Positions 1-32,085 of a DNA stretch of 32,085 nucleotides are shown here, piece after piece (position 1 is the first letter of the stretch; every line of letters starts with the position of its first letter). The translations under genes were made by a program, and so were the position numbers. The DNA is taken from IMG/VR virus record IMGVR_UViG_3300030098_001856, positions 9,394-41,478 of that record; one strand, given 5' to 3'. Origin of the DNA: a virus. The notes below the pieces were generated by a model. That model was given only the letters and a program-made list of their open reading frames with translations, had not been told where the DNA came from and ran no database searches.

Positions 1-253
1 TCCCCTTTGAAACCAAGCCTAGATATTTGTCACAAACGCTGTGTTGCCTAGTGTTTAATTCTTTTTCTAGGAATAAAATATCAATGAGATGTTGGTCGTA
101 AACAATGGCACGACCACTATTACTGTTTTGATACTTAACAATTCCTACTAGGTGTTTATCATGCAATCGACTATTGCCGACATCATTTACATGAATCTTA
201 GATTTCCCAATCGAAATTGTCTTCGACTTCTTCTGCTTCACTATATCTACCAT
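1..253 (-). CDS. Partial unknown protein, runs off left edge
   Basis: An open frame of 84 codons without a stop runs from an ATG at 253 to the window edge, in a different frame from the primase-helicase. The first 56 bases overlap the end of that gene, so the true start may be a GTG at 241 or a later alternative codon. The visible product begins MVDIVKQKKSKTISIGKS and continues with a mixed alpha/beta composition (VGIVKYQ, AIVYDQHLIDILFL). I do not recognise the family. It is the next gene in the leftward replication module. An uninterrupted frame past the helicase stop supports coding, but the C-terminus is unseen and the long overlap is a caution. Confidence 0.45.
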   Translation of the reverse strand, partial: MVDIVKQKKSKTISIGKSKIHVNDVGNSRLHDKHLVGIVKYQNSNSGRAIVYDQHLIDILFLEKELNTRQHSVCDKYLGLVSKG

Positions 254-1979
254 TGACAGGGTTGAATGTTAATTTTGTCATCCCTGTTTTACTTTGCCAA
301 CCCCAACGTGCCTTCCAACAATGAACCTCAACACTATCCTCTCCTCTGTGAATTGTCAAACCCATGTCTGCTTTAGAAAACCAAGCATAACTTTTTGCAA
401 TATCTATTCCTGTGACGATGTTCTTCTTTCCATCCTTTTGAAAAGGCTTCGTTGGATGTGCCACAAAGAAGCAAACAATGTCATGCTGTTTGCAGAACAA
501 CTGAACTTTTGTGAGCATGTCACTGACCATATCAGTTTCTAATCCTTTGTGATTGGTATGAATAAAGTTAAAGGGGTCTATGACTAGAATTCTACAACCC
601 GTTCTCATTACTGCTGAACTTGCCTTCTCAAGGATAGACTCAATCGTAGGCATTCCACCATCCATGTAATCTTGAAAGAGGATGTGTTCTCTGATCCAGT
701 TTTCAGAGTAATCTTTTTCTTCTTGGCTCATCCTTTTGTTTACTCCTTCAAAGAAGGGTCTCCCTGTGAGGATTTGCGCAAGCTGAACCGAATGCAGTGA
801 AGGAGGTTTTTCGAAAGAGCAAAAGCATGTCTTCCATCCGTAATTTTTTCCAACATTAACTATTAACTGGTCTAAGAAACATGACTTACCCTCTCCCGCA
901 TGACCTGATACAACATAGAGCATACCAGTCTGAACTGTAAACAACTCATCAACAGAAGGAAATCCTGTGCTGACTCCACTCGGAACTCCCTGTTCATATA
1001 AAGACTGGAACTCATCTGTGTAGTGTTCAATATCATTGAGTCCATGAAGGGGTATAGGGGGTGCGTTTAGTATTGCATCCCTAACAGTTTCTTTGTTTGT
1101 GTTGAGCAACAAGTCATTTGCATCTTTGTTGCCTCTGTAATCAACTCTGTAGCATCTAGCTTTGTTTAGTCTTCTGCTTAATTCATCCGCTAGGACATCA
1201 CCTGATGTATCGGAATCGGTAGCCAGTATTACTCGACCCACGTTTTCAAACTTCTCTCTCTCCTCCCAAACGTATTTGAAACGACCATCCTCTGAAGGAT
1301 CAACTTTGGAATCTGAAATCTTTGAAGGCGCACCATTTGGAACTGAGTAAACCTGTATGTTTGCATAATCAGAAAAGCTTTCCAAAATAGCTAAACAATC
1401 CATCTCGCCTTCTGTTATTACTATCGTATCTGCAATCGTTTCTAAGCTGTCATTGTGAACTTGTCTGCCCCATAACTTAGTAGCGTTGTTCTCCCACCAA
1501 AAGTCTTTCGTTCCGTTGGCACTTCTGTATTTGACTGCTTCATACTTATCTGTCGAATCGGCTAGAGGGAAGGTAAAACCTATGACTGGTTTATTATTTT
1601 TCTCTAGCAGCACAGCTCCAGCTCTGTCTGCCGTTTCAATACTTATACCTCGATCATTCAACCATTGGACTGCCTTATCAGATGTGCCATTGGATTTAAT
1701 TTTTACTGGTTTCTTTGGCTTCGTGCCATTGGTTTTTTGATTCATTTGTATTACATTTCCTTTCGTTTGTATTAGCCCCTCGACCCCGCAATGATGACAA
1801 TAATAAATTATTTTCTCGCTATCAACACTAACACTGAGTGGCTTATCTCTACGATTTTTTTTGCGTGTGTGCTGACAACTAGGGCATGAAATTTTGTGTT
1901 GCCCTGTTCCCTTGCTGTTGATTTCTGCATAGATTGTTTGGTCAATACTCGACCTAAAATTTTCCTGTTGACTTAACAT
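198..1979 (-). CDS. T7 gp4-like bifunctional DNA primase-helicase
   Basis: This 593-residue protein should prime lagging-strand synthesis and unwind the fork during phage DNA replication. A zinc ribbon lies at the N-terminus (C32, C35, C61, C64). The TOPRIM primase core has E190/E192 in TEGEMD, D255 and D257 in ATDSD, and KDANDLLL at 285-292. The RecA-like DnaB helicase domain has the Walker A motif GHAGEGKS at 359-366, Walker B LVIDP ending near D468, and FFVAHPTKP around H508. The C-terminus is acidic with an aromatic (EEVEDNFDWEI), as in T7 gp4, whose tail contacts the polymerase. I chose the ATG at 1979 over an upstream start at 2087: it has an AGAGGA ribosome site 5-6 bases upstream, it puts the zinc ribbon at the usual distance, and the longer form would be translated through an operator-like repeat zone. 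Function is well supported; partners are inferred. Confidence 0.95.
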   Translation of the reverse strand: MLSQQENFRSSIDQTIYAEINSKGTGQHKISCPSCQHTRKKNRRDKPLSVSVDSEKIIYYCHHCGVEGLIQTKGNVIQMNQKTNGTKPKKPVKIKSNGTSDKAVQWLNDRGISIETADRAGAVLLEKNNKPVIGFTFPLADSTDKYEAVKYRSANGTKDFWWENNATKLWGRQVHNDSLETIADTIVITEGEMDCLAILESFSDYANIQVYSVPNGAPSKISDSKVDPSEDGRFKYVWEEREKFENVGRVILATDSDTSGDVLADELSRRLNKARCYRVDYRGNKDANDLLLNTNKETVRDAILNAPPIPLHGLNDIEHYTDEFQSLYEQGVPSGVSTGFPSVDELFTVQTGMLYVVSGHAGEGKSCFLDQLIVNVGKNYGWKTCFCSFEKPPSLHSVQLAQILTGRPFFEGVNKRMSQEEKDYSENWIREHILFQDYMDGGMPTIESILEKASSAVMRTGCRILVIDPFNFIHTNHKGLETDMVSDMLTKVQLFCKQHDIVCFFVAHPTKPFQKDGKKNIVTGIDIAKSYAWFSKADMGLTIHRGEDSVEVHCWKARWGWQSKTGMTKLTFNPVNGRYSEAEEVEDNFDWEI

Positions 1980-1991
1980 AGTTATCCTCTT

Positions 1992-2056
1992 AGTATGTAT
2001 ATACTTACTAGTAAGTGTATACTTATTATTATAAAAACTTAGTAAGTGTCTACTTA
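1992..2056. repeat. Three copies of a 16-bp operator-like repeat
   Basis: The consensus AGTAwGTrTmTACTTA occurs at 1992-2007, 2010-2025 and 2041-2056. The last two differ at one base and start 31 bp apart, close to three helical turns. The first differs from the second at two bases. Each copy is itself an imperfect palindrome, and 1997-2022 forms a larger near-perfect palindrome centred on ACTTACTAGTAAGT. The array sits just upstream of the primase-helicase start and brackets a TATAAT box. This looks like a protein-binding array (operators or iterons); no binding protein is identified. Confidence 0.7.
2028..2056 (-). promoter_or_regulatory. Possible promoter of the primase-helicase
   Basis: On the minus strand a perfect TATAAT -10 box lies at 2028-2033. 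The position 17 bases upstream (about 2051-2056) is TAAGTA, a poor -35 match. Transcription would start near 2021, inside the second copy of the 16-bp repeat, while the -35 region lies in the third copy. A factor bound to the repeats could therefore block or replace RNA polymerase contacts. The -35 match is weak, so this is tentative. Confidence 0.4.
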
Positions 2057-2061
2057 CTAAG
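2034..2061 (-). terminator. AT-rich hairpin with U-run after the small gene
   Basis: CTTAGTAAGT at 2038-2047 pairs perfectly with ACTTACTAAG at 2052-2061 around a four-base loop. On the minus-strand transcript the stem is followed at once by five U residues. It overlaps the stop codon of the 91-residue gene (2050-2052). The geometry is that of an intrinsic terminator, but the stem is AT-rich and coincides with the operator-like repeat, so it could equally be a binding site. Confidence 0.4.
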
Positions 2062-2325
2062 AACTCCCTCCACAAAAGATTTATCAATGAGTTTTGCTAT
2101 CTCATTGGATATCTTCTTCCGTGAAATTATTGGGTATTGAACAATGCTGTCTACGCTGTCTTTGATCTTATCGCTATCAATTTTATTTCTCTCGCATAAA
2201 GCAACAAAGTCTTTGGACTTGAAATATGTTAGTGCCTCTAGTGACCTATCTTGATCCTTACTTGCTATGTCTCTCACAGCTTGCTTGATTATAAGGCTAT
2301 CTATTTTCACTAAGTCTTTGTCCAT
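2050..2325 (-). CDS. Unknown 91-residue protein, first leftward gene
   Basis: A small, charged, mostly helical protein (DSLIIKQAVRDIASKDQDRS, later IISRKKISNEIAKLIDKSF). I do not recognise a family, and no helix-turn-helix or catalytic motif is evident. It starts at ATG 2325, only 6 bases from a TATTAT -10 box, so its message would have almost no leader. It is the first gene of the leftward module and is followed by a hairpin and the operator-like array before the primase-helicase. Its place beside a divergent promoter makes a regulatory role possible, but that is inference from position only. Confidence 0.75.
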   Translation of the reverse strand: MDKDLVKIDSLIIKQAVRDIASKDQDRSLEALTYFKSKDFVALCERNKIDSDKIKDSVDSIVQYPIISRKKISNEIAKLIDKSFVEGVLSK

Positions 2326-2331
2326 TCAAAA

Positions 2332-2360
2332 ATAATAGACCAACTGTTTGACATTTGCAA
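2332..2360 (-). promoter_or_regulatory. Leftward sigma70-like promoter, near-leaderless
   Basis: On the minus strand TTGCAA (2355-2360) is followed after exactly 17 bases by TATTAT (2332-2337). The -10 box matches consensus at five of six positions and the -35 at four of six. The expected start falls on or within a base or two of the ATG at 2325, which predicts a leaderless transcript for the 91-residue gene. The -35 lies inside the spacer of the rightward promoter, so the two should compete. Confidence 0.6.
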
Positions 2361-2376
2361 GACATAGATTTAACAT
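2348..2376 (+). promoter_or_regulatory. Rightward sigma70-like early promoter
   Basis: A perfect TTGACA (2348-2353) is followed after 17 bases by TAACAT (2371-2376, four of six matches). Transcription would start near 2383 and lead into the rightward recombination operon beginning at 2409. A perfect -35 and ideal spacing suggest recognition by host RNA polymerase without a phage factor, as expected for an early promoter. Confidence 0.65.
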
Positions 2377-2408
2377 AGCTTTGTCATAATAATCAAAGAG
2401 GTCACAAA

Positions 2409-2654
2409 TTGAATTACGAGATTGAGAAGAAAGTGCCTGTACCTCCACGAAGGGGTAAGCCACTCAAATATGATTTGCCTTTGGATAAAATGAAAGTAGA
2501 TGACCACATAAAGATTAATGTGCCAAAGGTTCAAATAAGGAAAGAAGCAAAGTTAATTAGAAACACAGTGCTTAGATTCAAATACAAAAACCCAAAGATG
2601 GATTTCACAGTCAGAGCCTTAGAGGATGGCATAGGCATATGGAGAATTAAATGA
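2409..2654 (+). CDS. Small conserved phage protein of unknown function
   Basis: An 81-residue protein starting with TTG. An AGAGG ribosome site at 2397-2401, 7 bases upstream, supports this start and no better ATG exists. It opens MNYEIEKKVPVPPRRGKP and then has a KYDLPLDKMKVDDHIKI segment. This N-terminal layout (basic-proline stretch, then a Lys-Tyr-Pro/Leu-Phe/Asp-x-Met-x-Val-x-Asp pattern) resembles small proteins at the head of early operons in other phages, whose role is unknown to me. It is the first rightward gene and overlaps the next by four bases (ATGA). Confidence 0.8.
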   Translation: MNYEIEKKVPVPPRRGKPLKYDLPLDKMKVDDHIKINVPKVQIRKEAKLIRNTVLRFKYKNPKMDFTVRALEDGIGIWRIK

Positions 2655-2851
2655 AAAAAATTAAACAAGAACAGCTAGTAGATTTATTGACTACACAAAA
2701 GGAACTAGAAAGGACTGTCAATGAAATCAAACAACACAAAGAAGAATTTTTAAAACAAATTATCATGTACGAAAAAAGACTTGACCATTTACAAGCGGGC
2801 TTGTCTGAAACAATCAGTGTAATACTTGAGACAAAGAATGAAATACACTAA
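2651..2851 (+). CDS. Small coiled-coil protein, unknown function
   Basis: A 66-residue protein that is almost entirely charged amphipathic helix: KELERTVNEIKQHKEEFLKQ and then RLDHLQAGLSETISVILETK. The leucine/isoleucine spacing suggests a short coiled coil and so an oligomer. It starts with an ATG overlapping the TGA of the preceding gene by four bases, implying translational coupling. No enzyme motif is visible. Its place directly before the nuclease gene makes a recombination accessory role possible but unproven. Confidence 0.75.
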   Translation: MKKIKQEQLVDLLTTQKELERTVNEIKQHKEEFLKQIIMYEKRLDHLQAGLSETISVILETKNEIH

Positions 2852-3725
2852 TCAGCATAACGTACCCGAAGAAATAATTAGGGCTGTTCATAACGACAGT
2901 TATACTCGTGGCAATTCTATTATTTCTGTCACTGGATTGTTGCAACCTCCTCAAATTAGATTACTCACAGAGAAGAACTATGAAGACATGACAGTAGATG
3001 TCTCTGACGAGATATGGAAGCTTCTAGGTCAAAGTGTTCACACGATATTAGAGCGAGCCAATGAGGACAACGAGGACACGATTACAGAGCAGAGGATGTA
3101 TGCCAGTATCAAAGGGTGGAAGATAAGCGGTCAGACAGACAGCATTTCAGTCTCAGAGGGCATTCTAAAAGACTATAAGGTTACTTCCGCATGGAGCATT
3201 GTTTCTGCACTCACAGATGGCAAGCCTGAATGGGAGCAACAACTTAACTGTTATGCTTGGCTCAATAGAATGGAGCGTGGTGTGCATGTTAAAGGATTAA
3301 ATGTGATTGCTATCGCTAGAGACTGGAGCAAGTTTCAATATCAAAGAAGCGGTGGCAACTATCCAATATCACCAGTCTCAGTTATACCTATACCCCTTTG
3401 GGATAAAGAGAAACAAGAAGCCTTCATTGAGGAGAGGGTGGACTTACATCAAAAGTCTGAAGCAGAATTCTTAATCAATAAAGTCTTGCCTCCATGCAGT
3501 GATGCTGAGAGGTGGAAGAAGGGCGACACATACAGAGTTATGAAGAAAGGAAGGAAGTCAGCAGTAAGGGTGTTGCACTCACAGGAAGAAGCAGACGAGT
3601 ATCTAGAAAAACAAAAGGATACCAAAGGTTTAAGTGTTGAAATTGCTAAAGGTGTTTCAACTAGGTGTGAAAGCTATTGCGGTGTTTCACAGTTTTGTAA
3701 TCAATTTAAGGAGGAAGAAGGGTGA
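2838..3725 (+). CDS. Cas4/RecB-like PD-(D/E)XK exonuclease with Fe-S cysteines
   Basis: A 295-residue nuclease likely to resect DNA ends for the annealing protein encoded two genes downstream. The PD-(D/E)XK signature is visible in order: H68 in GQSVHTILER, D101 in SGQTDS, D112-x-K114 in LKDYKVTS, and the QLNCYAWL motif at 135-142. Four cysteines, C220, C277, C281 and C287 (one, then Cx3Cx5C at the C-terminus), match the arrangement that holds a 4Fe-4S cluster in Cas4 and AddB. An insert rich in basic residues (YRVMKKGRKSAVRV) separates the first cysteine from the rest. I chose ATG 2838 over a TTG at 2826 because ATG is the better codon and nothing conserved is lost. It overlaps the preceding gene by 14 bases. 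The nuclease fold is confident; the cluster and polarity are inferred. Confidence 0.88.
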   Translation: MKYTNQHNVPEEIIRAVHNDSYTRGNSIISVTGLLQPPQIRLLTEKNYEDMTVDVSDEIWKLLGQSVHTILERANEDNEDTITEQRMYASIKGWKISGQTDSISVSEGILKDYKVTSAWSIVSALTDGKPEWEQQLNCYAWLNRMERGVHVKGLNVIAIARDWSKFQYQRSGGNYPISPVSVIPIPLWDKEKQEAFIEERVDLHQKSEAEFLINKVLPPCSDAERWKKGDTYRVMKKGRKSAVRVLHSQEEADEYLEKQKDTKGLSVEIAKGVSTRCESYCGVSQFCNQFKEEEG

Positions 3726-3916
3726 AGTTTGTCGTTAGAACATATGCAACATGCGAATATGCCTATGAAGTAGAGGCTGATAGTTTGGGTGAGGCAGAGG
3801 ATAGATATTACGAAGGTTATGCGAAGGAACTCAATGGTGGAAACCCATTAGACATAAAGAATGAGCAAATAGATTTTATAAACAAAGTAAAAAATATGGA
3901 GAAAACAAATGGATGA
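3722..3916 (+). CDS. Small unknown protein between exonuclease and SSAP
   Basis: A 64-residue protein starting at GTG 3722, which overlaps the TGA of the exonuclease gene by four bases; a GGAGGAAGAAGG ribosome site precedes it. It begins MKFVVRTYATCEYAYEVEAD with a beta-strand-like start and then an AEDRYYEGYAKEL helix, a pattern like that of small phage proteins of the form 'strand, EV-A-SxxEAxxxY'. I cannot assign a function. Its end overlaps the annealing protein gene by 8 bases, so it is locked into the recombination cassette. Confidence 0.75.
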   Translation: MKFVVRTYATCEYAYEVEADSLGEAEDRYYEGYAKELNGGNPLDIKNEQIDFINKVKNMEKTNG

Positions 3917-4619
3917 ACTAGAATTCAAAGATATATGGGAGACACTCTACAACTTAGATGTATCCAAACATACAGAGGAGAAGATGAACTTAACTTATCT
4001 CTCTTGGAGCAGAGCATGGATGTTGTTGATGAGCGAGTATCCTCAAGCAACCTACACCTTTGTTGATTTTGAGGGTGTTCCATACAGGACTTTACCCGAT
4101 GGAACTACTGAGGTAGCGACACAGATAAAGATAGATAGCCACGTTAGAAGCATGATACTTCCAATAATGGACTATAAGAATAATGCTGTAGTCAATCCAA
4201 ATGCTAGGCAAGTAAACGATAATAGAATGAGATGCCTTGTTAAAAACTTAGCCATGTTTGGCTTAGGCATGAAGGTGTTTACACAGTTTGACGATCACCT
4301 CCCCGATGAGGAGAAAGATGAACAGCCTAAAGCAAAGAAGCAACCAAAGAAAGAAGAACCCAAAGAAGTATCAAAGCCTGAACCAAAGGCAGATGATACG
4401 AAGACCGAAGAATGGGCTGATGCTTTCATAGAGGCAACTGAGAAAACAATGACTTTGAATCAGTCAAAAGAGGAACTGCGATCTTTTATGAAAGCAAATG
4501 CACAAGGCTTCTCTGACTTAAAGATATTTTTCCCTGAGCGTAGGGATAAATTAAACGATGCTATCAGCAAATATGCAGATACATTACCTGAAAAAACCAT
4601 TAGCCAAACGGAGGAATAA
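3909..4619 (+). CDS. DUF1071/Sak3-type single-strand annealing protein
   Basis: A 236-residue protein expected to anneal complementary single strands in phage recombination, working with the exonuclease. The N-terminal half carries the family's hallmarks: HTEEKMNLTYLSWSRAWMLL (21-40), YPQATYTF, EVATQIKI, MILPIMDYKNNAV and MRCLVKNLAMFGLG (107-120). A lysine/proline/glutamate-rich linker (about 135-170) follows, then a helical C-terminal segment (WADAFIEATEKTM onward) that resembles small C-terminal helical domains in other phage annealing proteins. Length and order fit the family. The linker may separate the annealing ring from a partner-binding end. The next gene, an SSB-like protein, follows after 2 bases. 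Confidence 0.9.
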   Translation: MDELEFKDIWETLYNLDVSKHTEEKMNLTYLSWSRAWMLLMSEYPQATYTFVDFEGVPYRTLPDGTTEVATQIKIDSHVRSMILPIMDYKNNAVVNPNARQVNDNRMRCLVKNLAMFGLGMKVFTQFDDHLPDEEKDEQPKAKKQPKKEEPKEVSKPEPKADDTKTEEWADAFIEATEKTMTLNQSKEELRSFMKANAQGFSDLKIFFPERRDKLNDAISKYADTLPEKTISQTEE

Positions 4620-4621
4620 CA

Positions 4622-4921
4622 ATGGCATATGACGATAAACTACAATCTGATGGACAGATTTACACAAACAACTATAAAGCAAACGACAAACAGCCTGATT
4701 GGACTGGAAAGGTCACTCTCACAAAGGAATTGTTGAAATCCTTAGTGGGGCGACTAAGAGAAAAGAAGGCTGAAGACGTTGAAGTAAGGGTGGCTCTATG
4801 GAATAGAGTCTCTAAGAATGGCAATGAGTATAAGTATGCAAGACTTGATTTACCTCAAGAGCAGAAGAAACCTGAGCCTGAGCCTGAGCCTGATTTCAAT
4901 GATGATGATATACCTTTTTAA
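4622..4921 (+). CDS. SSB-like protein with DDDIPF C-terminal tail
   Basis: A 99-residue protein with a strong GGAGGA ribosome site. Residues 25-77 (PDWTGKVTLTKELLKSL, then VEVRVALWNRVSKNGNEYKY) suggest a small beta-rich domain. A Lys-Pro-Glu repeat linker (81-90) and an acidic tip DFNDDDIPF follow. That tip is the signature of bacterial single-stranded DNA-binding proteins, which use it to recruit repair and replication partners. The body is shorter than a standard OB-fold SSB (about 110 residues before the tail), so it could be a reduced SSB or a different protein that borrowed the tail. Position directly after the annealing protein supports a single-strand DNA role. Confidence 0.75.
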   Translation: MAYDDKLQSDGQIYTNNYKANDKQPDWTGKVTLTKELLKSLVGRLREKKAEDVEVRVALWNRVSKNGNEYKYARLDLPQEQKKPEPEPEPDFNDDDIPF

Positions 4922-4940
4922 ATCATCCCCCCAAATGATG

Positions 4941-4980
4941 AAGACTCTTTTGTGGTTTAAGTCTTAAAAGCGAAACCACA
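4941..4980 (+). promoter_or_regulatory. Intergenic RNA with alternative hairpins
   Basis: Two inverted repeats interlock in the gap 4922-5003. AAGACT (4941-4946) can pair with AGTCTT (4960-4965), and TGTGGTTT (4951-4958) can pair with AAACCACA (4973-4980). The first pairing traps one arm of the second inside its loop, so the two stems interfere. The gap also holds ATCAT/ATGAT around a C6 run (4923-4939) and a GAGGGG just before the next gene that could pair with the C run. No U-run follows. It may tune expression of the downstream small genes. Confidence 0.45.
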
Positions 4981-5003
4981 TATATAAACAATGAGGGGTA
5001 AAA

Positions 5004-5177
5004 ATGTCACCATTAGAGGTTTTTGAATACGATAAAGAGAAGTCTTACGACTATAATTATGCACAATGGAAGCTGATGTCAGATGATGAAAGAATTCATT
5101 TAGGGCAAAAGCCATACACAGAAGATATGGCAAAACAGATTTTCCACAAAATACATTATTTGAAGTACAGAAAATAA
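5004..5177 (+). CDS. 57-residue unknown protein
   Basis: ATG 5004 opens a 57-codon frame ending TAA at 5177, preceded by a GAGGGG ribosome site. The product begins MSPLEVFEYDKEKSYDYNYA and ends FHKIHYLKYRK. It is rich in Tyr, Lys and Asp/Glu with no hydrophobic segment. I do not recognise it. Same strand, fitting spacing and a clear ribosome site support a real gene. It stands alone between the structured gap (4922-5003) and a 12-bp repeat at 5178. Confidence 0.6.
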   Translation: MSPLEVFEYDKEKSYDYNYAQWKLMSDDERIHLGQKPYTEDMAKQIFHKIHYLKYRK

Positions 5178-5203
5178 TTTACCAGTCTAAAAAAAAATAT
5201 TTA
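5178..5203 (+). promoter_or_regulatory. TTTACCAGTCTA repeat, copy 1
   Basis: TTTACCAGTCTA at 5178-5189 is repeated exactly at 6759-6770. In both places it lies in one of the few non-coding gaps of the rightward operon and is followed by ATATTTA (here at 5197-5203, after an A-run). Sharing between two gaps upstream of same-strand genes suggests a promoter or binding site, perhaps for a phage-encoded factor. No match to a standard sigma70 promoter is obvious. Confidence 0.4.
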
Positions 5204-5230
5204 ACAAACAAAGCAAATGCGGGAGAACCC

Positions 5231-5458
5231 ATGATTAATTACGAAGGATACAAACAAATACTAGGAAACGTAAAACAGATGATACAAGCAGAACCATTAA
5301 CAGAAATGGAGAAAGACAGCTTGATATCAAAGATCAATAACTTTGAAGATGAAATAGATGAGATGATTTCAGGAAGAATTGCAGAACTAGAAATGTATGT
5401 AGAGCAACTAGAAAGTAGGGTTGCCAATAGTGAGAACACCAGTATAAGGCTACCATGA
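5231..5458 (+). CDS. Small helical protein, unknown function
   Basis: A 75-residue protein with a GGGAGA ribosome site just before ATG 5231. It starts MINYEGYKQILGNVKQMIQA and has long charged helices (EMEKDSLISKINNFEDEIDE, then ELEMYVEQLESRVANSE) with heptad-like spacing, so it is probably a coiled coil. No motif gives a function. Its stop overlaps the start of the DUF3310 gene by four bases. Confidence 0.7.
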   Translation: MINYEGYKQILGNVKQMIQAEPLTEMEKDSLISKINNFEDEIDEMISGRIAELEMYVEQLESRVANSENTSIRLP

Positions 5459-5691
5459 CTAAGATATGGAGAAAAAAAGAGTGGGAAGAATCTGAGAAGA
5501 TTAGCCCCTCTTATTACAAGAAGGGGATAGAGGTCACTGACTTTATAATCTCTAATGATCTCGGTTGGTGCGAAGGGAACATCGTTAAATATGTTCTTAG
5601 GCACAAAACAAAACACAAAGAGAATCCCAAACAAGATTTAATGAAAGCGAAGTGGTATTTGGAAAAACTAATTGAAAATTCAAAGACATAA
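5455..5691 (+). CDS. DUF3310 family protein (T7 gp1.7-related fold)
   Basis: A 78-residue protein with the DUF3310 pattern: SPSYYKKGIEVTDFIISNDL, then GNIVKYVLRHKTK, then DLMKAKWYLEKLI. The family occurs across many phages, and part of the larger T7 gp1.7 nucleotide kinase belongs to it. The isolated short domain here has no known enzymatic activity. It starts at an ATG overlapping the previous stop (ATGA) and belongs to the early operon. Family membership is confident; a role in nucleotide metabolism is only suggested by the T7 relative. Confidence 0.85.
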   Translation: MTKIWRKKEWEESEKISPSYYKKGIEVTDFIISNDLGWCEGNIVKYVLRHKTKHKENPKQDLMKAKWYLEKLIENSKT

Positions 5692-5760
5692 TGAGCCGAG
5701 AAGAAAAATGTTTGCGTGTTGTTGGAACGGCTCATGTGTGGGTTGGGGGGAATAATCCCC
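5692..5760 (+). promoter_or_regulatory. Two inverted repeats in gap before membrane gene
   Basis: TGAGCCG (5692-5698) directly after the DUF3310 stop pairs with CGGCTCA (5728-5734) across a 29-base loop. A tight second hairpin GGGGA-ATAA-TCCCC lies at 5747-5760. No U-run follows, so neither is a standard terminator. They may stabilise RNA ends or set the level of downstream translation. Confidence 0.4.
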
Positions 5761-5782
5761 TCAGCTTAATTAGGAGAAAGAA

Positions 5783-6028
5783 ATGAAAGCGTTAGGTTTA
5801 TTTATATTTTTACTAGGAATGTTTGTATTCACAAGCGGTTGGGTGCTTTTAGATTTGGCATCTATGCCATTGAAGAATGATCTTTATTCAATAGATATAT
5901 TGGGATTCTTTAACAATATGTTTTCCTCTGATCCAACTGTCGCAAGCTTCCAGTCATTCATGTCTTTACTGTTTATTATTATGGGATGCTTGATCTGTTA
6001 TAGCGGTAGCATTTTAATCAAATATTAA
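5783..6028 (+). CDS. Small membrane protein, two transmembrane helices
   Basis: An 81-residue protein with a good ribosome site (AGGAGAAAGAA then ATG). Two hydrophobic segments stand out: residues 3-25 (ALGLFIFLLGMFVFTSGWVL) and 60-80 (SLLFIIMGCLICYSGSILI), joined by a polar loop with LDLASMPLKNDLYSID. It would sit in the inner membrane. It is expressed with recombination genes rather than the lysis cassette, so early host takeover or exclusion is as likely as lysis. I do not recognise a family. Confidence 0.75.
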   Translation: MKALGLFIFLLGMFVFTSGWVLLDLASMPLKNDLYSIDILGFFNNMFSSDPTVASFQSFMSLLFIIMGCLICYSGSILIKY

Positions 6029-6045
6029 AGCAAGGAGGTATAACA

Positions 6046-6384
6046 ATGGTTGAGATTGAAGAATCATGGATGCAAAAGATTAGAGACATTGCACCTGTCA
6101 TAGAGAAAACCGAGTATGAAGTCTTTAAATGTGAGGCAGAGGTTAAGAAGCTTCATGCGACATTAAAGATGCAAGCATTATCAGATGGCATGAAAACATC
6201 TTCTGCTCAGGAAACTTGGGCTGAATCACAGCAAGAACTATATCTAGCAAGACTAAAGGTTGGTGTTGCTAAGGGTACACTCTCTGCTTTAAAGATTAAT
6301 TTAAAGTCATTAGAGATTGGATTCGAGGAATGGAGAACGAAAATGGTTAATGCTAGAGAGGAAAGAAAAAGATATGGGGCTTAA
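6046..6384 (+). CDS. Helical coiled-coil protein of unknown function
   Basis: A 112-residue protein preceded by a perfect AAGGAGGT ribosome site. It is nearly all helical and charged (WMQKIRDIAPVIEKTEYEVF, then KCEAEVKKLHATLKMQALSD, later LYLARLKVGVAKGTLSALK), suggesting a coiled-coil bundle. No catalytic motif is seen. Its last 11 bases overlap the start of the Ref-like nuclease gene, so the two are probably translated in a coupled way. Confidence 0.75.
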   Translation: MVEIEESWMQKIRDIAPVIEKTEYEVFKCEAEVKKLHATLKMQALSDGMKTSSAQETWAESQQELYLARLKVGVAKGTLSALKINLKSLEIGFEEWRTKMVNAREERKRYGA

Positions 6385-6706
6385 AGGCAGAGTGCCGAAC
6401 CAAGCAGAACTAGACCATATGGGTAGGGTTGCAGAGATTGGTTGCATCGTCTGTAGAAACAAGGGTCTTTATTCGCCATCGGAAATACATCACACCGAAG
6501 GCAAGACAAAAGAAGGGGCGCACCTAAAAGTGTTGCCCCTTTGTTTTGAGCATCACCGAATGGGCAGTGGAAAAGAACCCATTAGCAGACATCCCTATAA
6601 AAAAAGATTTGAAGAAGCCTACGGAACTGAGAAAGAATTATTAAAGCAAGTAGATGATATACTGGATAAAAGACAAGATGAGTTTTTTGACAACATACCC
6701 TTTTAA
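6374..6706 (+). CDS. Ref-like (RecA-dependent) HNH-type nuclease with DNIPF tail
   Basis: A 110-residue protein resembling the Ref family, known from phage P1 as a nuclease that needs RecA filaments. Visible zinc/HNH elements are C24 and C27 in IGCIVCRNK, H39-H40 in SEIHHTEGK, then LKVLPLCFEHHRMG (C57, H60, H61) and SRHPYKKRFEEAYGTE. I chose ATG 6374, with GAGGAAAG just upstream, over an earlier ATG at 6317: the extra residues read through the preceding gene's frame and match nothing in the family. The C-terminus FFDNIPF resembles an SSB tail, unusual for this family as far as I know. It overlaps the previous gene by 11 bases. Confidence 0.82.
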   Translation: MGLKGRVPNQAELDHMGRVAEIGCIVCRNKGLYSPSEIHHTEGKTKEGAHLKVLPLCFEHHRMGSGKEPISRHPYKKRFEEAYGTEKELLKQVDDILDKRQDEFFDNIPF

Positions 6707-6758
6707 CCAACTGCGGTATTACCAACACCAGTGTTCTTTACTCTTTCAAAAATTAATA

Positions 6759-6779
6759 TTTACCAGTCTACTATATTTA
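6759..6779 (+). promoter_or_regulatory. TTTACCAGTCTA repeat, copy 2
   Basis: Second exact copy of the 12-mer (6759-6770), followed two bases later by ATATTTA (6773-6779). It lies in the 142-base gap 6707-6848, ahead of the resolvase-like gene at 6849. I see no convincing gene in this gap. The remaining sequence has an AACAAACAAA stretch, also found near copy 1 as AACAAACAAAG. A shared promoter or binding element is the simplest reading. Confidence 0.4.
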
Positions 6780-6848
6780 TTGGGCTACAGAGCCGACAGC
6801 AGTATTGTTGGCGTAAACAAACAAATAACACTAACCTTGAGGTGATAG

Positions 6849-7193
6849 ATGAAAACACAAAGCGCAAAAGCAAAAGGTAGAAAACTACAACAATGGTTTA
6901 CTAGGTTGTTAGTGGATGCTTTAAGTTTGGATGAGGATGATCTAGAAAGTAGACCGATGGGTTCTCAAGGCGAAGATATCATTATGGGTAAGCAGTCAAG
7001 GGATCGTTTCCCTTATTCAATAGAATGCAAGAACCAAGAGAGAGTCAATGTTTGGCAATCATATGAGCAAGCAAAGGAAAACTGCAAGGGATATGAGCCA
7101 TTGTTGGTCATTAAGAGAAACAGGAGCAAGCCATTAGTGGTAGTGGATGCTGAACATTTTGTAAATTTATTTAAGGAGAAAGAGAATGAGTAA
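6849..7193 (+). CDS. Holliday-junction-resolvase-like PD-(D/E)XK endonuclease
   Basis: A 114-residue nuclease of the small PD-(D/E)XK type, probably resolving branched recombination or replication DNA before packaging, the job done by endonuclease I in T7. Catalytic elements visible in order are KAKGRKLQQWFTRLL near the N-terminus, MGSQGEDIIM with E42/D43, SIECKNQE with E59-x-K61, and VWQSYEQAKENC. The order GED...ExK...W-x5-QA is that of Hjc/RecU-like and related phage resolvases. A GAGGTGATAG ribosome site precedes the ATG. It ends 8 bases into the next gene. The nuclease fold is confident; junction specificity is inferred. Confidence 0.85.
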   Translation: MKTQSAKAKGRKLQQWFTRLLVDALSLDEDDLESRPMGSQGEDIIMGKQSRDRFPYSIECKNQERVNVWQSYEQAKENCKGYEPLLVIKRNRSKPLVVVDAEHFVNLFKEKENE

Positions 7194-7443
7194 AGTAATA
7201 ACTTACGATGATTACGGAAACTACACATCTGAAAATTCAATAGCTTTAATATGGTGCATTGACGATGTAAAAAAAGCCTCAAAAGATATAGGTCTTGAAA
7301 GAACCCTTACGGATGATGAATGTATGGAAGTGCTGATTCATTGCCAAGAAAATTTGGATTGGAGTTTTGGTTTCGGTTGGGAAAATCTTTATTGGACTAT
7401 AAAAGAATTTTATCAAAAGAAAGGTGAAGATGATGATGCTTGA
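7186..7443 (+). CDS. Conserved small phage protein, unknown function
   Basis: An 85-residue protein with an AAGGAGAAAGAG ribosome site. The segment SIALIWCIDDVKKASKDIGL, then LTDDECMEVLIHCQENLDWS and GWENLYWTIKEF, matches a pattern I recognise from many phage early regions: an 'IWxIDDV' strand followed by a 'LTxEEAxEVL' helix. No biochemical role is known to me. It overlaps the resolvase-like gene before it by 8 bases and the following gene by about 14. Confidence 0.75.
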   Translation: MSKVITYDDYGNYTSENSIALIWCIDDVKKASKDIGLERTLTDDECMEVLIHCQENLDWSFGFGWENLYWTIKEFYQKKGEDDDA

Positions 7444-7816
7444 AGAACAACTAAAGGAACAGCTAGAGGAAAGAAAAAAGAAGTGGTGGGGATGGCATAA
7501 AGAGAATCCTCAAGTGTGGGAAAAGTTTGAGGAATATACACTGGAAGCTATAGCAACAGGTAGGAATCATTATTCACATTGGGCTATAGTAAATCGTATT
7601 AGATGGAACAGGGAAATAGAAACGAAGGGTGGTGAGTTTAAGATTAGTAATGACTATATTTGTTTTTATGCCCGACTGTTTCATGCCAAACATCCTGAAC
7701 ACAATGAGTTTTTTAAATTAAAACCCCTGAAAGAAGAAAAACTAATTTCTGACTTAGTTTCCCAAAGAGATCATTGGAACGTTAGCTTTCTCCCTCAAAG
7801 CGGGAATAATCGCTAA
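7430..7816 (+). CDS. Conserved phage protein, last rightward gene
   Basis: A 128-residue protein. Three consecutive ATGs (7430, 7433, 7436) follow an AAGGTG ribosome site, so the start is uncertain by one or two codons; a GTG at 7424 overlaps that site and is unlikely. The core WGWHKENPQVWEKFEEYTLE, then GRNHYSHWAIVNRIRWNREI, TKGGEFKISNDYICFYARLF and KHPEHNEFF, matches a protein family I know from many phages and some bacteria, whose function is unknown. Its last 63 bases overlap, tail to tail, the end of the giant late protein gene on the other strand. The final residues (SFLPQSGNNR) look poorly conserved. Confidence 0.8.
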   Translation: MMMLEEQLKEQLEERKKKWWGWHKENPQVWEKFEEYTLEAIATGRNHYSHWAIVNRIRWNREIETKGGEFKISNDYICFYARLFHAKHPEHNEFFKLKPLKEEKLISDLVSQRDHWNVSFLPQSGNNR

Positions 7817-10800
7817 TCGTCTGTCTCTATCTAACTCTAGCTCCCTAATCATATCTGACTTGGCAGACATAGAGATATCTGTTCTCTGCATGATCCTGTC
7901 TCTTTTCTTTCTGTAGTTCGCCATATATCTATTGATGGCATTGATCTGAGATTTAACTTGGAAGATTCCTTTGTTGTGTTCCCTGTAAGCAGTGAGTTCG
8001 TCATACCTTCCTTGATCTTTGAGTTTGTTCAAAGTAATTGTAGCTCTTTCTACTTCTGATCTCAGTTCATAGAATTGTTGCTGTAAACCGCCAGACTTAT
8101 CCAGATCAATAAATAATCTTTTTAATACTGGTATATCGTTTATGTTTGGAGGGATTACTGGAGTTCCAGTGATGCTTCTTGTAAATACATCTATGATATC
8201 CAAGACATATCCGCCAAGCGTTCCTGTGTACCCATTGATGACATGCTCTATTTTGATGGGTGATATGTTGAAAAACTCTCCCATGATCCTAGCTAGTTCA
8301 TTGGTAGACTTTCTTGATTGATAAGCGGGCAAAGATTTTTGTTGATAGTAAGGAACAATCTCTGAGTTGGTGAAGCTGTTTCTGTTTATCGCTACCTCAA
8401 AGATAGGTTTAATTGCTTGTATGCTGATATCACCGCCTAAGAATGGCACTTCAGCAGAAGTTCCTAGCTGTCTGAAAATAGATTTAGCTGGGTCTTTCTC
8501 AACACCTCTACCAATGGTTGCATCTATTAGCCTCTCAGGAATGGCTTTAAACAACATGCCGACCTCAAACGGAATAGGAATCTTAATTGCATATCCTAAT
8601 CCAGTTGGAATAATCCAATTATCATCTCTGACTTCTCGCTTCACTTCCTTGTATTCATCGGTATCTGATACCAGTAAATAATATAATGCTGTCGCAGCGA
8701 TCATCGCAGAAGCTCGCAAAGCAAACTTTCTTTGTATTCTATTCTTCACATCATCTAGCGTTTCGCCTTCTTGAAGTCTTTCTGTGGCTGAATATTGTCC
8801 TGAAGCAGAGCGATACAAGACATCAAGACCTTGAATCCTAGCGTTCATAAATGGTATGGCAGATGTTACAACCCTAAACATTGGTGATAATCCCCTTCGA
8901 CCAAAGTTAATGATCTCTAATGCTTGATAGGCAGCTTCAGATTGTGCCTCAGCTTCAGATGAGCCTCTTTTCTTCATGTCATTATAGACCGCATTGTATA
9001 CAGCCAAACGAGTTGCACCATCAGACTTAGTGGTCAAAGCACCCAAGCCATCCCAAAGTTTATAGAAAGCGTTCTCAGCGTTCATCCCATTATCAGGTGA
9101 TAATCCTTTTTGCCTTCTCGCCCTATCCATTAACTGCTTAACACTTCCCTCATCATTTTGGAAATCGTATCCACCGATTACACCAAACTTTTCCAAGTCT
9201 GATATATCGGCAAACATATTTTTAACAGTGTCAACCATTGGGGTAAAGCCATCCCCATATAAAGGTGCGCCTGAAGTTACTGCTGCTGACAGGGTATCCC
9301 TAAGCAAGTTGACAACAACAAATCCTGGATCACGAGTAACTGTGTCTCTAAGTATGGCTGAAGGGAAAGCCAAGAAACGAGTAACCGCATCTGTCTTGAC
9401 CCCACCAATGGCTTGTACTCCATGAAACAATTCAACGTCATCTATTTCCCAATATTGTTTCTGACCATCTTCAAAAGAGAATATAGTGTTTAAGTTTCCC
9501 TCTTTCTTTTCTCTAGGGCTAACCCTTCTTGCCTCGCCCATTGTCTCTAAATCTCTTAACAGTTTAGATGTACCATCATTTTTCATAGCACCCGTTAGGA
9601 TTGATAGTGAGTTTCTAGCAATTGCTTCTACAGGATTAACATTAATTTCTCTTTGAGAGCCTTTCATCTCAATGTTTAATGGGTTATTAGGCAATGAGCC
9701 ACCGCCAATAGTAGGTGCTGTTATTCCTTCATCGTCTACCATTTCTCTGTAGAAAGGATAATAACTGGATTGTTCTCTCCAAAGCTCTGCTTGTTCTGCA
9801 TTCAACAACCCCTTGTCCTCAGCAAAACTTATTAATTCATTGTTCCATTTTTGATAGTTGTTCCAAGCTTCAACAACGCTTTTGTATTTTGTTTCAATAA
9901 CCCTGATTTGCTCTAAGTCTTTAGGTGTAATAGGTGTTTCAAACTCTCTGCCTTCTTGTTGTAGTTTTTGAACCCTTTTTAATTTGGCATATATACCAAA
10001 GACTTCTTCTAAATTAACACTTGGGTTTGCATACAATGGAGCCATGATCTGCATAAGACCACCCGTTCCTTTGTTGCCAGCAATAAATGGATTGTAACGA
10101 GTGCTAATTTCTAAGGCTTGCACATTTGTTAAAGCATCTTCGCCTTCTATTGTGCTTTGTGGAGTACCAATCATTAACATGGATTGGAAAACCCCTCTAG
10201 CTCTATCGCCCATTCTTAAAGCAGCCATTGTTGCTGTAGAAGCAGCATTGTTGGCAAGCCTTACATCTTCATTAGACTCACTGCCAGCTAAGATTTTTTT
10301 ATCTACTTTATCTAATTTATCTATAAAGTTTTGTCGTGTGTCTTTAAATGCTTTCCTAATGTTTTCTACTGGATTGTTAATGACATCTAAAAGCCTAACC
10401 CCGTATGGTTGTGTTGGCTCTGGAGACTTTCCTGTTCTTTTAATAACATCATTAAACTCTGATGGGATAGATGCCCTTGAAAATAAAGGAACATTCTTTG
10501 ATGGCATTGGTGCTGTGATGTCTTCATTAAACTCTATAGCAGCCTTTAATGCGACATCTGACGCATTTATATTATAAATAGGTATCTCACCTCTAGGAGT
10601 TTGTTTGACGATCTCCTCCGCCCTATCAACGGCTTCCCTGAGTTTTATGTTTTCGCTTGTGTTTTCTTCGGTAGCAAATCGAGATGACTCTTGCATAAGA
10701 CTTGTACCACGCCTATCACCAAGAGATTGTATTAAAGCATTGCTTATTTCTATTGTGTCAGCCGATAACATATCTTGACTAAGACTAAGAACTTCAGATA

Positions 10801-13800
10801 AAGCACTATTTTGTTTTGCTGGAACTCCAAGTAGCTCTCTGATTATTTCAACAAACTCATCCCACACAGATTTCTTGCCTTGAGGGGCATAAGGTATTTT
10901 TTCTAAATATTGTTGAAAATCTAAGTCTGTTAGACCATAAGTAATTAATTCTTGTATATTTTCTTTGTCAAAAACTGGATGGTCTTCTCCACGAATTTCA
11001 TATTTATTGTATCCTTTAGAAACTAAATATTGCATTTCATCTAGAGTGCCAACAAACTCTGAGCCTAATTCTTTTCGACCCTCCTCGTAAACTTGATCCA
11101 TTTCATCTTTGATACTGTTTTGATGATCTATTAGCCTGTCTCTTAATCTCGAAAAACCCTCATAAGCTTTTTGTGATTTAGGTGTACCCAAATAAGACCT
11201 TCGACCCGCTTCAAACAAAGGTAAAGTAGCCCCGTGTATTGCTTCATGCAATATTACTCTATAGTTTAATCCAGAGGCGGTATTAAAATTGTTTAAATAA
11301 ATATCAATATTTTTTGTAGCACCGCCTGTATCCGTTGAAGCTGAAGGAAAAGTTACTGCAACACCTTTTGCATAGTCATTTAAAAAATGATCTGTAAGAA
11401 TTTCTTTAGCTCCTTCTTTATTTCTAATTAATTCAAGAGTTTCATCTGTAAGATGACTGTTGTTAACAGCTTTATTTCCTTTGCTGTCACCCTGTATAAC
11501 ATTAATAGAATAAGTAACGCCTTGTTTCTCAAACTTCATTAATTGTTCTTTGGTTTTTCTAGCAATGATTGATAAGCTTTTATCTTCTTTTGCTATAACA
11601 TCCATAACCTCAGTTAAAGACTTTCCTTTTATTTTAGAAAGCACTTCATATGGGGGAAAATCTACAGGAGTATTTTTATTTATTGTTGCTCTAGAAAACA
11701 GTGGAGTTGTTGCCCTAAAGTCTGCCTCAAACCAAGATTCATTTAACAAGTCATCTAAGGTTGGGCTTGATACTGTAGCTTGCCTTCTTTTATATCCATC
11801 AGGATTAAAATATAATCTAAATTTATTGTTGCCTAAATCTTCGTAAAACTTTTCTTGATTTCTATTGTTTCTAAAAATCTCTCCAGATTTAGTATCAAAC
11901 TCTTGTCTTTCTACATACCCATAGTCTTCCAACACAGCCCTTGATATTCCTATACTGGATGCAGTTAAAGGCACATCAGGGAAGTATTGCCTATCTGGAC
12001 CATAGGTATCGTCATCTAATATATAAAGCTCTTCCCCTTTAAATTCATCAATATACTCATCTAAAGCATCAGGATCATCTATAAAGTCAGGATGGTTTCT
12101 TAATCTTCTTTTGTTTTCTCTTGATATAGAAGCAATGTTTTTTGATGACCTAGAAAACAATGGCACTTGACCGCTTGCTTCTACTTCTTGTGATCTTTCT
12201 AAATTAATTACTTCGTCTTGTAGTTTGTATATCTCTCTAGAAATTCTATCCCTAGTATTTGGAGACATCGTATCTAAATCAAGTTGTCTTTGTAGACCAT
12301 AGATAACCTGATTCAAAGATTCAATTCGCTCATCCGTTGGAGAGGTGTATGAGGATGTTGTAGTATCATCCTCCTGTTGTTGAAGAGTTGTTTCTAAAGT
12401 TATTCCTTCAGCTCCAACCTCTAAAGCATTAGAAGCGTTTTGCAAGAAAGACGAAAGAGCTGTGTCTAATTTAGCTGGAACACCCAACAAGCCCCTCATG
12501 GTTTCTACAAAACTATTCCATAAAGATTTCTTTCCTTTGGGTGAATAAGGTATTTTTTCTAAAAATTCTTGAAAGGGTCTATTGGTTAAGCCATAAGTTA
12601 TAAGCTCGGCAACATCTTTTGTCGGGCTTCCTTTTTGGATGCCATTAACTTTATAAGCAAAATTATGTTTTTCAAAATTTGTAATAGCAAATTTATTTTT
12701 AGATTTTATACGTTGAATATAGTCAGACATTGTTTTAGATTCGTTTTCTGCTATTGAATCTAATTCATCAAACTTTCCTTCGTCTGCTAATTTTTTCCAT
12801 TCTTTTCCTTTTTCTGAAATATAATCATTAACCTTGTCTTGTAATAAAGTTAATTCTTTGTAAGCTTTTTTTCCTTTTGCTGTTTTGTTTGGGTTAAGCA
12901 TTTGAGCTACAGTTGCAGAATGCAAAACTTCATGTAAAGCAACTTCAAAATTTACTCCATTACTAATTCTGCTTTGGTAGTTTTTAGAATTATTTAATCG
13001 TAATGTAAATTTATTTCTGGTTAGACTTCTATATGAAATATGACCCTGAGCGCCAGCTAAATTTTTATTGCTGCTGTCAATAACAAAAGGAAATTTAATG
13101 CCTTTCTTTTGTAATTGCTTTAAAGACTCAAAAGATTTTCTAGCTATTATTCTATAGTCTTCACTAGGAGCATTATCAGCAAGCCACTTAGCAACCTCAA
13201 CTGTTGACGTATCATTAACACCTCTATAACCACCGCTTGTTCTTGGAGTTTTTTCAATAATTCCTGCTGATATTAAACCATTTACAATCTGTTCTTTTTG
13301 TTGGTTATATTCTTCAGTGCTTAGGCTTTCTTTATTGTATGGAATAATGCTAGATGGAGGTGGATTAGGAATGTTTGAACCATCAATAAAAACACCAGTG
13401 ATCGGAGATGTATCTGCATCAGTTTCACTAAATGGTTTTGTTGGGTCTATTCTTGGTACTACTACAGGTCTGCCAGTAACTACATCATCAGCATCCATAT
13501 CTTCTTCTGTGCCAATCTCATCTTCTACTTCTACAGCCTGTTCTTGATCGAAAGCAGAAGGTGGAAGCTTGTCTGTTTGCATCAGCGTTCTGATAACATC
13601 TCTTTCTCTACTGCCTACTTTGCCAGCTTCTATTTCACTAAAGATTTGTGATGTTCTTTTAAATCCAGAAATACGCATGGCTTGACCCATAGACCTAAAG
13701 AACTCAACCATTTTATTAAAGATGCCTTTAGCTTTAGGTGGCATTTGTACTTTAAAGTTTCTAGCTCTATACATTTCTGCAATGGCTTCTTCTACAAAAA

Positions 13801-16519
13801 ACTCTTCTTGATACTCTCTTCCACGAGTCGCTACTGTCTCAGAGTTTAAAGCAATGGCTCTATCATAAAAGGTTTGACCTTCAAATTGAGCATCATAACT
13901 TTTTGGAACCTTTGCTCTTTTAACCTGCTTTCTAAGATATTGATATTCTGATTCTGTAATTAAATCTTTTGTACGGAGAGCATGAATCATTTCATGGTCT
14001 AGAACCTGCATTAATCTATTTTCTATTTCTTCCTGTGAGGCTGTGCCATCAGGATTAACCGCATTAAGAGACAAGAAAATAGTATCTGTGCTTACATCAT
14101 ACTCACCTTCAACAGCACCTTCTGTTGGTGTAGCTCTAGTTATTCTTGGGTCGTAAATAATATTACCAGAAGCATCTTCTGCTAGAGTTGTTGTAGAAAG
14201 AATGTCATCACTAACGATAACTGCTGTTTCTTTTAAACCTCTTTTGTTTAATATCTTTTTAGCTTCTTGTGCAAACTTATTTATTTTTCCTTGCTCAACG
14301 GCTTCAGCAAAGTTAATAATCTTAGGCTCTATTTCTTTTGGTGGAAGCGTTCCCTTTTGATTCTCTCTTGCTTTTTCTACCAATGTTTGAATAACATCTT
14401 CAGGAACTTTGTTTTCTTGTCTTAGTCTTGCTTCATATTCATCGGGAGTTTCATTAAAAGCCTCAGACCTTCTAGCAATATCGTACTGAAAGTTTTTTCT
14501 AATTTTATATTTGTTTGTTCCCTCAACCTTTTCGGCACGACCACTGGTAGTAAGATCACTAATAAATTGTTCTGTGGCTGTTTTGTTTTTATATGTTGGG
14601 CTGGTTTCTTCTGATAAGAGTTCTTTAACAGTAAACTCTGCATCTTGACTGGCTTTAGACGCAACAAAATTGGCAACATCTATTGCCGTGTATTCTCTGG
14701 GTCTAAAGTCTGGGAATTTTGTTTCGGTGCTAAACGTAGGTAGGGAGTGTATGCGAGCCAAGAAGAGTTCCTTAGCAGGTTTTCCTGCTTTCGTGATATT
14801 TTCAGTACCAGTCCAGCGTAATGCAGCGTATCTAACCGCAGGTGATTTAAAGTCTAAATCAATATTTTTTGACGCAGCCAAATCTTTCATTGCCTTAACG
14901 CTTGTATTGACTTGTTCTTTGTCAGCTCTAATAGAAGGAATGCCATCTTTTTCGGATTGTTCAAACACTACTTGTGAACGATCTTTTAAAAGATTGGTGT
15001 AGTCTTTCTTATTAAGAATCTTTTGAGTCTCAGCCATCGAGTAATTACTCTTTAGGTCAAGACCTTTTGATTGAACGTATTTGCCAATCTTGTTTAGTTT
15101 TGGACCGAGCCTTGCAACTCTTGCTTGACTAAACGCTTTTTTGTTTGGTCCAAAAATATCTGTTCTTTCTTTCTGTAAAACTTTCTTTTGTTCTTCAGAT
15201 AAGGTTGTATCAAGGTCGATAACGCTGGATAGATTAACCTCTCCAATATTTGGGTCACGAATCGTTGATCCGATTACATCAGCAGTAGAGCTTTCAGGAA
15301 GTCCTAAGTTATACTTTGCTTGATCTACTTCATTCTTTGTTATCTTTCTTTGGTAATTGTTTTCTTGTTTGTCTTTAAAAACAAGTGCCTCTGTTTCTTG
15401 AGCAAAGGTTTGAACAATTGGATTTTCAGGATCAGTAGCATCTATAACATTAAATGCACCATTGGCATCTTCAATAACTTCTAATGATGGGATAATGTCT
15501 GGATTTGCTGGCAGTGTTATTTCATTAGGCTTATCGCCTATTGGTTGATCTTGAGCAACCTCAACATCTCCTTGATCTATACCTTTTTGGAATTTGTTTT
15601 CTTCAATGGTAGAAGCTACATTATCTCTAGCCGTTTTTTCATACTCTCTTAGATAAGCTCTGCTTTTGGTTCTTCCTGACATTGCATTAACAGCAAAGTC
15701 AGCAAATCCACCAACTGCACCACCTATAGTAAACTCATCAAAAAGACTTTCGCCTATTGGTAATTCATCACTATATAAACCACGAGCTAATAAATCTTGA
15801 GACAAACTTGCTGTAACTTCTTGTAAAGCTTCTACACCACCTGATTGTGCAGCCGAACTCAAAGCTCCTTTTATGTCCATATACTTTGAAGCATTCTTAG
15901 GAACTTTCTTTAACAAGTTAAATACTGGCAATACTTCAGATAAACCTATAACCCCACCGCCTAACTCTGCAAATGTCTCAGCAAGCGCTCCTACGTCTTC
16001 TCCTTGCTCCTTAGCCATGTTCATTCGGTCAACCTGTTGGGCTATACCTGCTGGAGCAGCAATTGAAGCTGGGGCTAAAAACATTGGGTTACGAGCATAT
16101 GGTAGTTTTGCGCCAACACCCCTAGTCAGAAGTGATTTACCTATAGCACCAGCACCTAGAAACGGACCAAATGAACCCAAGCCTTCTCCAAACTTAGTCA
16201 TCCATTTGTCAGCATAGGCTGGATCAGCAGCCAATGATGATTCGGTTCTTAAAAAATCTTTGTATTGTTGCAAGCCTTGAACAAGGTCGCTGTCGTTGCC
16301 TATGTCAAATAATGATGCTACACCTAAAGGTACATCAGCAACCATAGATAAAGCCCCTCTAGGTACGCCCTTAAGTGTTTCTTTGGCTTGCCCTAGAATG
16401 GTTGTTTCGTCTAAATCATCCCCAAACTTTTCTTTAACAATTCTAACAAAGCGCTGTCTATCTAGTGGGTCTGTCGGAATATTATATTGATTTCCATTGG
16501 GGTCAGTATAAATACTCAT
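7754..16519 (-). CDS. Giant virion/polyvalent protein with three HExxH metallopeptidase signatures
   Basis: A 2921-residue protein, last gene of the late operon, in the place where podophages encode large ejected internal proteins. The N-terminus (1-290) has Gly/Ala-rich hydrophobic stretches and an ALQEV segment. Three zincin-like signatures follow: HEMIH at 842-846 with candidate third ligands E911/E915; HEVLH at 1196-1200 with E1305; HEAIH at 1758-1762 with E1857. The second and third belong to a duplicated unit (about 1125-1366 and 1650-1917), both ending ELITYGL, then LEKIPY, GKKS and LLGVPAK. PLFSR recurs at 1453, 1606 and 2011. The C-terminal part resembles polyvalent-protein region LPD38 (RRGLSPMFRV and PFMNARIQGLDVL, about 2538-2571), followed by a hydrophobic helix near 2600. 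Families of this type are thought to be injected with phage DNA and to disarm host defences; that role here is inferred. No frameshift is seen. Confidence 0.85.
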   Translation of the reverse strand: MSIYTDPNGNQYNIPTDPLDRQRFVRIVKEKFGDDLDETTILGQAKETLKGVPRGALSMVADVPLGVASLFDIGNDSDLVQGLQQYKDFLRTESSLAADPAYADKWMTKFGEGLGSFGPFLGAGAIGKSLLTRGVGAKLPYARNPMFLAPASIAAPAGIAQQVDRMNMAKEQGEDVGALAETFAELGGGVIGLSEVLPVFNLLKKVPKNASKYMDIKGALSSAAQSGGVEALQEVTASLSQDLLARGLYSDELPIGESLFDEFTIGGAVGGFADFAVNAMSGRTKSRAYLREYEKTARDNVASTIEENKFQKGIDQGDVEVAQDQPIGDKPNEITLPANPDIIPSLEVIEDANGAFNVIDATDPENPIVQTFAQETEALVFKDKQENNYQRKITKNEVDQAKYNLGLPESSTADVIGSTIRDPNIGEVNLSSVIDLDTTLSEEQKKVLQKERTDIFGPNKKAFSQARVARLGPKLNKIGKYVQSKGLDLKSNYSMAETQKILNKKDYTNLLKDRSQVVFEQSEKDGIPSIRADKEQVNTSVKAMKDLAASKNIDLDFKSPAVRYAALRWTGTENITKAGKPAKELFLARIHSLPTFSTETKFPDFRPREYTAIDVANFVASKASQDAEFTVKELLSEETSPTYKNKTATEQFISDLTTSGRAEKVEGTNKYKIRKNFQYDIARRSEAFNETPDEYEARLRQENKVPEDVIQTLVEKARENQKGTLPPKEIEPKIINFAEAVEQGKINKFAQEAKKILNKRGLKETAVIVSDDILSTTTLAEDASGNIIYDPRITRATPTEGAVEGEYDVSTDTIFLSLNAVNPDGTASQEEIENRLMQVLDHEMIHALRTKDLITESEYQYLRKQVKRAKVPKSYDAQFEGQTFYDRAIALNSETVATRGREYQEEFFVEEAIAEMYRARNFKVQMPPKAKGIFNKMVEFFRSMGQAMRISGFKRTSQIFSEIEAGKVGSRERDVIRTLMQTDKLPPSAFDQEQAVEVEDEIGTEEDMDADDVVTGRPVVVPRIDPTKPFSETDADTSPITGVFIDGSNIPNPPPSSIIPYNKESLSTEEYNQQKEQIVNGLISAGIIEKTPRTSGGYRGVNDTSTVEVAKWLADNAPSEDYRIIARKSFESLKQLQKKGIKFPFVIDSSNKNLAGAQGHISYRSLTRNKFTLRLNNSKNYQSRISNGVNFEVALHEVLHSATVAQMLNPNKTAKGKKAYKELTLLQDKVNDYISEKGKEWKKLADEGKFDELDSIAENESKTMSDYIQRIKSKNKFAITNFEKHNFAYKVNGIQKGSPTKDVAELITYGLTNRPFQEFLEKIPYSPKGKKSLWNSFVETMRGLLGVPAKLDTALSSFLQNASNALEVGAEGITLETTLQQQEDDTTTSSYTSPTDERIESLNQVIYGLQRQLDLDTMSPNTRDRISREIYKLQDEVINLERSQEVEASGQVPLFSRSSKNIASISRENKRRLRNHPDFIDDPDALDEYIDEFKGEELYILDDDTYGPDRQYFPDVPLTASSIGISRAVLEDYGYVERQEFDTKSGEIFRNNRNQEKFYEDLGNNKFRLYFNPDGYKRRQATVSSPTLDDLLNESWFEADFRATTPLFSRATINKNTPVDFPPYEVLSKIKGKSLTEVMDVIAKEDKSLSIIARKTKEQLMKFEKQGVTYSINVIQGDSKGNKAVNNSHLTDETLELIRNKEGAKEILTDHFLNDYAKGVAVTFPSASTDTGGATKNIDIYLNNFNTASGLNYRVILHEAIHGATLPLFEAGRRSYLGTPKSQKAYEGFSRLRDRLIDHQNSIKDEMDQVYEEGRKELGSEFVGTLDEMQYLVSKGYNKYEIRGEDHPVFDKENIQELITYGLTDLDFQQYLEKIPYAPQGKKSVWDEFVEIIRELLGVPAKQNSALSEVLSLSQDMLSADTIEISNALIQSLGDRRGTSLMQESSRFATEENTSENIKLREAVDRAEEIVKQTPRGEIPIYNINASDVALKAAIEFNEDITAPMPSKNVPLFSRASIPSEFNDVIKRTGKSPEPTQPYGVRLLDVINNPVENIRKAFKDTRQNFIDKLDKVDKKILAGSESNEDVRLANNAASTATMAALRMGDRARGVFQSMLMIGTPQSTIEGEDALTNVQALEISTRYNPFIAGNKGTGGLMQIMAPLYANPSVNLEEVFGIYAKLKRVQKLQQEGREFETPITPKDLEQIRVIETKYKSVVEAWNNYQKWNNELISFAEDKGLLNAEQAELWREQSSYYPFYREMVDDEGITAPTIGGGSLPNNPLNIEMKGSQREINVNPVEAIARNSLSILTGAMKNDGTSKLLRDLETMGEARRVSPREKKEGNLNTIFSFEDGQKQYWEIDDVELFHGVQAIGGVKTDAVTRFLAFPSAILRDTVTRDPGFVVVNLLRDTLSAAVTSGAPLYGDGFTPMVDTVKNMFADISDLEKFGVIGGYDFQNDEGSVKQLMDRARRQKGLSPDNGMNAENAFYKLWDGLGALTTKSDGATRLAVYNAVYNDMKKRGSSEAEAQSEAAYQALEIINFGRRGLSPMFRVVTSAIPFMNARIQGLDVLYRSASGQYSATERLQEGETLDDVKNRIQRKFALRASAMIAATALYYLLVSDTDEYKEVKREVRDDNWIIPTGLGYAIKIPIPFEVGMLFKAIPERLIDATIGRGVEKDPAKSIFRQLGTSAEVPFLGGDISIQAIKPIFEVAINRNSFTNSEIVPYYQQKSLPAYQSRKSTNELARIMGEFFNISPIKIEHVINGYTGTLGGYVLDIIDVFTRSITGTPVIPPNINDIPVLKRLFIDLDKSGGLQQQFYELRSEVERATITLNKLKDQGRYDELTAYREHNKGIFQVKSQINAINRYMANYRKKRDRIMQRTDISMSAKSDMIRELELDRDRRLAIIPALREKANVPMISLGN
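10768..11570 (-). repeat. Internal duplication copy B (third HExxH unit)
   Basis: Encodes residues about 1650-1917 of the giant protein: IIARKTKEQLMKFEKQGV, a HEAIH motif, ELITYGLTDLDFQQYLEKIP and ELLGVPAKQNSALSEVL. It is clearly related at protein level to copy A, and most similar in the last 60 residues. The N-terminal part differs by insertions. Boundaries are approximate. Confidence 0.75.
12421..13145 (-). repeat. Internal duplication copy A (second HExxH unit)
   Basis: Encodes residues about 1125-1366 of the giant protein: IIARKSFESLKQLQKKGI, a HEVLH motif, ELITYGLTNRPFQEFLEKIP and GLLGVPAKLDTALSSFL. It pairs with copy B. The shared order of helix, HExxH, ELITYGL and LEKIPY supports duplication of one metallopeptidase domain followed by divergence. 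Confidence 0.75.
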
Positions 16520-16521
16520 TA

Positions 16522-17790
16522 TTATCCAACTTTAGTACCTTTAAAGAAATCTTCATCGTTTTGTGTTTCTACACCCAAAAGAAGTGAATATGTTGAACTA
16601 AAGGTTTCTAATTCTTCAGGAGTTAATGTAACTGTTCCGTCTTGAATTAATTTTGCATATGCTTCGTATTGTTTTAATTTTGCTATTCTTTGTTCCTCTG
16701 GCATAGCTTCTATTTCAGCTTTTGCTTGTTCTGCTTGAGCTTCATAGTAAGCTTGTTGTGCGCCTGCTAATCCTGCTTCACTCTTTCTTTCTTGCATTTG
16801 ACCAGCTACTCCAGCAATACCAGCACCAAGCTCAGACATGTTTCTAGCACCCATAAGGACTCCGCCTAGTTGTGCCATAGTTAATCCTTGATCTGGGGTT
16901 ATGTTAGAGAATAGACCGCCTTTCTTTGTTGCTGTTCCACCAGTATCTGTATCTATAATTGTGTCTGTATCATCTACTACTGGACCTACTACTGGACTCG
17001 TAACTGGTTTATCTTCTTCTTCGCTTCCCTCTGGTAAAACTTGACTTGCTAAAATACCACCACCAATTATTCTTGGAGCAACTTTTTTAGCGGTTTCTTT
17101 TCCTGCTTCGATAGCTTGTGTTGAGCCAAATCTACTTTTCGGTCCTAAATTATATTTTTTACCTAATGTAAATTGACCTAACCTGTTAAGCATATTTCTT
17201 CCAGCCTGTCTTATTCCAGTTGGAGTAAGCATTCTTGCTGCACCTAAAAGCCCTCTGCCTACACCTAATGCTGTTGCTCCTGCTGCGGAAGGAGCAATAG
17301 TTGCTACTGTTGCAGCAGTTATTACGCCATCTTTAATAGCCTGACTCCAATTAACTGTTCCATCTTCATCCATATATCTAGCTGATATATCATCTATCAT
17401 TCCTTGAGTCATCGCTTGCATATCTTCAGGTCTTTGATTTGCATAAGTGGTTGCACCCATAGCAAAGAAACCAGTACGACCTCCATCAGCCATCATTTGC
17501 ATTGGAGACTCAGGCATAGGCGCAGGCATGTCTTGAGGCATGGGTTGTTGAGCCATACCCTGTAAACCTTGAGGAGCCATAAACTCAGCAACTGTTTCTT
17601 CAGCAACTGTTGTTTGTGGTTCTGCTTGGGTTGCTTGTGCTTGGTAAGCTTTTTCTAATTGAGTTCTTCGTTGTATTTCGCTTAAAACTAAAAACTGTGG
17701 ATAAGTAGAATTAGGGTCTTGTGTCATTTGTGCCAATTGATCTTTTGGCATATATTCTAATTCTTCTGCTATTTGTATTAGGTTAGCCAT
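16522..17790 (-). CDS. Virion-associated protein of marine-phage type, unknown role
   Basis: A 422-residue protein. The N-terminal region ELEYMPKDQLAQMTQDPN, then YPQFLVLSEIQRRTQLEKAY, matches a recurring but uncharacterised phage pattern. A Met/Pro/Gln-rich linker leads to the motif MMADGGRTGF at 99-108, then an Ala/Gly-rich hydrophobic stretch (about 158-190), an acidic Asp/Thr linker (270-290), and a helical C-terminal part rich in Ala, Gln and Glu. No enzyme motif is visible. Its ATG overlaps the previous gene's stop by one base, and the giant protein gene starts 2 bases after its own stop. It may be an ejected or internal virion protein; I infer this only from position. Confidence 0.75.
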   Translation of the reverse strand: MANLIQIAEELEYMPKDQLAQMTQDPNSTYPQFLVLSEIQRRTQLEKAYQAQATQAEPQTTVAEETVAEFMAPQGLQGMAQQPMPQDMPAPMPESPMQMMADGGRTGFFAMGATTYANQRPEDMQAMTQGMIDDISARYMDEDGTVNWSQAIKDGVITAATVATIAPSAAGATALGVGRGLLGAARMLTPTGIRQAGRNMLNRLGQFTLGKKYNLGPKSRFGSTQAIEAGKETAKKVAPRIIGGGILASQVLPEGSEEEDKPVTSPVVGPVVDDTDTIIDTDTGGTATKKGGLFSNITPDQGLTMAQLGGVLMGARNMSELGAGIAGVAGQMQERKSEAGLAGAQQAYYEAQAEQAKAEIEAMPEEQRIAKLKQYEAYAKLIQDGTVTLTPEELETFSSTYSLLLGVETQNDEDFFKGTKVG

Positions 17791-19070
17791 TAACCGCCAC
17801 CTCCAAATCCTCTATAAAGACCAAGACCACTCAAACCTGCACCCAATGCAGTTTGGAATAATCCAGGTTGTTGTTGATATGTGCTTTGTGTTTGTTGAGG
17901 CTGTATTGGAACACCTCTTAATAGATTGCTAAACCGACCCAATTGATTCTGAGTAAAGTCTTTTTGCCTCAAGAAGTCTTCATAGCCTATATCTCTGCCC
18001 GCTTGTCTAATGGCTCTTTCTTGTCTGCCAATATTTTCAAGCATTTGCATTCTAGATATAGCATCTTGTTGTATTCCCTGTCCTGCTTGCATCAAACCTT
18101 GAGCTGCCTGTAAATTATAACGATTAGACAAATCATAAGCGCTTTGACTAAATTTCTCTTGAGCCTGTCTTGCAGCTTCATTTTGTTGAGCTGCTGTTAA
18201 ACCAAGTTTAGCTGCTTGTTGTCTGGCTTGTTCTCCAGCTTGATATGCTTGTATCCCCTGTGTTCCTTCAGCTTGCATTGCTTGTTGCTGTGCGCCAAAA
18301 GCAGATTGTAATAATTTTTCTTGAGCTTGTTGGGCTGCTTGTCCTGCTCCAAACTGTTCCAAACCAAATCTCGCAGCTCCCATACCAGCAGCTCTTTCTC
18401 TTTCTAGTTGTTGTTGTGCTGATTCAAATGCTCTTTGTGAACCTCTTGACTGTATATCGCCTAACTGTTGCCCTAAATTACGTTCTCTTTCTGCTTGCAA
18501 AATAGCATCACGATAACCGCCTAAACCACCAGCTTGAGTTGCTGCATCAGCAGTTTGTTTTGCTGCAATATCAGAAGCTCTTCTTGCTTCTCTTTTTTCT
18601 ATATCAATAACATTCTGTTGATAAGGTGACATAAACCTATCAATATTCTGTTCATAATTCATTGGGTCATATGCTGGACCCACTTGACCCGCCTGATAAC
18701 CCGATTGCAAATTTCCAGCTTGATAGCCTTGACCCATTGTTGCTGCATCATAACCAGACTGTGCAGTACCTGCTTGATAGCCTGATGTTAAAGGCGCTTG
18801 TGAACCATATCTTTGTGAAGCATCTGTAAATTGTTGTGGCGTTCCAGACTGGGCAAAGCCACGCACCATTGCTTGAGATGTTAATTCATCTGGAGCAAAG
18901 TATTCTAATCGTTGACCACCATAAGGAGTATAGCCTTGTAATGACTCGGCTTCTCCTCTTTGTAGTAGTCTCTTGTAATAAGGCTCTACATATTCAGGTA
19001 AATTAGAAGTTTGTGTAGTAACTTCTTGTGGTGCAGGTGTACTACTGCCTCCGCCCTTATATCTTCTCAT
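17790..19070 (-). CDS. Gln/Ala-rich virion protein with YQAG repeats
   Basis: A 426-residue protein with a conserved-looking start (LPEYVEPYYKRLLQRGEA, then YTPYGGQRLEYFAPDEL). Imperfect repeats of SGYQAG type follow (residues about 95-130), then a long Gln/Ala/Glu-rich helical region (about 145-350) that probably forms coiled coil, and a glycine-rich end (GLYRGFGGGG). It overlaps the GNAT-like gene by four bases and the next gene by one base. I recognise the type from marine phage structural clusters but know no established function. Helical, low-hydrophobic composition fits an internal or ejected virion protein. Confidence 0.75.
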   Translation of the reverse strand: MRRYKGGGSSTPAPQEVTTQTSNLPEYVEPYYKRLLQRGEAESLQGYTPYGGQRLEYFAPDELTSQAMVRGFAQSGTPQQFTDASQRYGSQAPLTSGYQAGTAQSGYDAATMGQGYQAGNLQSGYQAGQVGPAYDPMNYEQNIDRFMSPYQQNVIDIEKREARRASDIAAKQTADAATQAGGLGGYRDAILQAERERNLGQQLGDIQSRGSQRAFESAQQQLERERAAGMGAARFGLEQFGAGQAAQQAQEKLLQSAFGAQQQAMQAEGTQGIQAYQAGEQARQQAAKLGLTAAQQNEAARQAQEKFSQSAYDLSNRYNLQAAQGLMQAGQGIQQDAISRMQMLENIGRQERAIRQAGRDIGYEDFLRQKDFTQNQLGRFSNLLRGVPIQPQQTQSTYQQQPGLFQTALGAGLSGLGLYRGFGGGG

Positions 19071-19543
19071 TTTTCTTCCTCAAAATTATATTCAAAACAA
19101 ACCGCAGTTTTGTCCCATTTTTTATCTTTTATCCAGTTCCAAAATCCAGAGCGACCAACACCTTCAATGCCATCACACTTATTGTCTTTCGCCCATTTTT
19201 CCAGCATTCCTAATCCGTCATCAAACCAATAAGACATATTTTTGCCAGCAACATGATCTAGATTTAGCATTTTTTTACCCGTTGGGTAGCTACTAATTTG
19301 TGTAACCGCACAACCTATTATCTTTAAGTTTCCTGTATCAAAACAAATCCACAAAGAGCATTCATTATTAAGGCATTGATAAAATATATCTTGGGTTGTT
19401 ACCCTGCCTTTGGATCGCTTGCAAGATTTTCTCAAGTATTTTTCTACTTGCTCCCATATTATCATTAACTGGTCTGGCATAATTAAAGAAATATTATATT
19501 CTCCAGAAGCAGCTTGGTTTGGTCTGTATGCTACTTGATTCAT
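19067..19543 (-). CDS. GNAT-like acyltransferase fold protein (T7 gp13-like)
   Basis: A 158-residue protein with a pattern common in podophages: PDQLMIIWEQVEKYLRKSCK, RSKGRVTTQDIFYQCLNNEC, SLWICFDTGN, VTQISSYPTGKKMLNLDHVA and WAKDNKCDGIEGVGRSGFWN. This is the layout of the GNAT-superfamily proteins encoded beside internal virion genes, including T7 gp13. The acetyl-CoA loop is not clearly canonical, so catalysis is uncertain. The family sits among tail and internal-protein genes and may modify or help assemble a virion protein. It overlaps both neighbours by four bases. Confidence 0.75.
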   Translation of the reverse strand: MNQVAYRPNQAASGEYNISLIMPDQLMIIWEQVEKYLRKSCKRSKGRVTTQDIFYQCLNNECSLWICFDTGNLKIIGCAVTQISSYPTGKKMLNLDHVAGKNMSYWFDDGLGMLEKWAKDNKCDGIEGVGRSGFWNWIKDKKWDKTAVCFEYNFEEEK

Positions 19544-22500
19544 GCTGGTAATAAGCCACCTTTATTAGCAAGTCTAGGCGCTTGTTCAGTTGTCCCTGTT
19601 TTAGTTTGCCTTACTCTATCCATCATGCCGTAAAGCTCTTCTGATCCAGCTTGAGAACTGCCATCACCCAACATAGAGACAACATCAGCAGGAATAATAA
19701 ACTCATCTTGAGACACTGCTATTTTTTCTTTATCTCCAATTATTCCATTAATATCGTCATCCATTCCACCATTGCCAACTCCTTCAATCAAACCTTCTGT
19801 TTGTGCATTTGGAGCTAACTCTTGTAAAACAGCTTCTCTTAATTGTAAAAATAATTCATTGCCATATTTTTCAACGAAAGCAGGAATAACTTCTTGGTTG
19901 TCAGAATTTCCCAAAACAAACTGAACAACTTCTGATGCTAATGGGTCTTTCTGTACTATCTCAATAAGCATAGATTCTGAGTCAGTGCTTCCGCCTACTG
20001 CTCTTCCGCCTCTTCCTCCGCCTCTTTTTCTTCCGCTTTTCTTTTTAGGCTCTGGTTTAGGAGGTGTAACCATTTCTTCTTCTATAGATATTTCATTACG
20101 TTTAGGTCTGCCCAAATCAATTACATTTCCATCAGGCATAATTGCTTGAAGACCACCATCAAGAATAACAGTTCCATTTGGCATTTGAGTTCCCATTCTT
20201 GTTCCTTTTCCTCCTCTGCCACCACCAGTGTCAACCACAACACGACCATCATCTCCTTGTGGAACTATTCTTGGTGAAGCTGTATTTGGTGGAGCTATTC
20301 CAACAGGTAGCTCTGGTTGCATGTCAGGCTTAGGAGCCATGCTCATAGGCAATTCACCAGAAAGAATTTTTTCTTTAAGCTCTGCATTTGTTAATGGTAG
20401 TTCGGGTGGTGGCGGTGCGATTACAGTTCCAAATGGCGTGTTACCACCACCTATGTCTGGATTCATGCTCATTAAAACTTCTTGAGAAATATTGTCCATA
20501 AAACTGTCTGGAGGACCAATATCAACTGTTCCAACTGGAGGGGGTCCATCTGGAAATCTATCCTCTGGTGACATTAAACCCACACTTGGTTGGTCTTTAT
20601 AAAAATCCATAAAATTAGAATAATTAATGTCTTCGTTAATAGGCATATTTATATTGGGCATATCAAATGTAGGCATATCTATGGGCGGTATACCTAAATT
20701 AGGTTGTCCAACTGGATTTTCAATATCAGGATCAGGCATATCTATATTAGGATATAACGGATTATTCGGATCAAAATTAAACGGATAATCAATACCATAA
20801 TCATCCCAATTAATATTAGGTATATCTATATCACCAATAATATCATCCCAATTAATAGGAAAGTCAGGAGGAAATATAGGTGGAGTAGTAGGTGGGGTAG
20901 TTGGCGGAATAACTGGTGGGAGAACTGGTGGAGTTGTATCTACTGGAACATCTGGGATCGCAGGAACCTCTGGCTGAACAAATTCTAATCCAGCAGGAGC
21001 TGAACCAGTAAACTGCTCATAAGGATTAATGGTTGTTGTTGGTGCTATGGTTGCTTGAACACCACCAAAACCACCTTTGCTTCCTTCGTAAGTATCTTCA
21101 AGGACTGGCGCTCCACCTGTTGTTGTTGCTGTTGCTGGTTGATTCAATGTGTTTGGTTGAAAATACATTGTTTCTGGAGCAAACCCAGCTAAAAAGTCTG
21201 GATTAACTGCATAAGCTTGTCTAGCTGGTGTAAATCTTTGTTGATCTCCTGAAAAATTATTAAAATCCATATCGCCAAAATCATTTCTAAGGATTCCACC
21301 CATATCGTAACCAGTTCTTCCACCGCCAGCCATCATTGATAATGCTGCAATATCTGCTTGAACCGATGGGTCCATATTTGTTGAACCACCACCAGCGCTA
21401 TATAATATAGGCTCAGGTGTGTTTAAGAAATTTTGTCGTCTGCTTTCCTCTTCTTCTTCTTGCATTCGCTGCATTTGTGCTGCATATGCTTCTTCAGATT
21501 CCATCATTGCAGTTGGAGCCATTCCGCCATACATTGCTGTCATTGCTAATGGGTCAGTAAGACCAGTTGCTAAATGACCAACTCCTTCCTGAAATCCGCC
21601 TGAAAAAATATTTTGCAATTGATTTGGCTCTGAAATATTAGGAAGTGAAGTTGTTAAAGGATTAGCTCCAGCCATTGCGGTTTCTGCTAACGCCTCTGCT
21701 CCAGCTCCTGTTGCAAGGTTACTCGGAACACCAGGACCTGCCTGACCTAATGGCATTGTTCCTAAAGTTGTTGTTGCGTCTGCTGCTGCTCCTGCTGCAT
21801 CTGCTGCTCCTGCTGCTGCTTCTGCTCCTTGTAATGCAGAACCTACACCATAACCTGTTACACCAGCTAACAATCCTTTCTTAAAGTCACCTGTTGCTGC
21901 CCATTGAGCCAATCCTGATCCTAGTGCTGATGCAGTTAAAGCGCTCATACCACCAACTCCAGCTAAAAAACTACCTCCCAATAAACTTCCTGCTAAGGGT
22001 GCTAAGAAAGGAAGAAAAGCTTCAGGCTGTCCTGTCTCTGGATTTACTGTTAAAGGCATAACTTGTGATAACCCACGCACTTCTGCTGGATTAACGTGCA
22101 TTAGCATTGAATCTCCATAACGACCCTGTGCTGCTACATTTTGTGTCTGTTGTTTTATGTCCATTAATCCGCCTCCTGCGTATTGTCCTGCTAATTGCAT
22201 AAGTTCATCTCTATATTTTTCTTGTAAATAATCAGGCAAAAATTCAATAGCATAATCAGGGTTCCTTACATATGCGTCTGGATTTTCTCTCATTCTAGCT
22301 ACTCTTTTTTGCAAAGTTTTTAATTGATTTCTACCCAGCTTAGAAGCAACATTAAATGCTGGTTTTTGTGGAGGCATAGGTCTTTTTTCTGCACTCACTG
22401 TAATTTCTTCTAATGATGGCATTCTTGGTTGGGCGCTTACTGTAATCTCTTCAATTGAAGGCATTGTTGTATCTGGCATATTTTTGTTTCCAAATACAAC

Positions 22501-22812
22501 ATCAGACCTTGTATTAGAAACTGGTACATCTTCAACAATTCCACGAATAGGTTCTGCTGATATTTCACCAATTAATTCGTTTTCTCTGTTTCTTATGGTT
22601 TCAGTCAATTGTGCAAAATTCATTTTATCTTCTTCAGTAGGAAGATAAATTCCTTTAATATTTCTAAGTTGCTTATTTAAATCACTTAATACTTTATCTT
22701 GTCTCAACATTTTATTTTGTTGCATTCTTTGTTGCATTCGTGAAAATATGCCTCTTAATCCAGAAAAAGAGCGATTTGTTTTTTCTTTTTTTATTTCATT
22801 CTTTTCTGCCAC
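19540..22812 (-). CDS. Large structural protein with Pro/Asp-rich middle and conserved C-terminus
   Basis: A 1090-residue protein with several segments. A basic helical start (about 1-60) is followed by two tandem copies of MPSxEEITVSA. Next comes a conserved-looking part (GRYGDSMLMHVNPAEV, then QVMPLTVNPETGQPEAFLPF), an Ala/Gly-rich hydrophobic stretch (about 270-370), and MMAGGGRTGY at 493-502. A proline repeat region then leads into Asn/Asp/Pro-rich repeats (IPNINWDDYGIDYPF type, about 620-740). The C-terminal part has KIAVSQDEFIIPADVVSMLG, then YGMMDRVRQTKTG. This last pattern is widespread in marine phage virion clusters but has no known function. It lies between the tail genes and the GNAT-like gene, so it is likely a virion component. 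Confidence 0.75.
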   Translation of the reverse strand: MAEKNEIKKEKTNRSFSGLRGIFSRMQQRMQQNKMLRQDKVLSDLNKQLRNIKGIYLPTEEDKMNFAQLTETIRNRENELIGEISAEPIRGIVEDVPVSNTRSDVVFGNKNMPDTTMPSIEEITVSAQPRMPSLEEITVSAEKRPMPPQKPAFNVASKLGRNQLKTLQKRVARMRENPDAYVRNPDYAIEFLPDYLQEKYRDELMQLAGQYAGGGLMDIKQQTQNVAAQGRYGDSMLMHVNPAEVRGLSQVMPLTVNPETGQPEAFLPFLAPLAGSLLGGSFLAGVGGMSALTASALGSGLAQWAATGDFKKGLLAGVTGYGVGSALQGAEAAAGAADAAGAAADATTTLGTMPLGQAGPGVPSNLATGAGAEALAETAMAGANPLTTSLPNISEPNQLQNIFSGGFQEGVGHLATGLTDPLAMTAMYGGMAPTAMMESEEAYAAQMQRMQEEEEESRRQNFLNTPEPILYSAGGGSTNMDPSVQADIAALSMMAGGGRTGYDMGGILRNDFGDMDFNNFSGDQQRFTPARQAYAVNPDFLAGFAPETMYFQPNTLNQPATATTTGGAPVLEDTYEGSKGGFGGVQATIAPTTTINPYEQFTGSAPAGLEFVQPEVPAIPDVPVDTTPPVLPPVIPPTTPPTTPPIFPPDFPINWDDIIGDIDIPNINWDDYGIDYPFNFDPNNPLYPNIDMPDPDIENPVGQPNLGIPPIDMPTFDMPNINMPINEDINYSNFMDFYKDQPSVGLMSPEDRFPDGPPPVGTVDIGPPDSFMDNISQEVLMSMNPDIGGGNTPFGTVIAPPPPELPLTNAELKEKILSGELPMSMAPKPDMQPELPVGIAPPNTASPRIVPQGDDGRVVVDTGGGRGGKGTRMGTQMPNGTVILDGGLQAIMPDGNVIDLGRPKRNEISIEEEMVTPPKPEPKKKSGRKRGGGRGGRAVGGSTDSESMLIEIVQKDPLASEVVQFVLGNSDNQEVIPAFVEKYGNELFLQLREAVLQELAPNAQTEGLIEGVGNGGMDDDINGIIGDKEKIAVSQDEFIIPADVVSMLGDGSSQAGSEELYGMMDRVRQTKTGTTEQAPRLANKGGLLPA

Positions 22813-23150
22813 TATCTTTCCTCTTTGGTTTCGCAGCCAAATATATTAAAACTCATATCAACTGCGCTTGTATAGACCTTAACTACGTCTGTTTGATTTA
22901 GAGTTATACCTAAAACTATTGCAAAAGAATCATTTGCTGCAACAGATTTGTCGTAATATAAATATTGTTTATCATCAGCTCCTGCACCAGCTACATGAAC
23001 ACTTAACCTAAATGTGATTGCTGAACCCGTTCTATTTGCTGCCACAATAGAGCTAACAGTTGTCTGCGTCATATCAGGCACAGTATATAAAGTTGTTGTT
23101 GTTGTTGCTGATGGGTCTGCTTGACCTAACACTTTTAAATCATCAGCCAT
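22812..23150 (-). CDS. Small conserved virion protein
   Basis: A 112-residue beta-rich protein: TTTTTLYTVPDMTQTTVSSI, NRTGSAITFRLSVHV, DDKQYLYYDKSVAANDSFAI and TLNQTDVVKVYTS. This 'LYTVP...SSIxxxNR...TFR...QYLYYD...NDxF...DVVxVY' order recurs in tail or head clusters of many phages and is typical of a small structural or decoration-like protein. The exact place in the particle is unknown. It overlaps the previous gene by 8 bases and the next by one. Confidence 0.75.
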   Translation of the reverse strand: MADDLKVLGQADPSATTTTTLYTVPDMTQTTVSSIVAANRTGSAITFRLSVHVAGAGADDKQYLYYDKSVAANDSFAIVLGITLNQTDVVKVYTSAVDMSFNIFGCETKEER

Positions 23151-23346
23151 GTTTCATTCCCATTAATAAAAATTGATGCCGTTTAGATGCTTTACTTGTT
23201 ACTGTTGATTGCATCCTTTGTATGGTTGTTATTTTAACATTCAAAGATTCTATTGCTTGCTCAATTGTTCTTCTTGTTAATGCTTCATTATTAGCATCAT
23301 AGTCGCTACTTGCTAAAGGCAATCCTATTGTTTTAATATCAGCCAT
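23143..23346 (-). CDS. Short virion-cluster protein, unknown function
   Basis: A 67-residue protein: a loop-like start (MADIKTIGLPLASSDYDANN), then a helix (ALTRRTIEQAIESLNVKITT) and a basic tail (SKASKRHQFLLMGMKHG). Small helical proteins of this kind are common between tail genes, but I cannot assign a role. It starts one base inside the stop of the gp10-like gene and overlaps the next gene by 8 bases, so translation is likely coupled. Confidence 0.7.
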   Translation of the reverse strand: MADIKTIGLPLASSDYDANNEALTRRTIEQAIESLNVKITTIQRMQSTVTSKASKRHQFLLMGMKHG

Positions 23347-25199
23347 TATCTTCTACCATCTGGTCTAATTTGCAGCCTAAGATCACCTAAACGCCAACCA
23401 TAATCGCTAGAAGAGTTGGATATCTTTAAAGCTGCTTGCCTGCTTCTAGCTCTAGTATTTTCAAATGTAGAGTTAGGGGTTACATTAATTGTTTGTAATG
23501 TTGATAATTCTTGCAAAGGATAGTCTCTGCCTTTAATTGTAAAAGTTACAGTATCGCTTGTGCTTTGTTGATCTCTAAACTCTACGTCAGGTATTAACTT
23601 AGATATAAATGTAAAGCTTTCACCATCAGGCTCTAAATCAAAATCACTAGATTCTATATAAGCAGTAAATGAATCGCTTCCATCTCCATGCCCAACTTCA
23701 TGGCTGTATATATAATTAGTATTAGAACTGCTATCATTCTTGCTTGCTGCAATAGGATGTTCATATATTGTTGCTTCATCCCAAGCCGTTCTTACAAAAT
23801 TATCTGTTGTTGTTCCTATAGACCATGTTTGCTCTAAATAGTTATATAAAACATATTTATTTATTTCAGTGCTTGTGCCAGAAGGATAAAACCACATGAC
23901 TTCATTTACGCTATCATTTGAAGCTGCAAATACTTTATATGCTTGATCTTGGTTTAAGTCAGATAAAACATAATCTAAAACAGTACATGGAACCCTTTCG
24001 GTTGAACCTGAATAAACATAAAATCCATTACGATCCATAAAGTAAACTCTATTGTTAGATGTTGCTGCTGCATTAGGCGAAATCAAACTTGGTCCTTCTG
24101 CTACTTCTGTAAAAGAAAATATAAAAGGTTCGCCTACAAAACGCATAGAAACAATTCCAGCATCAGTCCAAATTAATATTTCTTGCCTTGTTCTCAAAGC
24201 GCCAATAATTGTTGAACCTTGAGATAACTGTACTCCGCCTGCTTGGTTTGTTGCTGTTGGAGTCCAATCAACCGCACTTTCTCTATCCGAAAATCTAACC
24301 AACAATGGGTCAATATTAGAAGAACCAATTGGATTTGCTCCAAAAGCTATTACATGTTTATCTACATCTGATGTCATAACTTGTAAACATTTTGTCGGAA
24401 CATCACTCGCACCTGACTCTGCTGTTAAATTAACAGCCCTTGTTGTTAGCCCATCTGACTTATCCCAAAAATAAATGCCTCCATTTCTAGGATTAACTAT
24501 TGCATCATCTCCAAAGTTATCAAGCGACCACAATCTTAATTGATTAGAAAAACCTAAATCGCCAGAAGAACCAAAAGTTCCATCTCCCCAGCTATTTAAA
24601 CCCCAACCAGTACCACGAACATAAACATCTAATCCAGAATTTAATTGATAAACGCCAACAACACTACTCCCACCATTACCAGTATCACTAGCATTAGCGG
24701 TAGCGGTTGCTGTAAAGGTATATGTATTTGCGCTTGGAACAGAGTCAATTTGGTATTCTTGATTTAAAACAGATGCTGTTATGTTTCCACTCAAAGTAGC
24801 AGCTCCTGAAAAAGTTACAAAGTCTCCCTCTACGGCTCCATGACTGGTATCTGTTGCAGTAATTGTTGTAGAACCATTTGTTGCTGCAAAAGTAATATCA
24901 CCAGCAGAAGTAGTTGCTCTTATTGGTGTTATGTCGTAATAAACATCTCCACTTAAATTATAAAGTTTTTGATGAGTTCCCAATATAACAAAGGTATCTC
25001 CATTGGTAGCTTTATAGGGATATATTTTTCTGCATGTTCCAATAAATGTATCATTAGAATATTTCTGCCAACCACCTATTCTTTCGGGTCTACCCTTTCT
25101 AAATCTAACTTTATCTGCATCAAACCAACCGCCCTCATTACTATAATTAGTGCCTTCCCTATTGATTCCTGCTCTAAAAACATATTTTCTTAATGGCAT
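23346..25199 (-). CDS. P22 gp10-like tail / DNA-stabilisation protein
   Basis: A 617-residue protein opening MPLRKYVFRAGINREGTNYS, then GGWFDADKVRFRKGRPERIG, a start I associate with the P22 gp10-like packaged-DNA stabilisation/tail proteins that plug the portal. Residues about 98-195 hold a beta-rich insert (TTITATDTSHGAVEGDFVTF, later YQIDSVPSANTYTFTATA). The rest is beta-propeller-like, with repeated short strands and Trp/Tyr residues (EEILIWT-like strands, VYFMDRNGFYVYSG, YNYLEQTWSIGTT). Length and position among tail genes agree. Family assignment rests on pattern recognition, and another tail-hub family is possible. Confidence 0.7.
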   Translation of the reverse strand: MPLRKYVFRAGINREGTNYSNEGGWFDADKVRFRKGRPERIGGWQKYSNDTFIGTCRKIYPYKATNGDTFVILGTHQKLYNLSGDVYYDITPIRATTSAGDITFAATNGSTTITATDTSHGAVEGDFVTFSGAATLSGNITASVLNQEYQIDSVPSANTYTFTATATANASDTGNGGSSVVGVYQLNSGLDVYVRGTGWGLNSWGDGTFGSSGDLGFSNQLRLWSLDNFGDDAIVNPRNGGIYFWDKSDGLTTRAVNLTAESGASDVPTKCLQVMTSDVDKHVIAFGANPIGSSNIDPLLVRFSDRESAVDWTPTATNQAGGVQLSQGSTIIGALRTRQEILIWTDAGIVSMRFVGEPFIFSFTEVAEGPSLISPNAAATSNNRVYFMDRNGFYVYSGSTERVPCTVLDYVLSDLNQDQAYKVFAASNDSVNEVMWFYPSGTSTEINKYVLYNYLEQTWSIGTTTDNFVRTAWDEATIYEHPIAASKNDSSSNTNYIYSHEVGHGDGSDSFTAYIESSDFDLEPDGESFTFISKLIPDVEFRDQQSTSDTVTFTIKGRDYPLQELSTLQTINVTPNSTFENTRARSRQAALKISNSSSDYGWRLGDLRLQIRPDGRR

Positions 25200-25201
25200 A
25201 A

Positions 25202-25594
25202 TTATTTCTCGTTTTTTTCCTCTTCGTCTTCATCAATGTCTCTGTAATAATCAACAATATGCAATATTTGCTCTAAATACCTAGTAATCTCGCCCATTGT
25301 CATTGATAAATTTTCATAACCTTGCGATGTCAAACCATAATAAGCAACTCTGGGTTCTTCTCCAGATTCAACCTTTTCAATATACTCTTCCATAGTGTCT
25401 GGGTTCAGAATAACCCATTCAACAGGGGGAGTGTCGATTGGTTCTGGCAAAGGAGGATGATAGATTGGTGTCCGCTTCGCAACATTGACAACCTCAACAG
25501 GCTTCACTTGTGGCTCTCTGTTACCCATCTCACCCAACAAAGAGTATGTAGAGCAGCCGTTAATTAGAGGTAGAAGTATTAGTAGTCTCTTCAT
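25202..25594 (-). CDS. Lipoprotein, putative o-spanin
   Basis: A 130-residue protein with a short type II signal peptide (MKRLLILLPLINGC, lipidated Cys predicted at 14), so it should be anchored to the outer membrane and face the periplasm. A proline-rich segment (about 45-65, PPLPEPIDTPPVEW) and a helical acidic C-terminus follow. Its first 35 bases overlap the end of the i-spanin candidate in another frame, the usual Rz/Rz1 arrangement. Function would be outer-membrane disruption at the last step of lysis. The length is greater than Rz1 of lambda, so the call rests on lipobox, proline content and overlap. Confidence 0.65.
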   Translation of the reverse strand: MKRLLILLPLINGCSTYSLLGEMGNREPQVKPVEVVNVAKRTPIYHPPLPEPIDTPPVEWVILNPDTMEEYIEKVESGEEPRVAYYGLTSQGYENLSMTMGEITRYLEQILHIVDYYRDIDEDEEEKNEK

Positions 25595-25967
25595 CGCTTG
25601 TTAGTAATTTAAAGTTTTCTATAACCCTTGCTGTCGCCCGATTAACTTTTCCTTGCAAAACTAAAGGTTCTGTCATTGCCATTCCCTCTAAGTTAAAGTT
25701 GGCAAACTTACTTCTAAGCTTGGTTACTGTTGCTTGAGAAGCGCTGTATTGCGTATTTAGGGTTTGTATTTGAGCTTGTGTTTTCTTAGCAGACTCTAAG
25801 GCTTTTACAATTTGATCGTTTTGTTCTTGTATCGTTCTTTCTAGTACAGCTTGATTATTAATTGCTGTTTGTAGTTCAACTTTTGCTTTATCTAACTTAG
25901 TAAACGCAACTATATTAACCATAATGGAAACAAAAAGCAGACCACCTATAACTAAAGCAAGTTTCAC
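25560..25967 (-). CDS. Membrane-anchored coiled-coil protein, putative i-spanin
   Basis: A 135-residue protein with one N-terminal membrane helix (residues 3-22, LALVIGGLLFVSIMVNIVAF), then a long periplasmic coiled coil (KVELQTAINNQAVLERTIQE, EQNDQIVKALESAKKTQAQI and onward to about residue 90) and a flexible Ser/Thr end. This is the Rz layout. Together with the overlapping downstream lipoprotein it would bridge inner and outer membranes and fuse them in lysis. It follows the holin candidate after 18 bases, giving a holin, i-spanin, o-spanin order. Confidence 0.7.
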   Translation of the reverse strand: MKLALVIGGLLFVSIMVNIVAFTKLDKAKVELQTAINNQAVLERTIQEQNDQIVKALESAKKTQAQIQTLNTQYSASQATVTKLRSKFANFNLEGMAMTEPLVLQGKVNRATARVIENFKLLTSDEETTNTSTSN

Positions 25968-25985
25968 TATTATTTCCTCATTGTT

Positions 25986-26360
25986 TTATGTTTTTTTATG
26001 GCTGTTTGTATATAATCCAAACCAAGCTGCGCCAGCACCCACAACAATCGAAATCAATCCTGATTGTTCAAAACTAGGGTCTGTTAAATCCATAAACCAA
26101 AAGGTTGTAAAATACAGTAAATACATATACACCGCTAAAAAAGCTCTAGGTATAATTCTCCAACTATCTATTGCTTGTGCTACAAAAATAAATTTTTGAT
26201 AAGGGTTGTCGTTCTTTTTGTCTTCAAGCTCTCTTATACGATCTTTAAGTGAAGCATTCTCTTGAAGCATTTCCATGAACTTAGATAAGTCCATCTCAAC
26301 TTCATTTCGAGACATATCTCCACCAAATCTACTGCTTGGATAATGTTCTTCTTCGCTCAT
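25986..26360 (-). CDS. Putative holin, two transmembrane helices
   Basis: A 124-residue protein with a soluble charged N-terminus containing a short coiled coil (LSKFMEMLQENASLKDRIRE, 25-44). Two membrane helices follow, at about 69-91 (IIPRAFLAVYMYLLYFTTFW) and 100-118 (GLISIVVGAGAAWFGLYTN), with a short basic tail SHKKT. Small size, two helices, charged tail and position just before the spanin genes suggest a holin, which would perforate the inner membrane. The long soluble N-terminus is atypical for a minimal holin. An accessory membrane protein is the alternative. Confidence 0.6.
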   Translation of the reverse strand: MSEEEHYPSSRFGGDMSRNEVEMDLSKFMEMLQENASLKDRIRELEDKKNDNPYQKFIFVAQAIDSWRIIPRAFLAVYMYLLYFTTFWFMDLTDPSFEQSGLISIVVGAGAAWFGLYTNSHKKT

Positions 26361-26361
26361 A

Positions 26362-26727
26362 TTAATTCGCCAATGGGTTATCGTTTTTGTTTTTTAAACT
26401 CTGAACATCATCATACATAATGTCAATGCTTGAGTTAATCCCTGCAATGCTTGTTTGCATAGCAACAATGTCATTTTTAATCGGACTTAAATCTTGTGTC
26501 TCTATGTTTAACGATTTAATTTGCTCGTCAACTGCGACTACTTTTTTATCCAAGTCTGTAACTTGATCCGCAAGTGCATCAATCTCATTAATATAACGAG
26601 TCATTTTAGACTCAAGATTCTCTATGCGATTAACATACGTTGCGCCCGTATATCCGAAACCAGCTAGCGTACTAACTATACCTGCTAGTGCAATAAGCTG
26701 TGTTGTTTTACTTTGAAACCAATCCAT
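26362..26727 (-). CDS. Single-pass membrane coiled-coil protein
   Basis: A 121-residue protein with an N-terminal membrane helix (residues 10-31, LIALAGIVSTLAGFGYTGAT), then a long coiled coil (RIENLESKMTRYINEIDALA and onward, with regular hydrophobic heptads to about residue 110). It could be an antiholin, a spanin-like or a tail-needle-like membrane factor. Only topology can be read. It is separated by one base from the holin candidate and by 8 bases from the exported nidogen-like gene. Confidence 0.65.
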   Translation of the reverse strand: MDWFQSKTTQLIALAGIVSTLAGFGYTGATYVNRIENLESKMTRYINEIDALADQVTDLDKKVVAVDEQIKSLNIETQDLSPIKNDIVAMQTSIAGINSSIDIMYDDVQSLKNKNDNPLAN

Positions 26728-26735
26728 ATCTACTC

Positions 26736-29126
26736 CTATAAATTAGGTTGCATACTAATTAAATTATTTATTTCGTTTAAATTTTTGCCATACATTTGAG
26801 CAAATGCAACATTATTATCAGGAATATTAGCATTTGCATAAATATCTTCTGGCTCATACCAAGTAGCAAGCTTTGGTAATTCAACTTGTGTATATCCATT
26901 AAACCCTTGAACATATCCCATGTATGCAATCAATTGAGACTCATCTGCATACTCACCTGTTTCTTGTTGTTGCTGTTCTAACTGTTCTTGTTGATCTTCT
27001 ATATTTTTTGCAACAATCTGATCGGCAATTAAATCTGCTTCAGAAGCAGGCATTTCAGACATTGCTGTACTAATTTCTAACTCCATTGAGCCAACTGCTG
27101 TGTTTTGTGAGCCACTATTATTTGTATCACTTTGACCAACTGCTACGTTTTGTGAACCAGTAGTATTACTCGAAACGCTTGTATTTGTTGAAGTATTAGA
27201 AGCAACAGTTGTTGAACTGCCAACAGAAGCATTATTGCCACCCATAGTATTTGATCCGCTTTCGCCAACAGAAGAATTATTACCACCTACTGCAACATTG
27301 CTAGAACTCATCGATAAAACTTGTTGAGTTTGTATTGCAGAACTTGTTACTTGTGCAGAAATACTAGGCGAATTACTGGTGCTTATACCGCCTCCTGACG
27401 CTGAACTAGCTACTGCTGTGCTTGTAGTGTTAGAAACGCCACCAGAAGCCACAGAAGAAGCGTAGGAGCCTCCTGATGATATAGATGTACCTGTAGCCTG
27501 TGCAGATGTTCCAGAGGTTGTGCCGCTTACACTATTACTTGCTGCTCTAATAGAGTCTGCTACAACATTTAATTGTTTTGCTTTTTTGCTGTCTTTTTTA
27601 TCTTCGCCCTCTGCGATAACAACTTCGATAGTTTCTTCTCTATCTTCGCTCTCTTCATCAATTGTTTCGTTATCTTCCAAGTCATTAAATTCTTCTTCAT
27701 CAGAATCAGCAAGTTGTTCAAGTATTTCTTCACTTTCTTCACTTTCAATCCACTCCTCAATTTCTTCTATTGTTTCAAACTCAAGAAACTCAATTTCTTC
27801 TTCTTCTATATATTCTTCAAGATTCTCTTGATATTCAAAATGATTTAATAAGACATCTTCTAATACAGGAAGATCGTAGTTTGTTTCATAATATTCTTCT
27901 ACCAACAAAATTTCTTCATATATCTGTTCTATATAAGGCTCTTCTTCGATATAACTTAAAGGAATAAAAATTTCTTCGGGCAGTAAATCAAATTCTTCTA
28001 TAAAAGTCTCAAGGTATTCTTCTTCAAAATACAGTGTTTCTTCGTAATACAATTCTTCTTCGTAATATTGTTCTTCAAAATAAAGTTCTTCTTGGTAAGG
28101 GTCTAATCCTTGTAACTCAGCAATATATATAAGCTCTTCTTCATAGTAGTAATCTTCTTCGTAATACGATTCAGTGTATCCGTACTGCTCTTCTTCATAG
28201 GTTTCATAGCCGTACATATCTTCTTCGTAATAAGTGTCTTGGACAAAAGTTTCGACCATATATCCAGCACAAGCTGGCGAATACTGCGAGTCCAAAGTAC
28301 ACTCATAATCAAACAAATCATCCCAATAGTTAGGACACTGAGTAGAATACAATCCATCTAAGTCACATTGCTGAGTTAAATATGCTGCTCCATATCCTGA
28401 ACAAGCAGTGTTGTTTAAGGGGTTGCTGCAATCCAAAGCATTGCCAGAACCTAGACCATATAAACTGCCCCCATTTTCTAATAATGTATTAAATGAGGTG
28501 TTATTCCAATTGGTATTAACACAAGTGCCTGCAACATTTGTTGTTCCTGTGCTGCATTCATCGTGAAATAAATAGGTATATAACTCGTCTGCTGCGCCTT
28601 GTTCACCGATCAATACATCGTGATTAATAATATCCAATGCCCCGTATCGAAATTCAAAACTGTCGTCTGACTTCCATAATATGACCTCAAAAGAGTTATC
28701 TGTGTTGCCTCGATTGTATTCCCGTAGGTTGTACCACCCAAAGACTGTTTTGTCGGTAAAGTTTCTAGCCAACACACTTGAGCCGTTGTCTCGTATTAGA
28801 TCAGTCCAAAAAGGATATAATGTGTATGTTATTTCAGGCAGTGGATCAGGTGTGTAGTCATTACAATAACCTCCTGACGACCCAAAGTGTAAACAACCAT
28901 TCGTTGCCATTCTAGCAGATGTAAAGTCTTCACCATAAAAAGTAAAAGTAAAATCTAAATTAAAAGCACTGGATACTTGGTCATCACCAACACCCATATT
29001 GTTAGAAGTAGCTATATAGTTTGTCTTTAAATCAATAAGAGATTGATTTGCTTCGTAAATATACCCTGCATTTAATGTAGGTATAAATAAAACAAAAGTT
29101 AAACTAACTGCCCTTATCAAATTCAC
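26736..29126 (-). CDS. Exported nidogen-like, Tyr/Glu-rich and Ser/Gly-repeat protein
   Basis: A 796-residue protein with a signal peptide (cleavage expected after residue 20, PTLNA|G). Residues about 60-165 resemble a NIDO (nidogen-like) domain: LYPFWTDLIRDN, TVFGWYNLREYN, NSFEVILWKSDDSFEFRYG. A Cys-containing part (about 190-300) follows. Then comes a remarkable Tyr/Glu tract (about 300-500: YYEEDMYGYETYEEEQYGY and similar). A Ser/Gly/Asn/Val region (about 520-680) has NVAVG-x-(S/N) and NTAVGS units that recall the beta-roll repeats of YadA-type adhesins and phage fibres. The conserved-looking end (LIAYMGYVQGFNGYTQVELP, then WYEPEDIYANANIPDNNVAF) suggests a real domain. Its start overlaps the Asn/Thr repeat gene by 23 bases. 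Exported location is supported; function is unknown. Confidence 0.75.
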   Translation of the reverse strand: MNLIRAVSLTFVLFIPTLNAGYIYEANQSLIDLKTNYIATSNNMGVGDDQVSSAFNLDFTFTFYGEDFTSARMATNGCLHFGSSGGYCNDYTPDPLPEITYTLYPFWTDLIRDNGSSVLARNFTDKTVFGWYNLREYNRGNTDNSFEVILWKSDDSFEFRYGALDIINHDVLIGEQGAADELYTYLFHDECSTGTTNVAGTCVNTNWNNTSFNTLLENGGSLYGLGSGNALDCSNPLNNTACSGYGAAYLTQQCDLDGLYSTQCPNYWDDLFDYECTLDSQYSPACAGYMVETFVQDTYYEEDMYGYETYEEEQYGYTESYYEEDYYYEEELIYIAELQGLDPYQEELYFEEQYYEEELYYEETLYFEEEYLETFIEEFDLLPEEIFIPLSYIEEEPYIEQIYEEILLVEEYYETNYDLPVLEDVLLNHFEYQENLEEYIEEEEIEFLEFETIEEIEEWIESEESEEILEQLADSDEEEFNDLEDNETIDEESEDREETIEVVIAEGEDKKDSKKAKQLNVVADSIRAASNSVSGTTSGTSAQATGTSISSGGSYASSVASGGVSNTTSTAVASSASGGGISTSNSPSISAQVTSSAIQTQQVLSMSSSNVAVGGNNSSVGESGSNTMGGNNASVGSSTTVASNTSTNTSVSSNTTGSQNVAVGQSDTNNSGSQNTAVGSMELEISTAMSEMPASEADLIADQIVAKNIEDQQEQLEQQQQETGEYADESQLIAYMGYVQGFNGYTQVELPKLATWYEPEDIYANANIPDNNVAFAQMYGKNLNEINNLISMQPNL
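27680..28245 (-). repeat. Tyr/Glu-coding low-complexity tract
   Basis: Degenerate repeats of TTCTTCTTCGTAATA type (plus strand) encode runs such as YYEE, LYFEE and EEEL in the exported protein. The tract is strongly biased to two or three amino acids and gives spurious open frames on the other strand. Confidence 0.75.
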
Positions 29127-30291
29127 GCTTACAAGTCAGCCTTGATTTATTTTGCCCAGAAGAGTTTTCAGTTTTAGCGCATTTAGCAACATAGCTGGCT
29201 TTAGCTTCTTTATAGTCTGGGCGATCTTTAGGGTTTGCTGCCCATGCTGCTCTTGCTTCCTCGCCTATCTTGCCCTCATACGGGCATGGAGTACCAGCCA
29301 TATACATCGCACTAAATACTCTAACGTCTTGGCACATAATAGCAACTGCTGCGACTTTCATACCCATATCATAAAGATACTTACCTAGTTTTAGTCTTTC
29401 ACAGTTTTCATCTCTAACTGTTCTTCCAGCAGACAAACCAAATACTTGTCCTTGAAATGCACCAGACCGACCTACAGTACAGAGGTCTTGGCTGTAGCTC
29501 ATTATAGAAGGAGCAATCGCAGAAGCAGGCGGTGCTTCAGTCTTGATGTTTTGATTAATAGTTTGCTCAGATTTCGACTCATTAATGTTTCGATTTGTGT
29601 TGTTAGAAGTGCTGGTGTTTTCATTAACATTTTTATTGTCTGTGGTTACGTTTGAGTTTGAGTTCGACTCGTTTTTATTTACGTTTGTGTTGTTAGATGT
29701 TGATGACGAAGTGTTGTTGTTGTTATTTGTGTTTATGTTTGTATTCGTACTTGTCGAAGTGTTGTTGTTGTTATTTGTGTTAGTCGATGTACTAGTATTG
29801 TTATTGGTATTAGTGCTTGTCGAAGTATTTGTATTTGTATTTGTATTATTATTTGTATTGCTCGATGTGCTTGTATTTGTATTGTTATTTGTATTTGTTG
29901 CGGTTGATGTCGAAGTATTTGTATTTGTGTTGTTGTTGGTAGCAGTCGAGCTATTAGTATTATTATTAGTATTGGTGTTAGTATTTGTTGCTGTTGATGT
30001 ACTAGTATTGTTATTTGTGTTGTTGTTGGTATTAGTGTTTGTATTTGTGTTAGTACCAGTAGATGTAGTAGTTGTTGTATTAGTATTGTTATTAGTATTA
30101 GTATTAGTATTGGTGTTGGTGTTAGTGTTGGTATTGGTGTTGGTATTCGTATTAGTTGTAGTTGTAGTCGATGTCGTAGTCATCGAGTTTTGTTCGCAAT
30201 ACTGATCCCCAGCAGTACAGTCACCAGTTTGATCTGCTTGTGCATCATTTATAAAAAAAAATACAGCAAGCAATGAAATATATTTTTTCAT
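29104..30291 (-). CDS. Exported Asn/Thr-repeat protein with Cys-rich C-terminal domain
   Basis: A 395-residue protein with a signal peptide (MKKYISLLAVFFFINDAQA, cleavage before D20). Residues about 37-250 are almost only Asn, Thr and Ser in NTNT, NNNT and TSTS runs, presumably disordered or beta-helical. The C-terminal part (about 255-395) is a conserved-looking domain: YSQDLCTVGRSGAFQGQVFG, RTVRDENCERLKLGKYLYDM, MKVAAVAIMCQDVRVFSAMY, TPCPYEGKIGEEARAAWAAN. The cysteines could form disulfides outside the cytoplasm. I recognise the C-terminal pattern from other phages, without a known role. Four bases overlap the nuclease gene before it and 23 bases the nidogen-like gene after it, so the two exported proteins are made together. 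Confidence 0.8.
   Translation of the reverse strand: MKKYISLLAVFFFINDAQADQTGDCTAGDQYCEQNSMTTTSTTTTTNTNTNTNTNTNTNTNTNTNTNNNTNTTTTTSTGTNTNTNTNTNNNTNNNTSTSTATNTNTNTNNNTNSSTATNNNTNTNTSTSTATNTNNNTNTSTSSNTNNNTNTNTNTSTSTNTNNNTSTSTNTNNNNNTSTSTNTNINTNNNNNTSSSTSNNTNVNKNESNSNSNVTTDNKNVNENTSTSNNTNRNINESKSEQTINQNIKTEAPPASAIAPSIMSYSQDLCTVGRSGAFQGQVFGLSAGRTVRDENCERLKLGKYLYDMGMKVAAVAIMCQDVRVFSAMYMAGTPCPYEGKIGEEARAAWAANPKDRPDYKEAKASYVAKCAKTENSSGQNKSRLTCKREFDKGS
29541..30183 (-). repeat. Hexanucleotide-like Asn/Thr coding repeat
   Basis: A degenerate tandem repeat with a six-base period (Asn codon plus Thr or Ser codon) runs for over 600 bases. Synonymous changes break the unit throughout, so selection on the protein, not simple DNA slippage, seems to hold the pattern. 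Copy number is likely to vary between relatives. Confidence 0.8.
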
Positions 30292-30707
30292 ATGCTATCT
30301 GGGTCAAACAAACCATTTGCAATTAATGTTTGTCTATTAGTAATGTGTTCTTTTTCTATTTCTTCTTTGCTCTGTCCGTAATATTCAACTGCAAGAAAGT
30401 TATCAATTAAAGATTGATTGATATTTGTATCGCCAACATGAAGCTCTCCTAATATACGACCAAACTTGCCTTTTTTATCTTTTTTGGTTTTTATAACAAC
30501 ATCACCTTTAGATAACTCTTTAACCAAAAAATCTTTACTCATAAGACCTCTAGCCTTTTCATCTTTATCTCTAGTGCGGGATTCTGGTGTATCAATGCCA
30601 TACATACGAACTCTTGCCTTATGAAATATAGAAAAACCACAATCAATAATTACATCGACTGTATCACCATCTACAACTCTTGCTATTTGACAATTATATT
30701 CAAACAT
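30288..30707 (-). CDS. Staphylococcal-nuclease-like (SNase) thermonuclease homologue
   Basis: A 139-residue protein of the SNase fold with the catalytic set intact: RVVDGDT (D13, D15), R34 and D39-T40-x-E42 in ARVRMYGIDTPE, and R84 in KGKFGRILGEL, equivalent to D21, R35, D40, T41, E43 and R87 of the staphylococcal enzyme. INQSLIDNFLAVEYYG follows as expected. It has no signal peptide, so it would act in the cytoplasm, perhaps degrading host DNA or RNA to feed phage synthesis, or act late in the cycle given its operon. Calcium-dependent DNA/RNA cleavage is family knowledge. It overlaps the next gene by four bases and the 43-residue gene before it by one. Confidence 0.9.
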   Translation of the reverse strand: MFEYNCQIARVVDGDTVDVIIDCGFSIFHKARVRMYGIDTPESRTRDKDEKARGLMSKDFLVKELSKGDVVIKTKKDKKGKFGRILGELHVGDTNINQSLIDNFLAVEYYGQSKEEIEKEHITNRQTLIANGLFDPDSI

Positions 30708-30838
30708 TACAACAACCCAAAAATTCTAAATAAATCCCAAAGAACATAGGCAAAACAAATCCAAAATGCTTTTCTATAAAAAGCATATTTGTTGTAAACA
30801 ACTTCTGGCACTTTGCCTAATCTATAAAGCTCTTCCAT
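30707..30838 (-). CDS. 43-residue membrane micro-protein
   Basis: ATG 30838 opens a 43-codon frame ending TAA at 30707. The stop and the nuclease start share a base (TAATG). The product begins MEELYRLGKVPEVVYNKYAF and then has a hydrophobic aromatic segment (WICFAYVLWDLFRIFGLL) that could span the membrane once. The frame fills the gap between two genes exactly, which supports coding. Function unknown; a lysis or membrane accessory role fits the surroundings. Confidence 0.65.
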   Translation of the reverse strand: MEELYRLGKVPEVVYNKYAFYRKAFWICFAYVLWDLFRIFGLL

Positions 30839-30853
30839 GAATATTCAAAAACT

Positions 30854-31063
30854 TTACTCAGTTTCTTTATCAGTTGCTTGTGTTTCTTCTTCTAACTTGT
30901 CAACAACAGTACCAACCGCACCAACTGGTATAGCTATTGCTGTCTGCCCAATGCTAACTACATCATCAACAACTGCTCCTGCAATGTTTTTGCCTGATTC
31001 TATCGTTGTTTGTACTGCCGAACAGCCTGTTAAAATAAAACTTAACGCTAATATTTTTTTCAT
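30854..31063 (-). CDS. Small phage lipoprotein
   Basis: A 69-residue protein with a type II signal peptide (MKKILALSFILTGC, lipidated Cys14). The mature part is VVDDVVSIGQTAIAIPVGAV, then a Lys/Glu-rich end. It should sit at the periplasmic face of a membrane. It resembles very short lipoproteins that many marine phages encode near nucleases and lysis genes; the role is unknown. It may act in entry exclusion or as an additional outer-membrane factor. It overlaps the preceding small gene by one base (TAATG). Confidence 0.75.
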   Translation of the reverse strand: MKKILALSFILTGCSAVQTTIESGKNIAGAVVDDVVSIGQTAIAIPVGAVGTVVDKLEEETQATDKETE

Positions 31064-31227
31064 TACTTATCCTTTGCTTTCCATAGGTTTAAAGCTCCTG
31101 CATCAATTACTGCATAGAGTTTTTTCATCCAACCCGTTTTTTTAGGCGTTGGTGTTATCATTGCAATTACACTACAAGTAGTAACTACTGTCATTATAAT
31201 TGCCATTATATTTGCAAATGTTTGCAT
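31063..31227 (-). CDS. 54-residue membrane micro-protein
   Basis: ATG 31227 has a good AAGGAGA ribosome site and opens a 54-codon frame ending TAA at 31063. The product has an N-terminal hydrophobic helix (FANIMAIIMTVVTTCSVIAM) and then a basic segment (TPKKTGWMKKLYAVIDAGAL). One membrane pass with a positively charged interior side is expected. Its stop shares a base with the lipoprotein start, implying coupled translation. No family recognised. Confidence 0.7.
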   Translation of the reverse strand: MQTFANIMAIIMTVVTTCSVIAMITPTPKKTGWMKKLYAVIDAGALNLWKAKDK

Positions 31228-31239
31228 ATTTTTTCTCCT

Positions 31240-31407
31240 TTATCCAAAAATTATTCCAGCCATACCAATTACCAAAGTAATCAGTGTAGCCACTATAAAG
31301 TGTTCCAGTCGTTTAACCCTGTTAATAACTTCTAACCATCGCTCTGCACAGACTGCTTCGTGGCTTTCTATTTTATTATTAACAGTAGCTACAGTCATTT
31401 TAGTCAT
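31240..31407 (-). CDS. 55-residue XhlA-like coil plus membrane protein
   Basis: I chose the ATG at 31407, which overlaps the TGA of the oxygenase gene (ATGA), over a longer frame from 31497 that reads the oxygenase gene out of frame. The product starts MTKMTVATVNNKIESHEAVC, then a charged helix (ERWLEVINRVKRLEHF) and a terminal membrane helix (IVATLITLVIGMAGIIFG). A short amphipathic helix followed by a C-terminal membrane span is the layout of XhlA-type haemolysin/holin helpers. This is a topological likeness only. Confidence 0.65.
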   Translation of the reverse strand: MTKMTVATVNNKIESHEAVCAERWLEVINRVKRLEHFIVATLITLVIGMAGIIFG

Positions 31408-32066
31408 GCTGCCTCTACTTCCCAACAATTCAAGTTTGAAGCAACTGTTCGTCTTTCTCCTTCGCCTTTGAATGGATAAACCATGTGAGATAACCAAGAA
31501 GGAAATAAATACAGCTTTCCAACTTCAGGTTGTACTTCAAAACTTTGCGGTGGTCTTAATCGTTCTACATTCATTATTTCATTACGACCATAATTAAATG
31601 CTAAGTACCCATCACACGCACCAGACGCTTCGTATTTATTATACAAAGGACTGCCAGCAGCAGGTTGATCCAGTATCTGTTGTGGCACTTTAGTCCAACA
31701 AGTCGTTGATATGCCCATAATTGTTTTAGTGCCGTGATCGTGTATTGGGTTGTAATCACCAGCATAACTATGAACCGACCACGTTTCGTCTATCGCAACT
31801 TGCCGATTCTTTTTAAGGTTACTGCCTGTTTCTTTCATAAAATGATTAATGTATTGAGCACCTAGCAAAGTTACAAACTTAGAATATTGTCTAACCTTTT
31901 CATGTTCTGGGTCCATATTTAATTGCTCACCATGAGCAATCTGCCCTACCAATGAATGTGCCAATGATTCTTTATCTGCTTGTTCTCTAAGATCGTCAAG
32001 ATAAGTATTTAAGTCCTCAACCATGCCGTCTGGCATACGAGTCTCTAATACGAACACCGAAGGCAT
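31404..32066 (-). CDS. 2OG-Fe(II) oxygenase-like protein
   Basis: A 220-residue protein (as counted from ATG 32066) of the 2-oxoglutarate/iron oxygenase type that phages often carry. A metal site candidate is H109-D110-H111 in YNPIHDHGTK. The second half has the family pattern LYLFPSWLSHMVYPF with H194 as distal ligand, then GEGERRTVASNLN with R205/R206 to bind 2-oxoglutarate. Substrate unknown; nucleic acid or protein hydroxylation are options. The frame stays open to the right edge (residues DVNIWT would precede this Met), and the ribosome site here is weak, so the gene may start outside the window and be 5'-partial. It is the first late gene visible. Confidence 0.8.
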   Translation of the reverse strand: MPSVFVLETRMPDGMVEDLNTYLDDLREQADKESLAHSLVGQIAHGEQLNMDPEHEKVRQYSKFVTLLGAQYINHFMKETGSNLKKNRQVAIDETWSVHSYAGDYNPIHDHGTKTIMGISTTCWTKVPQQILDQPAAGSPLYNKYEASGACDGYLAFNYGRNEIMNVERLRPPQSFEVQPEVGKLYLFPSWLSHMVYPFKGEGERRTVASNLNCWEVEAA

Positions 32067-32085
32067 TGTCCAGATATTAACATCA

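Follow-up and report, generated by a model that had tools for sequence, protein, structure and literature searches.

Small HNH nucleases in phage recombination operons probably carry a portable docking peptide of the type that ends bacterial single-stranded DNA-binding proteins (SSBs), here fused to a stripped-down enzyme. In bacterial genome maintenance the SSB tip serves as a central docking peptide, usually discussed in connection with SSBs; simple term matching in open-licence PMC papers retrieved no report of a nuclease with an SSB-type tip. The window analyzed here comprises 32,085 nucleotides (positions 9,394 to 41,478) of IMG/VR virus record IMGVR_UViG_3300030098_001856 and contains two frames with such an end. 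Codons GAT GAT GAT ATA CCT TTT TAA at 4901–4921 encode the tip DDDIPF and the stop of a 99-aa SSB-like protein, whose C-terminus reads FNDDDIPF, and GAC AAC ATA CCC TTT TAA at 6689–6706 close the frame of a Ref-like HNH nuclease ending in DEFFDNIPF. Reading the DNA thus confirmed both endings named in the original prediction (NDDDIPF and FFDNIPF), each of which places a terminal Pro-Phe after a hydrophobic residue and acids, as in the SSB C-terminal (SSB-Ct) peptide. Across the whole 41,478-base phage record, an acidic IPF ending occurs only on these two frames. An ending counted as a strict tip when [ILVM]PF followed three residues that included D or E at least once and neither K nor R. The relevant features are:

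2826–3725, + strand: exonuclease of the recombination operon (phrog_2139 exonuclease, 3.4e-49)
3909–4619, + strand: Sak single-strand annealing protein (PF06378, 4.2e-35; AF2 model)
4622–4921, + strand: 99-aa SSB-like protein (type 1, SSB1), a beta-beta-alpha-beta-beta core (~residues 1–78) plus a Pro/Glu-rich tail
4901–4918, + strand: SSB-like C-terminal tip DDDIPF (Pro-Phe in 54/54, strict tip in 52/54 distinct homologues)
6046–6384, + strand: constant Ref neighbour whose frame overlaps the start of the nuclease; 112 aa, coiled-coil-like by eye
6374–6706, + strand: 110-aa Ref-like HNH nuclease consisting of the core (RecA_dep_nuc, PF16786)
6683–6703, + strand: Ref-like C-terminal tip FFDNIPF, an optional extension past the last core helix
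6849–7193, + strand: PD-(D/E)XK-type resolvase-like protein (PF24608, 1.4e-06; phrog_244, 6.6e-20)

Judged from its sequence, the 99-aa protein is a candidate ssDNA-binding protein and no recognised OB-fold SSB. PF00436 did not match it at E ≤ 1, and neither PF00436 nor PF00476 matched anywhere in the phage record. Its AF2 model has a b-b-a-b-b arrangement (pLDDT 74, pTM 0.51); a PDB structure search with the protein yielded nothing at E ≤ 0.001, the best VIA Z was 3.7, and the six BFVD matches at E ≤ 0.001 bore no functional name. PHROG families labelled "single strand DNA binding protein" weakly matched 26/35 members of the 99-aa family. An NCBIfam search gave no useful match, and in the "phages" set, searched for cultured relatives, no record matched this protein or two SSB2 proteins.

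The nuclease has the Ref/RecA_dep_nuc HNH core: PF16786 matched at 5e-17 (62.4 bits, cut-off 26.9), the Ref-like profile found P1 Ref (PDB 3plw) at E 9.8e-16, and Cys and His were invariant across 46 aligned Ref-like sequences. Its more likely start is ATG 6374 (110 aa) rather than TTG 6317 (129 aa), because homologues begin with M[AG]LKGR or MKGR. The protein begins at the core, and the long basic N-terminal arm of P1 Ref is absent. This arm is a trait of P1 Ref and not of the whole Ref family.

Across viral loci that were fetched via SSB-like and nuclease queries, and in which these families are hence over-represented, the strict tip occurred on 52/54 distinct SSB1 homologues, 7/54 distinct SSB2 proteins, 36/106 distinct Ref-like proteins and 24/24 distinct DUF968-type HNH proteins; three of the locus sets were limited to the best 80 of 82, of 188 and of 300 relatives found with tipped queries, a possible bias towards tipped members. 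None of the 6504 other (non-SSB, non-HNH) distinct ORFs carried it, so the SSB1 and Ref-like tips exceed chance, and SSB-like proteins and HNH nucleases are its sole carriers in these loci. The tails readable at 5/6 MAG SSB loci were DMDDDIPF, IKGGDLPF, EEDDEIPF, DLDDEIPF and DMDDDIPF. The conserved positions were acid-x-[LI]-Pro-Phe, a constant end on a variable linker, and the retained Pro and Phe were written in varying synonymous codons in both the SSB-like and the Ref-like families, the Ref set having been preselected for a PF end, as were the DUF968-type HNH members from L273–L352 in the codon comparison; the counts across the viral loci and the 66/66 pairs given below are free of this preselection. 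The tips of the 99-aa protein and of the nuclease both look to be under selection. Such motif-like behavior (constant tip, variable linker, synonymous codons) supports the part of the original prediction by which both proteins bear a conserved SSB-Ct-like peptide resembling a docking motif; docking, recruitment, competition with SSB at host sites and a partner common to both proteins we infer.

Conservation of the tip in homologues, which the original prediction had suggested checking, held for the 99-aa family and failed for the Ref-like proteins: 70/106 distinct viral ones lack the strict tip, literally the outcome named as refuting the prediction. The tip is therefore not an obligatory part of Ref; an optional docking arm is still compatible with these counts. 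On the best 72-row tree, tip state changed six times, with supported branches forcing just two changes (distinctness was by core sequence in the tree and by whole ORF in the count of 106, therefore totals differ). The Ref tip is an optional extension, repeatedly gained or lost. All 16 GenBank/MAG Ref-like proteins lacked the strict tip. Tipless Refs often stand beside the same SSB-like protein as tipped ones (34 distinct pairs) and are likewise core only, so that the tip is no required substitute for the missing N-terminal arm. No [ILV]PF stop was present within 20 codons beyond the stops of tipless Refs in three frames; hence neither recent truncation nor gain is supported, and loss through a recent stop was discarded for lack of a downstream remnant.

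The claim that the tip is present on a nuclease as well as on the SSB-like protein extends to a second HNH family. HNH-only DUF968 proteins, encoded by the gene after a related SSB-like gene, bore the tip in every member examined, including 66/66 distinct pairs among the best 80 of 300 relatives. Four tipped proteins matched the HNH part of PF06147 (7e-10 to 9e-12, 39.5–45.8 bits, cut-off 27.8). Tipped members are ~114 aa long, their PF06147 match starts at profile position 77–85 of 171, and the Orf/NinB-like N-terminal domain is absent. Leu-Pro-Phe ended 68/68 proteins of the set (L273–L352 members preselected for PF) behind a variable linker, with six Leu, four Pro and two Phe codons in use. 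This tip was kept whatever the tail of the neighbouring SSB-like protein, and whether the neighbouring annealing protein was Sak, ERF or a phrog_11717 protein, which argues against a single dedicated annealing-protein partner.

Many tipped nucleases adjoin SSB2 proteins whose tail lacks acid or IPF; the nuclease tip is thus no by-product of the SSB gene. Among 35 Ref/SSB2 pairs, none had both tips, six had the SSB tip only, 22 the nuclease tip only (six of these being DUF968-type proteins that the Ref model had picked up) and seven neither (Fisher p 0.001). This either/or pattern corresponds to one supported independent contrast, on a tree that omits rows L242 and L245, where the core pattern was unmatched, and that uses a Ref membership limit of 1e-20 (1e-5 in one other set). 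A rule placing the tip on either SSB or nuclease was refuted by double-tipped DUF968-type pairs (16/64, best 80 of 300 relatives), contrary to our own prediction, and SSB1 operons, the window's kind, had both tips in 18 distinct pairs.

The gene cluster of the 112-aa protein was present at 29/30 tipped and 27/42 tipless Ref loci. Other neighbours counted were the PDDEXK_15 resolvase (15/25 tipped vs 1/31 tipless), a 75-aa gene (14/27 vs 0/31) and RusA-like genes identified by eye (4/25 vs 18/33). With kinship counted, no locus gene significantly tracked the Ref tip, and these three were dropped as candidate partner genes, as two supported independent pairs put significance out of reach. The phrog_244 family matched by the window's resolvase-like protein is labelled RusA-like Holliday junction resolvase. 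The window's annealing protein has the PF06378 Rad52-like core of Sak; its AF2 model aligned with 80-alpha Sak (8pq8; Z 11.9, rmsd 3.1, 116 aligned) and human RAD52 (Z 8.8). The model places a separate four-helix domain at residues 167–223; Sak with this C-terminal domain is a candidate phage partner of the tip. The domain gave weak helical matches only (CorA Z 6.2, EXOG Z 6.0), and the matches listed included neither a Redbeta nor an Orf C-terminal domain, which proves nothing.

The phage nuclease is a bare HNH core that lacks the DNA-binding arm of P1 Ref or, in the second family, the Orf/NinB domain found in full-length DUF968 proteins. We propose that the Phe-pocket/basic-lip sites that read SSB tips would accept its C-terminus, [acid]-x-[L/I]-Pro-Phe-COOH. 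Docking would bring the nuclease to single-stranded or recombining DNA, where its tip would act alongside, or compete with, phage and host SSB tips. As partners we favour host SSB-interacting proteins, at nearly balanced confidence, over a phage recombination protein, which is a reasonable but less probable candidate. A specific form of the latter, possible though tentative, is that the nuclease and SSB tips both dock on one phage partner, most likely the annealing protein's helical C-terminal domain or the exonuclease, and build a phage recombination complex with no host protein. The order exonuclease–annealing protein–SSB-like protein–nuclease, maintained in both nuclease groups, fits such a complex, as do the predicted separate helical domain of the window Sak and, in the excerpted text of PMC5928155, the recognition by HK620 Sak4 of NDYPPF, the six-residue end of the phage SSB with which it is paired. 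However, tipped Refs accompany two exonuclease types, and the DUF968-type tip persists beside Sak, ERF or phrog_11717, although the ability to bind SSB tips could be common to several unrelated annealing proteins.

SSB tips bind weakly to their own OB domain, and the tip could likewise be an autoregulatory acidic tail, one that folds back on the nuclease or binds the phage SSB-like protein at its DNA-binding face. Acidic SSB C-terminal tails are reported to interact with the DNA-binding site (excerpts of PMC10164576 and PMC5928155), but an electrostatic tail needs no invariant Leu-Pro-Phe, as found in the 66/66 DUF968-type pairs, and most Ref-like proteins (70/106) do without a tip; we regard autoregulation as improbable. 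Least probable is a C-terminal signal of some other kind, for instance a degron or a sliding-clamp-binding peptide. Some clamp-binding motifs are indeed C-terminal and end in Leu-Phe, yet no upstream Gln is conserved here, acid-x-[LI]-Pro-Phe has the features of SSB-Ct, and the SSB-like protein encoded in these operons bears the same ending.

The portable docking peptide suggests that the tail on small nucleases of marine phage recombination operons is an address label for the enzyme, and would give a simple rule for how such nucleases find DNA. The phage nuclease group concerned is large and mostly uncultured: one scan found relatives on 300 stretches, the best 80 of which were read. Natural variants (IPF, LPF, DRPF, KVPF and APF) could be used to map the tolerance of the SSB-tip pocket. 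A bolder and rather doubtful extension holds that the SSB tip was repeatedly made a portable tag: two HNH groups would enter the host SSB network to cut host replication/repair sites or phage recombination intermediates, while the phage SSB-like tail often drifts to non-acidic forms, avoiding or differing from that network. Non-acidic tails on phage SSB-like proteins include KIPF, KVPF, APF and PAF.

Among known systems, HK620 is similar in that its annealing protein, Sak4, adjoins a phage SSB; Sak4 needs, and is recruited by, the six C-terminal residues of that SSB, according to excerpts of PMC5928155. HK620 Sak4 is RecA-like, whereas the window Sak is Rad52-like, and the excerpts mention no tipped nuclease, unlike the arrangement here. 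P1 Ref, a RecA-dependent HNH nuclease (PDB 3plw), shares a homologous HNH core with the window nuclease over 74 positions. It has a 76-aa basic DNA-binding N-terminus, whose removal abolishes DNA binding (excerpts of PMC4330346), and an untipped end, EMANIMH, whereas the window nuclease is core only and tipped. The second tipped family shares its HNH part with DUF968/Orf-HNH nucleases such as PhiNM1 Gp16 and E. coli YdfU. Full-length DUF968 has an Orf/NinB-like N-terminal domain (PMC4118853, in part), whereas the tipped proteins are HNH only; Gp16 is described as NinB-like plus HNH in the excerpted PMC12817073, from which we infer its DUF968 label. Four cultured DUF968-type proteins (Azospirillum phage Cd, Pantoea AH07, cdtI and Serratia BZS1) and a frame in Planktothrix phage Pag-Yong1 lacked the tip. 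The SSB-Ct pocket comprises a Phe pocket, a basic lip and a basic ridge, and loss of the Phe or a Pro-to-Ser change weakens binding (excerpts of PMC10164576). Bacterial and phage SSB-Cts share with the tips described here an acidic run, a hydrophobic residue, Pro and a terminal Phe, invariant behind a variable linker; unlike the SSB-Ct on SSBs, the predicted docking peptide is here also carried by HNH nucleases without an SSB domain.

An SSB-type C-terminal tip (acids, a hydrophobic residue, Pro and Phe) recurs in phage HNH nucleases of two groups, Ref-like proteins and a DUF968-type family. The feature is real and selected, and it extends beyond what the original prediction reported. That prediction placed the tip on a single-strand-DNA candidate and on a Ref-like nuclease of one operon, and translation confirmed both: the 99-aa SSB-like protein ends FNDDDIPF, and the Ref-like frame terminating at 6706 ends DEFFDNIPF. 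The latter likely starts at ATG 6374, where its homologues start, giving 110 aa. Scanning the whole 41,478-base virus record (window, 9394–41478) revealed no further frame of at least 30 codons with an acidic IPF tip. The genes concerned are:

2826–3725, exonuclease (phrog_2139, 3.4e-49)
3909–4619, Sak annealing protein (PF06378, 4.2e-35)
4622–4921, SSB-like protein, 99 aa
between the SSB-like and coiled-coil-like genes, small genes
6046–6384, coiled-coil-like protein, 112 aa
6374–6706, Ref-like nuclease (PF16786, 5e-17)
6849–7193, resolvase-like protein, PDDEXK_15 (PF24608, phrog_244)

The 99-aa protein falls outside PF00436, and the "phages" collection contained nothing matching it. Modelled by AF2 from 35 sequences (pLDDT 74, pTM 0.51), it is beta-beta-alpha-beta-beta with a low-confidence tail, and the model retrieved nothing from the PDB at E ≤ 0.001. 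PHROG families labelled single-strand DNA-binding matched 26/35 members weakly; the name SSB-like comes from this labelling, the protein's operon and its tip. The coiled-coil-like protein, whose gene overlaps the Ref start, is possibly a Ref partner; its gene cluster lies beside 56/72 distinct Ref loci (29/30 tipped, 27/42 tipless), and Mu Gam-like proteins (phrog_253) are a sub-threshold match at E 0.12. The PDDEXK_15 gene accompanied 15/25 tipped versus 1/31 tipless Refs and a RusA-like gene (identified by eye) showed the opposite pattern (4/25 and 18/33), neither significant once kinship was counted. On the minus strand, a 2921-aa ORF (7754–16519) contains three HExxH-like stretches of the metallopeptidase kind (DHEMIHA, LHEVLHS and LHEAIHG, by eye in translation).

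We defined a strict tip as an [ILVM]PF end whose three preceding residues contain D/E at one or more positions and lack K/R. IMG/VR relatives of the window's SSB-like and Ref-like proteins (37 loci and the best 80 of 82) were supplemented with relatives of type 2 SSB-like proteins (66 loci) and of an adjacent Ref lineage (best 80 of 188), some contigs repeating. Among distinct complete ORFs of at least 40 residues in viral loci, the strict tip occurred in 52/54 homologues of the 99-aa protein (type 1) and in 36/106 Ref-like proteins, the other 70 lacking the strict tip. It occurred in 7/54 type 2 SSB-like proteins, in 24/24 DUF968-type proteins and in 0/6504 remaining ORFs. Because the loci were gathered with SSB-like and nuclease queries, these families are over-represented; the zero among other ORFs is a useful background. 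In GenBank and MAG loci, strict tips were found in 0/16 Ref-like and 3/820 non-Ref proteins, one of the three is the annotated SSB of Oceanospirillum phage GJ44, and Pelagibacter phages supply the other two, hypothetical proteins related to each other. Tip residues are preserved via synonymous codons and the linker varies; the tip is very probably a selected docking peptide.

Several individual proteins of the fetched loci (L numbers) have tip-like ends. Related hypothetical proteins at L112 4645–5079 (Pelagibacter phage HTVC026P gp14, with a tipless Ref two genes downstream) and L113 631–1149 end LLDDEIPF and DMDDEIPF and are candidate SSBs. The product of L267 2312–2869 (Planktothrix phage Pag-Yong1), annotated "putative RNA 2'-phosphotransferase", ends SVNDDDIPF and looks like an SSB; its gene is flanked by an ERF-type gene on one side and, on the other, by a tipless HNH frame (2998–3291) that is DUF968-like but carries no such annotation. 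At L023 5296–5586, directly after the SSB-like gene, a 96-aa protein ends YDPNKLPF; with its Lys this is a weak tip, and no relatives with such a tip were seen.

On Ref the tip is optional. Tipped endings include DNIPF, DDLPF, NDIPF, ETLPF and DHLPF; most tipless Refs stop at, or shortly past, the last core helix (exceptions, L026 and L032, have a different long extension), with no tip remnant past their stop codons. No tip was present on P1 Ref or on any of nine further Refs read from cultured phages. When 72 distinct cores, 30 of them tipped, were placed on a tree, six tip changes were required (bootstrap 6–8), two of them forced by supported branches, and a tree of 81 rows required eight. 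Type 1 SSB-like and Ref proteins were both tipped in 18 distinct pairs, and in 34 the SSB was tipped while its Ref lacked the strict tip (one such Ref, at L049, ends DDRPF). Since many Refs of related phages lack the tip, the original prediction, which took such homologues to count against it, is contradicted for the nuclease on its own literal terms, which argues against the tip as an obligatory part of Ref but leaves room for an optional docking arm.

The second group emerged from 22 tip-scoring proteins covered by neither the SSB nor the Ref models, 19 of which form one family: HNH nucleases of ~114 aa that match the HNH half of DUF968, are encoded directly after the type 2 SSB-like gene and end LPF in 30/30 loci. 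An alignment-based scan with these proteins yielded 300 relatives; in the loci of the best 80 of these 300, the nuclease carried the strict tip in 66/66 distinct nuclease/SSB pairs.

Several readings of the tip were rejected. Copying of the adjacent SSB tail does not fit, as type 2 SSB-like proteins beside tipped nucleases often end KIPF, KVPF, KAPF, DPAF, DAAF or TSKF. Dependence on a single annealing protein fails because DUF968-type operons use Sak (seven loci, by Sak profile), ERF (L156, L174, L186) or a phrog_11717 protein (L147, L165, L189), the last two kinds typed in these six examples. An either/or rule, with the tip on SSB or nuclease, was suggested by Ref/type 2 pairs (both tipped in 0/35), a pattern not independent of kinship, and breaks down in the DUF968 set (both tipped in 16/64). 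In the type 2 tail the residue preceding the final three is often Lys (KIPF, KVPF, KAPF; L147–L189, L273–L352), and this tail may be a recoded tip that serves a partner of its own; its terminal Phe is kept in 54/54 distinct proteins, and 390/6504 other ORFs end in Phe.

SSB-Ct pockets are described as accommodating the terminal Phe, its carboxylate and acids, and Phe loss or Pro change as strongly weakening binding (PMC10164576). Since the nuclease tip shares these features (terminal Phe, Pro, acids), we infer its function, the best and a reasonably probable reading being putative docking into such pockets. The nuclease may thereby dock on host SSB-interacting proteins, our first-choice candidate partner, because the tip resembles SSB tails of the MAGs holding Ref contigs (which may be phage, binned with the MAGs), outlasts annealing-protein swaps, and belongs to a record, possibly a fragment, without a match to PF00436 SSB or family A polymerase. 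Docking on a phage partner instead is an alternative to be taken seriously: in HK620, Sak4 needs the C-terminal six residues of the SSB it is paired with (PMC5928155), and the window Sak ends in a distinct four-helix domain.

Both tipped nucleases are reduced relative to known systems. Full-length DUF968 proteins carry an Orf-like N-terminal domain (PMC4118853), and PhiNM1 Gp16 is by description a NinB-like plus HNH protein (PMC12817073), whereas the tipped DUF968-type proteins lack the N-terminal half. The window Ref is likewise stripped to a bare core, in contrast to P1 Ref with its additional 76-residue N-terminal arm, which is required for DNA binding (PMC4330346).

Follow-up and report, generated by a model that had tools for sequence, protein, structure and literature searches.

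What does a phage do with a large, apparently exported protein whose gene sits among its lysis genes? The question is raised by a gene, termed B here, in a stretch of viral DNA of 32,085 nucleotides that was analysed as a whole and is called the window. Positions 26736–29126 form one open frame on the minus strand, with a GTG start at 29126 and a stop at 26736, and encode 796 amino acids. From N- to C-terminus, the protein consists of a signal-peptide-like N-terminus (residues 1–21; 29064–29126), a β-rich NIDO head with conserved cysteines (residues 22–232; 28431–29063), a Cys-rich stretch of “CxGY..AY..QQC” repeats (residues 233–290; 28257–28430), an acidic tract (residues 291–515; 27582–28256), a Ser/Gly/Asn linker with AVG repeats (residues 516–690; 27057–27581), and a conserved C-terminal domain with the motif “WYxPxxIYxxxxxxDN” (residues 691–796; 26739–27056). 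B is the middle gene of a conserved three-gene unit, A-B-C. An earlier, sequence-only reading of this DNA missed both the two partner genes and the fact that the head can be swapped.

A single scan of viral contigs recovered 155 relatives of B, 80 of which were kept, and the A-B-C set is carried by many ocean and freshwater phages. No relative of the B head was found by tblastn among catalogued phages (best E 0.9), and two peptide-pattern scans of bacterial genomes found no relative of B. Across 35 full-length relatives, mean identity to window B is highest for the head (69%), followed by the Cys-rich stretch (60%), the C-terminus (52%), the linker (43%), and the acidic tract (34%). The dN/dS ratio between the window and three close relatives is 0.05–0.06 for the head and 0.11–0.18 for the C-terminus of B. 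Given 155 relatives and a head ratio near 0.05, the frame and its layout are more than chance. By the conservation and dN/dS figures, selection on B acts on its head, its C-terminus, and the acidic character of its stalk.

The N-terminus of B is built like a Sec signal (MNLIRAVSLTFVLFIPTLNA followed by GYIYE). When export potential is scored as the best 11-residue hydropathy within the first 32 residues, B reaches 2.25, and A, B, C and two spanin-like proteins together span 2.25–2.90, compared to 1.73 or less for the other 21 of the 26 window proteins tested. Among relatives, the signal-like character of B is retained while the N-terminal sequence falls to a mean identity of 21%. Over all loci, many of which have wrong automatic starts, hydropathy is at least 2.0 in 81% of B genes and 90% of A genes. 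Moreover, the B head has cysteines that are invariant among relatives, as are the four cysteines of the A domain (58 of 58 members), which is expected of proteins that fold outside the cytoplasm. At the level of sequence, these features make export of A and B well supported, and the earlier proposal that B is exported stands. Neither protein has the lipobox cysteine at the end of its signal that characterizes the Llp/Cor lipoproteins, nor a known outer-membrane anchor, so B could stay periplasmic.

The identity of the head emerges from the family. Window B alone gives no NIDO match in Pfam, PHROG or NCBIfam. One relative (L027) matches Pfam NIDO (PF06119) at 30.5 bits against a gathering cut-off of 25 (E 4.4e-7), and the family has the head motif “FYGxxF..A..NGC..F...PFWTD” in common with PF06119 proteins. 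In addition, the profile built from the 35 relatives aligns over about 155 positions with the N-terminus of RemA of Flavobacterium (8gl6_D; E 1.9e-10, profile positions 8–164). The NIDO-like domain proposed earlier therefore holds for the family, although it goes undetected in window B by itself. The phage heads differ from other PF06119 members in their phage context and in the Cys-rich repeats that follow. RemA is a 1436-residue cellular adhesin of the gliding and type IX secretion machinery, and its later domains are all absent from phage B. The structural model of B predicts β-strands at residues 55–187 and is poor overall (mean pLDDT 46); Foldseek searches with it yielded nothing at E 0.001, and its VIA Z scores stayed at 4.3 or below. 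Structure searches with the full B model and the gene A domain gave only weak matches, the best viral one being A0A6J5NEV5 (E 5e-5, 10% identity). The head can be placed in a known domain family; neither the unit as a whole nor the common C-terminus of B matches any family searched.

The Cys-rich repeats after the head vary in number among relatives. They bear a weak likeness to Plasmodium CPW_WPC in 23 of the 35 relatives (best E 0.0018), which is under the cut-off for window B. The AVG repeats of the linker had been likened to those of β-roll adhesins, a comparison that loses force since they are confined to the closest relatives and match no adhesin repeat in Pfam. Pfam profiles of YadA-like trimeric adhesins and autotransporters likewise found nothing in window B (E 0.1) or in the 35 relatives (E 1).

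The acidic tract contains 75 Glu and 29 Tyr among its 225 residues, and residues 297–416 hold 39 Glu and 26 Tyr with no Lys or Arg. Its net charge stays between -56 and -88 across the 35 relatives, while the share of Tyr varies between 13% and 0%, and Phe or Asp often takes its place. The conserved property of the tract is acidity, not Tyr. The B proteins of large phages have hardly any such tract (Glu averages 3% of B). Because Tyr is not conserved and large phages all but lack the tract, it looks like a replaceable stalk, and the special role once suggested for it, in binding metals or surfaces, is weakened.

Gene A (29104–30291, minus strand) encodes an exported protein with an Asn/Thr repeat linker and a C-terminal domain that holds the four invariant cysteines; its end overlaps the start of B by 23 nt. 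The tandem repeat (TNTNTNTNNN) occupies about 200 residues between signal and domain, and a 206-residue antisense frame (29585–30205) crosses it. One of 58 members of the A domain matches the profile of T4 Spackle (PF25676) at E 0.095, and structure searches gave no confident fold match. A hairpin in the A model (residues 18–39) was considered as a membrane-inserting strand pair and dropped, its hydropathy alternation having p 0.2 or more.

Gene C (26362–26727, minus strand) encodes an N-terminal membrane segment, a coiled coil, and a conserved “NPLxx” end. It is followed on the same strand by a small protein with hydrophobic segments (25986–26360; phrog_10198), which is a holin candidate by position only, and by an overlapping spanin-like pair (25202–25967) made up of an inner gene (25560–25967) and an outer gene with the lipobox LINGC (25202–25594; phrog_812). 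This pair confirms that B lies in the lysis region, as had been claimed. Just upstream of A-B-C are a staphylococcal-nuclease-like gene (30288–30707) and a 2OG-Fe(II) oxygenase (31404–32066); a nuclease gene is found near the unit in 48 of 80 related loci. The holin-like, nuclease and spanin-like neighbours switch side or order among relatives, and A-B-C stays together.

Both SAR11 phages and large phage contigs carry the unit, and in the loci whose surroundings were inspected it mostly sits next to lysis genes. The C-terminal domain of A is common to the SAR11 phages HTVC033P, HTVC202P, HTVC115P, HTVC023P, EXVC032P and Mosig, and is also found in one roseophage and in uncultured phages. In most of these records, the next sizeable gene after A has a signal-like N-terminus, to which the pelagiphages add an acidic tract. 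The heads of these proteins differ from NIDO, being CBM_4_9-like in HTVC033P, EXVC032P and HTVC202P and of still other kinds in HTVC023P, Mosig and HTVC115P. In EXVC032P, an open frame of 62 residues separates A from B. In the roseophages CRP-207 and CRP-810 (L093 1834–3295; L340 5827–7213), A is followed by a short, headless B with an EIY-type motif near its end.

An alignment scan with the A domain gave at least 600 matches, some in contigs of 200–350 kb. Across 325 loci that hold an A domain, a B-sized gene follows in 247 of 326 hits, and 33 of the other 79 are within 700 nt of the end of the locus. Distinct B proteins sort by head into groups (NIDO 117, large-phage 68, CBM-like 21, HTVC023P type 4, singles 8) whose sizes reflect the choice of queries, not abundance. 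At least two of the single-member clusters arose as artefacts when genes were picked automatically (e.g., L236; gene A of L093). The large-phage head features the motif “GFxFxWxxKNGNGWDDG” (L161 5293–7566 and relatives, in contigs of up to about 350 kb) and matches no Pfam family in the members scanned.

The third gene also recurs. The gene after B ends in NP[LYF] in 99 of 116 NIDO, 59 of 70 large-phage and 19 of 21 CBM-like cases, compared to a background of 254 in 5468 ORFs of that size, those C genes included. Profiles of C match between the NIDO and large-phage groups (E 9e-29) and between the NIDO and pelagiphage groups (E 6e-15); reversed controls reach no better than 0.005. Since coiled coils push scores of this kind upward, the case for C also leans on its position and its NPL ending. 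No description of A-B-C was found in the open-access literature, and the three-gene set has apparently been undescribed until now.

The C-terminal domain ties together B proteins with different heads. Between the NIDO and large-phage groups, hhalign aligns the C-termini with a probability of 98.8% (E 4.1e-17), and between the large-phage and pelagiphage groups the profile probability is 90% (E 1.5e-6), with reversed controls at E 0.14 or more. Direct comparison of the NIDO and pelagiphage C-termini is weak (probability 8–11%, E 0.003–0.004), so the link between these two groups runs through the large-phage family, which matches both. Exchange of the head itself can be seen between closely similar loci. 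Over gene A, the B signal region, the 3′ part of B, and the downstream genes, the DNA of L213 is about 90% identical to that of L230; their heads (L213 1901–2802 and L230 2104–2900) have no similarity. The same pattern occurs between L234 and L237 at 78%. A head swapped inside otherwise similar DNA shows that B is built to carry different heads.

This anatomy fits the envelope-attached display of a binding head, made late in infection. B is of a gene type so far read as part of the particle, and judged from sequence it probably acts on the host envelope late in infection. It is tentatively proposed, at somewhat under even confidence, that A-B-C is a phage envelope machine of an undescribed kind that displays exchangeable heads on the infected cell, in SAR11 phages and large phages alike. 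The unit would be expressed late and linked to lysis, with A and B exported through Sec and C held in the inner membrane, its coiled coil probably in the periplasm. The C-terminal domain of B is the most likely docking end, to A or to C, and the acidic and Ser/Gly parts would form a flexible stalk that holds out the exchangeable head (NIDO here). This picture, and the masking role described below with it, draws on the A-B-C order kept across head classes, the cohesion of the unit while neighbouring lysis genes change sides, the NP[LYF] ends, the C profiles, the common C-terminus of B, and the head exchange. It also draws on the restriction of export signals in the window to A, B, C and the spanin pair, on the invariance of the A cysteines, and on the RemA-like head. 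Gene order, modular layout, exchange of heads, and homology to NIDO can be read directly from the sequences, whereas docking, ligand, and masking are inferred.

The most likely ligand of the head is a glycan or protein in the envelope of the infected cell itself. Receptors would then be occupied late in infection and on debris after lysis, so that superinfection is stopped and progeny are not lost on dead envelopes. Such masking of receptors by late-made B is possible and is the leading account of its role, though it is held with less confidence than the display machine itself. It is ranked first because exchangeable adhesin- or lectin-like heads fit surface ligands that vary between strains, and because envelope proteins with this task are already known from phages. 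T5 makes Llp, an envelope protein by which superinfection is blocked, and proteins of this sort are considered to keep phages from adsorbing to lysed fragments (PMC9586334). Like B, T5 Llp with related exclusion proteins and T4 Spackle are phage-encoded, exported, and act in the host envelope against superinfection (PMC9586334, PMC7677548), if that is what B does. However, those are small single proteins, while B is large, modular, without lipobox, and accompanied by two partner genes; the likeness is one of character and proposed role, with no homology seen. Several points count against masking. The role is not specific to the anatomy of A-B-C, and the head ratio near 0.05 indicates strong purifying selection and gives no pointer to a short-term arms race. 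With neither lipobox nor recognized outer-membrane anchor in A or B, B may also not reach the cell surface. The host coating and superinfection block suggested by the sequence-only reading are kept as the likeliest role, and its alternative of a virion surface fibre is disfavoured.

The position of A-B-C brings another reading close behind masking, namely an accessory lysis machine in which C and A would bridge the envelope while B, its head recognizing a host surface layer, loosens or attaches to the outermost layer so that the cell opens. The unit lies among lysis genes (the holin-like gene and spanin-like pair here, lysozyme or peptidase M15 in pelagiphages), and C resembles Rz/Rz1-type spanins in its N-terminal membrane segment, its coiled coil, and a weak Rz-like PHROG match (E 1.7e-4). 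However, that match is one among many coiled-coil matches and of the kind any coiled coil gives, the window phage has a separate spanin-like pair, and C ends in NPL and travels with A and B. Moreover, lysis needs no exchangeable lectin-like head, and searches revealed no enzyme domain in any of the three proteins. This reading is considered unlikely, if still a serious contender.

That B is instead a receptor-binding protein or fibre of the virion, with an N-terminal hydrophobic segment that is no export signal, is the reading nearest to existing annotation. Genes for a “putative carbohydrate binding domain containing protein” have been read as host recognition (PMC3909814), and the B gene of an uncultured Mediterranean phage (AP013540) carries that annotation. 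HTVC033P gp45 and the AP013540 protein resemble window B in their position after A, export signal, acidic tract, and following C gene, and gp45 also has a C-terminal FYxxxxIY motif; they differ in their unrelated CBM_4_9-like head. Lectin-like heads and head exchange would suit receptor binding. Nevertheless, a virion fibre would be produced in the cytoplasm and carry no export signal, while the signal-like N-terminus of B is conserved in character, and such N-termini are widespread in both A and B throughout the head classes. None is seen in this phage's structural proteins, and the conserved cysteines and the constant company of membrane protein C and exported A also speak against a particle component, making this reading improbable.

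Elsewhere in the window, two late proteins (16522–17790 and 19540–22812) have common “A(D/G)GGRTG(Y/F)” motifs; the second is long, partly Pro-rich, and has no match in Pfam or PHROG. A single 2921-residue protein (7754–16519, minus strand) is, by position, perhaps an internal virion or ejection protein.

As improbable as the virion reading is a secreted or surface adhesin that sticks infected cells to neighbours or particles so that progeny are freed close to new hosts, which the likeness to the RemA N-terminus, the long acidic stalk (as in extended surface proteins) and the dilute water inhabited by the carriers would favour, but which would have little time to act if B is made late, as its lysis-linked position suggests, and for which no outer-membrane anchor is recognized in B.

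Display of exchangeable heads on the infected cell, with masking as its likeliest use, would bear on a prominent group of viruses. SAR11 phages are among the most abundant on Earth. Among the identifiable genes in metaviromic islands, those annotated as carbohydrate-binding occur most often and have been assigned to host recognition (PMC3909814); these share their annotation with the B gene of AP013540, and some may be B genes. If at least some of the island genes encode exported B of an A-B-C unit, then the site of action of these variable lectin-like genes would shift from the particle to the infected cell. If masking is true, A-B-C would be a new form of phage superinfection control; otherwise, the unit could be of its own kind. 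In either case, three adjacent genes in cultured pelagiphages offer a testable target for superinfection control or lysis in streamlined marine bacteria.
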